This document shows, one piece after another, positions 1 to 64,000 of a stretch of 64,000 nucleotides of DNA. Source of the DNA: Haloarcula pelagica (lineage in GTDB: Archaea > Halobacteriota > Halobacteria > Halobacteriales > Haloarculaceae); NCBI RefSeq assembly GCF_030127105.1, contig NZ_CP126161.1, forward strand, positions 2,976,001-3,040,000, in the 5' to 3' direction. Position 1 is the stretch's first letter, and every line of letters starts with the position of its first letter. The position numbers and the translations under genes are program-made. The notes under the pieces are model-generated. The model saw nothing but the letters and a program-made list of their open reading frames with translations. It was not told the origin of the DNA and searched no databases.

Positions 1-500
1 AGCAGGCCAGTGACGAAGCCGTGACAGCACAGCAGACAGGCCGTCCGCTCGTCGACGCCAGCCAGCGCGGTCGTCACGCCCAGTACGACCGCGTAGTTCC
101 CGGGCGTCTCGTCGGCGTCGGCGCGGGCCGCGTACCGCTCCAGCAGGCCGTCCTCGTCAGTCCGGAGGTCACGCTGGAGCGAGAGCAGCCGGTCGCCCGA
201 CTGCTGGGCGCTTTCTCGGAACTCCGCGGACAGCGTCACCGCGCGCAGCCGGCGGTCGGCCTCGCAGGCCGCGTCGAGGTCGCCCGCCAGCGTGGCGGCG
301 TGTGCGGCCCGCAGCGCGACCAGTTCGGCTGGCCCGACCTGCCGACGGAGGTAGGTCGAAAGCAGCGCCCGGAGGTCATCGGCGCCGTCGATCCGGTCGT
401 CCTGGGCGAACTGTTCGAGGCCGTAGGAGACGGTGTAGGTCCCGACCGGCAGGAACGAGTCGGCGAGGCGGAACGCGCTGAGGGTGGCGTCGTCGCTCAC
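1..500 (-). CDS. ureF: Urease accessory protein UreF (partial, C-terminus beyond window)
   Basis: UreF works with UreD and UreG in the complex that inserts nickel into apo-urease. The reverse-strand frame starts at GTG (500-498) and opens MSDDATLSAFRLADSFLPVG, the typical UreF start in which the LxLxDSxxPxG segment is conserved. About 166 codons are visible; the family is usually around 220-240 residues, so the last quarter is outside the window. The GTG overlaps the ureE stop by 4 bp (GTGA), which suggests translational coupling. It is the last gene of a ureBCAGDEF operon. The call is firm because sequence and operon position agree. Confidence 0.93.
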   Translation of the reverse strand, partial: MSDDATLSAFRLADSFLPVGTYTVSYGLEQFAQDDRIDGADDLRALLSTYLRRQVGPAELVALRAAHAATLAGDLDAACEADRRLRAVTLSAEFRESAQQSGDRLLSLQRDLRTDEDGLLERYAARADADETPGNYAVVLGVTTALAGVDERTACLLCCHGFVTGL

Positions 501-1099
501 GGCTCTCCCCCTCCGGGGTCGTCGATGGTGTGGACGCCGTGGCTGTGTCGGTGATCGTGGTCCTCGTGTCCGTGGTCGTGGTCCGCGTGGTCGTGGGCAC
601 CCCCGTGTTCGTGATCCGCCGGCGAACCGGCGTCGTCGAACAGCGTCGGCGGAACGGCCTCGTAGCGGTGGTCGACAGCCGCCGGGAGTTCGCTCTCGAC
701 GACGGCGTCCATCCGCTCGCGACTGTCCGGGACCGGGAAGAGCGCCTCGCCGTCCCGGAGAGCCAGATCCCAGTGGCGGTTACCCAGCGCGTGACCCAGT
801 TCCAGGGCGGCCGTCGGCGTGAGCCCGCTCCCGTCGAGGTCGAGCACCAGCGCGTCGATCCGGGCCAGTTCCACGACGACGAGGGTCCCGTCGTCGGCTT
901 CGAGCACGTCGCCGTCGCCCAGGTCTTGTGGGACGACGACCCCCAGGTCGCGGCCGTCGTCGGTCTCGGTCCGGACCCGCGAGCGCCGTCGGTCGGTGTC
1001 CGAGAGGACGACGGTCACGGGGTCGGTAGCCGGCGCTGTCAGCCGTTTCTCGACGGCCGGGTCCGCTCGGTGGCCGACGTAGCTGTCGGCGAGACGCAT
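497..1099 (-). CDS. ureE: Urease accessory metallochaperone UreE
   Basis: UreE carries nickel to the UreDFG-apourease complex in the cytoplasm. The protein has 200 residues. The N-terminal half is the peptide-binding-like domain. The central segment GHALGNRHWDLALRDG holds the conserved histidine of the dimer-interface nickel site. The last ~45 residues form a very His/Asp-rich tail with repeated HDH, HGH and HSH, as in nickel-storing UreE proteins. ATG at 1099 overlaps the ureD stop by 1 bp (TGATG). The tail suggests strong nickel buffering, which fits the adjacent nickel importer. Confidence 0.95.
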   Translation of the reverse strand: MRLADSYVGHRADPAVEKRLTAPATDPVTVVLSDTDRRRSRVRTETDDGRDLGVVVPQDLGDGDVLEADDGTLVVVELARIDALVLDLDGSGLTPTAALELGHALGNRHWDLALRDGEALFPVPDSRERMDAVVESELPAAVDHRYEAVPPTLFDDAGSPADHEHGGAHDHADHDHGHEDHDHRHSHGVHTIDDPGGGEP

Positions 1100-2022
1100 C
1101 AGTACTTCCTCCCGATGGGGGCCGGCGCGCCGAGCAGTTCCCGACGCGCGTGGTCCCAGGCCGCTCGGAGCGTCGCCGTCACCGTCTCCGCGCGGTGGCC
1201 CAGCGCACGCACCGACACGCCGGCGTCGTTCGGGAGCGCGCTCGCGCCGGCCCGGGCATCGCAGTCCGTGACGACCTCGTGGACGGCGTCGCTCAGCCCG
1301 TCGGTGTCACGGTCGGGTGCGACGACGAAGGCGGTCCCGTAGACGGCGAACTCCCCGAGCAGCCCGGGCGCCGTCGGATCGTCCTCCTCGGGCGCCAGAT
1401 GCGTGGTGTCGGCAAACAGCAGACCGTCGGGGCCGTGTGCCTCGACGGTCGAGCGGTACCGCTCGAAGGCGAACCGCTCGCCACGGGCGAGTCGGCCCGG
1501 CACCACCACGTCGCTGAGAACGGCCGTCGCGTCCGCTGCGAGGTCCAGACGGAGGTCCTGGCAGTACCGCGCGTTCTCGTGGAGGATGGTCGGCTCCGGG
1601 ACGTAATCCAGGTGGCCGCCAGCCTCGACGGAGAGGTCCGTGTCGGCGGCCGCGTAGTTACACTCCATGGACTGGACTTTCGTCGAACTCTGCGTGGAGA
1701 CGTTGGCGACGGCGTCCTCGCGGACGGTCACCGTGATGTCGTGGCGGTCGCCCTGTGCGACCCCGCCGGTCGGCGACTGGACGAACACCGTCTCGGCGTC
1801 TGGGTGGGGGTCGTGTCCCAGCGTCCCGGAGATGTGGAACGGGACCGTCGCGTAGTCTTCGACCAGTGCGGTCCCGCCCGCTGTGTCGGCGAAGGTCAGT
1901 TCGAGGACGCCGTCCTTTCCCGGCGCGCCGACGGCGGCCTGGGGAACCGGTTCGGCGGCGTACTCGGCGAACGAGGGGTGGGGAGCGTCGGTCTCCTGGG
2001 TCGTCTCACCGTCGGCGGCCAT
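1099..2022 (-). CDS. ureD: Urease accessory protein UreD (UreH)
   Basis: UreD is the scaffold that binds urease and passes nickel from UreG/UreE to the active site. The 307-residue protein shows the family pattern: a LELTFADTAGGTAL segment, FVQSPTGGVAQGDRH (related to the conserved NPxGGxxxGD), and QSSTKVQSM near residue 115, followed by DYVPEPTILHENARY, the hallmark (Y)xPxPxIxxxxA region. An N-terminal Ala/Glu-rich extension of about 35 residues precedes the core, as often in haloarchaea. It overlaps the stop of ureG by 1 bp (TGATG) and sits in the operon between ureG and ureE. Confidence 0.95.
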   Translation of the reverse strand: MAADGETTQETDAPHPSFAEYAAEPVPQAAVGAPGKDGVLELTFADTAGGTALVEDYATVPFHISGTLGHDPHPDAETVFVQSPTGGVAQGDRHDITVTVREDAVANVSTQSSTKVQSMECNYAAADTDLSVEAGGHLDYVPEPTILHENARYCQDLRLDLAADATAVLSDVVVPGRLARGERFAFERYRSTVEAHGPDGLLFADTTHLAPEEDDPTAPGLLGEFAVYGTAFVVAPDRDTDGLSDAVHEVVTDCDARAGASALPNDAGVSVRALGHRAETVTATLRAAWDHARRELLGAPAPIGRKY

Positions 2023-2645
2023 CAGGCGAACAGCACCCCTTCGTCGATGTGGGCCATCACCTCGTCGACGCCCTCGCCGGCCTTACAGTTCGTGAACACT
2101 GTCGGCCCCTCCCTGACCTCGTGGGCGTCCCGTTCGAGCACGTCCACGTCGACGCCGACGTGGGGTGCGAGGTCGGTCTTGTTGATCACGAGCAGGTCAC
2201 AGTCGACGACGCCGGGGCCGCGCTTGCGGGGGATGTCCTCGCCCTCGGCCACGGAGATGACGTACAGCGAGAAGTCCGCGAGTTCGGGGTTGAACGTCGC
2301 CGCGAGGTTGTCGCCGCCGCTCTCGACGACCACGATGTCCAACTCGGGGTGGTCGGCGAGGAAGGCGTCGATTTGCTGGAGGTTCATCGACGGGTCCTCG
2401 CGGATGCCCGTGTGCGGGCAGGCGCCGGTCTCGACGCCGGCGACGAGGTCTTCCGGGACCACGTCGGCGAACCGCTCGCGCAGTCGGTCGGCGTCCTCCT
2501 GCGTGAGGATGTCGTTGGCGATGACGCCGACATCCAGGCCCGCCTCGCGGAGCATCGGGACCAGTTCCGACAGCAGCGCGGTCTTGCCCGACCCGACGGG
2601 GCCGCCGACGCCGACGGTCGCCACGTCGCGGTGTGTCTTGCTCAT
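2022..2645 (-). CDS. ureG: Urease accessory GTPase UreG
   Basis: UreG is the SIMIBI-class GTPase that powers nickel delivery to urease. The 207-residue protein starts at ATG (2645-2643), giving [20 protein letters not shown]. Visible motifs are the P-loop GGPVGSGKT (about residues 14-22), the nickel-binding CPH in [15 protein letters not shown], the [11 protein letters not shown] switch region, and NKTDL for guanine specificity. The reading frame stays open far upstream through ureA and ureC, but that extension is low-complexity Arg/Pro/Thr sequence typical of a shadow frame, so the internal ATG overlapping the ureA stop (ATGA) is preferred. Confidence 0.96.
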
Positions 2646-2995
2646 GTGTCCTCGCTCTCGTCGCCGTCCTGGTCCGCGGTCCCGACGCTGTCCGACCGGA
2701 TGGGGTCGTGGACGGTCACGAGCTTGGTTCCGTCGGGGAAGACGGGTTCGACCTGGATCATCGGGATCATCTCGGGGACGCCGTCCATCACGTCCTCGCG
2801 ACCCAGTAGCTGGGACGCACCGGCGCGGATCTCCGCGACGGACTGCCCGTCGCGACCCCGTTCGATACACCAGTCGCTGATGTAGGCGACGGCCTCGGGG
2901 TGGTTCAGCGGGACGCCCCGTTCCTTGCGGCGTCGCGCGACCTCTGCGGCGGTGAAGACGGTGAGTCGTTCTTGCTCTTTGGCTGTGAGTTTCAT
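2642..2995 (-). CDS. ureA: Urease gamma subunit
   Basis: This is the smallest structural subunit of the nickel enzyme urease (urea + H2O to NH3 + carbamate). The 117-residue protein begins [20 protein letters not shown] and carries the family segments [20 protein letters not shown] and [23 protein letters not shown] haloarchaeal acidic tail of about 18 residues follows. Overlaps of 4 bp with ureC (upstream) and 4 bp with ureG (downstream) place it inside one polycistron. The gene order B-C-A differs from the bacterial A-B-C order and is the order known from haloarchaea. Confidence 0.96.
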
Positions 2996-4698
2996 AGCAG
3001 GTACCGCTGTGCGAGTGGCAGTTCGGAGGACGGTTCACAGGTGACGTTCTCGCCGTCGACCTCGACCTCGAATGTCTCGGGGTCGACCTCGATGTCGTCC
3101 GGACAGTAGTCGTTGTACACCATGTCGCCTTTCCCGGGCGTGCGAGCGCCCTCGATGGGGACGACCTCCGAGTCCAGGCCGTACTCCTCGCCGACGCCGC
3201 GTTCGGCAGCGGCCGGCGAGACGAAGGACAGCGAGAGGGCGTGTTTGGCCTTGCCGACGGCGCCGGCCCGTTCGCGCTGGAGGATCGGCTCACAGGTCAT
3301 CAAGGAGCCGTTGGCCTCGCCCATCTCGGAGTGGACCGGGAAGCCGCCCTTGAACGTCATCGCCGGCTTCACCCCGAAGAAGGCGGGGTCCCACAGGCAG
3401 ATGTCGGCGATCTTCCCGGGTTCGAGCGTCCCGACGTACTGGTCGATCCCGGCCGAGATGGCCGGGTTGATCGTGTACTTCGAGATGTAGCGTTTGATCC
3501 GGAAGTTGTCCGCCCCGGTGCCCTCGTCCTCGGGGAGGGGACCGCGCTGGGACTTCATCTTCGAGGCGGTCTGCCAGGTCCGCGAGACGACCTCGGCCAT
3601 CCGGCCCATCGCCTGGGAGTCGGAGGTCATCATCGAGATGGCGCCCATGTCGTGGAGCACGTCCTCGGCGGCGATGGTCTCGGCCCGCACGCGGGACTCG
3701 GCGAAAGCCACGTCCTCGGGCACGTCCGGGTTGAGGTGGTGACAGACCATCACCATGTCCAGGTGCTCGTCGAACGTGTTGTCGGTGTAGGGCATCGAGG
3801 GGTTCGTCGACGAGGGGAGCATGTTGGGCTGGCCGACCATCTCCATGATGTCCGGCGCGTGGCCCCCGCCTGCGCCCTCGATGTGGAACAGGTGCATCGT
3901 CCGGCCGTCGACGGCGCTGAACGTGTTCTCGACGAAACCGGCCTCGTTGAGCGTGTCCGTGTGCATACAGACCTGCACGTCTTCCTCCTCGGCGACATCG
4001 AGCGCGGTGTCGATGGCCCGGGGCATCGACCCCCAGTCCTCGTGGAGTTTCAGCGCACAGGCGCCGGCCTCGACCTGTTCACGGAGCGGCCCGGGATCGG
4101 AGGCATTTCCCTTCCCGTAGAAGCCGACGTTGACCGGCCAGGCCTCGGCGGCCTGGAGGAACCGTTTGATGTTCTCCGGGCCGGTCGTACAGGTCGTCGC
4201 ACCGCCGCCGTAGCCCCCGCCCAGCATCGTCGTGATACCCGACGACAGCGCGTGTTCGTGCAACTGCGCGGAGTTCCAGTGGATGTGGATGTCCAGGCCG
4301 CCGGTGGTGGCGATCTTCCCCTCCGCGGGGTAGGCGTCCGTCGACGGGCCGACGACCATGTCGACGCCGTCCATCGTGTCCGGGTTGCCGGCCTTGCCGA
4401 TGCCGGCGATCTCGCCGTTCCGGATGCCGATGTCGCCCGCGACGATCCCCAGTTTCGGATCGATGATCGTCGCGTTCGTGATGACCCAGTCCAGCGCGCC
4501 CTCCTCCTGGGTGACGCCGGGAGCCTGTCCGAGGCCGTCCCGCAGGGTCTTCCCGCCGCCGAACACCGCCTCGTCGCCGTGAGTTCGGAGGTCCTCTTCG
4601 ACCTCCGCAAACAGTTCGGTGTCGCCCAGACGGACCTTGTCGCCCTCGGTCGGGCCGTACAACTCGGCGTAGTTGTCCCGCTCGATGTCGCGTGTCAT
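2992..4698 (-). CDS. ureC: Urease alpha subunit (catalytic)
   Basis: This is the catalytic subunit of urease, with 568 residues, the usual length. The amidohydrolase-fold active site is complete. It has HIHWNS (two Ni ligands), KLHEDWG (carbamylated Lys bridging both nickels plus a His), CMHTDTLNE and [12 protein letters not shown] (further ligand and catalytic His), the mobile-flap pair CH in [12 protein letters not shown], and SDSQAMGR (Asp ligand). It starts [20 protein letters not shown]. The start overlaps the ureB stop by 4 bp. All residues known to be essential are present, so an active cytoplasmic urease is expected once nickel is supplied. Confidence 0.98.
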
Positions 4699-5114
4699 TC
4701 CTGGTCCTCCACGCCGTCCCCGGCCGTGTCGTCTTCGGCGCCGGTATCACCGAACCCGGCGGCCCGCAGCCGCTCCAGCGCTTCGCCCGGGTCGGCGTCG
4801 ACGCTCCCGTCGACCATCCCGTTCATGCCGCGAGCGGCGCGTTTCCCGCCGATGGCGACGAGTTCGACGGTCTGCTCGTCGCCCGGCTCGAACCGGACGG
4901 CGGTGCCGGCGGGGATGTTCAGCCGCATCCCGAAGGCCGCCTCGCGGTCGAACGCCAGGGCCGCGTTGGCCTCGAAGAAGTGGAAGTGCGAACCCACCTG
5001 GACCGGCCGGTCGCCCGTGTTGCCCACGGTCACCTCGGCGGTCTCCCGTCCCTCGTTCAGTGTCACGGTGCCCTCGCCGGGGACGACCTCCCCGGGGACG
5101 AACTCCTCAGACAC
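4695..5114 (-). CDS. ureB: Urease beta subunit
   Basis: This is the second structural subunit of urease and the first gene of the operon. The 139-residue protein has the family segments [56 protein letters not shown] and ELVAIGGKR. The last ~35 residues are an acidic extension. The start is GTG (5114-5112); 4-13 bases upstream lies AGGTGTGATC, a partial match to the anti-Shine-Dalgarno complement GGAGGTGATC. A TATA-like ATATACG element lies about 40 bp upstream. Confidence 0.96.
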
Positions 5115-5286
5115 GGTCGATCACACCTGTGACCCCGTTCGATTGGGTGCCAGACATATACGCACGTCTTTCGACACACCGGATAAACCGGTTCCTGTCG
5201 GCGCAATTAGCGCCTCTCTGTCGGATAAATCTCGAAATACGACGATTATGAGCGGAATAACTGCTGTTGTTCAATTTCGGGGCGGC
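5115..5286 (-). promoter_or_regulatory. Probable urease operon promoter region
   Basis: This 172-bp gap separates the end of the nickel-transport operon from ureB. Read on the minus strand, a CGTATATG TATA-like box lies around 5153-5160, which would place transcription start near 5131 and give a short leader with a partial Shine-Dalgarno. No copy of the palindrome seen upstream of cbiM was found here, so the urease operon itself shows no obvious NikR site. The assignment is by eye. Confidence 0.35.
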
Positions 5287-6080
<794 letters not shown>

Positions 6081-6084
<4 letters not shown>

Positions 6085-6878
6085 GCGAGGACCACCCCGG
6101 TGACGGTCGCCGCGACCACAGCGCCGAACGCGGCGTCGGCGAGCCCCAGCGGTGCCCGCGGCCGGGCGGGGGTCACACCGGTCCCGCCCCGTGCGCGTGC
6201 CGCTCGCTCGACGCGCTCGCCGCGTTCGAGGCTGCGAAGCAGGAAGGTCCCGAGGAAGTTCCCGGAGTCGCGCCAGCTCCGCTGGATCTCCGGGTCCGCG
6301 ACTGTCCGGCCGCGCCGCGCCCGCACCATCCGTCCCAGTTCCGCGAAGAACAACAGGAGATACCGATAGGTGATCGCCAGGAGCGTCACGGCGATCGTCG
6401 GCGCGCGAAGCCGGCGCAGCGCCGACAACAGCGCCGAGAACCGCGTCGTCAACAGCAACACGGTCAGAAAGCCCACACAGGCGGCGACCCGGACGGTGAA
6501 CGTGACGACGTACTCGACGCCCGCTGCCGACAACGGAAGCGGCGTCCACGGGAGGGACGGGCCGCCCATCAGGAGCATCTGCGGGCCGACGACGACGAAC
6601 GCGACGGCAGGGGGTCCCGTCACCCGACCCAGGAACGCCCGAGCGGGGACCCGCGAGAGGGCCGCCAGCGCGGCCGCCAGCCCCGCCAGTGCCAGGACCG
6701 TCGAAAGCTCCCGCTGGACGACGGTCGTGACGAGCAACGCCAGGACGCCCAGCAGCTTCACCGACGGCGCGACGGCCTGGAGGAACCCCCGACGGTTCGG
6801 GGCGTCCTCGGCGAGCAGGACCCATCGTGCGTGGGCGGCGACGGCGGCGAGGGTCCGGTCGAGCAGGTCAGCCCGCAT
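6081..6878 (-). CDS. cbiQ: Nickel/cobalt ECF transporter transmembrane protein CbiQ/NikQ
   Basis: This is the membrane coupling (T) subunit linking the ATPase to the CbiM substrate-capturing unit. The 265-residue protein has about five hydrophobic helices, for example VKLLGVLALLVTTVVQ and AFVVVGPQMLLMGG. Near the C-terminus are RRGRTVADPEIQRSWRD and LRSLERGERVERAARARG, which match the coupling-helix A-R-G type motif (ERAARARG) of the family. It overlaps cbiO by 4 bp and the upstream small gene by 11 bp. It is co-transcribed with cbiM/N/O. Confidence 0.9.
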
Positions 6879-7167
6879 CTGTCTCGGCCCCGAGCAGCCG
6901 GCCGATCGCCAGCGCGACCACGAGCGTCAGTCCGGTGCCGACGACGGCCGAGACGAAGGTCCCGGCGGCACCGCCCAGCCCCGGAACCGCGTAGTCCGGC
7001 AACGGCGCGGTCGCCACCGGCTCGGCGTCGTCGGTCGCGCCCGTCACCTCGGCGGCGTTCTCCAGCGGTTCGGCGTACCCGACGGCGCCGGCCGCCCAGC
7101 CGAACACCGGGGCCAACAGCGTCAGCGCGAGCAGGACCGCGAACGCTTTCGGGAGCCACTCAGGCAT
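6868..7167 (-). CDS. Small PDGLE-type nickel/cobalt transporter subunit (CbiN/NikN-like)
   Basis: This 99-residue protein has two membrane helices, one at each end (residues ~8-28 and ~68-90). Between them is an extracytoplasmic loop with PLENAAEVTGA and PLPDYAVPGLGG. Such two-helix proteins with a P-x-G-x-E/PLPDYxVPG loop accompany CbiM and are needed for metal loading in CbiMNQO/NikMNQO systems. It overlaps cbiM by 8 bp and cbiQ by 11 bp, so it is an integral member of the operon. The family call rests on layout and loop motifs rather than on strong sequence conservation. Confidence 0.82.
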   Translation of the reverse strand: MPEWLPKAFAVLLALTLLAPVFGWAAGAVGYAEPLENAAEVTGATDDAEPVATAPLPDYAVPGLGGAAGTFVSAVVGTGLTLVVALAIGRLLGAETDAG

Positions 7168-7804
7168 CCGGGGTCACCTCGGTGACGCCGGCAGGACGGA
7201 GGTCGGGCCGGGCGCGGGCGAGATAACGGTAGACGACGGCGGTGATCGCTCCTTCGACCAGCCCTAACAGGAGGTGGCCCACACCCATGATCGCCAGCGT
7301 CGTCAGGAGCTGGTACTGGAACGCCGAGGAGAGCCCGAGTTGGAGGGCGGCCGTGAGCGCACCGGCAGTGATCCCGAGCCATCCGGCCGCGAAGGCCGCC
7401 CGGAACTCCCCGTAGGGGGCGACCAGTCGATAGACGGCGTAGCCGACGTACACCTCGACGATGGCCATGTTGAAGACGTTCGCACCCAACACTACCAGTC
7501 CGCCGTCCCCGAAGACGAGGGCCTGGATAGCCACGACCGTCGCGACACAGAGCGCGCCCAGGTGCGGGCCGAGCAAGATTGCGGCGAACGCCCCGCCGAC
7601 GAAGTGGGCGCTCGTGCCGCCGGGGATCGGCCAGTTGAGCATCTGTGCGGCGAACACGCCGGCGGCGACGACACCCAGCAGCGGCGCACGCTGTTGGGAG
7701 ATGTCACCACCGACCCGCCTGGCGGCGAGACTCAGCACCCCGGCGCTGAGCACACCGAACAGCAACGCGAGCGGCAGATCGATGTAGCCGTCGGGAATGT
7801 GCAT
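7160..7804 (-). CDS. cbiM: Nickel/cobalt ECF transporter substrate-capture protein CbiM/NikM
   Basis: This is the metal-binding membrane S-component. The true start is ATG 7804, giving MHIPDGYIDLPLALLFG. In CbiM/NikM proteins the N-terminal Met-His-Ile-Pro-Asp-Gly is mature as such, and the amino group and His2 ligate the metal, so the longer upstream frame is rejected. The 214-residue protein has about six helices; GGTSAHFVGGAFAAILLGP holds the conserved His of the metal site. The start lies 27 bp from a palindrome that overlaps its TATA region, which implies direct metal-dependent repression. It is divergent to nikR. Confidence 0.95.
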   Translation of the reverse strand: MHIPDGYIDLPLALLFGVLSAGVLSLAARRVGGDISQQRAPLLGVVAAGVFAAQMLNWPIPGGTSAHFVGGAFAAILLGPHLGALCVATVVAIQALVFGDGGLVVLGANVFNMAIVEVYVGYAVYRLVAPYGEFRAAFAAGWLGITAGALTAALQLGLSSAFQYQLLTTLAIMGVGHLLLGLVEGAITAVVYRYLARARPDLRPAGVTEVTPDA

Positions 7805-7830
7805 ACTCTCCGCTTCCGTCGAGCCCGGCA

Positions 7831-7858
7831 ATAATACTTCGCCATCGCGCAGTATTAT
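7831..7858. promoter_or_regulatory. Candidate NikR operator between cbiM and nikR
   Basis: This is a perfect inverted repeat ATAATACT-N12-AGTATTAT (arms 7831-7838 and 7851-7858). It lies in the 102-bp gap between two divergent genes and covers the expected TATA position of cbiM (about -26 to -54 from its ATG). Known NikR operators are two half-sites separated by a spacer, and the adjacent gene encodes NikR, so nickel-dependent repression of the importer is the simplest reading. Binding is inferred. Confidence 0.7.
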
Positions 7859-7876
7859 CGGTACCGAGTGGGTAGC

Positions 7877-7883
7877 CATATAT
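7877..7883 (+). promoter_or_regulatory. TATA box of nikR
   Basis: CATATAT is centred 26-27 bp upstream of the nikR ATG at 7907, the spacing of haloarchaeal leaderless promoters. It lies about 20 bp from the edge of the palindrome, so nikR could be autoregulated as well. Confidence 0.5.
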
Positions 7884-7906
7884 CGGCCATCCACGTACGG
7901 GCGGAC

Positions 7907-8317
7907 ATGAGCGACGAGTTCGACCGGATCAGTCTCACGCTGCCGTCGTCGATGGTCGACCGGCTCGACGGGATCGTCGACGACTGGGAGTACCCCAGTC
8001 GGTCGGCCGCCGTCCGTGACTCGCTCCGTGACTTCTTCGGGACCTACGAGTGGGAGTCCGACGGTGACCAGCACCACCACGGGACGATCGTCGTCGTCCA
8101 CGACCACCACGCGGCCGGCATCGCGGACGAACTCCAGACGATCCAACACGAGATGGCCGACGCGATCACGTCGGTCCAGCATATCCACCTCTCACACGAC
8201 ACCTGTATGGAGACCCTCGTCGTCGAGGGCGGGGGGAGCGATATCACTGCGCTGGCCAACCGTCTCCGCTCGGTCACCGGCGTCCAGCAAGTCAAGGTCG
8301 TCGTCGTCGACGAGTAG
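7907..8317 (+). CDS. nikR: Nickel-responsive transcriptional regulator NikR
   Basis: This is a 136-residue ribbon-helix-helix repressor with a C-terminal ACT-like nickel domain. Residues 1-45 (DRISLTLPSSMVDRLDGIV, SRSAAVRDSLRDFF) form the RHH DNA-binding unit. The metal-binding segment is intact: an upstream His cluster DQHHHG, then HIHLSHDTCMETLVVEG, which supplies the H-x-H and Cys equivalents of the square-planar nickel site. ATG 7907 is chosen because the upstream residues lack homology and a TATA box sits 26 bp before it. It is divergent from the nickel importer with a shared palindrome; role: repress nickel uptake when nickel is replete. Confidence 0.94.
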   Translation: MSDEFDRISLTLPSSMVDRLDGIVDDWEYPSRSAAVRDSLRDFFGTYEWESDGDQHHHGTIVVVHDHHAAGIADELQTIQHEMADAITSVQHIHLSHDTCMETLVVEGGGSDITALANRLRSVTGVQQVKVVVVDE

Positions 8318-8400
8318 CCGCGGCCGCCGACGAGTAGCTGCGGTCGTCGACGAGTAGCCGCGGCCGCCGACGAGTAACCGCGGCCGCCGACGGGTCGTCG
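8308..8400. repeat. Tandem 20-bp repeat starting inside the nikR stop region
   Basis: Four direct 20-bp units occur head to tail at 8308-8327, 8328-8347, 8348-8367 and 8368-8387, followed by a decaying partial copy to about 8400. The unit is CGACGAGTAGCCGCGGCCGC with one to three differences per copy. The first copy contains the last nikR codons and stop. The GCGGCCGC core is itself palindromic, so the array could form hairpins in RNA and act as a terminator. The period is not a multiple of three, so it is not coding. Confidence 0.85.
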
Positions 8401-8711
8401 CGCCGGTTTCCAGCAGATACTGCCGGCGCTCTTTTCGGCAGCCGATCTTCCTGTGTACTTTTCGTATTCTGCGTAGATATTGTGCAAACATCCGAGAATA
8501 TCGAACAGTGTTTTCATATCCTTATACACAACCCGCGTTCTCAAGGAGAGTATAAGATTCGATCAGTAACCCTTATTTACTTCCTGTGGATGTCCAACGA
8601 TGTGAACCAAATGATGGACGGACGTGCTTATTTGGGCGGAAAGGCGCTCAATACGTTCAGTAGTAGCGTGTATAAGGTCGAAGATGATGACGGATTCACG
8701 GAGGTGGACGC
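8401..8711 (+). promoter_or_regulatory. AT-rich leader/promoter region of urtABCDE
   Basis: This gap between nikR and urtA is much more AT-rich than its surroundings. It holds several TATA-like stretches (CTTATACAC near 8520, TATAAGATTC near 8550, CTTATTTAC near 8572), any of which could drive the urt operon. A strong Shine-Dalgarno GGAGGTG (8700-8706) sits 5 nt before the urtA ATG. That is unusual for a leaderless-prone genome and implies a transcript with a 5' leader. A possible short leader ORF (8590-8715) overlaps the urtA start. Confidence 0.5.
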
Positions 8712-8715
8712 ATGA
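8590..8715 (+). CDS. Possible 41-residue leader peptide overlapping urtA
   Basis: An ORF MSNDVNQMMDGRAYLGGKAL continues to ...DDDGFTEVDA and ends in TGA at 8713-8715, overlapping the urtA ATG by 4 bp (ATGA) as in coupled haloarchaeal genes. Against it: third-position G+C is only about 60 percent, far below neighbouring genes; it has no obvious Shine-Dalgarno; and no family is recognised. It may be a genuine small leader ORF or chance. The function is unknown. Confidence 0.25.
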   Translation: MSNDVNQMMDGRAYLGGKALNTFSSSVYKVEDDDGFTEVDA

Positions 8716-9989
8716 GCGATCGGCTGGTCAGTCGCCGTGGGTTCCTCGGTTCCTCGGCCGTCCTGGCCGGGACTGCACTCGCCGGCTGTTCCGGTGGGTC
8801 GGCCTCCGGTGACGACACGATCAAACTCGGCGTCCTCGAAGACCGTTCGGGTAACTTCGCGCTCGTCGGGGACCCGAAACACAAGGCGTCGCTGCTGGCG
8901 ATCGAGGAGATCAACGAGAACGGCGGGATCGACGGCCAGCAGATCGAGGTGTTCGACCCGGACCCGCAGTCGGACAATCAGCGCTACCAGGAGCTCACTC
9001 GGCGGATGATCAACCAGAACAACGTCGACGCCCTGTGGGCCGGCTACTCCTCGGCCACCCGCGAGGCCATCCGCCCGATCATCGACCGTGAGGACCAGCT
9101 GTACTTCTACACCACCCAGTACGAGGGCGGTGTCTGTGACAAGAACGTCTTCGCCGTCGGACCGACCGCTCGCCAGCAACTCGGGAGCGTCCTCCCCTAC
9201 CCCGTCGAGGAGTACGGCTCGGACATCTACACCATCGCCGCCGACTACAACTTCGGCCAGCTCTCGGCGGACTGGGTGAAGGTCCTGGCGGACGAGAACA
9301 ACGCGAACGTCATCGGCGAGGAGTTCATCCCCCTGTCGAACTCCCAGTTCGGGTCGACGATCAACCGCATCCAGGAGGCCGACCCGGACTTCGTGATGTC
9401 GATGCTGGTCGGCGCGAACCACACCTCCTTCTACGAGCAGAAGGCCTCGGCCGGGCTGGAGGTGCCGATCGGCACCTCGACGGCGATGGCCCAGGGGTAC
9501 GAACACCGCCGACTGGACCCGCCCGCGATGGCCAACATCTACGCCGGCGTCAACTACATGGAGGAGATCCCGACCCAGCGCAACACCGAGGAGGGCGGCT
9601 TCGTCGACCGCTACTACGAGAAGTTCCCCGACGCCCCCTACCTCAACGAGGAGGCCGAGAACAACTACTTCTCGATCTACATGTACAAGCAGGCCGTCGA
9701 ACAGGCCGGCACGACCGAGCAGGAGGAAGTCAAGGCCGCCTTGGAGTCGGGCATCACGTTCGGCGCGCCCGAAGCACCCGGCGACGAGGAGATCGCCCTC
9801 GACGGCGCGACCCACCACGTCGACCACCACATGTGGGTCATGCGGGCCGACGAGGAGCACAACGTCGAGGCCGTCGACGACCGCGTCATCCCCGAGACGT
9901 TCCTCTCGGAGACGGTCGGCTGTGATCTCACGCAGGAAGACGAGGAGACCCAGTACACCCCCCAGGACTTCTACGAGGAGGCCGGGTAG
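8712..9989 (+). CDS. urtA: Urea ABC transporter substrate-binding lipoprotein UrtA
   Basis: This 425-residue protein binds the solute outside the membrane and presents it to UrtBC. The N-terminus VSRRGFLGSSAVLAGTALAGC is a Tat signal with a lipobox (AGC), so it is a lipid-anchored extracellular protein. The mature part is the periplasmic-binding type I fold of the amide/urea (AmiC/UrtA) group: IKLGVLEDRSGNFALVGDPK, then YSSATREAIRPII, YFYTTQYEGGVCDKNVFAVG and ADYNFGQLSADWV. The urea assignment rests on the five-gene Urt order and the adjacent urease; short-chain amides remain possible. Shine-Dalgarno GGAGGTG precedes it. Confidence 0.92.
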   Translation: MSDRLVSRRGFLGSSAVLAGTALAGCSGGSASGDDTIKLGVLEDRSGNFALVGDPKHKASLLAIEEINENGGIDGQQIEVFDPDPQSDNQRYQELTRRMINQNNVDALWAGYSSATREAIRPIIDREDQLYFYTTQYEGGVCDKNVFAVGPTARQQLGSVLPYPVEEYGSDIYTIAADYNFGQLSADWVKVLADENNANVIGEEFIPLSNSQFGSTINRIQEADPDFVMSMLVGANHTSFYEQKASAGLEVPIGTSTAMAQGYEHRRLDPPAMANIYAGVNYMEEIPTQRNTEEGGFVDRYYEKFPDAPYLNEEAENNYFSIYMYKQAVEQAGTTEQEEVKAALESGITFGAPEAPGDEEIALDGATHHVDHHMWVMRADEEHNVEAVDDRVIPETFLSETVGCDLTQEDEETQYTPQDFYEEAG

Positions 9990-9991
9990 GG

Positions 9992-10930
9992 ATGGTCAAC
10001 GGCCTGAACCTCCTGTTCCAGTTCCTCGATAGCTTCGCCTTTATCGTGCTGGCAGCCGCGGGGTTGGCCATCATCTTCGGGATCATGGGCGTCATCAACC
10101 TCGCACACGGCGAGTTCATCATGGTCGGGGCCTACGCGACGACCCTGGCGAACATCCGGTTGGGACTCCCGCTGCCGGCGGCGATGCTCGTCGGCGTCCT
10201 CGTCTCGGCGGTGTTCGGGCTGCTCGTCGAGCGGGTCGTCATCTCCGGCTGGCTCCCGAACCTCGTCAGCCAGCGCGCCGTCGGACGCGACGTGATCGAA
10301 CCGCTGTACGACCGCCTCGCCGACTCGATGGTCGCGACCTGGGGCCTCTCGCTGATCATGGTCCAGGGCGTGCGCCTGACGCTTGGCAACTCGCTGGATC
10401 AGATCGGGACGCCGCTGGGCAACATCGCCTACAGCGGCTTCTCGTACTCCACCTATCGAGTCTTGCTGGCCGGCGTCGCGCTGGCGGTCCTGGGGATCAC
10501 CTACTACGTGTTCACCCGGACCGAGTACGGGATGCGCGCCCGGGCGACCATCCAGGACGAGGACACGGCCCGAGCGATGGGTGTCGACACGGAGCGGACT
10601 TACATGACGACGTTCGCCTTCGGGTCGGCGCTTGCGGGCCTGACCGGCGCGCTGTACGCGCCGACGATCACGATGGTGCCCGGCCTGGGGAGTTCGTTCC
10701 TCGTCGAGGCCTTCGTCGCCGTCGTCGTCGGCGGCCCCAGCGTCGTGCTGGGGACGACCCTCGCGGGCGGCCTGCTGGGGTCGATCAACGCCGTGTTCTC
10801 GAACCTCGTCGGGACGTTCTTCGGGCGCATCATGCTGCTGTTGACCGCCATCGTGATGATCCGGTTCCTCCCGGAGGGGATCACGGGCTTCGTCGAGCGC
10901 CTCCGCGAACGGCGCCAGGAGGGCGCGTAG
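9992..10930 (+). CDS. urtB: Urea ABC transporter permease UrtB
   Basis: This is a LivH-type membrane permease of 312 residues with about eight to nine helices. Typical segments are AAGLAIIFGIMGVINLAHGE, TWGLSLIMVQGVRLTLGNSL, the cytoplasmic loop TRTEYGMRARATIQDEDTARAMGVDTERTY, which contacts the ATPases, and VVVGGPSVVLGTTLAGGLLG. It starts 2 bp after urtA and abuts urtC with no gap. It is half of the transmembrane channel. Substrate is inferred from operon context. Confidence 0.93.
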   Translation: MVNGLNLLFQFLDSFAFIVLAAAGLAIIFGIMGVINLAHGEFIMVGAYATTLANIRLGLPLPAAMLVGVLVSAVFGLLVERVVISGWLPNLVSQRAVGRDVIEPLYDRLADSMVATWGLSLIMVQGVRLTLGNSLDQIGTPLGNIAYSGFSYSTYRVLLAGVALAVLGITYYVFTRTEYGMRARATIQDEDTARAMGVDTERTYMTTFAFGSALAGLTGALYAPTITMVPGLGSSFLVEAFVAVVVGGPSVVLGTTLAGGLLGSINAVFSNLVGTFFGRIMLLLTAIVMIRFLPEGITGFVERLRERRQEGA

Positions 10931-12049
10931 ATGGCGACCGGCCACTCCGGCGGCGCTGACGCCAACGCCGAGGGCCTGCTCGATCGCCTCGTCGGGCGCT
11001 TCGAGGGACCGAACACCGTCGGGAACTCCCGGCGGTTCTGGGCCGGGTTCGCCGTCGCCGTCCTGGCGCTCGCGGCGTACCCGCTCGCGGTCGGCTCCTA
11101 CCAGGCATCGCGGTTCTCGCTGTTCCTGGTGTACGCCTTCCTCGGGCTCTCGCTGTCGGTCGTCTGGGGCTACGCCGGCATCCTCTCGTTCGGCCAGGTC
11201 GTCTTCTTCGGCTTCGCCGGCTACACCTTCGGGGTCGTCTCGGTCAACTTCGCGACGCCCGCGGGGATCACGGCGGCGTTCGTCGTCGCCGTCATCGGCG
11301 GTGCCCTCGTCGCGGCGACGCTGGGCTACTTCATGTTCTACGGTGGGGTCAGGAACGTCTACGTCACCATCATCACGCTGGTGTCGACGCTCGTGCTCCA
11401 CACGTTCATGGCCCAGACCGCCGGCGACGCCTGGACCATCGGCGAGGCCGCGCTTGGCGGGTTCAACGGGATGCCGACCATCCCGAACCTCGCGCTCGGT
11501 GTCGGCGGCGCGGCGATCACCTTCGACAGCATGACGTTTTACTACTTCGTGCTGGCGCTGCTGCTCGCGACGTATCTGGGGCTGCGGGCGCTGGTCAACT
11601 CCGATTACGGCCGCGTGATGGTCGCGGTGCGAGAGGACGAGGACCGGACCAGGATGTTCGGCTACGATGTCAAGCGCGTGAAACTCGCCGTGTTCACCCT
11701 CGGCGGGGCGCTTGCGGGGCTCTCGGGCGTGCTGTACGCCGCCTGGGGCAACTACATGAGTCCCGGGGTCTTCGAGCTGACCTTCGCCTCGCTGCCGGTC
11801 ATCTGGGTGAGCGTCGGCGGCCGGAAGACGCTGCTGGGCGCGGTCGTCGCCACCGTCGGCATCGAGTTCTTCCGGAACTCGCTGGGTGGCGAACTCGCGT
11901 TCGTCATCGTCGGCGCGCTGCTGTTGCTCTCCATCCTCGCGCTGCCGGGCGGGATCGTCCCGTACATCCACGAGAGCTACACGCAACGACGCGGTTCGAC
12001 GGCGACCTCGGAGCCGACCGAGGCGTCGACGGAGGTAGTCGATCCATGA
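10931..12049 (+). CDS. urtC: Urea ABC transporter permease UrtC
   Basis: This is a LivM-type permease of 372 residues, partner of UrtB. An N-terminal soluble stretch of ~30 residues is followed by about ten helices. SLSVVWGYAGILSFGQVVFFG is the family hallmark, MVAVREDEDRTRMFGYDVKRVKLAVF is the EAA-like coupling loop, and IWVSVGGRKTLLGAVVATVG is near the end. The last ~25 residues are a polar Thr/Glu-rich tail. It overlaps urtD by 4 bp (ATGA). Confidence 0.93.
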   Translation: MATGHSGGADANAEGLLDRLVGRFEGPNTVGNSRRFWAGFAVAVLALAAYPLAVGSYQASRFSLFLVYAFLGLSLSVVWGYAGILSFGQVVFFGFAGYTFGVVSVNFATPAGITAAFVVAVIGGALVAATLGYFMFYGGVRNVYVTIITLVSTLVLHTFMAQTAGDAWTIGEAALGGFNGMPTIPNLALGVGGAAITFDSMTFYYFVLALLLATYLGLRALVNSDYGRVMVAVREDEDRTRMFGYDVKRVKLAVFTLGGALAGLSGVLYAAWGNYMSPGVFELTFASLPVIWVSVGGRKTLLGAVVATVGIEFFRNSLGGELAFVIVGALLLLSILALPGGIVPYIHESYTQRRGSTATSEPTEASTEVVDP

Positions 12050-12840
12050 GTACGAACGACGCGGCGGGCAACCCGAACGTCCGCCAGACGGCTGCGGAAC
12101 TCGCAACGGGCGACCGAACGGACACGCTGTTGGCGACCGACGGCCTCGAAAAGCAGTTCGGCGGCTTCACCGCCATCGACGAGGTCGACTTCAGCGTCGA
12201 GGCCGGCGAACTCCGCTGTCTCATCGGCCCGAACGGCGCCGGCAAGTCGACGCTGCTGAAACTGATCACCGGCACGTACGCGCCGACCGATGGGGGCCTC
12301 TACTACGACGGCCACGAGATCACCGACGAGGAGCCACAGGACCGCGTGAAACGCGGGATCAGTATGAAGTTCCAGGTCCCGTCGGTGTACGGTGAACTGA
12401 CCGTCCGCGAGAACGCGCGGCTCCCGATCCAGCGGTTCGCCGACGGCGACGAGCGCCGGCGGCGCGTCGACGAGGCCATCGAGGCGGCCGGGCTGGCCGG
12501 CTCCGAGGATGTCGACGCGAGCACCCTCTCACACGGGCAACAACAGCAGCTAGAGATCGGGATGGCCGCCTCGCTTGAGCCCGATCTACTCTTGCTTGAC
12601 GAACCGGTCGCCGGCCTCGACGTGGCCGAACGCGAGGCGATCGCCGAGCGGATCACCCGACTCAACGAGGAGGAGGGGATCGCCTTCGTCGTCATCGAAC
12701 ACGACACGGACTTCGTCGCCGAGATCGCCGACGAGGTGACCGTCCTGCACAACGGCGCGGTGTTCCGCGAGGGGCCGATCGAGGAGATCGAGTCCGATCC
12801 GGCGGTCCAGCGAATCTACCTGGGGGAGAGCGACCAATGA
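12046..12840 (+). CDS. urtD: Urea ABC transporter ATPase UrtD
   Basis: This is the LivG-like ATP-binding subunit, 264 residues. Walker A GPNGAGKSTLL lies near residue 65, the Q-loop is at ISMKFQVPSVYGELTV, the signature is LSHGQQQQLEIG (an SHGQ variant typical of UrtD/LivG), Walker B is LLLLDEPVAGLD, and the switch His is in VVIEHDTDFV. The N-terminal ~25 residues are an extra acidic stretch. It overlaps both urtC and urtE by 4 bp, which indicates co-translation. Confidence 0.94.
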   Translation: MSTNDAAGNPNVRQTAAELATGDRTDTLLATDGLEKQFGGFTAIDEVDFSVEAGELRCLIGPNGAGKSTLLKLITGTYAPTDGGLYYDGHEITDEEPQDRVKRGISMKFQVPSVYGELTVRENARLPIQRFADGDERRRRVDEAIEAAGLAGSEDVDASTLSHGQQQQLEIGMAASLEPDLLLLDEPVAGLDVAEREAIAERITRLNEEEGIAFVVIEHDTDFVAEIADEVTVLHNGAVFREGPIEEIESDPAVQRIYLGESDQ

Positions 12841-13547
12841 CGGACCTGGTCCTCGAACTCGACGGCGTGACCGCCGCCTACGACTCGACGCCCATCCTCC
12901 GGGAGGTCGACCTCTCGGTCCAGTCCGGCGAGATCGTCGGCGTGATGGGGAAAAACGGGGTCGGCAAGACGACGCTTATGAAGACGGTCATCGGCCTGCT
13001 CGAACCTGTCTACGGGACGATTACCTACGACGGTACCGACGTGACGACCGACGACGCAGACGAACGAGCCCGTGCCGGTATCGGCTACATCCCGCAGGGC
13101 CGGGACGTGTTCCCGAAACTCACCGTCGAGCAGAACATCAAGATGGGCGAGACGGTCAACGCCGACAGCTCGGAGACGCTGTACGACGAGATATACGACT
13201 ACTTCCCGATCCTCGACGAGCGGGCCGGCCAGCAGGCCGGCACCCTCTCGGGGGGCCAACAGCAGATGCTCGCCATCGCGCGGGCGCTCGTCTCGAACCC
13301 CGACCTGCTCTTGCTCGACGAACCCAGCGAGGGCATCCAGCCCTCGATCGTCGACCAGATCAGCCAGGACATGCAGACGATCAACGACGAACTCGGGACG
13401 ACGATCCTCTTCGTCGAACAGAACCTCGGGGTCATCCGCGAGATGGCCGATCGCTGTTACGCGATGGAACGGGGCGAGATCGTCGACGAGGTCGGTCCCG
13501 CGACGCTCGCCGACGAGGACGCCATCGCCGAGTACCTGGCCGTCTAA
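12837..13547 (+). CDS. urtE: Urea ABC transporter ATPase UrtE
   Basis: This is the LivF-like ATPase, 236 residues. Walker A GKNGVGKTTLM is near residue 38, the Q-loop is YIPQGRDVFPKLTV, the signature is LSGGQQQMLAIA, Walker B is LLLLDEPSEGIQPSIV, and the switch His position is occupied by Gln in LFVEQNLGVI, as usual for this subfamily. YIPQGRDVFPKLTVEQN is a UrtE-like signature. It is the last gene of urtABCDE, and a 70-bp gap follows. Confidence 0.94.
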   Translation: MTDLVLELDGVTAAYDSTPILREVDLSVQSGEIVGVMGKNGVGKTTLMKTVIGLLEPVYGTITYDGTDVTTDDADERARAGIGYIPQGRDVFPKLTVEQNIKMGETVNADSSETLYDEIYDYFPILDERAGQQAGTLSGGQQQMLAIARALVSNPDLLLLDEPSEGIQPSIVDQISQDMQTINDELGTTILFVEQNLGVIREMADRCYAMERGEIVDEVGPATLADEDAIAEYLAV

Positions 13548-13617
13548 GTCCGGTCGGTTTCGCGTTTCGCTGCCCGGTCGAAACAATTCTAAGCCCGTAT
13601 CGCCTATCTCGGGTACT

Positions 13618-14070
13618 GTGCTGTTCGCCCGTCGGACCCGCTCGCTGACGATTCCCGACGAGCTACGGGACTCGATCGCGGCCAACATCGCGGCGAACCA
13701 TCCTCACGAGGCGGGCGGGTATCTCGCCTGTGTGAGACGGGACGACCGGCTGTACGCGACCGAACACGTCCCGCTGGAGAACGTCGCCACGGAGCCGCGA
13801 CGGCGGTTCGTCGCCACGGCCACCGACCGCGTCCCGCCGGAACCACGGGTGTTCTATCACTCCCACACGTCGGCCTCGACGCCCTCTGGACTGACGGGTG
13901 TCGACCGGCGGAACATCCACGACCCGCTCGCGATGGTCGTGTTCGCCCCCCACGGGGAGCCCTACAGCTACCGCCTGTTCCGCCTGGGGCTGCTCGGCTG
14001 GCGGGAGATGCCGGTCACGACAGCCGACGGGGACCCGGCCGAGCCAGCTAGGCTACCCCGCCTCGTGTAA
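13618..14070 (+). CDS. JAMM/MPN-fold putative metalloprotease with atypical zinc loop
   Basis: This is a 150-residue protein from GTG 13618. It shows the JAMM pattern: Glu31 in HPHEAGGYL, then HSH at residues 81-83 in VFYHSHTSASTPSGLTGVDRR. The canonical motif is HxH-x7-S-x2-D; here Ser90 and Asp96 are spaced by five residues instead of two, so the zinc loop is about three residues longer. Known archaeal relatives remove SAMP ubiquitin-like tags; this one may do so, may act in small-molecule cleavage, or may be inactive. It lies 70 bp after urtE, in the same orientation, so it may be co-transcribed with the urea transporter. Confidence 0.65.
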   Translation: MLFARRTRSLTIPDELRDSIAANIAANHPHEAGGYLACVRRDDRLYATEHVPLENVATEPRRRFVATATDRVPPEPRVFYHSHTSASTPSGLTGVDRRNIHDPLAMVVFAPHGEPYSYRLFRLGLLGWREMPVTTADGDPAEPARLPRLV

Positions 14071-14179
14071 CCTCTCACGGGACGCTTTCGACCACGCGCT
14101 ACCGGGGTTCGTCGGACTACGAAAAAGCACTGCGAACGCACCGAAAACCGCAGTCGTCAAAGCCGACCCAGTCGAGGAG

Positions 14180-15742
14180 TCAGTCCTCCTCGCCGCCGGC
14201 GACGATGTTGGGGCTCTCCTGGCGTTCGAGACTGTGGATCGGGTAGTCGTCCTTGGTGAGGTACGCGACCACGAGGAAGGTCACGAGACTCACAGCGGCG
14301 GCGATGAACGTCGGCAGGCCGTCGAACGACGCGGTGAAGATGTCGTTCGGGATGTACAGCAGCGTGTTCTGGTAGGCGTAGGTCGTCGGCACCAGCACGA
14401 ACAGGACGAGGCGGGTCGCGGAGCCAGCGAGCATCGAACTCAGTGCTGCCGGCGTGGTCGAGATGTCAGACCAGTACAGCCCCATCACCATCGGGACGAG
14501 CGCGCCGGCGAGCATGATGTCGAACGCCAGCACGAGCAACATCCCGGTCGCGGACACACGAATCGCGAGGAACACGCCCAGCAGGGTGATCGGGACGGAC
14601 ATCAGGCGCGTGACGCTGAGCAGTTTGTCGCTCTCGGTGCCGAAAAAGCCCTCGTCGGACCCGCCGTCGGTGGCCGTCGGCGTCTCGCCTGCGCTGTCCT
14701 CGTCGACGCGGATCCCGACGACGTTCCGGGCCATGACCGCCGAGGTCCCCAGGATCGCGCCGTCGCTCGTCGAGAACGAGGCGGCGACGATGCCGGCCAG
14801 GACGAGCGCGGCGAGCCACGGCGGCACGGCGTTTTGCAACAGCGTGTACAGCACGGCCTGGCTCCCGGCCTCGACGCCGATCGACGAGAGGATCGAGTTC
14901 GCCGAGAGCGCGACGATCGAGAACGGGATACCGATGATGAGCGTGCCGGCCGACCCGATGAAGCAGGCCTTCTGTGCGGTCTCGGGGTCGTCGGCCGCGA
15001 ACACCCGTTCCATGAAGTCGATGGCGACGATGTCACCGAGCCCCAGCGCGACGATCGTCGCGAGGTTGATGTACGCCCCCTGACTCGGGTCGGTAAGCTG
15101 TCCGAGGTTCGTCGGACCCATCCCGGCGGGGATCGTGAACCCGTAGTTCGTCGCGATGTAGACGATCAGCGCCATGGAGCCGACGAATGCGATCCCGGCC
15201 TGTATCACGTCGGTGTAGGCGACCGAGAACAGGCCGCCGGCGACGGTGTAGGCCAGCACGAGCCCGGCGATGATGAACACGCCGACCTGGAAGCTCGTCC
15301 CGACGAAGATCTGGAAGAGAAAGCCCCCGGCGACCAGGTTCCCCGCCAGCAGGAACGCGTAGGCGATCGACATGATGAAACTGGCGACGATCTCGACGGT
15401 GCGGCCGTACTTCCGACGGAAGAAGTCGGGCAGCGTCGTGAGGTTCAGCCGGTTCATCGGTTTCGCGAAGAACAGGCCCGTGATGAACAGACACAGCGCC
15501 AGGCCGACGGGCAGCGCCGCGCCGGCCCAGAACCCGAAGTCGGCCGCGAGGTCGGTGTTGCCAAGCGTCGCGTTCGAGTCAAGCGACTGTGCCATCAACG
15601 TCGCCGCGGCCAGCGGGAGGATGAGTCCCCGTCCGGCGACGATGTAGTTGATGCTGTCGCCCTTGACCTTCCGGGCGACGTAGAACCCGATCCCCATCAT
15701 CGTCACGATCGTGGCGGCGAGTCCGTAGATGATGACGCTCAC
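14180..15742 (-). CDS. Sodium:solute symporter family (SSS) transporter
   Basis: This is a 520-residue membrane protein with about 13 helices. Typical SSS segments are GDSINYIVAGRGLILPLAAATLMAQ (helix 1), LNLTTLPDFFRRKYGR, YTVAGGLFSVAYTDVIQ (the characteristic GGxxSVxxTDxxQ), and AGIVAASFSTSDGAILGTSAVMARNVVG, with the Ser/Thr pair near the sodium site. It should use the sodium gradient to import a solute. The substrate is not evident; lying between urea uptake genes and a ureohydrolase, urea, a polyamine or a guanidino compound are candidates. It is divergent from the AbrB/PhoU regulator, with a 420-bp gap holding a palindrome. Confidence 0.85.
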   Translation of the reverse strand: MSVIIYGLAATIVTMMGIGFYVARKVKGDSINYIVAGRGLILPLAAATLMAQSLDSNATLGNTDLAADFGFWAGAALPVGLALCLFITGLFFAKPMNRLNLTTLPDFFRRKYGRTVEIVASFIMSIAYAFLLAGNLVAGGFLFQIFVGTSFQVGVFIIAGLVLAYTVAGGLFSVAYTDVIQAGIAFVGSMALIVYIATNYGFTIPAGMGPTNLGQLTDPSQGAYINLATIVALGLGDIVAIDFMERVFAADDPETAQKACFIGSAGTLIIGIPFSIVALSANSILSSIGVEAGSQAVLYTLLQNAVPPWLAALVLAGIVAASFSTSDGAILGTSAVMARNVVGIRVDEDSAGETPTATDGGSDEGFFGTESDKLLSVTRLMSVPITLLGVFLAIRVSATGMLLVLAFDIMLAGALVPMVMGLYWSDISTTPAALSSMLAGSATRLVLFVLVPTTYAYQNTLLYIPNDIFTASFDGLPTFIAAAVSLVTFLVVAYLTKDDYPIHSLERQESPNIVAGGEED

Positions 15743-16163
15743 GCCACGCCACCTCGATTGACGATCGAACGGGAATTATCGGTCGTATCGAGCGATCCGA
15801 CAGTTTTCCCCCGAGACTGCGTCAGGGTCGCGTATGATTCGGTCACAACACTTCCGAATTAGCCACTACACAAAGGCATTTTCAAGGTATTGTTTACAGA
15901 GTGTTGTTATCTCGTAACGAGCATCCACTGTAAACGTCTGCTGGTAGACACACGTACAGTAGATGTCTACCCAAGTTCCCTAACAGTATTTTAAGACTTT
16001 CCACACTGAGGCTGATTATCGTATGTCCACTTATATACGAATACGTAGAATTTGTTCCAACCAAAAGCGCAAACTACTGTCTGATAAGACGATAAATAGA
16101 GCGATTAATGCACAGACAGGAACAGTGTGGAGGAAGCGAACAGTGACTCCCGATCCGGTCCGG
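15743..16163. promoter_or_regulatory. AT-rich divergent promoter region with palindrome
   Basis: This 421-bp region between the symporter (minus) and the AbrB/PhoU gene (plus) is much richer in A+T than either gene and contains no credible gene. It holds a palindrome GGTAGAC-N15-GTCTACC (15943-15971) roughly midway, and several TATA-like runs near 16030, 16090 and 16100. The position fits a shared control region for both genes. Confidence 0.5.
15943..15971. promoter_or_regulatory. Candidate operator palindrome GGTAGAC-N15-GTCTACC
   Basis: Perfect 7-bp inverted arms occur at 15943-15949 and 15965-15971 around a 15-nt spacer. It lies about 200 bp from each of two divergent starts. The AbrB-type protein encoded next to it is one possible ligand; this is inference. 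Confidence 0.45.
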
Positions 16164-17186
16164 ATGAAACGGAAAGTCCAGCAACTGGGGTCGTCGACGC
16201 TGGCCGTGACGGTCCCGGCCGAGTGGGCGCGGTATCACAGTATCGAGAAGGGCGACGAGATCATCGTCCAGCGCGACGAGAACGGCGGTTCGCTCCTGCT
16301 GGTCCCCGAGCAGCCGACCATCGAGGACACCGAGGCGACCATCGACGCAGACACGCTGACTGACGAGGCCTTAGAGCGGGCGGTCGTGACCCAGTACGTC
16401 CTGGGCCGGCAGTTGATCCGAGTCGAGTCGACGACGCCGCTGTCGATCGACCACCACGACGCGATCAGACGCGCCGAGCGGCGCCTCATGGGGCTGGGAA
16501 TCGTCGAACAGGGCGACGGGCACGTCACCGTCAGGTGTTCGGTCGCCCCGGGCGATTTCGACCTCCCGACGCTTCTGGGTCGGCTCAGCCGCACCGAGGC
16601 GATGATGCGGACGGAGGCGATGACGGCTATCGCCGACGGCGACGCCGAGCGCGCGCGGAGCAACGACGCCCGGTACGAACAGGCCGAGAAACTGTTCTAC
16701 CTGTTTCTCAGGCTCGTGTTCGCGACCTACCGGAACCCCCGTCTCAACCGGGCCGTCGGGCTCGAAACCGGGTTCCCGCTCATCGGGTACCGCTCGGTCG
16801 CACAGGACGTGATGCTGATGGCCGACATCGCCCGCGAGATCGGGACGCTGGTCGCCGACGGCGAGGGCACGGCGACCGATCCGACGACCGCCGAACAGCT
16901 GCGTGAACTGGGCAGCGCGCTCGACGACGCCACCTCGACGACGATCGCTGCCGTCACCTCCGCCGACTACGACGCCACGGCGGAGGCCCGCGAGCGGTTC
17001 GACACCGTCGACGAGCGCATCGACGCGCTGAACGACCACCTGATGGCCGAGCGGCCCGAACCGTTGTTAGCGCTCCAGCGGGCCGTCGTCCTCCTCGAAC
17101 GGAGCGCCAGGCACGCGCGGGACAGCCTCGCGGTCGCGACCCACCTGGCGTTCCGTGCGGACCCCGACCTGGTCACCAGCCAGTAG
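16164..17186 (+). CDS. PhoU-domain protein with N-terminal SpoVT/AbrB DNA-binding domain
   Basis: This is a 340-residue protein. Residues 1-50 (MKRKVQQLGSSTLAVTVPAE, YHSIEKGDEIIV) form a swapped-hairpin AbrB DNA-binding domain. The remainder is two PhoU-like three-helix repeats (around 120-210 and 230-335), with the E-x-x-x-D type metal-binding character of PhoU. Archaeal members are annotated as phosphate uptake regulators, but no pst genes are near; here it sits between a symporter and a ureohydrolase and may regulate them. ATG 16164 is used; an in-frame GTG 21 bp upstream (16143) is the alternative. Confidence 0.8.
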   Translation: MKRKVQQLGSSTLAVTVPAEWARYHSIEKGDEIIVQRDENGGSLLLVPEQPTIEDTEATIDADTLTDEALERAVVTQYVLGRQLIRVESTTPLSIDHHDAIRRAERRLMGLGIVEQGDGHVTVRCSVAPGDFDLPTLLGRLSRTEAMMRTEAMTAIADGDAERARSNDARYEQAEKLFYLFLRLVFATYRNPRLNRAVGLETGFPLIGYRSVAQDVMLMADIAREIGTLVADGEGTATDPTTAEQLRELGSALDDATSTTIAAVTSADYDATAEARERFDTVDERIDALNDHLMAERPEPLLALQRAVVLLERSARHARDSLAVATHLAFRADPDLVTSQ

Positions 17187-17415
17187 GGGGGCCGTGCTCC
17201 CGTCCGTTCTCTCTCGGTGCCGACAGCCCTCTCGTCCGTGCCGGTCGTCTCCTTTCACACCTTAAGGATACCCGAACGGTACATGCCTGCACCAGTTCAT
17301 CGGGGCGGGTATTACACATTCGAAGGAACGCTTTTCAGTAGTGTCTGTCCATCCATTACTGTCGATAAAATCGGGCGATCCCGCTCGAAATGCAGTCAAA
17401 AACACTACGATCACC
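17187..17415 (+). promoter_or_regulatory. Intergenic promoter region of the ureohydrolase gene
   Basis: This 229-bp gap holds AT-rich stretches (TATTACACATTCG near 17310 and CGATAAAATC near 17362) that could serve as TATA elements for the ureohydrolase. No inverted repeat resembling the NikR or GTAGAC palindromes was found. Confidence 0.3.
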
Positions 17416-18525
17416 ATGTCAGACGAACGCTCCGGCGAAGACATCTACGGCGAGAAGCACAAGCACGCGAACGAACCCATCTTCAGCGGCGTCCCGACCT
17501 TCCTCAAGCTCCCCGAGGTCGAGCGGGACGAACTCGACGACGAGGATGTCGACATCGGCATCCTCGGCGCGCCACTGGACACCGCGACCACCATCCGGCC
17601 TGGGACCCGCTACGGACCCCGCGCCGTCCGTGCGGCCTCGACGGTCCCGTCGCCGCCGTACGAGCACTTCAACATCGAGACGGGGATCGACCCGTTCGAC
17701 AACTTCAGCGTCGCCGACACTGGTGACGCACAGGTCTCGCCCGGTGACACGCGCCAGAGCCAGCTCAACATCGAGGACGCCGTCTACGAGATCAGCGAGC
17801 AGGCTACCCCCATCGTCATCGGCGGCGACCACTCCATCTCGTACCCGGACATCAAAGGCTGGGCGGAGGCCAACGGCTACGAGGACATCGGGCTGATCCA
17901 CTTCGACTGCCACGCCGACACCGGCGAGGACGGGCTGACCGGCTTCGAGTACGACCACGGTGCCTGGGTCAAGCGCGTCTACGACGAGGGGATCATGGAC
18001 GGCGAGAACTACACGCTGATCGGCCCGCGTGGCTTCTGGCCCGGCCCCGACACCTACGAGGACATGCGCGAGGCCGACATGAAGTGGTACACCGCCATGG
18101 AAGTCGGAAACATGGACCTCGATGCGATCGTCCAGGATGCCGTCGAACGCGCGACCGACGGGACCGACGCGGTCTGGGTCTCCTTCGACGTGGACGTGAT
18201 GGAGCCGGCCTACGCGCCGGGGACCGGCGAACCCGAGCCCGGCGGACTCATCCCGCGTGAGGCCATCTACATGGTCCGGGAGGTCGTCAAGGCTCTCGAC
18301 CCCGAGGACTTCGGCTTCGACGTGGTCGAGGTCTCGCCGGCCTACGACGTGTCCGACTCCAGTTCCTACAACGGTGGCATCACCAGCGGGCTCGCAAACC
18401 GTCTCATCATCGAGGTGATGGGCAGCATGGCGCTCGCCAGCAAGGGGCTGGAGGAGGGCTCGCCGATCAAACCGAAGGAACCGCTCGGACCCACCGGCGA
18501 AGCCGAGACGCCCGCGGACGACTGA
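17416..18525 (+). CDS. Agmatinase/arginase-family ureohydrolase
   Basis: This binuclear metalloenzyme splits a guanidino substrate into urea plus an amine. The 369-residue protein has all family metal motifs: IGGDHSISYP, HFDCHADTGED (with Cys where Ala is usual in DAHxD), SFDVDVMEPAYAPGTGEPEPGG, and the catalytic Glu in VVEVSPAYD. The N-terminal part GVPTFLKLPE is shared with agmatinases and guanidinobutyrases. ATG 17416 is chosen at the point where acidic conserved sequence begins. Agmatinase is the default name; guanidinobutyrase or nickel-dependent guanidine hydrolase are open alternatives, given the nickel importer, urease and urea transporter nearby. Confidence 0.88.
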   Translation: MSDERSGEDIYGEKHKHANEPIFSGVPTFLKLPEVERDELDDEDVDIGILGAPLDTATTIRPGTRYGPRAVRAASTVPSPPYEHFNIETGIDPFDNFSVADTGDAQVSPGDTRQSQLNIEDAVYEISEQATPIVIGGDHSISYPDIKGWAEANGYEDIGLIHFDCHADTGEDGLTGFEYDHGAWVKRVYDEGIMDGENYTLIGPRGFWPGPDTYEDMREADMKWYTAMEVGNMDLDAIVQDAVERATDGTDAVWVSFDVDVMEPAYAPGTGEPEPGGLIPREAIYMVREVVKALDPEDFGFDVVEVSPAYDVSDSSSYNGGITSGLANRLIIEVMGSMALASKGLEEGSPIKPKEPLGPTGEAETPADD

Positions 18526-18742
18526 GCGACGACCGACCGCCGAGGATTTCTGTACGGGCCGAACGCGGACTGCTCTCTTGCCCCGCCGCGTCGGCCTTCG
18601 GGACGGCTTCGCCGGCCGTCCCACCTGTTTCAGCCGTCGACCGGCCCGTCATCGCCGGTCCGACTCGATACACCCGCAGTCGCTATATCGAACTGCTCGA
18701 CGGGGGCCACACTATTTCCGGATCGCACTCCCAGACCGAGAT

Positions 18743-19765
18743 ATGGCTGATGTCCACGAGTTACAGTCGCTGCTCGGGTCGGGCGAGGAGCTGACTATCG
18801 TCTGTCACAACAACCCGGATCCGGACTGTCTGGCCAGCGCGCTCGCGCTGGGTCGACTCGCGGCGGCGGCGGGGATCGACGAGCGCCGTATCCTCTACAG
18901 CGGGGAGATCACCCACCAGCAGAACAGGGCCTTCGTCAACTTGCTCGACGTGGAACTGAAGCCGTTCGACCCGGAACTCGTCGTCGACCGATCCGAGAGA
19001 TCCCTGCTGGCGTTCGTCGACCACTCCGTCCCGGGCGCGAACAACGCGGTTCCCGAAGGGACGGCAGTCGACATCGTCATCGACCACCACCCGGCAGAAG
19101 ATGTCCAGGCCCGCTACGTCGACCACCGAGAGGGGGCCGGTGCGACGGCGACGATCCTCGCGGAGTACGTCCGCGACGCCGGGCTCGATGTCGACGCGAC
19201 GCTGGCGACGGCGCTGCTGTTTGCGATCCGACGGGAGACGCTGGGGTTTCTCCGGGGAGTCACGGCCGCCGAGTACGAGGCCGGCGGCTTCCTCCATGGA
19301 CACGCCAACGACGACCTCCTGGCGAAACTGTCGACGCCGTCGGTCAGCGGGGCGACCGTCGACGCGATCGCCGACGCGATCGACAACCGGTCGGTCACCG
19401 GCTCGGTCCTGTTGACTCACGTCGGACGGACCAGCGAACGCGACGCACTGCCACAGGCCGCGGACTATCTCGTGACGCTCGAAGGGGTCCAGACGGCCAT
19501 CGTCTTCGGGATCATCGAGGATACGATCCAGCTGAGCGGTCGGTCGACGGACGCGCGGATCAACGTGGGGACGGTCCTGAACGAGGCCTTCGGCGATGTC
19601 GGCAGCGCCGGCGGCCATCGGGAGATGGCCGGCGGTGAGATTCCGCTCGGCATCTTCGCGGACTACACGAGCGACGACGACCAGCTCGTCGCGATCGTCG
19701 AACAGGTGGTCCGTGCGCGACTGCTGGCGGAACTGAAACTGAGCGAGGAAGACGGCGGGGAGTGA
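18743..19765 (+). CDS. DHH-family phosphoesterase (NrnA-like)
   Basis: This is a 340-residue protein with DHH and DHHA1 domains. Motif I is HNNPDPDCLASALAL, motif II VDHS, motif III IDHHP, followed by the DHHA1 signature GSAGGHREMAGGEIP. These bind two Mn ions and cleave short RNA, linear dinucleotides or 3'-phosphoadenosine phosphate. The exact substrate in archaea is not settled for this subgroup. ATG 18743 is chosen; upstream in-frame sequence is not conserved in character. It runs convergently into aCPSF1 with one base between the stop codons, so transcription must end inside or across the partner. Confidence 0.85.
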   Translation: MADVHELQSLLGSGEELTIVCHNNPDPDCLASALALGRLAAAAGIDERRILYSGEITHQQNRAFVNLLDVELKPFDPELVVDRSERSLLAFVDHSVPGANNAVPEGTAVDIVIDHHPAEDVQARYVDHREGAGATATILAEYVRDAGLDVDATLATALLFAIRRETLGFLRGVTAAEYEAGGFLHGHANDDLLAKLSTPSVSGATVDAIADAIDNRSVTGSVLLTHVGRTSERDALPQAADYLVTLEGVQTAIVFGIIEDTIQLSGRSTDARINVGTVLNEAFGDVGSAGGHREMAGGEIPLGIFADYTSDDDQLVAIVEQVVRARLLAELKLSEEDGGE

Positions 19766-19766
19766 C

Positions 19767-21689
19767 TCAGACGAACCGGAACGTCTCCAGGTTCTTGGGG
19801 TTGAACGTCCGCATGTTGAACTTCTGGTACAGCGCCGAGGAGAGCTGGTTGGTGGAGGTCTCGTCGCCGTGGACACAGAGGACCTTCTCGGGGCGGGGGT
19901 GCATCGTCTCGACGAACGTCTCCAGCCCCTGGCGGTCGGCGTGGCCCGAGAAGCCGTCGACCGTCTCGACATCCATCTCCAGGCTCACGCGCTCGGCGCG
20001 CGGACCGCTCCGGTCTGACATCGTGATCTCGTCCTGACCGCGCTGGATCTGCCGGCCGAGCGTCCCCTCGGCCTGGTAGCCGACGAACACCATCGTGTTG
20101 TCCGGGTCCCCGCCCAGCAGGCGGAGCCAGGACATCACGGGGCCGCCGGTGACCATCCCCGAGGTGGTGAGTACGATACAGGGCTCGTCGTCGGCGATGT
20201 CCTGGCGCATCTCCTCGCCGCCGTCGACCTGCTGGAACTGCTCGGCCAGGAAGGGGTTCTCGTCGTCGTAGAGGATACGCTGGCGGAGATCCCCACGAAG
20301 GTACTCGGGATACGCGGTGTGGATCGCCGTCGCCTCGCGGATCATCCCGTCGAGGTACACCGGCATCGTCGGGATTTCACCCTCCCGCATGGCTTCCTCC
20401 AGGACGAGCATCAGCTCCTGGGAGCGACCGACGGCGAACGCGGGGATGAGGATCTTCCCGTCTTTCTCGTTTGCCTGGTTGATGACCCGCTTGAGGACCC
20501 GCTCGGAGTCTTCCTGGTCGGTCTGGTAGTCGTTTTTCCCGCCGTAGGTCGATTCCAGCACGAGCGTCTCGACCCGCGGGAAGTCGTTGACCGCGCCGTC
20601 CAACAGGCGGGTGTCCTTGTAGTGAATGTCGCCGGAGAAGGCGACGTTGTAGCGACCCTCGCCGATGTGGAAGTGACACACCGCCGACCCGAGGATGTGG
20701 CCGGCGTTGTGCATGGTGAGTTTGATGTCGGGCGCGATGTCGGTGACGTTGCCGAACTCAAGCGGGATGGTGTGTTTCAGCGCGTCACGGACCTGCTGGC
20801 TCTCGTAAGGCGGGGTCCGCCCCTCCTTCGCGGCCACGTCGAGGTAGTCCAGCTGGAGCAGGCCCATCAGGTCCCGCGTGGGCGCGGTGGTGTAGATCGG
20901 TCCGTCGTAGCCGTACTTGAACAGGATCGGGATGAGCGCCGAGTGGTCCAGGTGGGCGTGTGTCAACACGACGGCGTCGATTGAGTTTGGTCCCGCCGCG
21001 AGCGCTTCGGGCACCTGGAGGTAAGGGACCTCGCCCTCGGCCCCGGGCTTGTCCCCGCAGTCGATGAGGATGCGCGACTCGGGCGTCGAGAGGATGAACG
21101 ACGCGCGCCCGACCTCGCGACAGCAGCCAAGCGTCGTCAGCCGGACCCAGTCGTCGTCCGAGGTGGTCGGGCGGTTGATCTTCCGGCCGACCCGTTCGAG
21201 GATCTCGCGGCGCTCGTCACGCTCCTGTTTGAGGAAGTTCCGGACGTTCGAGACCGTCGAGGACTCCATGGGTGGGGTCCGAACGACCTCGGGCGTCCAC
21301 CCGACGCTCGCGGAGATCTGATCCAGCGTCTCGCCGTGACGGCCGATGACGCGGCCGGGTTTCTCGGCCTCGATGAACACCTCGCCGGTCTCGGAGTCGA
21401 AATCGAGGTTCTGGACGCCGGCGTCTTCGGGGATCAACTCGGTGATGCGCTCGCGGGCCTGCTTGGGCGGGACCAGCGCGTCCTGTGTCGGGCGGACGTT
21501 GATGCGTTTGCGGAGTGTCTGTGCGAGGTTTCGAACGATGCCGTCACGGTTCGCGACGGCCTGGGCGTCTGGCGTGTAGATGACCAGTTCGGGCCCTTCG
21601 AACGTCACCGCCTCGATGGCGATGTCGTTCGGTGTTTCGTCCTCGACCTGTGCCTTGATCTTCTCTAAGGTCTCGTCTGCTGAACTCAT
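19767..21689 (-). CDS. Archaeal CPSF1 ribonuclease (KH-domain beta-CASP termination factor)
   Basis: aCPSF1 is the archaeal transcription-termination nuclease related to eukaryotic CPSF73. The 640-residue protein has two N-terminal KH-type regions (residues ~1-140, with EKPGRVIGRHGETLDQI), a metallo-beta-lactamase core with HAHLDHSALIP, and FSGDIHYKDTRLLDGA. The beta-CASP part has TSGMVTGGPVMSWL, and GFSGHADRQGLETFV and VHGDETST follow. All zinc ligands are visible. It is cytoplasmic and essential in archaea studied. It runs minus-strand and ends one base from the DHH gene. Confidence 0.95.
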   Translation of the reverse strand: MSSADETLEKIKAQVEDETPNDIAIEAVTFEGPELVIYTPDAQAVANRDGIVRNLAQTLRKRINVRPTQDALVPPKQARERITELIPEDAGVQNLDFDSETGEVFIEAEKPGRVIGRHGETLDQISASVGWTPEVVRTPPMESSTVSNVRNFLKQERDERREILERVGRKINRPTTSDDDWVRLTTLGCCREVGRASFILSTPESRILIDCGDKPGAEGEVPYLQVPEALAAGPNSIDAVVLTHAHLDHSALIPILFKYGYDGPIYTTAPTRDLMGLLQLDYLDVAAKEGRTPPYESQQVRDALKHTIPLEFGNVTDIAPDIKLTMHNAGHILGSAVCHFHIGEGRYNVAFSGDIHYKDTRLLDGAVNDFPRVETLVLESTYGGKNDYQTDQEDSERVLKRVINQANEKDGKILIPAFAVGRSQELMLVLEEAMREGEIPTMPVYLDGMIREATAIHTAYPEYLRGDLRQRILYDDENPFLAEQFQQVDGGEEMRQDIADDEPCIVLTTSGMVTGGPVMSWLRLLGGDPDNTMVFVGYQAEGTLGRQIQRGQDEITMSDRSGPRAERVSLEMDVETVDGFSGHADRQGLETFVETMHPRPEKVLCVHGDETSTNQLSSALYQKFNMRTFNPKNLETFRFV

Positions 21690-21935
21690 ATGTCGGGAAA
21701 TCTACCGTTGAAGCGGTCGATCGCCGTCGCAAGAACCACGGCTCTCGGGTATCCGTTGTTTACCGAAAAACGGACCACGAATAAGAACCTTTGCTTCCCG
21801 GGTCGATTGTTTCGCCCGCTGGTGGCCGAGAGATTCACCGCCGGCGCCGACCGGAGCAGCGCTGTGATGCGGTACCACGCGTCTCCGGGCGATCCTACCG
21901 ACCGATTTTAGTGTCGCTCTCCGCTTCCGTGAGAC

Positions 21936-22112
21936 ATGGGCTTTGGTAGCTACGACGAATCCGAACAGAAAGACCAGGATGTCGACGCCGACGACAGCGA
22001 GGGCGTCGCTGTCCACGAGAACGACCACGACGGCGATGTCTCCTTCGAGACGGAGGCCTCGACCTCCGACCTCGTCGACAAGCTCGGCGAGATGAAAGAC
22101 GAAGACGCCTGA
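21936..22112 (+). CDS. Small acidic haloarchaeal protein (DUF5786-like)
   Basis: A 58-residue ORF starts MGFGSYDESEQKDQDVDADD and ends TSDLVDKLGEMKDEDA. It is rich in Asp/Glu, has no Cys and no membrane segment. The MGFGSYDESEQ start and the closing LVDKLGEMK helix recall the DUF5786 family of short haloarchaeal proteins; the function is unknown. Third positions are strongly G/C, which supports coding. A TATA-like ATTTTAGTG lies about 26-30 bp upstream. Confidence 0.7.
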   Translation: MGFGSYDESEQKDQDVDADDSEGVAVHENDHDGDVSFETEASTSDLVDKLGEMKDEDA

Positions 22113-22193
22113 CCCGGCCGACTCGACCACAGCGTTCGGAGCGATCGCCGTGTTTTGCTGGCGCACCTACCGACCCGGAGTCGGCGGTCCGTC

Positions 22194-22532
22194 TCAGGCG
22201 TTCAGCGTCTCGGCCAGGTCGCCGTTCTCGTCGAGCTGTTCGAGGATGTCGCTGCCGCCGACGAACTCCCCGTCGACGAACGTCTGGGGGATCGTCTCGC
22301 GGCCGCTGTACTCGGCGAGCGATTCACGAAACGCCTCCGTGGCCTGGAGGACGTTCACCGTCGCAACGTCCTCGCGGTGTCGCTGGATGAGCCCCAGTGC
22401 CTTCCGGGAGTAGCCACACTGGGGCATCAGTTCGGTCCCCTTCATGAACAGCGCTACCTCGTTGTCCTCTATCGTCTCCTGGACGGTCGTCTCGACTTCT
22501 TCGGGTGAGAGCTCCTCGGGTTCGAACGACAT
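22194..22532 (-). CDS. Monothiol glutaredoxin (Grx4/GrxD type)
   Basis: This is a 112-residue thioredoxin-fold protein. The active site MPQCGYSRKAL is a variant of the CGFS motif of monothiol glutaredoxins that bind and pass on [2Fe-2S] clusters. FMKGTELMPQCGYS and SGRETIPQTFVDGEFVGGSD (cis-Pro region and the GG-D loop for glutathione-like thiol) are typical. Haloarchaea use gamma-glutamylcysteine, so the thiol ligand may differ. It lies 39 bp downstream of bolA on the same strand, matching the known Grx-BolA functional pair. Confidence 0.9.
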   Translation of the reverse strand: MSFEPEELSPEEVETTVQETIEDNEVALFMKGTELMPQCGYSRKALGLIQRHREDVATVNVLQATEAFRESLAEYSGRETIPQTFVDGEFVGGSDILEQLDENGDLAETLNA

Positions 22533-22571
22533 ACCCCGTCTTACCGGTCTGGAGTGAAATGGCTACCGCCG

Positions 22572-22814
22572 TCAGTTCGCTTCCGCGGGGGTTTCGGTCG
22601 TCAGCTCGATGGCGTGGATCTCTCTGGTCAGGTGCTCGCCCAGGGCGTCGTGGACGAGCTGGTGTTGCTCGACGAGGGACTTCCCCTCGAAGGCCGGCGA
22701 GACGACCTCGACCGCGTAGTGTTTGTCGTCGTCGGGGTCGCGGGGCGTGGTCACGGTCGCTGTCGCGTCCGGAAGTTCGGCCTCGATGAGATTCTTGACC
22801 TCGGTTTCGTCCAT
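22572..22814 (-). CDS. BolA family protein
   Basis: This 80-residue single-domain protein shows MDETEVKNLIEAELPDATAT, the conserved HYAVEVVSPAFEGKSLVEQHQLVHDAL and the invariant His in REIHAIELTT. BolA proteins form complexes with monothiol glutaredoxins over a shared Fe-S cluster. The downstream neighbour is such a glutaredoxin, so the two are probably one operon for Fe-S handling. Confidence 0.92.
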   Translation of the reverse strand: MDETEVKNLIEAELPDATATVTTPRDPDDDKHYAVEVVSPAFEGKSLVEQHQLVHDALGEHLTREIHAIELTTETPAEAN

Positions 22815-22863
22815 GCCGTTGTCCAGGGCACGGTCGGGGAAAACGGTTGCTGGTGTCCCGGTT

Positions 22864-23922
22864 TCACTCCAGCGGACGGAGCGTCACTTCGGTCGCCTCG
22901 TAGTCTTCGAGGAAGGCACCGATCCCGCCGACGGTCACCGTCTCGTCACCGGTGTCGAGCGTCAGCGAGTTCTGCATCCCGAACTGTGCGCCCGTCGGCT
23001 CCACGAAGTTCTGTGTCACGCCGACGACCTCGCCCGTGAGCGGCGACGGTCGGTCCCGCGTCCCGGTCGGTCGGGCCGACATCTCCGCCTGGACCGGCCG
23101 CCCCTGGCGCGTGTACAGCGCCGCGTCGTACACCGACGACCGGAACCCGTCGTACGTCCGTGGGAGCGACGAGGGCCGACGGAGCACGAGTTCTTCCGAG
23201 GCCGACCAGATCGTCCCGAGGAACGCACTCTCGACGGCGACGGCGACCGACTGGTTGTGGAAACTGATCGCCTCGGCGTCTCCATGTTTCCAGTCCAGCA
23301 GGGAGGACGGGGAGATGATCCCGGTCGACTGGTCGATCGTGAGATAGACCGTCATCCCGCGCTCCCAGGACTTGCTGACCGTCGCGACGCGTTCGAGCAC
23401 CGACGCCGGCAGGTCGGCCGTCGACCCGCCGACGGCGAGCAACACGAGCACACCGCGGTCGACGGCGGCCGCGAGTTCGTCCGCGAGCTCGGGTAACACG
23501 TCCGCGGGTACGGTGATGAACAGCTCCGACTCGGCGGTTCCGATGAACTGCCGGAACCGGTCGTACAGCGTCTGGCGAGAGCGAACGACCGACAGCGAGT
23601 CGAATCCTTCCGCGGGTTGCTCGTAGCGGTCCGTGACCGCCGAGATGGTCTCGCGCATCGTCTCGACGCGGTCGCCGAGTACTTCTTCGGGCGGCCGTGC
23701 GCGGATCGTCGTCGGGGACTGGTGGCGGTCCACGCTGACGACGCCGTGCTGTTCCAAGGTGTCGGCGATGTCGTAGACGTAGCTCGTCGACACGTCGGCC
23801 GCGGACGCGACCGTCGACGGCGTGGCCTGCCCCCGCTCGACGACGGCGAGATAGACATCCGCCTCCGTCTCCGAGAACCCGAACCGCTGGAGCCGCTCGA
23901 CGAGTTCGGAATCGCTGGGCAT
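22864..23922 (-). CDS. TrmB-family transcriptional regulator (copy 1 of duplicated module)
   Basis: This is a 352-residue sugar-responsive regulator. Residues 1-80 form a winged helix (FGFSETEADVYLAVVERGQA, STSYVYDIADTLEQHGVV). A short coiled-coil linker (about 85-105) is followed by a phospholipase-D-like/TrmB sensor domain with FRQFIGTAESELFITVPADV, and a C-terminal beta domain. TrmB proteins bind sugars and control transport or glycosidase genes. It is divergent from the GH3 gene at 24088, which is the likely target. A closely similar copy lies at 26872-27930. Confidence 0.9.
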   Translation of the reverse strand: MPSDSELVERLQRFGFSETEADVYLAVVERGQATPSTVASAADVSTSYVYDIADTLEQHGVVSVDRHQSPTTIRARPPEEVLGDRVETMRETISAVTDRYEQPAEGFDSLSVVRSRQTLYDRFRQFIGTAESELFITVPADVLPELADELAAAVDRGVLVLLAVGGSTADLPASVLERVATVSKSWERGMTVYLTIDQSTGIISPSSLLDWKHGDAEAISFHNQSVAVAVESAFLGTIWSASEELVLRRPSSLPRTYDGFRSSVYDAALYTRQGRPVQAEMSARPTGTRDRPSPLTGEVVGVTQNFVEPTGAQFGMQNSLTLDTGDETVTVGGIGAFLEDYEATEVTLRPLE

Positions 23923-24087
23923 GGCGCGCCTTACGCACCCCCGCTGATAAGCGTTGTCTGCCGCCGTGTTGTTTCCGACATCTAAAACGCAGAACGAAAA
24001 GATTCGGAAATATTAAAAAATATATTCCATTTTTGCGCCGGAAAAGTGGGCAAATGTTTAAGTAACGGGCCGAATTGTCTGCTATCG
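23923..24087. promoter_or_regulatory. Divergent promoter of TrmB/GH3 copy 1 with conserved block
   Basis: AT-rich DNA between trmB and GH3 is conserved with the second copy at 27931-28101. Shared blocks are CTGATAAGCGTT, GAACGAAAAGATTCGG (23992-24007), and a quasi-palindrome running GGAA...TTCC (24006-24028) around a run of A. The conservation beyond the coding region suggests that the regulator's binding sites were duplicated along with the genes. Confidence 0.6.
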
Positions 24088-26661
24088 ATGGTGGACGATA
24101 CTGGCAATCGAACTGACGATGGCACACGACGAACGACACGGCGGGGGTTCCTGCGGGGGAGCGGCGCTCTCGCCACGGCGGCACTACTGGGCGCTGGTGG
24201 CACGGCCAGCGCCGAACACGGCGGGACACCGGACATCGCTGCGCTCGTCGACGACATGACGCTCGACGAGAAGGTCTCGCGGACACACGGTGGCTCGGGC
24301 GGCCCGAGCGGCATCGCGGGGTATCTCCCGGGTGTCCCGCGGCTCAACGTCCCGGGGATGGCGATGGCCGACGGGCCGCCGGGGGCATCGCTCGGCTCGC
24401 CGACGACGGACTTCCCGCACCCGATCAGCGCCGCCGCGACGTTCAACCCCGAACTGGCGACCCAGCAGGGCCGGGCCATCGCGCGGGAGGCCAAGTCCGG
24501 CGATGTCGACATCCTGCTCGCGCCGTCGATGGATCTGTTCCGGGTCCCGCTGCACGCACGGGCCGGCGAGACCTACGGCGAGGACCCGCATCTCGCCAGC
24601 GAACTGGCACGGGAGTACACGACTGCGGTCCAGTCGGAGGGGGTCGTCGCGACGCTGAAACACTTCGTCGCGTACAACCAGACGAGCACCACCGGCTCGG
24701 TGTACGACTACTTCTCGACCTCCGAACACAACGTCGTCGTCGACGAGCGGACCCTCCGGGAGATCTATCTCCGGCCGTTCCACGAGGCCATCACCGAGGG
24801 GGACGCGGGCGCGGTGATGCCGGCGTACAACCGGATCAACGGTATCTTCTGCTCGGAGAACGACGACCTGCTCGACGACATCCTCAAAGACGAGTGGGAG
24901 TTCGACGGGATGGTCATCTCGGACTGGGGCGGGACACACAGCACCGTCCACGCCTCGGTCAACGGGCTGGACGTGGAGATGCCGTCGGCGAACTACTTCG
25001 GCAGCACGCTCGCGGACGCCGTCGAGAGCGACCGGATCGACGAGGAGACGGTCGTCGACGGGATGGTCGAACGCGGCCTCCAGGCCCAACACGAGATCGG
25101 GGCCCTCTCCGGGAACCGACTCGGTAGCGAGCCCGCACGCGGGACCGAGGAACACTTCGGCCTCGCACAGGAGATGGCCGAGGAGGCCTCGGTGCTGCTG
25201 AAAAACGAGGGCGACACGCTCCCACTCGACGACGAGATCGACGAACTCGCCATCGTCGGTCCCGACCCCACGGCGTTCAAACAGAGCGTCGGCGGGAGCG
25301 ACTCCGTCACGGCGATCCGCCGGATCGCGCTCCACCAGGGCATCGAGTCGGTCACCGAGGACACGACCGTCACCACCGTCTCGACGCGGCGCCCCGAGTC
25401 CGTCGGCCCGGACGCAGTCCAACCGACCCAGGACGTGGGTAGCGGTTTCACCGCGGAGTACTTCGACAACGGCGACTGGTCGGGCAACGCCGTCAAGACA
25501 CGGACCGAGGAGACGGTCGATCTCACGCAGTCCGATGTCGACGCGGTCGACAGCGACACCGTCTCGGTCCGGTGGAGCGGGACCCTCGTCGCGCCGGAGT
25601 CGGGCACCTACGCGCTCGAACTCACCAGCCAGGCCACCGGCACCGTCGCCGTCGACGGCGAGCCGGTCATCCGGAACGAGGGCGGCGGCTTCTTCGGCCC
25701 GAAGACCGAGGAAGCGACCCTGGAACTCCAGTCGGGCACCGAGTACGACGTTCGGGTCGAGGCCGCCGGCTCGCCGCCGGTCACGCTGGAGTGGACGACG
25801 CCGTCGGCTGTCGAGGACGCCGCGGCCGCCGCGGGCGACGCTGACGCCGCTATCGTCCTCGCACAGACCGACACGTTCTACGGTGACGACCGCCACGAGT
25901 TCGCGCTGCCCGGGAACCAGAACGCGGTGGTCGACGCCGTCGCCGCCGAGTCCGACGACACCGCGGTGGTGCTCAACACGGAGTCACCGGTGGCGATGCC
26001 GTGGGTCGACGATGTCGACGCGATCATGGCGGTGTGGTTCCCCGGCCAGGAAGGCGGGCTCGCGGTCGCGAACCTGCTGTTCGGTGAGGTAAATCCCTCG
26101 GGCAAGAGCCCGGTCACGTTCGCGGAGTCGCTGTCGGACTACCTGCCCGGCGAAGTCGCGACGCTGCCCGATCCGGGCCGTGCTTACCCGGGCGTCGAGG
26201 GGACCGTCCACTACGACGAGGGTGTGTTCGTCGGCTACCGACACTTCGACGAGGCCGGCATCGACCCGCTGTTCCCCTTCGGCCACGGCGAGTCCTACAC
26301 TTCCTTCGAGTACGGCCCGGTCAGGGCGACGCCGTCGTCGGTCGCCGCCGGCGACAGTGTCACCGTCAGCGTCGAAGTCGAAAACACGGGCGACCACGAC
26401 GGGAAAGAGGCAGTCCAGGTGTACGCGGCCCCGCAGAACCCGGCCATCGAGCGGCCGCCGAAGGAACTCGCCGGCATCCAGAAGCTCTCGATCGCGGCCG
26501 GGGAGACCGAGACTGCGGAGATCACGGTCGACGCCGACGCCTTCCGGTACTGGGACCCAGAGACGGAACGGTGGACCGTCGATCCCGGCCAGTACGACCT
26601 TCTGGTCGGTGCGTCCTCGCGCGACATCCGTGGCGAGACGACCGTGCAGGTGCGGGAGTAG
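24088..26661 (+). CDS. Tat-exported GH3 beta-glycosidase with PA14 domain (copy 1)
   Basis: This is an 857-residue exported glycoside hydrolase of family 3. The Tat motif RRGFLRGSGALATAALLG lies at residues 18-35 and is followed by ASA, a likely signal peptidase site. GH3 N-domain elements are LPGVPRLNVPGMAMADGPPG, KHFVAYNQ, and the nucleophile Asp279 in MVISDWGGTHS. A PA14 carbohydrate-binding insert (about 452-570, GFTAEYFDNGDW ... TLEWTTP) sits inside the second GH3 domain. A fibronectin III-like C-terminus closes the protein (VSVEVENTGDHDGKEAVQVY). The substrate (beta-glucan, xyloside) is not readable. It is divergent to a TrmB regulator. Confidence 0.92.
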   Translation: MVDDTGNRTDDGTRRTTRRGFLRGSGALATAALLGAGGTASAEHGGTPDIAALVDDMTLDEKVSRTHGGSGGPSGIAGYLPGVPRLNVPGMAMADGPPGASLGSPTTDFPHPISAAATFNPELATQQGRAIAREAKSGDVDILLAPSMDLFRVPLHARAGETYGEDPHLASELAREYTTAVQSEGVVATLKHFVAYNQTSTTGSVYDYFSTSEHNVVVDERTLREIYLRPFHEAITEGDAGAVMPAYNRINGIFCSENDDLLDDILKDEWEFDGMVISDWGGTHSTVHASVNGLDVEMPSANYFGSTLADAVESDRIDEETVVDGMVERGLQAQHEIGALSGNRLGSEPARGTEEHFGLAQEMAEEASVLLKNEGDTLPLDDEIDELAIVGPDPTAFKQSVGGSDSVTAIRRIALHQGIESVTEDTTVTTVSTRRPESVGPDAVQPTQDVGSGFTAEYFDNGDWSGNAVKTRTEETVDLTQSDVDAVDSDTVSVRWSGTLVAPESGTYALELTSQATGTVAVDGEPVIRNEGGGFFGPKTEEATLELQSGTEYDVRVEAAGSPPVTLEWTTPSAVEDAAAAAGDADAAIVLAQTDTFYGDDRHEFALPGNQNAVVDAVAAESDDTAVVLNTESPVAMPWVDDVDAIMAVWFPGQEGGLAVANLLFGEVNPSGKSPVTFAESLSDYLPGEVATLPDPGRAYPGVEGTVHYDEGVFVGYRHFDEAGIDPLFPFGHGESYTSFEYGPVRATPSSVAAGDSVTVSVEVENTGDHDGKEAVQVYAAPQNPAIERPPKELAGIQKLSIAAGETETAEITVDADAFRYWDPETERWTVDPGQYDLLVGASSRDIRGETTVQVRE

Positions 26662-26871
26662 CGGTCAGTAGAACGTTCGGAGGGCTCTCGATAGCCCATC
26701 CGACGGCGGCCAGGTAGTCGTCCGTTTCGTCCCCTTCGGCGCTTCAACTCCCGAAAAATGCGCTCGACACCACGTGGAACCGGAGACAGCCGAAACACGG
26801 TTCCGACACTCTGTCGTCAACGGTGGTTTGTTGAGGTAGCAAAATTCCGTAGCTAAACGCGTCGTCCTGTT
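26662..26871. other. Intergenic gap between the two TrmB/GH3 modules
   Basis: This 210-bp convergent gap holds no credible gene and no obvious terminator hairpin. It marks the junction between the two copies of the module. Confidence 0.5.
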
Positions 26872-27930
26872 TCACTCGAAGGACCGCAGCGTCACCTCGG
26901 TGGCTTCGTAGTCCTCGAAGAAGGCTCCGACCGCACCCACGGTCACCGTTTCCTCGCCGGTGTCGAGCGTCAGCGAACTCTCCAGTCCGAACTCCGCGCT
27001 TCTCGGTTTGACGAAACCCTGTGTCACGTCGACTACTTCTCCGGTGAGTGACGACGGTTCCTCGCTGGTCCCAGTCGGCCGAGCCGATATTTCGGCCTGC
27101 ACTGGCCTCCCCGTTCGGGTATAGATAACCGCGTCGTACAACGATGCCCGTAGTCCCTGGTAGGTTCGGGGGAGTGGCGACGGCCGTCGGAGCGCGAGTT
27201 CCTCGGAGGCCGACCAGATCGTTCCGAGGAACATCCCCTCGACAGCGGCGGCGACCGACTGATTGTGGAAACTGACCGCCTCCGCGTCGTCGTGCTTCCA
27301 GTCCAGCAGCGAGGGCGGGGAGATGATTCCGGTCGACTGATCGACCGTGAGATAGGCCGTTATCTCCCGTCCCATGGACCTGACGACCGTCGCGACGCGT
27401 TCGAGCATCGACGCCGGAGGCTCGGCTGTCGACTCGCTGATAGCGAGCAACACGAGCACACCGCGGTCGACGGCGTCCGCGAGTTCGTCCTCGATCTCCG
27501 GGAGTGCGTCCGCTGGGAGCGTCATGAATATCTCCGACTCTGCGTTGTCGATGAACTGCCGGAACCGATCGTACAGCGTCTGTCGAGAGCGGACGATCGA
27601 GAGCGCGTCGAAGGCTCCGGAGGGCTGTTCGTACCGCTGGTCGACCTTCGAGACGGTTTCACGCATCGTTTCGACGCGATCGCCCAGCACCGCGATGGGT
27701 CGATGCGCACGGATCGTCGTCGGCGACTGGTGGCGGTTCACCTTGACGACCCCATACTGTTCGAGGGCATCGGCGATGTCGTAGATGTAACTCGGGGATA
27801 CGTCGGCCACCGTCGCGACCGTCGACAGCGTGGCCTGTCCGCATTCGACGACAGCGAGATAGACGCTCGCCTCCGTCTCCGAGAGCCCGAACTGCTGGAG
27901 TCGCTCGACGAGTTCGGAATCGCTGGACAT
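26872..27930 (-). CDS. TrmB-family transcriptional regulator (copy 2)
   Basis: This 352-residue protein is the same length as copy 1 at 22864-23922 and very similar throughout. It has the winged helix FGLSETEASVYLAVVECGQA and SPSYIYDIADALEQYGVV, linker, sensor domain with FRQFIDNAESEIFMTLPADA, and an identical ligand-region segment SLLDWKH. Differences cluster in the recognition-helix region (TSYVYDIADTLEQHG in copy 1 against PSYIYDIADALEQYG here) and around the sensor. It is divergent to the second GH3 gene, its probable target; sensing of a different sugar is possible. Confidence 0.9.
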   Translation of the reverse strand: MSSDSELVERLQQFGLSETEASVYLAVVECGQATLSTVATVADVSPSYIYDIADALEQYGVVKVNRHQSPTTIRAHRPIAVLGDRVETMRETVSKVDQRYEQPSGAFDALSIVRSRQTLYDRFRQFIDNAESEIFMTLPADALPEIEDELADAVDRGVLVLLAISESTAEPPASMLERVATVVRSMGREITAYLTVDQSTGIISPPSLLDWKHDDAEAVSFHNQSVAAAVEGMFLGTIWSASEELALRRPSPLPRTYQGLRASLYDAVIYTRTGRPVQAEISARPTGTSEEPSSLTGEVVDVTQGFVKPRSAEFGLESSLTLDTGEETVTVGAVGAFFEDYEATEVTLRSFE

Positions 27931-28101
27931 GGCTCGATTTTATCAGCGACTCTGATAAGCGTTACCGGCCACGTGGCGGGTGTTAGTTTCTCAGTTCTGA
28001 AACGGAACGAAAAGATTCGGGAACGTTAAAAAAATATATTCCAATTTTTTAGCGTATAAATGGGTAAACGTTTAAATCTCGGGCCGTTTTGTCTGCTATC
28101 G
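27931..28101. promoter_or_regulatory. Divergent promoter of TrmB/GH3 copy 2 with conserved block
   Basis: This region matches the copy-1 region: CTGATAAGCGTTA, GAACGAAAAGATTCGG (28005-28020), GGAAC...ATATATTCC (28018-28042), then GTTTAA and CGGGCCG before the GH3 start. The spacing is kept to within a few bases. Confidence 0.6.
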
Positions 28102-30672
28102 ATGGTGGAAAATACTGGCGACCTCACTGACGATGGCACACGACGAACGACACGGCGGGGGTTCATGCAGGGGACAGGTGCCCTCGCGACCGCGGCGCTG
28201 TTGGGGACGACGGCCAGCGCCGAACACGGCGGGGAACCGGACATCGCCGCGCTCGTCGACGACATGACCCTCGACGAGAAGGTCAAACGGACCCGCGGTG
28301 GGTTCGGCGGGCCGAGCGGCGTCGCGGGGTATCTCCCGGGGGTTCCGCGGCTCAACGTTCCAGGAATGGCCATGGCCAACGGGCCAACGGGCGCGGCGGT
28401 CGGATCACCGGCGACGGACTTCCCGCACCCGATCGGCGCTGCCGCGACGTTCGACCCTGACCTGGCGACACAGCAGGGACAGGCGATCGCCAAGGAGGCT
28501 AAATCCGGGGATGTCGACATCCTCCTCGCGCCGTCGATGGACATGTTTCGTGTCCCGCTGGACGCTCGTGCGGGCGAGTCGTTCGGCGAGGACCCACACC
28601 TCGCAAGCGAACTGGCACGCGAGTACACGACGGGGGTCCAGTCTGAAGGTGTCGTCGCGACGCTGAAACACTTCGCTGCGTACAACCAGACGAGTACCAC
28701 AGGCTCGGTAACCGACTACGCCTCGCTCTCCGAACACAATGGAATTATCGACGAACGGACACTTCGGGAGGTCTATCTCCCACCGTTCCGTGAGGCGATC
28801 ACCGAGGCTAACGCGGGCGCGGTGATGGCGGCGTACAACCGGGTCAACGGCATCTACTGCACGGAGAACGACGACCTGCTCGACGACATCCTCAAAGACG
28901 AGTGGGAGTTCGACGGGATGGTCATGTCGGACTTCGGGGCCACACACAGCACCGTCTACGCGTCGGTCAACGGCCTGGACGTTGAAATGCCCCGGGAGAA
29001 CTACTTCGGGAGTACGCTGGCTGACGCGGTCGAGAACGACCGAGTCGACGAGGAGACCGTCGTCGACGAGATGGTCGAACGCGGGCTCCAGGCCCAACAC
29101 GAGATCGGCGCGCTGTCGGGCGACCGGATCGGCAGCGAGCCCGCACGCGGCATCGACGACCACTTCAGCATCGCACAGCAGATGGCCGAGGAGGCGTCGG
29201 TCCTGCTGAAAAACGACGGGGAGACGCTCCCACTCGACGACGGGGTCGACGAACTCGCGCTCGTCGGTCCCGATCCGACAACGTTCAAACAGGGCATCGG
29301 TGGGAGCGACACCATCACCGCGATCCGCCGGATCGCGCCTGCACAGGGTATCGAGGCGATCGGTGAGGACACGACCGTGACCACGGTCTCGACGCGGCGT
29401 CCCGAACCAGTCGGTCCGGATGCCGTCCAGCCGACCGAGGACGCCGGCAACGGGTTCACCGCGGAGTACTTCGACAACGGCGACTGGTCGGGCAACGCGG
29501 TCCAGACACAGACCGAGGAGACGGTCGATCTCACGCAGTCCGACGTCGACGCGATCGGCGCCGACACCGTCTCGGTCCGATGGAGCGGGACGCTCGTCGC
29601 CCCGGAGTCGGGCACCTACGCGCTGGAACTCACCAGTCAAAGTACTGGCACCGTCTCCATCGACGGTGAGCCGGTCATCCGGAACGAGGGCGGCGGGCCG
29701 TCGTTCCTGGGCCCCCAGACCGAGGATGGCTCGATAACTCTCCAGGCCGGCACCGAGTACGACATCCAGGTCGAGGCCGCCGGGTCGCCACCGGTCTCCC
29801 TGGAGTGGACGACGCCGTCGGCTGTCGAGGACGCCGCAGCCGCCGCGAGTGACGCGGACACCACGATCGTCCTCGCACAGACCGACACGTCCATCGGCGG
29901 CGACCGCCAGACGTTCGCGCTGCCCGGGAACCAGAACGCGGTGGTCGACGCCGTCACCGCGGAGGCGGATGATACTGTCGTCCTGCTCAACACGGAATCG
30001 CCGGTGGCGATGCCGTGGGTCGACGACGTCGACGCGATCATGGCGGTGTGGTTCCCTGGACAGGAAGGTGGGCTCGCGGTCGCGAACTTGCTGTTCGGCG
30101 AGGTGAACCCGTCGGGGAAGAGCCCGGTTACGTTCGCAGAGTCGCTGTCGGACTACCTCGCCGGCGAGATCGCGACGCTGCCTGATCCCGGTCGGGCCTA
30201 TCCGGGCGTCGAGGGCACTGTCCACTACGACGAAGGGGTGTTCGTCGGCTACCGACACTTCGACGAGGCGGGGATCGACCCGCTGTTCCCGTTCGGCCAC
30301 GGGGAATCGTACACCTCCTTCGAGTACGACACCCCGTCCTCGCCATCGTCGGTCGAAGCGGGCGACAGCGTCACCGTCAGCGTCGAGGTCCGCAACACCG
30401 GGAGTCGCGACGGCAAGGAAGCCGTCCAGGTGTACGCGGCACCGCAGAACCCGGCCATCGAGCGCCCGCCGAAGGAACTGGCCGGCATCCAGAAGGTCTC
30501 GGTCGCGGCGGGCGAGAGCGAGACTGCGGACATCACGGTCGACGCCGACGCCTTCCGGTACTGGGACCCCGAGACCGAACGGTGGACCCTCGATCCCGGT
30601 CAGTACGACATCCGAGTCGGTGCGTCCTCGCGTGACATACGTGGCGAGATGACCGTACAGGTGCGCGAATAG
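28102..30672 (+). CDS. Tat-exported GH3 beta-glycosidase with PA14 domain (copy 2)
   Basis: This 856-residue paralogue of the protein at 24088-26661 has the same domain order: Tat signal RRGFMQGTGALATAALLG, GH3 N-domain, GH3 C-domain with PA14 insert (about 450-570), and a Fn3-like tail. The nucleophile is Asp277 in MVMSDFGATHS. The Trp that follows the nucleophile in most GH3 enzymes and in copy 1 (SDW) is Phe here, which may change the sugar pocket. Long stretches are identical to copy 1, e.g. DDLLDDILKDEWEFDGMV, so the duplication is recent or under conversion. Confidence 0.92.
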   Translation: MVENTGDLTDDGTRRTTRRGFMQGTGALATAALLGTTASAEHGGEPDIAALVDDMTLDEKVKRTRGGFGGPSGVAGYLPGVPRLNVPGMAMANGPTGAAVGSPATDFPHPIGAAATFDPDLATQQGQAIAKEAKSGDVDILLAPSMDMFRVPLDARAGESFGEDPHLASELAREYTTGVQSEGVVATLKHFAAYNQTSTTGSVTDYASLSEHNGIIDERTLREVYLPPFREAITEANAGAVMAAYNRVNGIYCTENDDLLDDILKDEWEFDGMVMSDFGATHSTVYASVNGLDVEMPRENYFGSTLADAVENDRVDEETVVDEMVERGLQAQHEIGALSGDRIGSEPARGIDDHFSIAQQMAEEASVLLKNDGETLPLDDGVDELALVGPDPTTFKQGIGGSDTITAIRRIAPAQGIEAIGEDTTVTTVSTRRPEPVGPDAVQPTEDAGNGFTAEYFDNGDWSGNAVQTQTEETVDLTQSDVDAIGADTVSVRWSGTLVAPESGTYALELTSQSTGTVSIDGEPVIRNEGGGPSFLGPQTEDGSITLQAGTEYDIQVEAAGSPPVSLEWTTPSAVEDAAAAASDADTTIVLAQTDTSIGGDRQTFALPGNQNAVVDAVTAEADDTVVLLNTESPVAMPWVDDVDAIMAVWFPGQEGGLAVANLLFGEVNPSGKSPVTFAESLSDYLAGEIATLPDPGRAYPGVEGTVHYDEGVFVGYRHFDEAGIDPLFPFGHGESYTSFEYDTPSSPSSVEAGDSVTVSVEVRNTGSRDGKEAVQVYAAPQNPAIERPPKELAGIQKVSVAAGESETADITVDADAFRYWDPETERWTLDPGQYDIRVGASSRDIRGEMTVQVRE

Positions 30673-30769
30673 CGGCCAGTAGACACTCGGAGGCACGTCT
30701 CCGGTCCCTCGTCGTTTTGTGACGGGATACCCCCGAATTGCTTATCTTCTCACCGGTCGTCCGGGACCT

Positions 30770-32305
30770 ATGAATTCCGACGATCGAGAGGGTGTCACGG
30801 TGCCTGACCGACATCGGCGACGCTTTCTGCAGGCGCTCGCGGCGGCCGGTGCGGCGGGCGTGGCGGGCTGTCTCGGTGGCGGCGACGGCGGAGACGGTGG
30901 CGGGGGCAGCGGTAGCGGTTCCGGCGGAAGCGGCGACGGAGGCGGTGGGCCGTTCCCCACTCCCCCAGGCGGTGCCGTCGACGGCGAGGGCGGTCAGTTC
31001 GTCGCCGACGAGTCGGCGCCGTTCTTTCTGGACAGCGGAACCGTCCAGACGACCTTCGACGCCGAGACGACGCCCGAGACGGATCTTCTGGAAGGTGAGG
31101 CGCTCGGTGCGCTCTCGGAGTTCGACCTGGAGGCCCACCGGTACACGTTCGACGCGACGCTGCTCGGCGAGGCCGGGATCGACCCCGAGCCAGGGCGCGT
31201 GCTCTGGATCTCCGGGCTCTCCCTGCGTCGGGTGACCGACGTGGCCCGCGAGGGCGACCGCGTCGTCGTCGACACCGAGTTCGCGGCGCTGAACGAGGCG
31301 ATCCAGGACGGCGAAGTCGGCTGGGACGCACAGTTGGGGTTCGACGCCGGCCAGACGAACGAGCGGTTCGAAACGACGACGGAGAACGCGGCCGTGTCGG
31401 AACCGCCGGCGCGGCCGGTGACCAACGCGGCACTCGTCGACGTGACCGCACTGGACCAGGCGGGAAACGCCCTCGGTCGGCCCGAAGTGGTTCAGCAGGC
31501 CAATCGCGAAGTGCTGGAACTGAAGTTCACGCAGGGGAACACCGACTACGTGTTCGGGCTGACGCCGATGGGCAACTCCGTCCGACTGAAAGCCGAGATG
31601 ACCGCCCCGTCGGGTGCGCCCGCGACGATGCGGTTTACCGGTGTCGGGGAGGCGAAAGCGGTCCAGGCCGGCGGTCGCGTCGACTACGCCGGCGGCGAAC
31701 TCCAGCAAGCGGACATCGACGCCAACGGCCTCGAAGGTGAGATCGTCATCGACATCGCCGCGACCGGGACCGGCGTCGAGGGGCCGACGGAGATCCCGCT
31801 GCCCGGCGGGTTCGCGTTCAAACACATCTTCATGGCCGGCCCGGTCCCGATCACCGTCGAGACCTCCATCCGACTGAAAGCGAACATCAACGTGGTCTCG
31901 GAGGCCTCTGCGACCGCGCGTTCGCGGTTCACCTTCGGCGGCGACACCGGCTTCGCCTACGACGGGACGAGCGTGACGCCGAAAGCGAAGATCGGGACGT
32001 TGAACATCAACCCGGAGAGCGCCGACTCCGGCGCCCTGTTCGGCCAGCCGGTCAGCGCCGGCTTCGGTGTCGCGTTCCCCCGGGTCTCGGTCAGCATCTT
32101 CGAGCAGATCCTCATCCCCTACATCGAGGTCGGGATGGCAGTCAACACCGAACTCACCTGGGGGCCGGTCTGTAAGAGCGCGTACATCCAGCTCGTCGTC
32201 AACGGCGGCTACGACATGAAGATCCTCGGGGTCGAACTCGCGAAGTTCAAGACGACACTCGCCGAGGAGACGCGGCGCGGCGGCGAGGAGTGTGCGGGTA
32301 GCTAA
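30770..32305 (+). CDS. Hypothetical Tat lipoprotein
   Basis: This is a 511-residue protein of no recognised family. RRRFLQALAAAGAAGVAGC is a Tat signal with a lipobox Cys, so it is probably an extracellular lipid-anchored protein. A Gly/Ser-rich spacer of about 30 residues follows. The remainder is mostly beta-rich, acidic and soluble. GVEGPTEIPLPGGFAFKHIF and VPITVETSIRLKANINVVSE suggest long beta-strands, and two or three late Cys (CKSAYIQL, EECAGS) could form a disulfide. It follows the second GH3 gene by 97 bp on the same strand. Its function is unknown. Confidence 0.7.
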   Translation: MNSDDREGVTVPDRHRRRFLQALAAAGAAGVAGCLGGGDGGDGGGGSGSGSGGSGDGGGGPFPTPPGGAVDGEGGQFVADESAPFFLDSGTVQTTFDAETTPETDLLEGEALGALSEFDLEAHRYTFDATLLGEAGIDPEPGRVLWISGLSLRRVTDVAREGDRVVVDTEFAALNEAIQDGEVGWDAQLGFDAGQTNERFETTTENAAVSEPPARPVTNAALVDVTALDQAGNALGRPEVVQQANREVLELKFTQGNTDYVFGLTPMGNSVRLKAEMTAPSGAPATMRFTGVGEAKAVQAGGRVDYAGGELQQADIDANGLEGEIVIDIAATGTGVEGPTEIPLPGGFAFKHIFMAGPVPITVETSIRLKANINVVSEASATARSRFTFGGDTGFAYDGTSVTPKAKIGTLNINPESADSGALFGQPVSAGFGVAFPRVSVSIFEQILIPYIEVGMAVNTELTWGPVCKSAYIQLVVNGGYDMKILGVELAKFKTTLAEETRRGGEECAGS

Positions 32306-32712
32306 CTCATCAACTGCTGGTGGGTCGGTTTCATACAGCGGTCCTGGACGACGCGGAGGCCGGTGGCCTCGGCGCGTTCGACTGCCTCGTCGTCGTGGAT
32401 TCCCAACTGGAGCCAGACGACCTGTACGTCGTCGCGTTCCAGTACCTCGTCGACGATGCCGCTGACCTCCTCGCTGGGGCGGAACACGTCGACGATGTCG
32501 ATGTCGCCGGGTACGTCCGCCAGCGAGTCGTAGGCCTCGCGACCGAATATCTCGTCGGCGAAGGGGTTGATCGGGACCACGTCGTACCCCTGTTCGATGA
32601 GGTACTTCGGGATCTCGTGGGCGTCTTTCCCCGGTGTCGTCGAGCAGCCGACGACCGCGACGCGGTCCAGTTCGAGTATCTCTCGGAGGCCTGCATCGTC
32701 AGTGACTGGCAT
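32302..32712 (-). CDS. CoA-binding domain protein (YccU-like)
   Basis: This is a 136-residue Rossmann-type protein of the CoA-binding (succinyl-CoA ligase-like) family. VAVVGCSTTPGKDAHEIPKYL carries the nucleotide loop, and YDVVPINPFADEIFG and VDVFRPSEEV are typical, ending VVQDRCMKPTHQQL. Its cellular role is unclear; relatives may bind acyl-CoA and regulate metabolism. ATG 32712 is used. The gene overlaps the convergent lipoprotein stop by 4 bp. Confidence 0.85.
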   Translation of the reverse strand: MPVTDDAGLREILELDRVAVVGCSTTPGKDAHEIPKYLIEQGYDVVPINPFADEIFGREAYDSLADVPGDIDIVDVFRPSEEVSGIVDEVLERDDVQVVWLQLGIHDDEAVERAEATGLRVVQDRCMKPTHQQLMS

Positions 32713-32759
32713 ACCTGACGGTAGGGCCGGCGAGGGTAAAACAGATGCGACGAGGTGGC

Positions 32760-33761
32760 TCACTCACCGGCGCGTTCGGCGAGGAACGCCCGGCCACGCT
32801 CCCGGCCGAGGTCCTGTAACGCCTCGATGAACTGCGGGTTCCGGTCGACCTTGGTCGCATAGCCGAGCTGCTCGCCCAGTTCGATCCGGCGGATCTCGGT
32901 GTGCGTGAACTCCGCGGCCGGGAGGGTCCCGTCTTCGACCCACTCGTTGACGCGTTCGATGAACCGCAACTCCTGGTTCAGCGAGAGGTTGCCCGACAGT
33001 TGGTTCCGACGGTCGGCGATGGCGTCTGCGGTCCGTGGCTCGCCCTCGAAGCGCTGTGGGTTGATCTGGACGATCCACAGTTCCTCGGGCTTGTCCGCCG
33101 GCGGGACGTGCATGAGGTCGTTGATCGGCGGGTTCTGTGAGAACAGGCCGTCCCAGTGGAGGTGGCCGTGGATCTCGACGGCCTCGAACAGCGTCGGGAC
33201 CGCCGCGGAGGCGAGGACGGCCGGGACCGTGACGCCCTCGTTCGTGAACGTCTCGAAGTACCCCTCGTTGACGTTGACCGTCCCGACGACCAGTTCCGGC
33301 GCCGCGGCCGTACACAGCCCCGGGATCGCCTCGAAGCCGATGTGTCGCTCCAGGATCGACCGGAGACGGGCCTTGCCGACATCGGGCCAGGGGAGCTGAT
33401 ACGGGGTGACGTGTGGCAGCGGGTAGCCGGCGCTTTCCAGGCGATTGACGCCGGTCAGCCAGTCGTTCGTGGCCCGGTCCGCGGGCGTCGTCGCCGCGAT
33501 GTCGTCCCAGAGTGCGGTGACGAGTTCGCTGGCCCGGGCCCGGCCGTCGGTGAGCAGTCCGTACCACGCTGCCAGAGCGTTGAACGCCCCGCCGGAGGTC
33601 CCGCTGATGCCGACCAGTTCGTCGCCGTCGTCCCAGTCGTCGAACAGGGCACAGAGGACGCCTGCGGTGAAGGCGGTGTGACTCCCGCCGCCCTGGCAGG
33701 CGATGGCGACACGGGTCGGGTCGTCGTCCGCCGACACGGGGCCGTCGGCCGTGTCACTCAT
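32760..33761 (-). CDS. Patatin-like PHA depolymerase/phospholipase (PhaZh1-like)
   Basis: This is a 333-residue patatin. The oxyanion loop is CQGGGSHTAF, the nucleophile Ser lies in GISGTSGGAFNALAA (GxSGG), and the Asp of the dyad is in LHWDGLFSQNPP. It overlaps the upstream SDR gene by 8 bp. In Haloferax mediterranei a patatin-like depolymerase of native polyhydroxyalkanoate granules (PhaZh1) is co-transcribed with a 3-hydroxybutyrate dehydrogenase, and this pair looks equivalent. Without a phaC gene in view the PHA role is inferred; a lipid acyl hydrolase is the alternative. Confidence 0.85.
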   Translation of the reverse strand: MSDTADGPVSADDDPTRVAIACQGGGSHTAFTAGVLCALFDDWDDGDELVGISGTSGGAFNALAAWYGLLTDGRARASELVTALWDDIAATTPADRATNDWLTGVNRLESAGYPLPHVTPYQLPWPDVGKARLRSILERHIGFEAIPGLCTAAAPELVVGTVNVNEGYFETFTNEGVTVPAVLASAAVPTLFEAVEIHGHLHWDGLFSQNPPINDLMHVPPADKPEELWIVQINPQRFEGEPRTADAIADRRNQLSGNLSLNQELRFIERVNEWVEDGTLPAAEFTHTEIRRIELGEQLGYATKVDRNPQFIEALQDLGRERGRAFLAERAGE

Positions 33762-34617
33762 ACGTGTGGGTGTAGCCGCCGTCGAACAGCAGATCGCCGC
33801 CGTTGAGGTGTCTCGCGTGATCCGAGAAGCCGAAGACGAAGAGGTTGGCGACTTCCGCGGGGGTCATCATCTCCTTGGTCCGGGCCTGGCCCAGCATCAC
33901 GTCCTCGACGACTTCCTGCTCGGAGATGCCCCGCTCCCGGGCGGTGTCCTCGATCTGGTCGACCATCAGCGGGGTGAGGACGTAGCCAACACTGACCGAG
34001 AAGCCGCGTAACGTCCCCTCTCCTTCGGCGGCGATCGACCGCGTCAACCCGGTGAGGCCGTGTTTGGCAGTGATGTAGGCCGGCTTGTCCTTCGTCGCGT
34101 AGTGGCCGTGGACCGAGGACATGTTGCCGATGGCGCCGACGCCGTCGTCGGTCGCACGGATGCGAGGCATGACCTCCTGGGCCAGTTTGAACGGCGCGCG
34201 CAGCATGATGTCGAGCAGGAGGTCGTACTTCGACATGGGGAACTGGTCGATACCGGCGATGTGCTGGAGCCCGGCGATGTTGGCGGCGTACCGAACGTCG
34301 CCCTCCTCGGCCGCAGCCTCGACGACGGCCTCGATGTCGCCGTCGTCGGTCAGGTCCGTCTCGACGCCGTGGAAGACGCCGTCGACGCCACAGTCGGCCG
34401 CGATGTCGTCAGTCTCGGCCAGCCCGTCGGTGTCGATGTCCGCACCGACCACTGTGAGGCCGTTGGCCGCGAGCGCGACCGCCGTCGCGCGACCGATGCC
34501 GGAGGCGGCCCCCGTCACGATGGCGACCGTGTCGGGCGAGAAGTGCGGGTCGTCCAGGACGAGCAGGTCGTCGTGTGTCAGCGCCGGCGCGCTGAGGTCG
34601 AAGGTGGAGTCTGCCAT
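33754..34617 (-). CDS. Short-chain dehydrogenase, 3-hydroxybutyrate dehydrogenase-like (BdhA)
   Basis: This is a 287-residue SDR. The NAD loop is AIVTGAASGIGRATA, the catalytic tetrad region has NMSSVHGH with YITAKHG (Tyr-x-x-x-Lys), and C-terminal GDLLFDGGYTHTYE is typical. A ~30-residue N-terminal extension precedes the fold. The Q-H-I and long helical lid EVVEDVMLGQARTKEM fit 3-hydroxybutyrate dehydrogenases. Co-transcription with the patatin downstream supports a role in oxidising 3-hydroxybutyrate released from stored polyester to acetoacetate. Confidence 0.85.
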   Translation of the reverse strand: MADSTFDLSAPALTHDDLLVLDDPHFSPDTVAIVTGAASGIGRATAVALAANGLTVVGADIDTDGLAETDDIAADCGVDGVFHGVETDLTDDGDIEAVVEAAAEEGDVRYAANIAGLQHIAGIDQFPMSKYDLLLDIMLRAPFKLAQEVMPRIRATDDGVGAIGNMSSVHGHYATKDKPAYITAKHGLTGLTRSIAAEGEGTLRGFSVSVGYVLTPLMVDQIEDTARERGISEQEVVEDVMLGQARTKEMMTPAEVANLFVFGFSDHARHLNGGDLLFDGGYTHTYE

Positions 34618-34690
34618 CTGGTGTCACTCGTCTCGGATGACACACGCCTCCACATTAACTACCCCTCACGCCGGCGTGAGCTGGCCCCGA

Positions 34691-35218
34691 TCAGTCCAGA
34701 AACAGGCCGGTTCCCGGGACTCGTGCTCCGTCGTCGGGAAGCCGTTCGAACCAGCCGGCTTCTGCAGCCCGGTCGGGACCGTCGTCGACCGGCACCGCGG
34801 GTGCCTGGCCGTCGACCGACGGTGACGCCGCGAGGACGACGAAGTGGCGCGTCGCGGTCCGGTCGGTCTCCCTCGAACTGAGCCGGTGGCGCCAGCAACC
34901 GGCGACGCTCTCGATACTGATGTCCAAGCCGGTGTTCGTCCGCACCCACTCGCGCGCCGATTCGGCGAACGACGCCTCGGGTGCGACGTTGCTCGACGGA
35001 AGTTTCCAGGAACAGTCCTCGGTGACGCGCATCACGAGAGTCTCGCCGCCGGTGGTGACGCCGACCGGCGCCATGTCCGGCGCGTCGGCGACGAACTCGA
35101 CGGTCTCCTCGTCGACGACGGCTGTGTCCTCGGTGACGGACACGTCGCCACTGTCCAGGAGCGTGTCGGGGTCGGTGATCGAATCGATCGGACGGTCGTC
35201 GATATCGTGTGTTGTCAT
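34691..35218 (-). CDS. Degenerate NUDIX-like protein
   Basis: This is a 175-residue acidic protein. The central region (about 60-140) looks like a NUDIX fold: GGETLVMRV, SWKLPSSNVAPEASFAESAR, then REWVRTNTGLDI in place of the Nudix box RE-U-x-E-E-x-G-U. The metal-binding glutamates are replaced by Arg/Thr/Asn, so hydrolase activity is unlikely. It may bind a nucleotide-like ligand. It sits between bdhA and an HxlR regulator, all minus strand. The N-terminal ~55 residues are acidic with no clear fold. Confidence 0.6.
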   Translation of the reverse strand: MTTHDIDDRPIDSITDPDTLLDSGDVSVTEDTAVVDEETVEFVADAPDMAPVGVTTGGETLVMRVTEDCSWKLPSSNVAPEASFAESAREWVRTNTGLDISIESVAGCWRHRLSSRETDRTATRHFVVLAASPSVDGQAPAVPVDDGPDRAAEAGWFERLPDDGARVPGTGLFLD

Positions 35219-35359
35219 CTGTGTGGTTTGTCTGGCGTCGGTCGAGCTGTCGGTACCAGGCCGGAGTGAACGAGTTCGGGGACGTGTCTGCGTCGGACGG
35301 CGTCACGAGCGCCGGACACCGCTCTACGGCCAACCGCGACAAGAGTGTGGTGGTGTGAA

Positions 35360-35734
35360 CTACCGGACGCCGCTGTCGGGATCTTCGGGCGCTTTCAGGT
35401 GTTGCTCGCCCCACTCCGCCATCGACAGGATGACGGGCTCCAGTGACGTGCCCCGGGAAGTCAGCGAGTACCGCACCCGGAAGGGCTGTTCGTTGACGAC
35501 CGTCCGTTCGACGATCCCCTTCTCCTGGAGGTCGTCGAGGCTGTCGGACAGCACCTTCGAGGAGATGCCGTCGACGTTCGTCTTCAGTTCGTTGAACCCC
35601 GACGGCCCCGACTCCAGCAGTCGGTGGACGATGACCGGGTGCCACTTCTTACCGATCAGCGTCGCGGTCGTCGTGATCGGACACCACTCCTCGCCGGCAC
35701 ACCACACTTCGAGCCGTTCCGGTGTGTCGCTCAT
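35360..35734 (-). CDS. HxlR-family transcriptional regulator
   Basis: This is a 124-residue winged-helix protein. EEWCPITTTATLIGKKWHPVIVHRLL is the HxlR signature with the early Cys, followed by GFNELKTNVDGISSKVLSDSLDDL (recognition helix) and the wing VNEQPFRVRYSLTSRG. HxlR proteins often sense electrophiles or oxidants through the conserved Cys. ATG 35734 is chosen over an upstream ATG (35761) because a TATA box sits at about 35761-35764, the leaderless distance. A nested palindrome covers that box, indicating autoregulation; divergent from an FAD disulfide reductase. Confidence 0.88.
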   Translation of the reverse strand: MSDTPERLEVWCAGEEWCPITTTATLIGKKWHPVIVHRLLESGPSGFNELKTNVDGISSKVLSDSLDDLQEKGIVERTVVNEQPFRVRYSLTSRGTSLEPVILSMAEWGEQHLKAPEDPDSGVR

Positions 35735-35764
35735 ACCGCCGGCTCCGACCGCCAGCGGCATATA

Positions 35765-35797
35765 GTTACGTCTAGTAAGCTGGTATTACTCTGTAAC
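35765..35797. promoter_or_regulatory. Candidate HxlR operator (nested palindrome)
   Basis: The nested inverted repeat reads GTTAC-N4-AGTAA-N7-TTACT-N2-GTAAC (35765-35769, 35774-35778, 35786-35790, 35793-35797). It lies 31-63 bp upstream of the hxlR ATG and next to or over its TATA element. Bacterial HxlR-type proteins such as YodB bind TACT-N-AGTA palindromes, and this site has related half-sites. Confidence 0.6.
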
Positions 35798-35940
35798 CCG
35801 ATCTGTCGGTCGGAACCCCGGCGTGACCGGACGTGTGACGGAGCCCGGAGACGACAGGGTGATCGACGATCGACCGTCCGCTCGGGTGTGCACTCCGAGG
35901 CAACTCAACAGTTACGTACAGGGATGCCGACAGTTCCGGT

Positions 35941-37359
35941 ATGGCAGACCCGTTCGTCGTCGTCGGTGGTGACGCCGCCGGCCTGAGCGCCGCAAGCAAG
36001 TTCGCCCGCGAGCGTCCCGACGGGGACGTGATCGTCTACGAGAAGGGTCGGTGGATCTCCTACGCCCACTGCGGGACGCCCTACTACGTGAAAGGCGAGG
36101 TCGAACACGTCACCGACCTCCTGTCGCTCACCCCCGCCGATGTCGCCGACCGCGGCATCGACCTCCGGCGGGAACGGGAGGTCGTCGCGGTCGATACCGA
36201 CGAGCGGACCGTCACCGTCGTCCACAACGGCGAGCAGTCCGTCCAGCCCTACAGCGACCTCCTCGTCGCGACCGGCGCACGCGCGGTCAGCGACCCGGTC
36301 GACGGACACTCCCTGGACGGCGTGTTCACGCTCCACGGCATCGACTCGGCGTGTGCCATCCGGGCGGCGCTCGCCGACCCGGGGACCGAACCGGTGGACA
36401 CCGATGTCGACGCAGTCGACCGCGAGACGGTCGAACGATACACCGCCTGGGACCCGCCGGAGACGGTCGCGGTCGTCGGCGGCGGCTACGTCGGCGTCGA
36501 GATGGCCGAAGCGTTCCGGGCACACGGCGTGGAGACGCACGTCTTCCAGCGCTCCGGCCACCTGCTTCCGCCGTTCGGCGACGCGGCCGGCGAGCGGGTC
36601 GCCGACCACATGCGCGAACAGGGGGTGACGCTCCACCTGGACTGCGCCGTCGAAGAACTGGCCGGCGGCGAACGGGTCGAGACCGTCGTCCACGAGGACG
36701 GCCGACTGGCCGTCGACCTCGTGTTGGTCGGCATCGGGATCCGGCCCAACACCGAACTGCTGTCGGGAACGCCGGTCGAAATCGGCGACTCCGGCGCGGT
36801 CGCGACCGACGAGCACGGCCGGACGAGCGTCGATGGTGTCTACGCGGCCGGCGACTGCGCGGAGGACCGTCACGCCGTGACCGGCGAACCGGCCTGGGTC
36901 CCGCTGGGGTTGACGGCGAACCGCGCCGGTCGCGCCATCGGGCAGACCGTCGCCGGCGACCCGAGTCCGGTCGGCGACATCGCCGGGACGGCCGTGGTCA
37001 AGGCCTTCGACATGGAGTGTGGCCGGGTCGGGATCATCGACCACGAGCGGGCCGAAGCGGACGGGTTCGATCCCGTCTCCGAGACGATCACCGCCGGATC
37101 GCGGTCGGGCTACTACCCCGGCGGCGACGAGACGACGGTGACCCTGACCGCCGACCGCGAGAGCGGGCGCCTGCTCGGTGGTGCTATCACCGGCCGCGAC
37201 CGAGCGGCCATCCGCATCGACACGCTGGCGACGGCCATCGAGCGCGACACGACGGTCCCACAGCTCGAACGGCTTGATCTGGCCTACGCGCCGCCGTTCA
37301 GTCCGGTGTGGGACCCGGTGCTGGTCGCCGCGAAGGTGCTGAACGGGCACCTGGAGTGA
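35941..37359 (+). CDS. FAD-dependent CoA-disulfide reductase/NADH oxidase-like protein
   Basis: This is a 472-residue two-dinucleotide-fold flavoprotein. The FAD loop is VVVGGDAAGLSAASK, a single redox Cys lies in SYAHCGTPYYV (the CoA-disulfide reductase/NADH oxidase position), the NAD(P)H loop is VAVVGGGYVGVEMAE, and GVYAAGDCAED is the second FAD motif. The C-terminal dimer domain has YAPPFSPVWDPV, typical for this group. It may reduce CoA disulfide or low-molecular-weight disulfides, or act as NADH oxidase. It is divergent to hxlR with 206 bp between, and HxlR may sense the same redox stress. Confidence 0.9.
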   Translation: MADPFVVVGGDAAGLSAASKFARERPDGDVIVYEKGRWISYAHCGTPYYVKGEVEHVTDLLSLTPADVADRGIDLRREREVVAVDTDERTVTVVHNGEQSVQPYSDLLVATGARAVSDPVDGHSLDGVFTLHGIDSACAIRAALADPGTEPVDTDVDAVDRETVERYTAWDPPETVAVVGGGYVGVEMAEAFRAHGVETHVFQRSGHLLPPFGDAAGERVADHMREQGVTLHLDCAVEELAGGERVETVVHEDGRLAVDLVLVGIGIRPNTELLSGTPVEIGDSGAVATDEHGRTSVDGVYAAGDCAEDRHAVTGEPAWVPLGLTANRAGRAIGQTVAGDPSPVGDIAGTAVVKAFDMECGRVGIIDHERAEADGFDPVSETITAGSRSGYYPGGDETTVTLTADRESGRLLGGAITGRDRAAIRIDTLATAIERDTTVPQLERLDLAYAPPFSPVWDPVLVAAKVLNGHLE

Positions 37360-37392
37360 ACGGGCGACGGCCTCGGCGACCCGCCGAACCGT

Positions 37393-38802
37393 TCAGTCGC
37401 CGTGCTCGTGGTGGTGAGCGTGGCCGCCACCGGGTCGGTGGAACTGGCCGGCGAACGCGCGGTGGACGACCTCCGAGAGGGCGGGGTGGACGTGGACGGT
37501 GTCGGTGATATCGGCGACGGTTCCGCCCGCGCGCATCACCGGCAGGACCTCGTGGAGTAGCGTCGACGCCTCGGGACCCAGGACGTGACAGCCCAGGATC
37601 GTCCGGTCGTCGGGGTCGACCAGGACCTTCACGAAGCCGTCGGTCTCCTTGAGCGCGTCGCCCATCGCGGTATCGGCGTAGTCGTACGTCCGGACGGCGT
37701 AGTCCCGGTCGGCGTCCCGGAGAGCCTGCTCGGTCTCGCCGGCGCCGGCCACCTGCGGCGAGGCGAACACCGCGTGGGGCATCGCCGTGTAGTCGACCGC
37801 CTCGTCGGGGCCGTCGAGCAACAGGTTCCGGGCGACCGTGCGGGCCTCGTGGTTCGCGGCGTGACGGAACTGGTAGCGGCCGAGGACATCCCCCAGCGCC
37901 CAGACGCCGTCGGCGGTCGTCGCCAGCGTGTCGTCGACGAGGACGTAGCCGTCGTCGTCGGTCTCGACGCCCGTGTTCTCGACCGCCAGGCGGTCGGTGT
38001 TGGGTGTGATCCCGGTGGCGACCAGCAGTTCGTCGGCGACCCGCTCAGTTTCGCCCCCGTCCGGGCCGGTCGCGGTCACCGCCACCCGGTCGCCGCGTCT
38101 CTCGACGGCCGTCGCTTCGTGACCGGTCAGCACCTCGTGGCGCCGGCCGAACACCTCTGTGAACGTCTCCTGGACCTGTTCGTCCTCGTCGGGCAACAGC
38201 CGTTCCCGGCGGCCGACGACCGTCACGTCGGTCCCGAAGGCGCCGAAGTAGTGGCCCAGTTCCGCCGCGATGTAGCCGCCGCCGACGACGATCAGGCTTC
38301 CGGGACGGCGGTCCAGCCGGAGCGCCTCCGTACTCGTCAAGTATTCGACCGCGTCGATGCCGTCGATGGCCGGGACCTCCGGGCGACAGCCGGCGGCGAT
38401 GACGACCGTGTCCGCGGTTATCTCCTCGTCGTCGACGGCGAGCGTCCGGTCGTCGACGAACCGGCCCTCAGTGTGGTACAGCGTGTGGTGGCTGGACTGT
38501 TCGAGGCCGTGCTCGATCCCGCCCGCGTCCTCGCTCACGGCTTCGTTCACCTCGTGGACGCTCCCGGCGAAATCGACGTGCTCGACGGTGGCGTCGATGC
38601 CGAACCGGTCGGCCGTCCTGATGGTCTCCATCACGTCCGCGCGGTGGACGAGCATCTTCGAGGGGATACAGCCGCGGTTCAGACAGGTCCCGCCCAGCGG
38701 CCCGTCCTCGACGACGGCGACGGTCTGGCCACGGTCGACGGCCGCCGACGCGACGCTCAGGCCCGCCCCGGAGCCGATGACGATGAGGTCGAACTCCTCC
38801 AT
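37393..38802 (-). CDS. Pyridine nucleotide-disulfide oxidoreductase (dihydrolipoyl dehydrogenase / bis-gamma-glutamylcystine reductase-like)
   Basis: This is a 469-residue class I disulfide reductase: FAD loop IVIGSGAGLSVASAA, redox pair GGTCLNRGCIPSKM, NAD loop LIVVGGGYIAAELG, second FAD motif GVWALGDVLG, and the catalytic His-Glu in VHVHPALSEVVH. The C-terminus ends in a His-rich tail HAHHHEHGD. No dehydrogenase-complex genes are near, so a stand-alone thiol reductase is more likely than E3; haloarchaea contain a bis-gamma-glutamylcystine reductase of this type. It is convergent with the gene at 35941, 33 bp apart. Confidence 0.85.
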   Translation of the reverse strand: MEEFDLIVIGSGAGLSVASAAVDRGQTVAVVEDGPLGGTCLNRGCIPSKMLVHRADVMETIRTADRFGIDATVEHVDFAGSVHEVNEAVSEDAGGIEHGLEQSSHHTLYHTEGRFVDDRTLAVDDEEITADTVVIAAGCRPEVPAIDGIDAVEYLTSTEALRLDRRPGSLIVVGGGYIAAELGHYFGAFGTDVTVVGRRERLLPDEDEQVQETFTEVFGRRHEVLTGHEATAVERRGDRVAVTATGPDGGETERVADELLVATGITPNTDRLAVENTGVETDDDGYVLVDDTLATTADGVWALGDVLGRYQFRHAANHEARTVARNLLLDGPDEAVDYTAMPHAVFASPQVAGAGETEQALRDADRDYAVRTYDYADTAMGDALKETDGFVKVLVDPDDRTILGCHVLGPEASTLLHEVLPVMRAGGTVADITDTVHVHPALSEVVHRAFAGQFHRPGGGHAHHHEHGD

Positions 38803-38859
38803 ACGGTCTGATGAGTGTCAACGCACCTATAACTACTGCAGGAGTCGAGTCGGTGGTGG

Positions 38860-40087
38860 CTACCACGCCGCGTCGAGGATCGCCTCGATGGCCGCTTGCG
38901 TCAGATCGAGGCTGGGCGGCGCGTTCGCCACGAACGCGTCGTCGAGGATCGCCGCGGCGACGGCGGGGAACTCGTCCCGGTCGGGGCCGTCGACCTCGCG
39001 GAGTCGGGTCGGTAGCGCCAGCGCACCGGCCACGTCCTCGACGGCGCCGACGACTCCCGCGGCGGGGTCGGCCGTGTCGGCCACCCCCAGCGCGTCGGCC
39101 AGCAGGTCCCGCCGGCCGTCGACGGCGTCGAAGAGGTGCCGGAGGACGTGGGGCGCGACGATCGCGTGCGCGGCGCCCTGCTGGACCGGGTACGTGCGCG
39201 TGAGTCCGTGGCCGAACGCGTGGATCAGCGAGAGCGTCGTCGTGTCGGGCCGGGAGATCCCGTACTGGACGAGCACGATACCCTGCGTTAGCGCCCGGTA
39301 CACCCAGGGGTCGGGTTCCGCCGTCTCGGCCACCGAACCAAACGCCAGCAGCCCGCGCTGGAGCAGTTCCAGCCCGCGGCTCGCCGTCGCGTCGGTCACC
39401 GGCGTCGCCGTGTTCGCGTACAGCGTCTCGATCCCCTTGTCGAAGCCGTTCATCGCCGATCCAGCCAGGACGCTCTCGGGCGTCGTCGCGATCAGTTCCG
39501 GGTCGTAACAGACCGCAGCGGGCATCAGTGCCCGACCGGAGAGTCCGCCGCTGATGGGCCGCTCGACGGGACACGTGGCCGGATCGGCGGTGACGCCGGC
39601 GACCTGTGTGAGGTCCGCCCCGGCCAGGGTCGTCGGCACCGCCACGACCGGCGGGAGCCCGGAGTCGGGCACACTGATCCCCCGCTGTCGGCGAGTTCGG
39701 CACCGGCCGCTTCCGGCGTCGTCCCCGCGGCGACGAGCACGGCGGTGACCTTCGCCACGTCGAGGCTGCTGCCACCCCGACGGCGACGATGGCGTCCGCG
39801 TCCCGGTCCGCGAACGCCCGGCGCGTCGCCAGGGCGGTCCCGAGTCGCTTCTGGGGCGTCGTCTCGGCGAACACCCCCGCCAGCCGGTCGCCGAGGCCGG
39901 CTCTCACCGGGTCCATGACGGCCGGTGTCGATCCCACGGTTTCGCCACAGACGACCAGCGCACGCTCGCAGCCGTGGGCGGCGAGTTCCTCGCCCAAGTC
40001 GCCGGCAGCGCCAGGGCTGTACCGCAGCACGGCAGGCTCGTACTCGAACCGGAACGGCTCCGCGAGTCGCTCTGACTCGGCGACCAT
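38860..40087 (-). pseudogene. Iron-containing alcohol dehydrogenase, interrupted by two frameshifts
   Basis: The minus-strand frame from ATG 40087 reads MVAESERLAEPFRFEYEPAV up to AIVAVG, then shifts at the C run 39775-39778; the second frame gives GGSSLDVAKVTAVLVAAGTT up to LADSGG, and shifts again at the C run 39679-39683 into VPDSGLPPVVAVPTTLAGAD. Joined, they make a complete Fe-ADH/maleylacetate-reductase-type protein with HAFGHGLTRTYPVQQGAAHA (metal His ligands) and DGPDRDEFP. Both breaks are explained by one missing G (coding strand) in a run, so a sequencing artefact is as likely as true decay. Confidence 0.8.
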
Positions 40088-40093
40088 CGGTCC

Positions 40094-41047
40094 TCACCCA
40101 TCTCCCGGGACCGTCGGGCCGTCGAACGCCGGTAGCTGCGCTTCGATGGCCTCCCGGTCGGCTTCGAGCCACTCGGGCAACACCAGCGAGGAGCCGAGGT
40201 CGGCTAGGGCCTCGTCGGCGGTAAAGCCCGGCTCCGGCGTCGAGAGTTCGAACAGGACGCCCCCGGGCTCGCGGGCGTACAGCGCGTGGAAGTACGACCG
40301 GTCGACGATGTCGCTCGTCCGGATGTCACGCTCGTGGTAGGCTGTCCGGAACTCGCGTAACTCCGCGACGCTCTCGGCCCGGAACGCGACGTGGTGGACC
40401 GTTCCGACGCCCATCCGCCCACGGTCGGCGTCGGTCTCGACGAGGTCGACGACGGCGGCGAACCCGCCCGGCCCGCTCCGGTAGCGGTGTCGCCCGTCTT
40501 CGGTGCCGTCCTCTTCGAACCCGAGCACGTCGGTGAGCACGTCGGCCGTCGGGCCGAGGGACTCGACGGCGAGTGTGACGCTGTGGAACCCCTGCAGTTG
40601 CCGGTCGGCGGGGACCGGGCCGTCGGGCCACGGGACCGCCGGTGACTCGCCACCGGCCGCGACGAGTTCGAGCCCGATCCCGTCCGGGTCCTCGAACCGG
40701 AGGACTGGCTCGCCGAACCGCTCGGCCCGCTCGACCGCGACGCCGTTCGTCTCTAGCCGGTCGACCCAGTAGTCGACGGCGGCTACCGGAATCCGGTAGG
40801 CGATCGCCCGTGTCTGGCCCGCCCCGAACTCGCCCCGTCGCCCCCGTTCGGTCCAGGGGAAGAACGTGACGTTCGTCCCCGGCGTCCCCTCGTAGTCGCC
40901 GAAGTAGAAGTGGTACGTCCCCGTGTCGTCGTGGTTGACCGTCCGCTTGACGAACCGCAGACCTAGCAGGCCGACGTAGAAGTCGGCGTTCGCCTGCGGG
41001 TCGCCGGCGATGGCGGTCACGTGGTGGAGGCCCGTCGTTACTGGCAT
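40094..41047 (-). CDS. VOC-family ring-cleaving dioxygenase-like protein (MhqO-like)
   Basis: This is a 317-residue protein of two vicinal-oxygen-chelate modules. The first begins TTGLHHVTAIAGDPQANADF, the second GFHSVTLAVESLGPTADV. Metal-ligand positions are His in LHHVTA, His in VGTVHHVAFR, and Glu in GGVLFELSTPEPGF. Proteins of this type (MhqO/MhqA) are linked to quinone or catechol resistance. ATG 41047 is used. The gene lies 6 bp downstream of the iron alcohol dehydrogenase start, both minus strand, but the functional link is unclear. Confidence 0.85.
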   Translation of the reverse strand: MPVTTGLHHVTAIAGDPQANADFYVGLLGLRFVKRTVNHDDTGTYHFYFGDYEGTPGTNVTFFPWTERGRRGEFGAGQTRAIAYRIPVAAVDYWVDRLETNGVAVERAERFGEPVLRFEDPDGIGLELVAAGGESPAVPWPDGPVPADRQLQGFHSVTLAVESLGPTADVLTDVLGFEEDGTEDGRHRYRSGPGGFAAVVDLVETDADRGRMGVGTVHHVAFRAESVAELREFRTAYHERDIRTSDIVDRSYFHALYAREPGGVLFELSTPEPGFTADEALADLGSSLVLPEWLEADREAIEAQLPAFDGPTVPGDG

Positions 41048-41114
41048 ACGTTGACGTAGCGCGCCCGGACACGTGTATCTTCGCTCACAACCGACCGATC
41101 GCCAGCGGGGACGC

Positions 41115-42962
41115 TCACTCAGTATCGGTCTCCAGGAGCTCCCGGAGTCGCTCGACACTCGGCTTCTCCGTTCGGTCGGGGTGGGCGAGGACCGTCACGG
41201 TCTCGGTCCCCAGCGGGACGAACCCGAGATCGAGGTCCACCGCCGTCGATGCGAGCCCGAGTCCGGCGTCGGCGGCACCCGAGCGGACCCGGCGGGCGGG
41301 GCTCTCGTGGCCCTTGGTCGTCAGTTCGTAGCCGTCGACGGCGTGCCTGATCGTGGCTGGCTCCTCCCCTCGGTCGGCTGCCAGCGCGTCGAGCGCCGCG
41401 TCGAAACTCGCACGCAGGCCCGAACCCTGCTCTCTGTTCACGAAGCCGACATCGCTGTCCACGAGGTCGTCCAGTCCGGAGACGGCCGCCTGCGGGTCGA
41501 CGATCAGGCCCCACTCGCGCTCCCACGAGCCCAGGACCGTCGCCGCTTCGGGCACGGCGTCGGGACCGCTGACGACAGCTACGTCCGGGATGCCCGCTTC
41601 CAGGCGACGGGTCGCCTCACGGGTCCCGACGGGGAGATAGCGCGGTCGCTCTAGGCGGTCGAGCAGCTCCGAAAGCCGCGGATCGGCCTCGCCGACGCCG
41701 AGCAGTGTCGGCGGCCGGACCGACGGCGAGAACAGCCGCACCTCGACGTGCTCCCCGACCGCGAGGTAGTCCGTGTCGGCGTCGACAGTGACGGTTCCGT
41801 CGGCTTCGACCAGGCTCGTCGTCGCGCCGCTACCCTTGTCGACCGGGTAGACGAGCGTCTCGCCGGTGGCCGTCTCGACCAGTCCGACGGGGACGAGCCG
41901 GTGGCGCCCGTCCTGGCTGCGCTCCCGGACCGCCATCTCGCCGGTGACCGTCGCCGTCCGCGGCTCCGCGAGCCCGGCTGCCGACCGCAACCGCGGTGCG
42001 ACGAACGTCCGGAAGATGGTCAGTGCCGACACCGGGTAGCCGGGCAAGCCGACGTAGGCCGACTCCCCGATGGTCCCGACGAGCATCGGTTTCCCCGGCT
42101 TGATCGCGACGCCGTGCAGACGGAGGTCACCGCGTTCCTCGATGACGCGATAGATCACGTCGACGGCGCTGGCGCTCGTCGACCCGGAGGAGAGCACGAG
42201 GTCACAGTCGTCGGCGGCCTCGTGGAGCACCCGCTCCATCTCCTCGAAGTCGTCGCCGGCGTGGGGGTAGACCACCGGCTCGCCGCCCGCCGCCTCGACG
42301 CCGGCCGCGACGGTGTAGCTGTTGACATCGTAGATCTCGCCGGCGTCGCTGTCGACCGGTTCGCCCGGCCGGACGAGTTCGTCCCCCGTCGAGATGATCC
42401 CGACGCGCGGGCGGCCACGGACCGGGACCGAATCGACGCCCAGGGCCGACAGCAGACCGATCTCGCGCGCGGTGAGTTCCGTGCCGGGGCCGAGCGCACG
42501 CGCGCCGGCGGCGATGTCGGCGCCGGCGACCAGTACATTCTCGCCCGGCGTGACCGCCGTCCGCACTGCGACGCCGGCCTCTGTCTCGTCGGTCCGTTCG
42601 ACGATGACGACCGCGTCGGCACCCGGCGGCATGACGGCGCCGGTCGAGATCTCGGCCGCGACACCCTCCCGGACAGTCACGTCCGGTTCCTCGCCGGCGT
42701 GGACGGCCCCGGCGACGGAGAGTTCGACCGGGTCGACCTCGCTCGCGCCGACGGTGTCTGCCGCTCTGACCGCGTAGCCGTCCATGCTCGCCCGGTCGAA
42801 GCCGGGGACATCGAGCGTCGCGTCCACGCGCTCGGCCAGGACCCGTCCCCGCGCGTCCGACAGCGGCACCCGTTCCGGGTCGGGGTCGATCGCCAGGTCC
42901 TCGACGACCTCGCGTGCGCGCTCGGGCGGCGCCAGGTCGCGAAACTCCCGCCGGTCGCTCAC
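41115..42962 (-). CDS. MoeA molybdopterin molybdenumtransferase fused to a substrate-binding-like domain
   Basis: This is a 615-residue fusion. Residues ~1-400 are MoeA, which inserts molybdate or tungstate into adenylylated molybdopterin: FDRASMDGYAVRAADTVGAS, EISTGAVMPPGADAVVIVE, RVGIISTGDELVRPG, LSSGSTSASAVDVIYRV, LHGVAIKPGKP and GLPGYPVSAL. The C-terminal ~210 residues resemble a type 2 periplasmic-binding (LysR-effector/PBP-like) domain, with VSGPDAVPEAATVLG and FVNREQGSGLRASFD. It starts GTG 42962 overlapping the upstream moeA stop. It is the second of two adjacent MoeA proteins. Confidence 0.9.
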   Translation of the reverse strand: MSDRREFRDLAPPERAREVVEDLAIDPDPERVPLSDARGRVLAERVDATLDVPGFDRASMDGYAVRAADTVGASEVDPVELSVAGAVHAGEEPDVTVREGVAAEISTGAVMPPGADAVVIVERTDETEAGVAVRTAVTPGENVLVAGADIAAGARALGPGTELTAREIGLLSALGVDSVPVRGRPRVGIISTGDELVRPGEPVDSDAGEIYDVNSYTVAAGVEAAGGEPVVYPHAGDDFEEMERVLHEAADDCDLVLSSGSTSASAVDVIYRVIEERGDLRLHGVAIKPGKPMLVGTIGESAYVGLPGYPVSALTIFRTFVAPRLRSAAGLAEPRTATVTGEMAVRERSQDGRHRLVPVGLVETATGETLVYPVDKGSGATTSLVEADGTVTVDADTDYLAVGEHVEVRLFSPSVRPPTLLGVGEADPRLSELLDRLERPRYLPVGTREATRRLEAGIPDVAVVSGPDAVPEAATVLGSWEREWGLIVDPQAAVSGLDDLVDSDVGFVNREQGSGLRASFDAALDALAADRGEEPATIRHAVDGYELTTKGHESPARRVRSGAADAGLGLASTAVDLDLGFVPLGTETVTVLAHPDRTEKPSVERLRELLETDTE

Positions 42963-44176
42963 TGTGACCACTCCCAGTACTCGACTTCGACCGTCTCGCC
43001 CGCTGCGTACCCCTCCGTCGACTCCGGGACGACGACCCACCCGTCCGCGAGGGCGACGCTTGAGAGGACGCCCGCGCCACCGCTCCGGATCGGCGTCGCG
43101 GTCGGTTCCGTCTCGCCCTCGTCGAGTTCCACCCGGACGTAGCTGCGTGTCCCGGGTTCGCTCGTGAGTTTCCGCGCCAGACGCGCCGTCGTCGTCGGCG
43201 GGTCACGGACCGGAAGGTGACCGACTCGTTTGAGCACCGGCCGGAGGAACTGGACGGCCGTGACGATGCAGGCGACGGGGTAGCCCGGCAGATTCAGGAC
43301 CGGCGTGTCGTCGACGACGCCGAGTGCGACCGGGTGGCCCGGTTGCAGCGCGACGCCGTGGACCAGTACCTCGCCGAGGTCGTCGACGACCTCCGGGAGC
43401 AGGTCGCGGTCGCCGACGGAGGACCCCCCGGTCGTCACGACGACATCGTGGTCGGTGTCGCGGTCGATCGCCGCCCGGAGCGCGTCGGTGTCGTCGGTGA
43501 CGATCTCCCGGTCGGTCGCGACGCCGCCCCAGCGCTCGACGTACTGTGCGACGGTCTGTCCGTTCGTCTCGACGATCTCTCCGGGGTCGGGATCGTCCTG
43601 GACGAGTTCCTCGCCGGTCGGGATCACGCTCACGCGCGGGCGCTCGTACACGAGTACGTCGTCGTACCCAGTCCCTTTCAGTAGACCCAGATCCGAGGGG
43701 CGGAGCCGTGTCCCCGCGTCGTACAGGTGTTGGTCCGCCGCAACGTCTTCGCCAACCGGGCCGACGTTGGTTCCGCTGGCAACCGCGGTGAACACCGCGA
43801 CCTCGTCGCCGTTCCGCTCTGTCCCCTCGACTCTGACGACCGCGTCCGCCTGCTCCGGGAGGAGGCTGCCGGTGTGGACGCTGACGGCCCGCTGTGGTCC
43901 GGCTCGTTCCCCGATCGCAAGCCGAACGGGGGACCGCTCGCTGGCCCCGTGTGTGTCGGTCGCTCTGACCGCGTACCCGTCCATCGCTGCCCGGCGGTAG
44001 TGGGGAACGGGTCGGTCCGCGTCGACTCCCGTCGCCAGCACGCGCTCGTCCGCCCGTCTCACGGGCACGCGCTCGGTCCGCGACAGCGGCGAGACCACCC
44101 GGTGAACCTCCGATCGCGCTGCCTCGACGCGGGTCTTCCGCTTGAACCCCGCAGTCCGGCGCTCCTCGTCGTGCAT
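42959..44176 (-). CDS. MoeA molybdopterin molybdenumtransferase (stand-alone copy)
   Basis: This is a 405-residue MoeA: YRRAAMDGYAVRATDTHGAS, VHTGSLLPEQADAVVRVE, RVSVIPTGEELVQDD, TTGGSSVGDRDLLPE, LHGVALQPGHPVALGV and LNLPGYPVACIV. The Asp/Ser positions of the catalytic face are kept. ATG 44176 is chosen. It is co-transcribed with the fused MoeA downstream (4-bp overlap). Two copies are common in archaea, where one may serve molybdenum and the other tungsten; which is which cannot be read here. A molybdoenzyme gene lies at 61.5 kb. Confidence 0.92.
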   Translation of the reverse strand: MHDEERRTAGFKRKTRVEAARSEVHRVVSPLSRTERVPVRRADERVLATGVDADRPVPHYRRAAMDGYAVRATDTHGASERSPVRLAIGERAGPQRAVSVHTGSLLPEQADAVVRVEGTERNGDEVAVFTAVASGTNVGPVGEDVAADQHLYDAGTRLRPSDLGLLKGTGYDDVLVYERPRVSVIPTGEELVQDDPDPGEIVETNGQTVAQYVERWGGVATDREIVTDDTDALRAAIDRDTDHDVVVTTGGSSVGDRDLLPEVVDDLGEVLVHGVALQPGHPVALGVVDDTPVLNLPGYPVACIVTAVQFLRPVLKRVGHLPVRDPPTTTARLARKLTSEPGTRSYVRVELDEGETEPTATPIRSGGAGVLSSVALADGWVVVPESTEGYAAGETVEVEYWEWSQ

Positions 44177-44294
44177 ACTCGCGTCTGCGGGTCCCAGATA
44201 CAAACGCTCTCGGGACCGGTGGCGCTGTACCGGCATCGGGTGGGCGACGCCGAGTCGTGTCCCGGCAGTGCACCCGAAACACGGTATGTCCGGC

Positions 44295-45257
44295 TCACAC
44301 GAAGGGGACGGCGAGTGACCACCACGCGGCCGCCGTCGCGAGAGCGTACCAGACCATCGCGGCGACCGCGGGGAAGGGCGACCGCTGTCTCGTGAGGACG
44401 ATCCCGCCCCAGAGCACCAGCGGGAGCGAACCCGCCTGTCCGGCGACGACGAGGGGCGGGAGTACCGTCTCGTACGACAGCCCCGTCACGACGACCGCGC
44501 TGCCCGCGAGGAGCCAGTACAGCCGCCTGAGTCGGTCCGGGGGCAAGCGAACCGCGAGCGTCCGCTTCCCGACCGAGGCGTCGGCGTCCCTGTCCGGCCA
44601 GTGTGTCGCCAGGAGGTTACAGCCGATCAGACAGCAAAACGGGACCAGCGCGACGCCGTCGGCCACAGTCGGCGTCCCAACCGTCGTGGTACCGTACAGC
44701 GGAAGCAACAGCCCGCCGAGCAGTGCGTTCACGAGTTCGCCGACGCCGCGTCTGATAAACGCCGTCGGCGGGAGCGAGTATCCCAGTCCCGCGAGCGCGA
44801 TCACGCCGAGGAACACGACCGCTGTCGCCGACAACTGCCCCGTGACGTATCCACCGGCGGCTATCGCGATGCCGACGATCACCGCCGTCAGCGAGGCGCG
44901 CGCGAGGACGACCCGATCGACCCCAGTTTGGGCCAGTGCACCGCTCCCGCCGGAAAACGGGGTCCGCTCCGTCCGCCGGTCCGTCTCGACATCGACGTAC
45001 TCGTTGGCGTAGTGGATACTCGCGGCGACCGCGAATACTGCGAGCCCGCCGATCCCGACAGCGGGTCCGTGGGCGGCGAGGGACCAGTCACCCCGCCGCC
45101 CCAGCGCCATGCCGATACCGAGTGCGTAGACAGCGCCGATCAGCGCCAGTTGGCTCGGGCGCGCGGCTTTCCACAGTGTCCACAGCCGTGGTGCCCGATC
45201 GATCGCAGTCCGTGTGACTCCCGTCACCGGCAATGTGACCGCTGTGCCGTCGTCCAC
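44295..45257 (-). CDS. UbiA-family prenyltransferase
   Basis: This is a 320-residue integral membrane prenyltransferase with about eight or nine helices. The two Asp-rich motifs are NEYVDVETDRRTERTPFSGG, a variant of NDxxDxxxD, and CNLLATHWPDRDADASVGK. GYSLPPTAFIRRGVGE is between them. The WxDRDAD motif resembles MenA (1,4-dihydroxy-2-naphthoate prenyltransferase), which builds menaquinone, the haloarchaeal quinone; geranylgeranylglyceryl phosphate synthase-type partners are also in this family. It starts with GTG 45257. Confidence 0.85.
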   Translation of the reverse strand: MDDGTAVTLPVTGVTRTAIDRAPRLWTLWKAARPSQLALIGAVYALGIGMALGRRGDWSLAAHGPAVGIGGLAVFAVAASIHYANEYVDVETDRRTERTPFSGGSGALAQTGVDRVVLARASLTAVIVGIAIAAGGYVTGQLSATAVVFLGVIALAGLGYSLPPTAFIRRGVGELVNALLGGLLLPLYGTTTVGTPTVADGVALVPFCCLIGCNLLATHWPDRDADASVGKRTLAVRLPPDRLRRLYWLLAGSAVVVTGLSYETVLPPLVVAGQAGSLPLVLWGGIVLTRQRSPFPAVAAMVWYALATAAAWWSLAVPFV

Positions 45258-45345
45258 GTGGTAATTCGGTACACGAACGGATATTGGTGTGGTAACACGT
45301 GGCGAGACACTACTATAAACCCTCGTGTTTTATCTCTTCGCATCC

Positions 45346-45582
45346 ATGCGTAAACAGGAGCTCATCCACCTGCACAGCCTTCTCGCACAGGTACAAGTTC
45401 ACTACGAAGAGGACTGCGGAACGGACGTGCAACACGACGAGTACGCGACGCTCGGTGTCAAGCCGACATCGATCCACAAGTCGAAGACCGACCACAAGGA
45501 CGCCGTGTTCGCGCTCGCCAACGGGATTATCGACGATATGGCAGCCGAAAGCGACGAGATCCGCACGCTCGCCGCCGACTGA
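45346..45582 (+). CDS. UPF0058 family protein
   Basis: This is a 78-residue soluble helical protein. [20 protein letters not shown] and [20 protein letters not shown] match the haloarchaeal UPF0058 family of unknown function. A run of His residues (HLH, HKSKTDH) suggests possible metal binding. ATG 45346 is chosen; a TATA-like ACTATAAAC lies about 30 bp before it. It sits upstream of aIF1A in the same direction. Confidence 0.85.
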
Positions 45583-45698
45583 GCGCTTTCTGCGGTTCGG
45601 ATACCCGATCGACCGACAGTCACTACAGGCTCGTACACCGTGGGACGCGTTATCGGGACTCTCAGTCTACTTATACGATTGGCGCCCCTATCACAGGT

Positions 45699-45995
45699 AT
45701 GAGCGAACCTTCTGGGCGACGGAACCTCCGGATGCCCTCGACAGACGAGATGTTCGCGGTCGTAACTGAACACAACGGCGGCAACCACGTCCGCATCCAG
45801 TGCGAAGACGGTGAGAACCGGATGGGCCGCATCCCGGGCCGAATGAAGTTCCGGACCTGGATCAACGAGGGCGACATCGTGATCGCCGAGCCCTGGGACT
45901 GGCAGGACGAGAAAGCCAACATCGAGTGGCGCTACGACGGACAGGACGCCGACCAGCTCCGTGCCGAAGGCCACATCGACTCGCTGACTGCGTAA
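45699..45995 (+). CDS. Translation initiation factor aIF-1A
   Basis: This is a 98-residue OB-fold factor that binds the 30S A-site during initiation. [40 protein letters not shown] and [20 protein letters not shown] are family hallmarks. The protein lacks the long eukaryotic tail. A TATA-like CTTATACGA lies about 27 bp upstream, so the mRNA is close to leaderless. It is followed directly by the rRNA operon control region. Confidence 0.96.
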
Positions 45996-46112
45996 TCGCT
46001 CTTCGTTTTCGACTTCGTCACACCGGCGAGCGACAGCACTACCCACTGCCGATTCCGTTGCTGTCGGCACCGCACCGTCCCGCGGCCCGTGCGCTCGGGC
46101 GCACTCCTAACT

Positions 46113-46132
46113 GCTATTGACCGCTCAATAGC
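46113..46132. repeat. Perfect 8-bp palindrome upstream of rrn
   Basis: GCTATTGA (46113-46120), a CCGC loop, then TCAATAGC (46125-46132). It could be a hairpin terminator for aIF1A, although no U run follows, or a protein site upstream of the rRNA promoter. Confidence 0.6.
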
Positions 46133-46289
46133 TCCTGCAGCGGTCACGGTCAGGTTGCCAGACTGACAACAGCTATACGTATTATTACATTATAGCCGGA
46201 CAAAACGCCGCTGTCTTGCGATTGGGTATGTGACGGCGTCACGTCACGCATGTGGCGTGTGGGGTCGACTCAGGGCGGCTCTGAGACGA

Positions 46290-46325
46290 GTCATTTATAT
46301 GTACCCCTCCCATCGGATGGAATGC
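46290..46325 (+). promoter_or_regulatory. rRNA promoter
   Basis: The string TCATTTATATGTACCCCTCC continues to CATCGGATGGAATGCGAA. It closely resembles the Halobacterium rRNA promoter, where a TTTAT box and TACCCC are followed by transcription start in the ATGCGAA element, here at about 46321-46327. A single such promoter is visible; some haloarchaeal rrn operons have several. Confidence 0.75.
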
Positions 46326-46479
46326 GAAGGTCGCACCGGGGCGCCCGGGGCGACACGGTCCGTGGCGACGTTCCCGGACCGCTCGCAGAGAGCACATCGC
46401 GTTCGCTTCGGCGACCGCGACCGCTCTCGAAAGTATGAGGATCCCACCCCTGCGGTCCGCCGTCAAGATGGGATCTGAT

Positions 46480-46503
46480 GTGAGCCCACGGACCCATACA
46501 GTC
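46480..46503 (+). other. 5' strand of 16S rRNA processing stem (bulge-helix-bulge)
   Basis: GTGAGCCCA (46480-46488) and CCCATACAGTC (46493-46503) pair with the 3' strand GACTGTATGGG ... TGGGCTCAC at 48142-48166. The mismatched CGGA and CCCGC centre forms a bulge-helix-bulge, the substrate of the archaeal splicing endonuclease that frees pre-16S. Confidence 0.85.
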
Positions 46504-46598
46504 AACACTGGAGTATTCCAGTGTGTTACGCTTCCGACGGAGTGATACCACACTCATACGTTGCATCGAGCAACGCCCGCCGCTGACTCAGTCAGCAC

Positions 46599-48070
<1,472 letters not shown>

Positions 48071-48141
48071 ACAGAACGGGACTGGGGCTTTGCCCCAGCC
48101 CACCTGCATTGGTGGCTTTGCCACCGTTGTCGGCAAGCGCC

Positions 48142-48166
48142 GACTGTATGGGCCCGCTGGGCTCAC
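48142..48166 (+). other. 3' strand of 16S rRNA processing stem
   Basis: GACTGTATGGG ... TGGGCTCAC is complementary to 46480-46503, closing pre-16S in a bulge-helix-bulge helix. Confidence 0.85.
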
Positions 48167-48379
48167 GAGACCTCTCCGAGGCGGATACCCCCGTGTGGGG
48201 TAGTCGGGTGCAACTCCCGACAGGTCCGTACGACGTACCGGGTTCGAACCGTGCCCCTTAAGTGTGGGACGGCGCTCGAAACTGGTACGACGACTGATGC
48301 ACCAATCCGGGTCAAACCGCGATTGGGAAGGGTCGATTCGCCTACCATCTCCACCTTGGGGGCGAGTATGAAACCGTGT

Positions 48380-48416
48380 GTACGTGCGATCCAGGCGTCC
48401 ACTGGACTCGTTCAGT
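48380..48416 (+). other. 5' strand of 23S rRNA processing stem
   Basis: GTACGTGCGATCCAG (48380-48394) and CTGGACTCGTTCAGT (48402-48416) are perfectly complementary, in two 15-bp blocks, to 51395-51431. The unpaired GCGTCCA centre makes the bulges cut by the splicing endonuclease. Confidence 0.88.
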
Positions 48417-48440
48417 TCTAACTAACGAGTCACAACGACG

Positions 48441-51354
<2,914 letters not shown>

Positions 51355-51394
51355 TACGCACTGTGACTCAGAAGTCACCAACAATCGTTGGTAG

Positions 51395-51431
51395 ACTGAA
51401 CGAGTCCAGGCGCAAACTGGATCGCACGTAC
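51395..51431 (+). other. 3' strand of 23S rRNA processing stem
   Basis: ACTGAACGAGTCCAG (51395-51409) and CTGGATCGCACGTAC (51417-51431) pair with 48380-48416. This covers most of the 23S-5S spacer. Confidence 0.88.
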
Positions 51432-51486
51432 GAAAATCAGACCGACCGAGACAGGTAATTTCACGGTTCGACTCCGTGACTCGGCG

Positions 51487-51608
51487 TTAGGCGGCCATAG
51501 CGGCGGGGTTGCCTCCCGTACCCATCCCGAACACGGAAGATAAGCCCGCCAGCGTTCCGGGGAGTACTGGAGTGCGCGAGCCTCTGGGAAACGCGGTTCG
51601 CCGCCACC
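51487..51608 (+). rRNA. 5S ribosomal RNA
   Basis: It starts TTAGGCGGCCATAGCGGCG and ends GTTCGCCGCCACC, 122 nt. It is nearly identical in layout to Haloarcula marismortui 5S, with terminal stem GGCGGC/GCCGCC and CCCGTACCCATCCCGAACAC. Last gene of the operon; no tRNA-Cys follows. Confidence 0.98.
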
Positions 51609-51631
51609 ATTCATACCTTCATTCAGCCTTT

Positions 51632-51665
51632 CGAAGAGCGTCACCGCTCTTCGAGGGGCTTTTCG
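51632..51665 (+). terminator. rrn terminator hairpin
   Basis: CGAAGAGCG (51632-51640), loop TCAC, CGCTCTTCG (51645-51653), followed by AGGGGCTTTTCG. The perfect 9-bp stem with a short T tract 24 bp after 5S fits an rrn operon terminator. It also lies 80 bp from the convergent GH3 stop. Confidence 0.75.
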
Positions 51666-51746
51666 TCGTTCAGGAGTGGCAACACTGTCGCTCCCGGATG
51701 CTGTTCGAAGCGACATCGCTGACGCACAGCGACACTCGCCCGCCGG

Positions 51747-53858
51747 TCAGCCGCTGTACTCGACGGCCAGTCGGAGATCGCGTGCCGACCGCCCGATCTC
51801 GACCGTGTGGGGGCCGTCGTCGTCGGTCCACCCGTCGTCGGGATCGAAGTACGACAGCGCGAGTTCGTCCAGCGACACCGAGACGGACCGCGACTCGCCG
51901 GCATCGAGTTCGACCGGCTCAAACCCGGCCAGTTCCTGGCGCGGTCGCTCGACGGGTGATTCCGGGGGACGTACGTACGCTTGCACGACCTCGTGCCCGG
52001 GTCTGGACGCGGTGTTCTCGACAGTGACCTCGACGGCGCCGTCGCGAACTGTCGCGTCCAGATACTCGAACGTGGCGTAGGAGTGACCGTGGCCGAACGG
52101 GTAGGTGGGGTCGGTGTCTGCCCGATCGAAGTGGCGGTAGCCGACGAAGACTCCCTCGTCGTAGTGGGCTTTCCCATCGACGCCGGGGAACTGTCGCTCC
52201 TCGGTCGCGGGGTAGTCCTCGGCGGGCGCGAACGTGACGGGGAGCCGTCCCCCGGGGTCGGCGTCCCCGTAGAGAACCGCCGCGGCGGCGTCGCCGTCCG
52301 CTTGGCCCGGGTACCAGGCTTCGAGAACCGCGGCAACGTCGCCGCGCCAGGGCATCTCGACGGGGCCGCCGGAGCGGACGACGACGACGGTGCGCTCGTT
52401 CGCGGCGGCGACGGCCTCGATCAGGTCGTCCTGTCGGCCGGGAAGTGCCAGCGAGTCGCGGTCCTGCCCCTCGGTCGTCGTGTCACGGACGAACACTACG
52501 GCTACGTCAGCAGTTTCGGCCGCTTCGACCGCGTCGTCCAGCGAGGGGTCTGGACGGTCGTCGTCGGTCCACTCGCGCTCGTCGTGGCCGCCTTCGACGA
52601 ACGGAAGTAGGTCGAACAGCGAGACGCTTTCGATCTCTGGGATGCCGCGTGCGACCGTGACAGTCCCCTCCGCGCGTCCTTCGATTCCATCGGCAGGGGT
52701 CGTCGCGGCGAACGGAGTCGTCTCGGAGGAGCCACCGCCGCCGAGTTTGGGTTCGTCGACGTGAGGCCCGATGACGGCGACGGCTGTCTCGTCGGTGAGG
52801 GGCAGGACGCCGTCGTTGTCCAGCAGCACGGTCCCGCGAGTGGCGACCCGTTCGGCGAGCGCCCGGTGAGCGGGCGTGTCCAGCGCACCGTCGGCACGAA
52901 CGTCGGAACGACCGAGCAGGCCCGTCCGGTCCATCCCGCCGAGGACGCGGCGGACCATGTCGTCGAGACGCTCCGCCGGGACGGTCCCGTCGTCGATCGC
53001 CTCACCGAGGGGCCCCGCGAACAGGCCGGCATGGGTCGCGTCGGGGATGCCGTCGGGCCACTCGAACTCGTCGAGCGATCCCTCCTCGTTCCCGGTCTCT
53101 GTATCGAGTGCGACGCCGGGCATCTCCAGGTCGAGGCCGGCGGTCGCGGCGCCGACCGTCGTCGCCAGCCCGTACCAGTCCGAAACGACGTAGCCGTCGA
53201 AGCCCCACTCGTCTTTCAGTACGCCGCCGACAAGCGTCGCGTGGTCGCTCATGTACGTCCCGTTGACCCTGTTGTAGGCGGTCATCACCGACCCGACGCC
53301 GGCCTCGACGGCCGCCCGGAAGGGCGGGAGATACAGTTCGCGCAGCGTCCGCTCGTCGACCTCGGCGCTGACGCTCGTGCGCGCGGACTCCTGGTTGTTG
53401 GCGACGAAGTGTTTGACTGTCGCGAGGACACCGGTAGATTCGATGCCCGAGACGAGACCGGCACCCACGTCGCCGGCCAGAACTGGATCTTCCGAGAGGT
53501 ACTCGAAGTTGCGACCACAGTGGGGAATGCGGACGATGTTCACGCCGGGTGCCAGCAGGACATCCTGATCGAGCGCGGTCGCCTCGCGGGCCATCGCTCG
53601 GCCCTGTTCGCGCGCGAGGCTGGGGTCGAACGAGGCAGCGGTCGCCAACGACGCCGGGAAGGCCGTCGCGCGCTCGCCCTCCGCACGGACACCCAGCGGC
53701 CCGTCGACGAGGCGGAACGGCGGAACGTCGAGGCGATCGACCCCGGGGAGATACCCGGTCGCCGTCCCCTCCGGGTCGACCGCGCCGTGAACGAGCGCGA
53801 GTTTCTCTTTCCGGGTGAGCTCCGACACGAGCGTGTCGATGTCGTCGGCAGCGTCCAT
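51747..53858 (-). CDS. Cytoplasmic GH3 beta-glycosidase
   Basis: This is a 703-residue glycoside hydrolase family 3 protein from ATG 53858 (MDAADDIDTLVSELTRKEKL). It has no signal peptide and no PA14 insert, unlike the two exported paralogues. Elements: YLPGVDRLDVPPFRLVDGPLG, GRNFEYLSEDPVLAG, KHFVANNQESART, nucleophile Asp227 in GYVVSDWYGLATT, and the C-domain LPGRQDDLIEAVAAANERTV, WYPGQADGDAAAAVLYGDA and a Fn3-like tail. It probably finishes oligosaccharides inside the cell; sugar specificity cannot be told. Convergent with rrn. Confidence 0.93.
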   Translation of the reverse strand: MDAADDIDTLVSELTRKEKLALVHGAVDPEGTATGYLPGVDRLDVPPFRLVDGPLGVRAEGERATAFPASLATAASFDPSLAREQGRAMAREATALDQDVLLAPGVNIVRIPHCGRNFEYLSEDPVLAGDVGAGLVSGIESTGVLATVKHFVANNQESARTSVSAEVDERTLRELYLPPFRAAVEAGVGSVMTAYNRVNGTYMSDHATLVGGVLKDEWGFDGYVVSDWYGLATTVGAATAGLDLEMPGVALDTETGNEEGSLDEFEWPDGIPDATHAGLFAGPLGEAIDDGTVPAERLDDMVRRVLGGMDRTGLLGRSDVRADGALDTPAHRALAERVATRGTVLLDNDGVLPLTDETAVAVIGPHVDEPKLGGGGSSETTPFAATTPADGIEGRAEGTVTVARGIPEIESVSLFDLLPFVEGGHDEREWTDDDRPDPSLDDAVEAAETADVAVVFVRDTTTEGQDRDSLALPGRQDDLIEAVAAANERTVVVVRSGGPVEMPWRGDVAAVLEAWYPGQADGDAAAAVLYGDADPGGRLPVTFAPAEDYPATEERQFPGVDGKAHYDEGVFVGYRHFDRADTDPTYPFGHGHSYATFEYLDATVRDGAVEVTVENTASRPGHEVVQAYVRPPESPVERPRQELAGFEPVELDAGESRSVSVSLDELALSYFDPDDGWTDDDGPHTVEIGRSARDLRLAVEYSG

Positions 53859-53936
53859 TGATCGGGGTTCGGACCCCAGCCGAATAACGGTTGGCCGGCC
53901 GATAGAATAACTGACATGGGGTGTGAACCGACGAGT

Positions 53937-54776
53937 ATGGTTCCCGACTCCCCACTGCCGGCCGGGACGGAGGTCGGCCGCGTCGCGCTCACTGTCGCCG
54001 ACAGCGACCGCGTCGCCGCGTTCTACGAGGAAACGGTCGGGCTGTCGATCCACGACGACACCGGTGAGCGGACTGTCCTCGGGGACGGCGAGACGCAACT
54101 GCTGGTGCTCCACGAGCACCCGACGGTGCCCGAACGGATGGCCGACGAGACGGGGCTGTACCACCTCGCGGTTCGCGTGCCCTCGCGGGCCGCGCTCGGG
54201 GCGGCGCTAGAGCGTGTCGAACGGACGGGGCAACTCGACGGCGCCTCGGACCATCACGTCAGCGAGGCGCTGTATCTGACAGATCCCGAGGGGAACGGCG
54301 TCGAGATATACCGGGACCGACCCCGCGAACGGTGGGACGAACGCGAGGACGGGACCGTTCGGATGGCGACCGAACGGCTGGATCGGGCCGGTGTCGAGGC
54401 CGCGAGCGACGCTACCCGCTCGGTTCCCGTCGGGACCGACATCGGCCACGTCCACCTGGAGGTCGCCGACCTGGACGCCACGCGGTCGTTCTACGTCGAC
54501 ACGCTGGGAATGCGAGTCCGGGCGACGTACACGGGCGCGCTCTTTCTGGCGGCGGGATCGTACCATCACCACGTCGGCGCGAACGTGTGGCACTCACGGG
54601 TCGGGCCGGGCGAGGGACGCGGACTGGCGTGGTACGAACTCGTCGTTCCGAACGAGGCGGCGGTCACGGCGGTCCGCCGCCGACTGACCGATAGCGACCG
54701 CGCGGTCGAGACGACGCCGGACGGGATCGAGACGGTCGATCCCGCGGGCGTGACGGTCCGCGTTCGACCCTCGTAG
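53937..54776 (+). CDS. VOC-family protein (catechol 2,3-dioxygenase/CatE-like, two modules)
   Basis: This is a 279-residue protein with two glyoxalase/dioxygenase modules: EVGRVALTVADSDRVAAFYE (1) and DIGHVHLEVADLDATRSFYV (2). Candidate metal ligands in module 2 are His in DIGHVHLEV, His in SYHHHVGANVWHS, and Glu in LAWYELVVPN, as in CatE-type extradiol dioxygenases. Start 53937 suits a leaderless transcript; ATG 53916 is possible. Function may be quinol or catechol handling. It is divergent from GH3. Confidence 0.82.
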   Translation: MVPDSPLPAGTEVGRVALTVADSDRVAAFYEETVGLSIHDDTGERTVLGDGETQLLVLHEHPTVPERMADETGLYHLAVRVPSRAALGAALERVERTGQLDGASDHHVSEALYLTDPEGNGVEIYRDRPRERWDEREDGTVRMATERLDRAGVEAASDATRSVPVGTDIGHVHLEVADLDATRSFYVDTLGMRVRATYTGALFLAAGSYHHHVGANVWHSRVGPGEGRGLAWYELVVPNEAAVTAVRRRLTDSDRAVETTPDGIETVDPAGVTVRVRPS

Positions 54777-54880
54777 GGCGTTACTCAAGTACGTCGCGGC
54801 AGTAGCGGGGGTATGGAACGACACAGTCTACGTCGGTGGCACGGCCGAATCGAAGACAGCGCTCGCCGAGCGGGGCGACG

Positions 54881-55522
54881 ATGAGCGGCCCACACCAGGG
54901 ACAGGACCTGGTCACTGCGGGGACACCGCTGTCCGACGCCCGGGCGGCCGTGGTTCTGGTCCACGGTCGGGGGGCGACCGCACAGAGTATCGTCCAGATG
55001 GGGACGGACGTACACGCGGACGGCGTTGCGCTGCTGGCGCCACAGGCCGCGCGGAACACGTGGTATCCGAACTCCTTTCTGGCACCCGTCGAGGACAACG
55101 AACCGGGTCGCAGTTCCGGCCTCCAGGCGGTCGACGACGCCGTCGAGACGGCGATCGATGCGGGAATCCCACGAGAAGCGGTGCTCGTCGGCGGTTTCTC
55201 CCAGGGTGCGTGTCTGGCAAGCGAGTACGTCGCTCGGAACCCGCGACGGTACGGCGGGCTGGCTGCACTGAGCGGCGGACTGATCGGGGAGACGGTCGAT
55301 CCCGAGTCCTACGAGGGGGACATCGAGGGGACGCCGGTGTTTATCGGCTGTAGCGATGTCGACCCGCACATCCCGATCGAACGGGTCCACGCGACGACGG
55401 AGACGTTCGAGCGACTCGGTGGCGATGTCGACGAGCGGATCTACGGGGGGATGGGTCACGGCGTCAACCAGGACGAACTCGACGCCGTCGCCGATCTCGT
55501 CGCCGGGCTGTTGGAGACGTAG
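54881..55522 (+). CDS. Alpha/beta-hydrolase, phospholipase/carboxylesterase family
   Basis: This is a 213-residue alpha/beta hydrolase of the carboxylesterase (YpfH/EstB-like) family. AAVVLVHGRGATAQSI is the oxyanion loop, the nucleophile Ser is in VGGFSQGACLASEY, the Asp in IGCSDVDPHIP, and the His in GMGHGV. Substrates are likely short acyl esters. It starts ATG 54881 and lies about 100 bp after the VOC gene. Confidence 0.88.
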   Translation: MSGPHQGQDLVTAGTPLSDARAAVVLVHGRGATAQSIVQMGTDVHADGVALLAPQAARNTWYPNSFLAPVEDNEPGRSSGLQAVDDAVETAIDAGIPREAVLVGGFSQGACLASEYVARNPRRYGGLAALSGGLIGETVDPESYEGDIEGTPVFIGCSDVDPHIPIERVHATTETFERLGGDVDERIYGGMGHGVNQDELDAVADLVAGLLET

Positions 55523-55573
55523 GTTACCACGACCTCACCGCGGGATTTTGTGTCCACCGGCCCTTTCGAGGGT

Positions 55574-56674
55574 ATGGCGACGCGACGATCGGTCCTCCGC
55601 GGCGTCGGTGTGGTCGGCGCGTCCGTGATCGCGGGCTGTCTCGGTGGTCCCGACTCGCCGACCGCCGGACAGTCGGGCCAGCGGGCCGACGGTGACGACC
55701 CGACGGGGACCGACGACGAGATCGAACGGCCGCCCCTCGCAGAGGAATCGCGATATCTGGGCTACGACATCGGGACTCTCGACGAAGCGGTCGTCAGCGG
55801 CGGCGTGCCGAAAGACGGTATCCCGGCGATCGACGAACCGACGTTCACGGCAGCGGGGTCGGCGTCGCTCGACGACGGTGCCCCCGTCTTCGGCCTCGTC
55901 CGCGGGGGCGACGTTCGAGCGTACCCACAGCGGATTCTGGTCCACCACGAGATCGTCAACGACACCGTCGACGGCGAGCCGGTCGCGGTCACGTACTGTC
56001 CGCTCACGGGGACTGCTCAGGGGTTCGAGCGCGGGCCGGTCGAGTTCGGCGTCTCCGGGAACCTCGTCAACTCGAACCTCGTGATGTACGATCGCGGGAC
56101 CGACAGCCGGTGGCCTCAGATGCTGGCGACGGCGATCGACGGACCGCTCGCGGGCGAGACACTCCGGGAGTTCCGGGTCGTCTGGACGACCTGGGGGAAG
56201 TGGCGCGGGGCCTACCCCGAGACGAGGGTCCTGACCGAGGACACTGGGTACACGAGACGGTACGGGAGCGATCCGTACGGTCGGTACGACCCGCCGGGTG
56301 GGTACTACACGAGCGATCGGACGCTGTTCGAGCCGCTGGCTCGGGACGGCCGGGCACACCCCAAGTCCGTGGTCGTCGGGACGCGGACGGCCGAAGGGGC
56401 GCTCGCGTTCGACAAGGAGACGCTGCTCTCGGCCGGGGTCCTGACCGGAACGATCGACGGGAAGCAGTACGTCGCCGTGGCCGACGACCGGCTGTCGACG
56501 GGGTACGTCTACGCGAATCCCGACGGTGTCACGGTCGAGCAGCGGCCCGACGGCTACCGCGTCGCCGGCGAGACGGCGGACGCCGACTCGCTCCCACTGG
56601 CGCGGTCGCTCGCGTTCGACGCGATGTGGTTCGCCTGGGCGGGGTTCTATCCGGAGAGTGAGTATGTCGACTGA
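55574..56674 (+). CDS. DUF3179 lipoprotein
   Basis: This is a 366-residue protein. TRRSVLRGVGVVGASVIAGC is a Tat signal with lipobox, so it is extracellular and lipid anchored. A low-complexity acidic spacer is followed by the DUF3179 domain: FGLVRGGDVRAYPQRILVHH, EPVAVTYCPLTGTAQGF with the conserved Cys, VSGNLVNSNLVMYDRGTDS and PYGRYDPPGGYYTSD. The family function is unknown. The next gene starts inside the last codons (11-bp overlap), suggesting a two-gene unit. Confidence 0.88.
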   Translation: MATRRSVLRGVGVVGASVIAGCLGGPDSPTAGQSGQRADGDDPTGTDDEIERPPLAEESRYLGYDIGTLDEAVVSGGVPKDGIPAIDEPTFTAAGSASLDDGAPVFGLVRGGDVRAYPQRILVHHEIVNDTVDGEPVAVTYCPLTGTAQGFERGPVEFGVSGNLVNSNLVMYDRGTDSRWPQMLATAIDGPLAGETLREFRVVWTTWGKWRGAYPETRVLTEDTGYTRRYGSDPYGRYDPPGGYYTSDRTLFEPLARDGRAHPKSVVVGTRTAEGALAFDKETLLSAGVLTGTIDGKQYVAVADDRLSTGYVYANPDGVTVEQRPDGYRVAGETADADSLPLARSLAFDAMWFAWAGFYPESEYVD

Positions 56675-57273
56675 CACCGACACCGGCGGACGCACCGTCG
56701 GGGCTCGGTTCGTGAGCCTGTTCCGACAGTCCGCCGTCGCGGCCCGCGGTGCGCTCACCCGGCCGGACGGGAAGGCCGTCTTCGCCGCGTCGGCGGTCGC
56801 GTATCTGCTGCTGTACACGGCAGGGTTGCGAAACCTCGGGTTCGGCTCGTGGGGATACGAGCTGTCCGTCGTCTCGGACCCCCCTGGCCCGCGCGTTCGA
56901 GCCGGTCGGTCCCTTCCAGTGGGAGCCGATCGCGCTCGTGGTCGTCGGGCCGATCGAACTGCTGGTCGCACCGCTGAACGTCCTGCTCGGTATCGGACTG
57001 GCGACCCTCGTCGGGCTGAACCTCGCGGTGTCGGTCGTCGCCTGGCGGGGACCGGCGGCGTGCCGGATCGCCCCCCGGAGCGGGCGCGGCCGCGGGGCTC
57101 CCGGGGTTGCTCTCGGGAGTCGCCTGCTGTGGCCCGACGATACTGCTAGTCGTCGGTGTCCAGGCCAGTGCCGGCGTCCTGGCGGTGTTCCAGTGGCTCT
57201 TGCCCGTGGCCGTGCTGTCGCTCCTGGGCACCTTGCTGTGGGTGGGAACGAAGGTGGACCCGGCGGCTGCCTG
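56664..57273 (+). pseudogene. Integral membrane protein broken by two frameshifts
   Basis: The frame from ATG 56664 gives MSTDTDTGGRTVGARFVSLF up to ELSVVSD; an extra C in the six-C run (56879-56884) shifts it. The second frame reads LARAFEPVGPFQWEPIALVV... to ACRIAP, where another six-C run near 57070-57075 shifts it again into GAGAAAGLPGLLSGVACCGP, ending ...LLWVGTKVDPAAA and stop at 57273. Removing one C at each site gives one continuous protein of about 202 residues with four or five helices. Its family is not recognised. It overlaps the DUF3179 gene. Confidence 0.75.
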
Positions 57274-57284
57274 AGCCCGGCGTG

Positions 57285-57713
57285 TTACTCCATGTCGGCC
57301 AGCGTGCCGAACTCGTCGACGGGGACGACCGAGTAGTCGATGTTCAGGGTGTCTTTCGTCGCGCGGATCTTGCCGACGAACGTCGAGATCTCTTCGAGGT
57401 CGCCCTCCAGGACGAACAGCTCCATACAGCGGTGTTCGCCGACGTGGCTGTGGAAGTTCGAGGCGACGAGCCCCTCGTGTTCGTGACGGAGGTGCATCAT
57501 CTTCTCTTCGACGTTTGTCGTCTCGTAGTCGAAGAGGACGGTGACGATCCCCATGAGTTTGCGGCCTTCGAGTCGCTTGTCCTCGAACTCGCCCAGCAGG
57601 TTCCGGCTCGCTTCTCTGACGATCTCGCTACGCCCGGTGTAGCCGTGTTCGTCGGCGAACTCGTCGATCCGCTCCAGTAACGACTCCGGCATCGAGACAC
57701 TGACGACGGTCAT
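57285..57713 (-). CDS. NikR-like CopG/ACT-domain regulator (second copy)
   Basis: This is a 142-residue protein with ribbon-helix-helix start [19 protein letters not shown] and [13 protein letters not shown], followed by an ACT-like domain. The metal segment [19 protein letters not shown] retains the H-x-H and Cys of NikR, though an upstream His cluster differs (LRHEHEG). It is a paralogue of the NikR at 7907-8317 but has no metal transporter next to it. A TATA-like TTAATAT on the minus strand, 26 bp upstream of the ATG at 57713, fits a leaderless mRNA. Ligand and targets are unknown. Confidence 0.88.
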
Positions 57714-57990
57714 GTATTAACTCACTTGCCAGATGATATTAACCATTACTAAACGAGTGGCCCGGCGCCTGGGGGAAAATGCTATCTCTGATCGAGGGGG
57801 AATCCAGTCGTTTACGACGGGAGTGAATCCGACAACTCCTCCACGAACCATATCTGGAGCGACCCGGCGACATCGGGACGGTCTTCGGTGACGCCGGGCG
57901 ACGACCTCGTATTGCGCCGGTCGTCACCGTGACCGTCCACCACCCGGAGAACCCCACAGATTAAGCCTCCCGTTCGAGTACACCGTGACG
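57714..57990. promoter_or_regulatory. Divergent intergenic region between second NikR and membrane/zinc-ribbon gene
   Basis: This 277-bp region has AT-rich DNA (57714-57755) next to the regulator gene with two ATTAAC direct repeats (57716-57721 and 57738-57743). The remainder is GC-rich, with no gene seen. Confidence 0.4.
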
Positions 57991-59349
57991 ATGCTCGCTG
58001 GGGAGTTACGTGAATCCGTCACCCTGCTCGTCGAGGAGTGGCGACTGCTGGCGCTCGGCCTCGCCGGGCCGTTCGTCTACGGGACCTGGGTGGTCGCCAG
58101 TGGGCTCGTGCTGGAGGTCGGGGCGCCGGCGCTGAAGCGCGCGGTGGCGACGACGGTCGCCGGGACACCGATCCGCGGGCTGGAGCTGTTCGCACTGCTC
58201 GCGTGGGTCGTTCTGCCCACGCTCGTCGCGGTCGCCGTCGTCCAGCGCCAACTGTTCAACCGTCACGACAACCTCGCGAACGCCTATCGGATGGCCGAGC
58301 CCGGCGTGTTACTGGTCGTCCCGGCTCTCGCACTCGTCGGCTGCCTGGCGGCGCTCGTCACCTCGGGTTGGTCGCCCCTGCTCGTGTTCGCGCTGCTCGC
58401 GGTTACCGTCCACTTTCTCGTCCGGACGGTGGCGTTCGGGCACCGCGTCTACACGCTCTCGCTCGGTCGGACGCTCCTGGCGATGACCACCGTCTCCGCG
58501 CTGTCGGTCGTCGTCGGGCTGTTGGTCCGGGTCCCGGCCGTCGCCGGTCGCGACCCACGCCTCGCGAGCCGTGTCGCGGCGGTCGGTGTCGCGGACGCCG
58601 TCGGGGCGTGGACGACGCTGGTCGGCGTCGAGCCGACACTGCTCCTCCGGGGAACGCTGTTCGTCCCGATCGTGCTATCGGCGTGCTATCTCCTCGCACA
58701 GACGACCGTTGCCGCGGTCGCGAAGCGCCGCGGGCTTCCGACAGCGCCCGACCGGCGACCGGGACAGCGCGTGCCGGAATCGGCCCAGCCGTCGGCGGCG
58801 CCCTCGGCCACGCGCGTCGCCCCGGACGCCGATCCGAGCGAGCCGACCACAGCGGACGCCGACCCGGTAGCCGACACCGATCCGACGACGACCGGAACCG
58901 CCGAGACGCCCGATAGCGGGGGAGACGACCACACTGGAACCGGAGTGTTCACCCAGACCGACCCCGTGCCGCCGGCCGGCAGCGACGAGTCGGCAGAGAC
59001 TACCGGGCAGCCGGACGAGCCACCTGTCGCTGCCCACAGCCGGTCGGAGACGGCCACGGGAGCCACCGATCGCGACGCCAGCTCCGGTCACCCGGTCGTC
59101 CCGACGTTCGAAGCGGCCAATGGCGACGGCACCACCGACAACGGTCGGTCGTCGGCCTGGGCCGACGCCGAGACAGTCATCGCCGACACGAGTGAGGAGG
59201 CCGTGGACACCGGGAACGACGACACGACCGAGGTGGAGACGCAGAAGGAGATCGACTGTCAGAGTTGCGGCCGGCGGGTCAGCATCGGGACGGATGTCTG
59301 GTACTGCCCGGACTGTGGCACGGCGCTCGATACCGGCACAGACCGCTGA
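57991..59349 (+). CDS. Polytopic membrane protein with disordered linker and C-terminal zinc ribbon
   Basis: This is a 452-residue protein of no recognised family. Residues 1-250 contain about six hydrophobic helices (e.g. LELFALLAWVVLPTLVAVAV, LLVVPALALVGCLAALV). From about 255 to 415 the chain is a low-complexity Thr/Asp/Glu/Pro/Ala linker. The last ~35 residues are a zinc ribbon: CQSCGRRVSIGTDVWYCPDCG, two CxxC pairs. The layout suggests a membrane-anchored cytoplasmic zinc-ribbon. ATG 57991 is preferred; GTG 57985 is two codons upstream. Confidence 0.75.
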   Translation: MLAGELRESVTLLVEEWRLLALGLAGPFVYGTWVVASGLVLEVGAPALKRAVATTVAGTPIRGLELFALLAWVVLPTLVAVAVVQRQLFNRHDNLANAYRMAEPGVLLVVPALALVGCLAALVTSGWSPLLVFALLAVTVHFLVRTVAFGHRVYTLSLGRTLLAMTTVSALSVVVGLLVRVPAVAGRDPRLASRVAAVGVADAVGAWTTLVGVEPTLLLRGTLFVPIVLSACYLLAQTTVAAVAKRRGLPTAPDRRPGQRVPESAQPSAAPSATRVAPDADPSEPTTADADPVADTDPTTTGTAETPDSGGDDHTGTGVFTQTDPVPPAGSDESAETTGQPDEPPVAAHSRSETATGATDRDASSGHPVVPTFEAANGDGTTDNGRSSAWADAETVIADTSEEAVDTGNDDTTEVETQKEIDCQSCGRRVSIGTDVWYCPDCGTALDTGTDR

Positions 59350-59355
59350 AGCGAC

Positions 59356-60024
59356 CTACTCACCGGTCTGTCGCCGCATGAGCGCGGCGAACGCCAGCGG
59401 CGAGAGAAACGCCATCACGATCACCGTCGCGAGCGCGCCGAGCGGGCCGGTCGCGGACCCGCCGCCGTCGGCCCCGTTGCGCTCTCCAGCAGCCGTTTCG
59501 GTCCCGCCCGCCGTCTGCTGGCTCGCCGTCGACTCGGTGCTCGACTGACTCGCCCCGGCGGTGCCGTCACCGCTCGGTGCGCCGGGTCTGACGACGACCG
59601 CGCCTTTCATCCCGAGCCCTTCGTGTGGCGTACAGACGTACCTGTAGGTCCCCTCGGTCTCGAAGGTGTGGCTGTAGGTGGTGTCTGCCGACGAGGCGAG
59701 CGAGCCAGAGTCTAGCGGGCCGCCATCGGCCGATTTGACGTTGTGGCCCCCTCCCTTGCCGGACCACGTCCAGACGACCTCGGTTCCGGGGTTGACCAGC
59801 ACGGCCGCGGGGCCGAAGGCGAACGCGCCGTTGTTCCCCTGTGCGCCGACCGTGATCTCGACGGTGTCCTGGCCGCGCCTGTCGACTGTGCCGTCGAAGT
59901 TCGACACGTCGTCGAACCAGCCGCCGTAGTCGGGCGATTCCTGGGCCGATACCGTCGCCGTGGCGCCCAGCGCGGCCGTCCCGGCCGCCGTCTGGGCGAA
60001 CTGCCGTCGTGTTATCGAGTGCAT
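59356..60024 (-). CDS. Halocyanin-like blue copper protein, membrane-anchored
   Basis: This is a 222-residue protein. The Tat signal RRQFAQTAAGTAALGATATV is followed by a plastocyanin-type domain (about 30-150) with copper ligands His in GKGGGHNVKS, and Cys, His and Met in YVCTPHEGLGMKG. A Ser/Thr/Gly-rich linker leads to a C-terminal helix GALATVIVMAFLSPLAF with RR after it, which anchors the protein outside the cell. Halocyanins shuttle electrons in haloarchaeal respiration. ATG 60024 is used. It lies 1.5 kb from a molybdoenzyme gene, a possible electron partner. Confidence 0.93.
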   Translation of the reverse strand: MHSITRRQFAQTAAGTAALGATATVSAQESPDYGGWFDDVSNFDGTVDRRGQDTVEITVGAQGNNGAFAFGPAAVLVNPGTEVVWTWSGKGGGHNVKSADGGPLDSGSLASSADTTYSHTFETEGTYRYVCTPHEGLGMKGAVVVRPGAPSGDGTAGASQSSTESTASQQTAGGTETAAGERNGADGGGSATGPLGALATVIVMAFLSPLAFAALMRRQTGE

Positions 60025-60206
60025 GGTACCTGTCCTGTTGGCTGGAGACCACACGACGCGGCGTGCGGGTCGTCCGTTTTCGGGTAGGGTATCGATCCGT
60101 CTAAAGCACCGCTCGCGTTCTCAGCTCGCAGGAACGCGGCCGAACGTGTCCGTCCGTGTCACTCGTTGACTACCGTGAAACAGATTTAATATGTCACCCA
60201 TTCACG

Positions 60207-60416
60207 ATGGAAACACGTCGTTCGCACCGGCGTGGTGATCCAATGATCCAGTGTATTCCGACGCCGCCGTCGACCGCCCCGCTCCGCTGGCAGTCCAGCG
60301 GAGTGGCGGCCACCGAGTACGGGCCCGCACCCGTGCTCGGGGCCGTGCCTCTTGGCGAGGGTCGGAGTGGACTGGTGGACACCCGAACGGTGCCCACTCC
60401 ACGTGGGGCTCTATAG
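60207..60416 (+). CDS. Possible small basic protein
   Basis: A 69-residue ORF METRRSHRRGDPMIQCIPTP runs to TAG 60416. A TATA-like element is about 20 bp before its ATG. The amino-acid mix is basic and Pro/Ser-rich, unusual here, and no family is recognised. Could be chance. Confidence 0.2.
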   Translation: METRRSHRRGDPMIQCIPTPPSTAPLRWQSSGVAATEYGPAPVLGAVPLGEGRSGLVDTRTVPTPRGAL

Positions 60417-60438
60417 GCACACGCCGTCGCCGTGGGAC

Positions 60439-60462
60439 GGAGGCCGGGTCGCGCCGGCCTCC
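60439..60462. terminator. Strong GC hairpin
   Basis: GGAGGCCGG (60439-60447), loop GTCGCG, CCGGCCTCC (60454-60462): a perfect 9-bp stem. It lacks a U tract, so terminator, structured leader or protein site are all possible. Confidence 0.45.
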
Positions 60463-60761
60463 CACTGCGGTGTCGGATCGATTCGTTCGATACCAGCCTC
60501 CGATCCACCACCGACGGTGTCGTCCGTCGGGTCGAGAACGGTATTCCGTCACTGACTCTGGTCGGTGACGACGTTTCCCGGCCCCGACCGGGTCGGAGCG
60601 CCGACCGCACAGCACTCCCCAGCACCAGCGCCATCCAGCGGGTTCCTCCGTCGAGGGGAATCCCGAGTCGCCCGACTCGAAGCACGCTCCGCCGCGTGGC
60701 GACACCCCGACGTGCTCGGTTGGCGAGCGCCCGTCCCGGTTCGACTCCGGCCGTCGGCATT

Positions 60762-61070
60762 ATGTCGCTCTCTGCGACTGTTCCGGTCGACGCATCGGCT
60801 GCTGTCTCACTACGTGTCCCGCGCGGCGGGTCCGAGGACCTCGAAGCCGGCGTCGCCAGCGTCCTCGATGGCATCGACGTTGTCCGCGATGTCTCCATCG
60901 AGCGCGTGACACGCGTCCGACCGACCTGGACCGACATCCGGGTCGACGCCGACGTGGCACTGACCGTCGCCGTCCCTCAGACCGACGACCCCGTCGACGC
61001 CTGCGTGACTCGCCTCGAAGACGGCTTCGGTATCACCGGCGTGGACGCCGTCGTCGTCGACGACGCGTGA
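60762..61070 (+). CDS. Hypothetical acidic protein
   Basis: This is a 102-residue ORF from ATG 60762: MSLSATVPVDASAAVSLRVP, ending ITGVDAVVVDDA. It is predicted to be an alternating beta-alpha-beta soluble domain (GGSEDLEAGVASVLDGIDVV, DIRVDADVALTV). The high G/C third positions and acidic bias suggest a true gene. No family is recognised. It precedes the molybdoenzyme by 440 bp, so a regulatory or unrelated role is equally possible. Confidence 0.6.
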   Translation: MSLSATVPVDASAAVSLRVPRGGSEDLEAGVASVLDGIDVVRDVSIERVTRVRPTWTDIRVDADVALTVAVPQTDDPVDACVTRLEDGFGITGVDAVVVDDA

Positions 61071-61509
61071 GCGGCACGCCGCTGCCTCCGCCGCCCTGGT
61101 GGACACCGCTCGTGCGGGTTCGATTCCCGCCCGGAGGCCTTATGCATCGTATGCATCTCGCTGCCGCGCTCGACCGGCAGCGCCGACAGCAGGATCGCTC
61201 GAACGACCGCCGACGCCGCCGGCGTCGGTAATCGTGTGGTGGCCGGGCGCGGTCACCACGCCCCGCCCACTCCCGCCGTTGCGACACCGCTAGTCCGTAC
61301 CCGCTGGCGCTCGCTTCCACACATGAAGGGCCGTACAATTACGGCTCGTTCGAATCACAGTCTCCGGACACCCAAATCCCTTCTCCCGGAGACGTTCGGC
61401 CCCGTTCCCGACCGTCTGGAACGGGAGCCCCGATACAAACCCACGCGTTTCACAGATGGGGGTGCATGAACCGACACTGCTGGCAGCCCACGGACAGGGG
61501 TGAGCGGGC
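61071..61509. other. Intergenic region upstream of molybdoenzyme gene with tRNA-like remnant
   Basis: This 439-bp region has a tRNA-3'-half-like element (61084-61138) and an Arg-rich 29-codon ORF (61142-61231). A GTACAATTACGG element (61331-61342) and further T-rich patches may serve as promoter sequences. The hydrolase-like frames here are not credible. Confidence 0.5.
61084..61138 (+). other. tRNA-like fragment (T-arm and acceptor half)
   Basis: GCCTCCG (61084-61090) can pair with CGGAGGC (61132-61138), and a perfect T-arm GCGGG-TTCGATT-CCCGC lies at 61114-61130. The element is about 55 nt, too short for a full tRNA; no D-arm or anticodon arm fits. It may be a tRNA remnant such as an integration site scar, or a chance structure. 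Confidence 0.3.
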
Positions 61510-64000
61510 GTGACACTCTCCAGACGTGACTTCCTGAGCGCCGCCGGTGCTGGCGCCGTCGGTGCCCTCGTCGGCAGCGGGTGGGGGGCCTCACAGGCCA
61601 CCGACCCGGTCACGGACGTGGACAACCCGCTCAAGGCCTACCCCAACCGCGAGTGGGAACAGGTGTACCGCGACATCTACGCCTACGACGATGTCGACTG
61701 GACGGTCTGTCACCCCAACTGTACGCAGTCGTGTGCGCTGAACTTCTACATGAAAAACGGCGTCCCGATCCGCGCCGAGCAGGTCTACCACAACGAGGAG
61801 CCCTCGGTCGGCCCCTCGGGGTACGAGGACGCCGGCGTCAGCCAGGCCTGGAACCCCCGGGGGTGTATGAAGGGACTGACGCTGCACCGCCGCACGTACG
61901 AGCCCTCACGGATCAAGTATCCGATGGTCCGCAAGGGGTGGTCACCCGACGACCCCAACCCCGAGGGCCGGGGCGAAGACGAGTTCGAACGGGTCTCCTG
62001 GGACGAGGCGCTGGACCTGCTGGCCGAGAAGATGGCCCGGTTGGAGGACAACAAGCAGTTCCACATCTTCAACGCGATCAAGGCCGACGGGCTGTTTACC
62101 CGTCACGGCGCCGGCCGACGGCTCGCGTCGATCTTCGGCGGCTGTGAGTGGACCGAGTACGACTGGTACGCCGACCTGCCGCCGGGCCACGTCATCACGA
62201 CGGGCTACCAGACCAGCGACGCCGACGCCTCGGCGTGGCGGCAGGCCGACTACACGATCATCCAGGGCAAGAACCTCATCCACAACAAACTGGCGGACAA
62301 CCACTTCCTGCAGGAGACCCGCGAGCGCGGCGGGGAGATGGTCGGCATCTACCCGGACTACTCCCCGACCGTCCAGAAGTGCGACCGCTGGCTTCCGGTT
62401 CGGCCGGGCAGCGATCCCGCGGTCCCGCTGGGGATGGCCCACGTCATCATCGACGAAGGGCTGTACGACGCCGAGTTCATGCGCAAGTTCACGAGCCTCC
62501 CGCTCCTGGTCCGGGAAGACGACGGGAAGTACCTCCGTGCCCACGAGGTGTTCTCCGACCACGAACCGCCGGCGGAGGCGGACGAACACGACTGGGGCGA
62601 GTTCGTCGTCCTCGATCAGTCGGGATCGCCGGTCCCGATGGATCGGGAGTCGGTCGGCGAGGAGATGCCAGCGACGCCACGACTCGATGTCGACACCGAC
62701 GTATCGTTGGCAGCGGGTGAGAGCGTCTCCGTCCGCAGCGACTTCGCCCGCCAGCGGGACAACGTGATGGCGAACTACGATCCCGAGACGGTCGCGGAGA
62801 TCACGACGATCCCGGCCGACGCGCTGAGGAAGACCGCCCGGGAGTTCGCCGACGCCGAGCGTGCCCAGTGGTTCACCGGCGAGGGGACCAACCACTGGTT
62901 CCACGCCAACGACTCGCTCCAGCGCTCGATCTTCTTCGTCCAGTCGATGCTCGGCAACATCGGCAGCCCGGGGAAGGGTTACTACAACTACTCGGGCCAG
63001 TACAAGATCGAACTGCTGGACGGCTACCCCCACTACGTCAACCCCGACGGCCACGCCGCCCACGGGATGTACCCCGGCTACGCCTTCGCTTTCTTCGGCG
63101 GCGAGCAACTGGACCCCCACGCGATCCGCGGGGACTTCGACGAGGACCTCGATCTCGTGCCACAGGGCGACGCCGACGAGCCCGTGATGCCGAAAGGCGC
63201 CGACTCGTACACGATGTCGAAGCCGACGGTCCTGTGGACGATGAACTGCAACCTCCTGAACCAGACCAAACACCAGGAGCACGTCATCGAGAACTTCGTC
63301 AAACACCCCGAGACTGGCAACGACCTGTTCGTCGTCTCGGACATGCACATGACCTACTCGGCCCGTCACGCCGACATCGTGCTTCCCGTCCCCTCCTGGC
63401 TCGAATGTGACTACCCCGACATCACGGTCGGCCCGGAGAACCCCTTCGTCCACATGGACCACGGCATCATGGACCCGATCTACGACACCAAACAGGACGG
63501 GGAGGCCATCGCCTTGCTGGCCGAGACACTCGACGAGAAGATTCCACCGGAGGACCGCAACGTCGACTCCTATCGCTCGTACTTCGATAAGTTCCTCGAC
63601 GACGACAAAGACCCCGTCGAGTACATCCGCGAGACCTTCGACAAGGGGATGACCACACGGAGTATCGATGTCGAGGATCTCCGGGACGGCCCGGAACGGT
63701 TGGACCTGAAGACGTATCCGCGCATCCCGTTCTACTCGCAGATCCACGAGGACCGCCCGTTCTACACCAAGACCGGCCGGATGGAGTTCCACAAGGAGGA
63801 AGACCGCTTCCTCGAACTCGGCCGGGACGACTTAGACCACATCGAGAGCGTCGAGGGAACACCCTACGGCGTGAACCAGCGGTGGGACGAGGCCAAAGAC
63901 GAGGAGAACCCGCTCTACCACGAGGAGGGCAACCAGTTCTACTACAACACTCCCCATCCGAAGTACCGGACCCACTCCTCGTGGGGGATGACCGACTGGA
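61510..64000 (+). CDS. Type II DMSO-reductase-family molybdoenzyme catalytic subunit (partial, C-terminus beyond window)
   Basis: This is a Tat-exported molybdopterin oxidoreductase; 830 codons are visible. LSRRDFLSAAGAGAVGALVG is the Tat signal (from GTG 61510). YPNREWEQVYRDIYAYDDVD is shared with the NarG branch. Cluster ligands are in VCHPNCTQSCALNFYM, with NPRGCMKGLTLHRRTY as the fourth. ITTGYQTSDADASAW is the Mo-ligand neighbourhood (possible Asp ligand), and IIQGKNLIHNKLAD and YSPTVQKCDRWLPVRPGSD bind the cofactor. Haloarchaeal nitrate reductase NarG has a divergent cluster (CSPND...), so nitrate is uncertain; chlorate, selenate, DMSO or DMS are alternatives. The electron partner could be the halocyanin upstream. 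Confidence 0.85.
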   Translation, partial: MTLSRRDFLSAAGAGAVGALVGSGWGASQATDPVTDVDNPLKAYPNREWEQVYRDIYAYDDVDWTVCHPNCTQSCALNFYMKNGVPIRAEQVYHNEEPSVGPSGYEDAGVSQAWNPRGCMKGLTLHRRTYEPSRIKYPMVRKGWSPDDPNPEGRGEDEFERVSWDEALDLLAEKMARLEDNKQFHIFNAIKADGLFTRHGAGRRLASIFGGCEWTEYDWYADLPPGHVITTGYQTSDADASAWRQADYTIIQGKNLIHNKLADNHFLQETRERGGEMVGIYPDYSPTVQKCDRWLPVRPGSDPAVPLGMAHVIIDEGLYDAEFMRKFTSLPLLVREDDGKYLRAHEVFSDHEPPAEADEHDWGEFVVLDQSGSPVPMDRESVGEEMPATPRLDVDTDVSLAAGESVSVRSDFARQRDNVMANYDPETVAEITTIPADALRKTAREFADAERAQWFTGEGTNHWFHANDSLQRSIFFVQSMLGNIGSPGKGYYNYSGQYKIELLDGYPHYVNPDGHAAHGMYPGYAFAFFGGEQLDPHAIRGDFDEDLDLVPQGDADEPVMPKGADSYTMSKPTVLWTMNCNLLNQTKHQEHVIENFVKHPETGNDLFVVSDMHMTYSARHADIVLPVPSWLECDYPDITVGPENPFVHMDHGIMDPIYDTKQDGEAIALLAETLDEKIPPEDRNVDSYRSYFDKFLDDDKDPVEYIRETFDKGMTTRSIDVEDLRDGPERLDLKTYPRIPFYSQIHEDRPFYTKTGRMEFHKEEDRFLELGRDDLDHIESVEGTPYGVNQRWDEAKDEENPLYHEEGNQFYYNTPHPKYRTHSSWGMTDW

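Follow-up and report, generated by a model that had tools for sequence, protein, structure and literature searches.

The 64,000-nucleotide stretch of Haloarcula pelagica DNA analysed here (the window) encodes a ureohydrolase that appears to be a non-canonical guanidinase, with glutamate in place of the specificity tryptophan. Together with a symporter and a MazE/PhoU-domain regulator it would form a haloarchaeal cassette feeding urease, a reading to which a probability of about 0.7 is assigned. The symporter (SSS family) would import guanidinium with Na+, the ureohydrolase would split guanidine at its binuclear metal site (guanidine + H2O -> urea + NH3), and urease would then cleave the resulting urea. 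The MazE/PhoU-type protein probably stands in for the guanidine riboswitch of bacteria. The substrate and direction of transport, the substrate and metal of the enzyme, the role of Glu272 and the function of the regulator are what we infer here. Guanidine is proposed as the substrate because the symporter strictly co-occurs with the enzyme, and because its bacterial relatives travel with guanidinase and lie under guanidine-I riboswitches. The relevant features of the window are as follows.

497..5114, minus strand: urease structural and accessory genes ureE, ureD, ureG, ureA, ureC and ureB (open reading frames), proposed consumer of the urea product
5287..7849, minus strand: CbiMNQO-type nickel/cobalt importer (open reading frames, by eye), most simply serving urease
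7868..8317, plus strand: NikR-type nickel regulator (open reading frame, by eye)
8712..13547, plus strand: urtABCDE urea ABC transporter (UrtA TIGR03669, UrtB TIGR03622)
14180..15742, minus strand: Na+/solute symporter of the SSS family (PF00474, 91.1 bits against a gathering score of 22.8), proposed guanidine importer
16164..17186, plus strand: protein with MazE/AbrB-type DNA-binding and PhoU domains (PF04014, PF01895), proposed cassette regulator
17309..17335, plus strand: conserved 27-base element GTATTACACATYCNAAGGAACGCTTTT, probable promoter/operator of the ureohydrolase gene
17416..18525, plus strand: ureohydrolase of 369 amino acids (PF00491 Arginase, E 4.9e-78), proposed non-canonical guanidinase

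The starts of the orthologues match the equivalent of position 17416 in the ureohydrolase gene; a longer mechanical open reading frame begins with GTG at 17341. The protein contains the motifs GGDHS, HFDCHADT, EYDHG, IGPRGFWPGPDTYEDM and SFDVD. Its notable features are Thr59, Cys165, Trp208, Glu272 and the SSYNGGITS insert, a stretch that follows the SPAYD motif and holds a seven-residue insertion in the haloarchaeal enzyme. The binuclear ligands (H139, D164, H166, D168, D258, and D260) do not vary across 44 loci of haloarchaea and 54 of cyanobacteria. The cysteine and the tryptophan of GFW/GYW are likewise invariant in the 44 haloarchaeal loci (two overlapping sets, with some species sampled twice), so the motifs do not arise by chance. 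Reading frame, Pfam match and invariance bear out the gene and motif set described in an earlier note made from the letters alone (the sequence-only reading).

In Synechocystis, guanidine specificity is reported to be set by Thr97 and Trp305, and guanidinases are called by the rule "Thr and Trp" (PMC11410670). The threonine is kept as Thr59 in 44/44 haloarchaeal loci, and the Trp305 site is occupied by Glu272 in all of them (residues were numbered by counting in PDB alignments, W305 and T97 being positions 307 and 99 of the 7esr chain). The context of this site is GTGEPEPGG in the window enzyme versus GTGWPEPGG in guanidinases; tryptophan is present in 54/54 cyanobacterial proteins and in the Rubrobacter and Nonomuraea enzymes. 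The uniform glutamate means that the published rule would class the haloarchaeal clade as "inferred not guanidinase" (PMC11410670). The sequence-only reading had relied on other cues, namely the cysteine of HFDCHADT and an unusual tryptophan-containing segment after EYDHG. A tryptophan there does not distinguish the enzyme, as this segment reads RTWNDD in agmatinase 4dz4 and GGWQ in known guanidinases; the published determinants are instead the threonine, present here, and the tryptophan, replaced by glutamate in the GTGEPEPGG site that was overlooked. A Streptomyces plasmid ureohydrolase (L136 5890-8534) with the similar stretches RGYWPDAE, HFDAHADT and GTGTPEPGG adjoins a cytosine-permease-type transporter.

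The best PDB matches of the window ureohydrolase are Synechocystis GdmH (7esr/7oi1, E 2.7e-60) and the Nitrospira inopinata guanidinase (9fek, 3.2e-49), and guanidinobutyrase, guanidinopropionase and proclavaminate amidinohydrolase rank behind both. The fold of an AlphaFold2 model points the same way, with two tied guanidinases on top (9fek Z 30.8, 7esr 30.6), followed by metformin hydrolase (29.1). Little weight is given to this ranking, which is biased by the presence of guanidinases in the alignment behind the model. Mean pLDDT is 71.5, and it falls below 50 in the substrate and active-site loops, so that Glu272 cannot be placed in the model.

In a tree of 57 proteins (IQ-TREE, LG+C20+F+G4), the haloarchaeal ureohydrolases form their own clade (100/100) on a long branch with weakly supported neighbours. 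The guanidinase clade (100/100) excludes them; they also stand apart from agmatinases and from the guanidino-acid hydrolases, of which GbuA and GpuA group with a Mesorhizobium protein (98/95) without them. A topology constrained to unite the haloarchaeal clade with the guanidinases is worse by 6.3 log units, and the AU test does not reject it (p-AU 0.37). A sister relation is thus neither demonstrated nor contradicted by the tree, and we make no claim that the enzyme belongs to the guanidinase family proper. In the phylogenetic placement that the sequence-only reading proposed as a check, the enzyme falls outside the known guanidinase clade, and with neither agmatinases nor guanidinobutyrases.

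Orthologues are encoded in 19 of 292 haloarchaeal genomes and, the window protein itself excepted, are 82-93% identical to it; the remaining full-length matches reach at most 43%, bar one intermediate locus at 58%. In a scan of GTDB genomes, whose search patterns favour haloarchaea and cyanobacteria, 25 haloarchaeal members (76-92%) are followed by cyanobacterial guanidinases at 36-38%. Two further haloarchaeal genomes carry diverged or partial copies and no symporter. In G132 (L055 9592-10482) a relative of 56-58% identity has threonine at the Glu272 site and alanine at the cysteine site, and is matched in two overlapping frames, so that it is probably broken or mis-sequenced. G195 (L056 9888-10154) contains only a 3' remnant of the ureohydrolase (72%).

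The distribution of the symporter carries most of the argument. Symporter (E <=1e-80) and enzyme occur in the identical 19/292 haloarchaeal genomes, none having just one of the two; outside the window's genus, the symporter is present in 10/10 enzyme carriers versus 0/266 other genomes (Fisher 1.7e-18). Both are present even in G037, where they lie 87 kb apart. In Natronorubrum bangense (L143, ~736449-737454), a symporter fragment (66% over 161 amino acids) lies beside an IS200/IS605 element; urease, the PhoU-type gene and the ureohydrolase are kept despite the fragmentary symporter. A Mov34/MPN (JAMM)-type gene is read by eye between urtE and the symporter at ~13650-14070, and a gene annotated Mov34/MPN/PAD-1 also adjoins the symporter of Haloarcula marismortui (L141 8252-8728).

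Close relatives of the symporter found outside haloarchaea are all bacterial (52-63% identity, the next matches at ~30%). Among plasmid records, the close matches are from Rubrobacter indicoceani (56.5%) and Nonomuraea gerenzanensis (52%), again followed by matches at ~30%. In these two records, which make up the whole actinobacterial evidence, the symporter directly adjoins a ureohydrolase that bears both the Thr and the Trp of the guanidinase signature. The same symporter is encoded at 8 of 54 cyanobacterial guanidinase loci (54-59%), and in 21 such cyanobacterial genomes searched whole it occurs solely at guanidinase loci. Among 244 evenly drawn cyanobacteria, guanidinase is present in 36 and the symporter in 7, all seven of which also have guanidinase (Fisher 6.0e-6 without the seed genome), with both genes within a few kilobases in 4/7. 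Rfam models place guanidine-I riboswitches upstream of cyanobacterial guanidinase-symporter loci and, in two genomes, directly upstream of the symporter by itself. In the first of these (L093), the guanidinase has one riboswitch in front of it, and the divergent symporter has a second of its own, 153 nt upstream; in the other (L150), a riboswitch lies 108 nt upstream of the symporter and the guanidinase is on another contig. The clearest pointer to what the symporter may carry is such a guanidine-sensing riboswitch in front of the symporter gene only. Thus, for the guanidine hydrolase activity proposed by the sequence-only reading, the co-occurring symporter and its riboswitch-linked relatives suggest that the proposal is correct, while the residues then cited lend it little.

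The strongest competing explanation, itself unlikely, is that the substrate is a small substituted guanidine (e.g., methylguanidine) or a guanidino acid, the replacement of Trp by Glu having opened or recharged the pocket. The lost tryptophan, the long separate branch and the extra SSYNGGITS loop after SPAYD are consistent with it, and in Pseudomonas an SSS-type transporter (gpuP) imports a guanidino acid. Against it, the bacterial members of the symporter family lie under guanidine-I riboswitches and adjoin canonical guanidinase, and no conserved neighbour that would process a carbon skeleton (e.g., aminotransferase or aldehyde dehydrogenase) is seen at the inspected loci.

Guanidine hydrolysis also agrees with the distribution of urease. 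Counted only at E <1e-10, urease is present in 80/292 haloarchaeal genomes, comprising 19/19 carriers of the ureohydrolase versus 61/273 non-carriers (p 3.7e-12). All 16 genomes of the window's genus have urease, which makes co-occurrence uninformative there; repeated outside it, the test gives 10/10 carriers versus 54/266 (p 2.5e-7). In several lineages urease genes adjoin the cassette (the window, G028/L050, Natronorubrum bangense, Natronococcus, Halapricum and the uncultured A07HB70), which fits a product consumed by urease; on plasmid pNG700 of Haloarcula marismortui the two are ~46 kb apart. Since some SSS proteins transport urea (DUR3) and all carriers have urease, the symporter might be taken for a urea importer, with the ureohydrolase loosely associated as a further source of urea. 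This is very improbable: the symporter is absent from 61/61 urease-positive haloarchaeal genomes without the ureohydrolase and is therefore tied to the enzyme rather than to urea use, the window already encodes urtABCDE (UrtA 663.9 bits against a cut-off of 494.8 and UrtB 464.3 against 374.25, both archaeal NCBIfam models), and a riboswitch for guanidine in front of the symporter gene only is out of keeping with a urea importer.

That the protein is simply an Mn-dependent agmatinase or arginase serving polyamine or arginine metabolism, as the public annotation "agmatinase family protein" would have it, is equally hard to credit, given scores under the curated agmatinase cut-offs (153.8 versus 174.3 bits for TIGR01230 and 212.6 versus 302 for NF002564), a patchy distribution tied to symporter and urease, and a separate archaeal-type agmatinase (L006, best PDB match 3pzl) and arginase-like protein (L003) in the same genome. 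The sub-threshold scores, the absence of grouping with agmatinases and the two guanidinases as nearest solved relatives uphold the earlier suggestion that the enzyme is probably not an agmatinase. The genome encodes six ureohydrolases, that of the window included; the other three (L002, L004, and L005) are ~36% identical to it. Two of these genes, L004 and L005 (658795-666513), are 4 kb apart, and an isochorismatase-like hydrolase gene, read by eye, precedes the first.

As to the metal, nickel or mixed Ni/Mn use by the proposed guanidinase is slightly favoured. The metal ligands do not separate Ni from Mn. The nickel chaperone HypA (PF01155) scores above its cut-off in 1/19 carriers and is missing from 18/19. 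Comammox guanidinase loci also lack HypA/HypB-type chaperones, and the comammox enzyme contained one Ni and one Mn (PMC11410670); the absence of HypA hence weakens the case for nickel but does not exclude it. UreG and UreE, both present, could help in loading the metal of the ureohydrolase. The sequence-only reading correctly placed a nickel importer, NikR, urease and urea uptake in one island, as the open reading frames and the UrtA and UrtB profile scores confirm. Its use of the adjoining nickel genes as support for a nickel ureohydrolase does not hold, because urease explains them and in most carriers the cassette is not beside them. A 20-base tandem repeat (4.2 copies, 8308-8392) extends from the end of nikR into the gap before urtA.

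The symporter and the MazE/PhoU-domain gene adjoin the enzyme gene in 17/18 sampled orthologous loci outside the window genome, and the remaining neighbourhood differs between genera. A search of positions 7500-20000 of the window (E up to 1) gave no guanidine riboswitch. The element GTATTACACATYCNAAGGAACGCTTTT occurs once in the window, where shuffled sequences give an expectation of 0 matches. A similar element (<=7 mismatches) is located 93-121 bases upstream of the enzyme gene in 21/25 named loci, 12 of them with <=3 mismatches to GTATTACACATYCNAAGGAACGCTTTT and the others with 4-7. As judged from its sequence and position, it is a probable promoter with operator of the ureohydrolase gene. 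The formamidase gene fmdA is found near the cassette in Haloarcula (L141 2890-4161; L060, L061, and L062 near 890-975; L144 6568-7812), and formamidase also adjoins the guanidinase-symporter pair of Rubrobacter indicoceani. Elsewhere in the window, an apparent tandem duplication is read by eye at 22864-30672: two TrmB-like regulator genes (22864-23922 and 26872-27930) are each divergent from a large glycoside-hydrolase-like gene (24046-26661 and 28060-30672).

A search of the open-access literature gave nothing relevant on guanidine use by haloarchaea or on a symporter with a guanidine riboswitch. Going by sequence, a haloarchaeal guanidine cassette with a rule-breaking guanidinase and an SSS-family guanidine importer is probably new. 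A broader proposal is tentative, and its chances are put at somewhat under even: a separate ureohydrolase branch may have evolved guanidine hydrolysis in haloarchaea, with Glu for Trp, a symporter shared with bacteria and a MazE/PhoU sensor rather than a riboswitch, which would make it the first guanidine-utilisation system of archaea and give guanidinases a second active-site solution. If the cassette works as proposed, archaea can scavenge guanidine, an ability probably overlooked, and the published Thr+Trp rule misses a whole guanidinase clade. The SSS-family importer could then be used as a marker to locate further systems, and where riboswitches are absent the MazE/PhoU protein would be a candidate protein sensor of guanidine.

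Among known systems, the Ni-dependent guanidinase GdmH/Sll1077 of Synechocystis (7esr, 7oi1) is ~39% identical to the window enzyme and shares its ligands, the threonine corresponding to Thr97 and the PEPGGLxPREA block; GdmH feeds urease, as is proposed here for the window enzyme. The window enzyme differs by Glu for Trp305, Cys for the Arg of HFDRHVDT, the extra SSYNGGITS loop and its separate clade, and its locus by a symporter in place of the ABC importer, no adjoining HypA/HypB-type genes and no riboswitch found. The Nitrospira inopinata system (9fek) likewise has neither local nickel chaperones nor an ABC importer, but it has Trp313 where the window enzyme has Glu, an APC permease and a riboswitch. 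Guanidinobutyrase and guanidinopropionase (3nio, 3nip) and proclavaminate amidinohydrolase (1gq6) belong to the same superfamily with the same ligands (E 1e-46 to 8e-45), whereas they lie in another region of the tree and have threonine where the window enzyme has Glu272. Metformin hydrolase (MfmAB / MefH / MetCaCb) resembles the window enzyme in fold (Z ~29) and is a nickel-using ureohydrolase; it is however a heteromeric pair of ~25% identity, adjoined by HypA/HypB genes (PMC11399263), in contrast to the single gene of the window. On the Rubrobacter indicoceani plasmid NZ_CP031116, the order is guanidine-I riboswitch, guanidinase, SSS symporter, formamidase and urease. The same transporter family (56.5%) thus stands beside a ureohydrolase and urease, as in the window, although the Rubrobacter ureohydrolase is of the canonical Thr+Trp guanidinase kind and shares 35% identity with that of the window.
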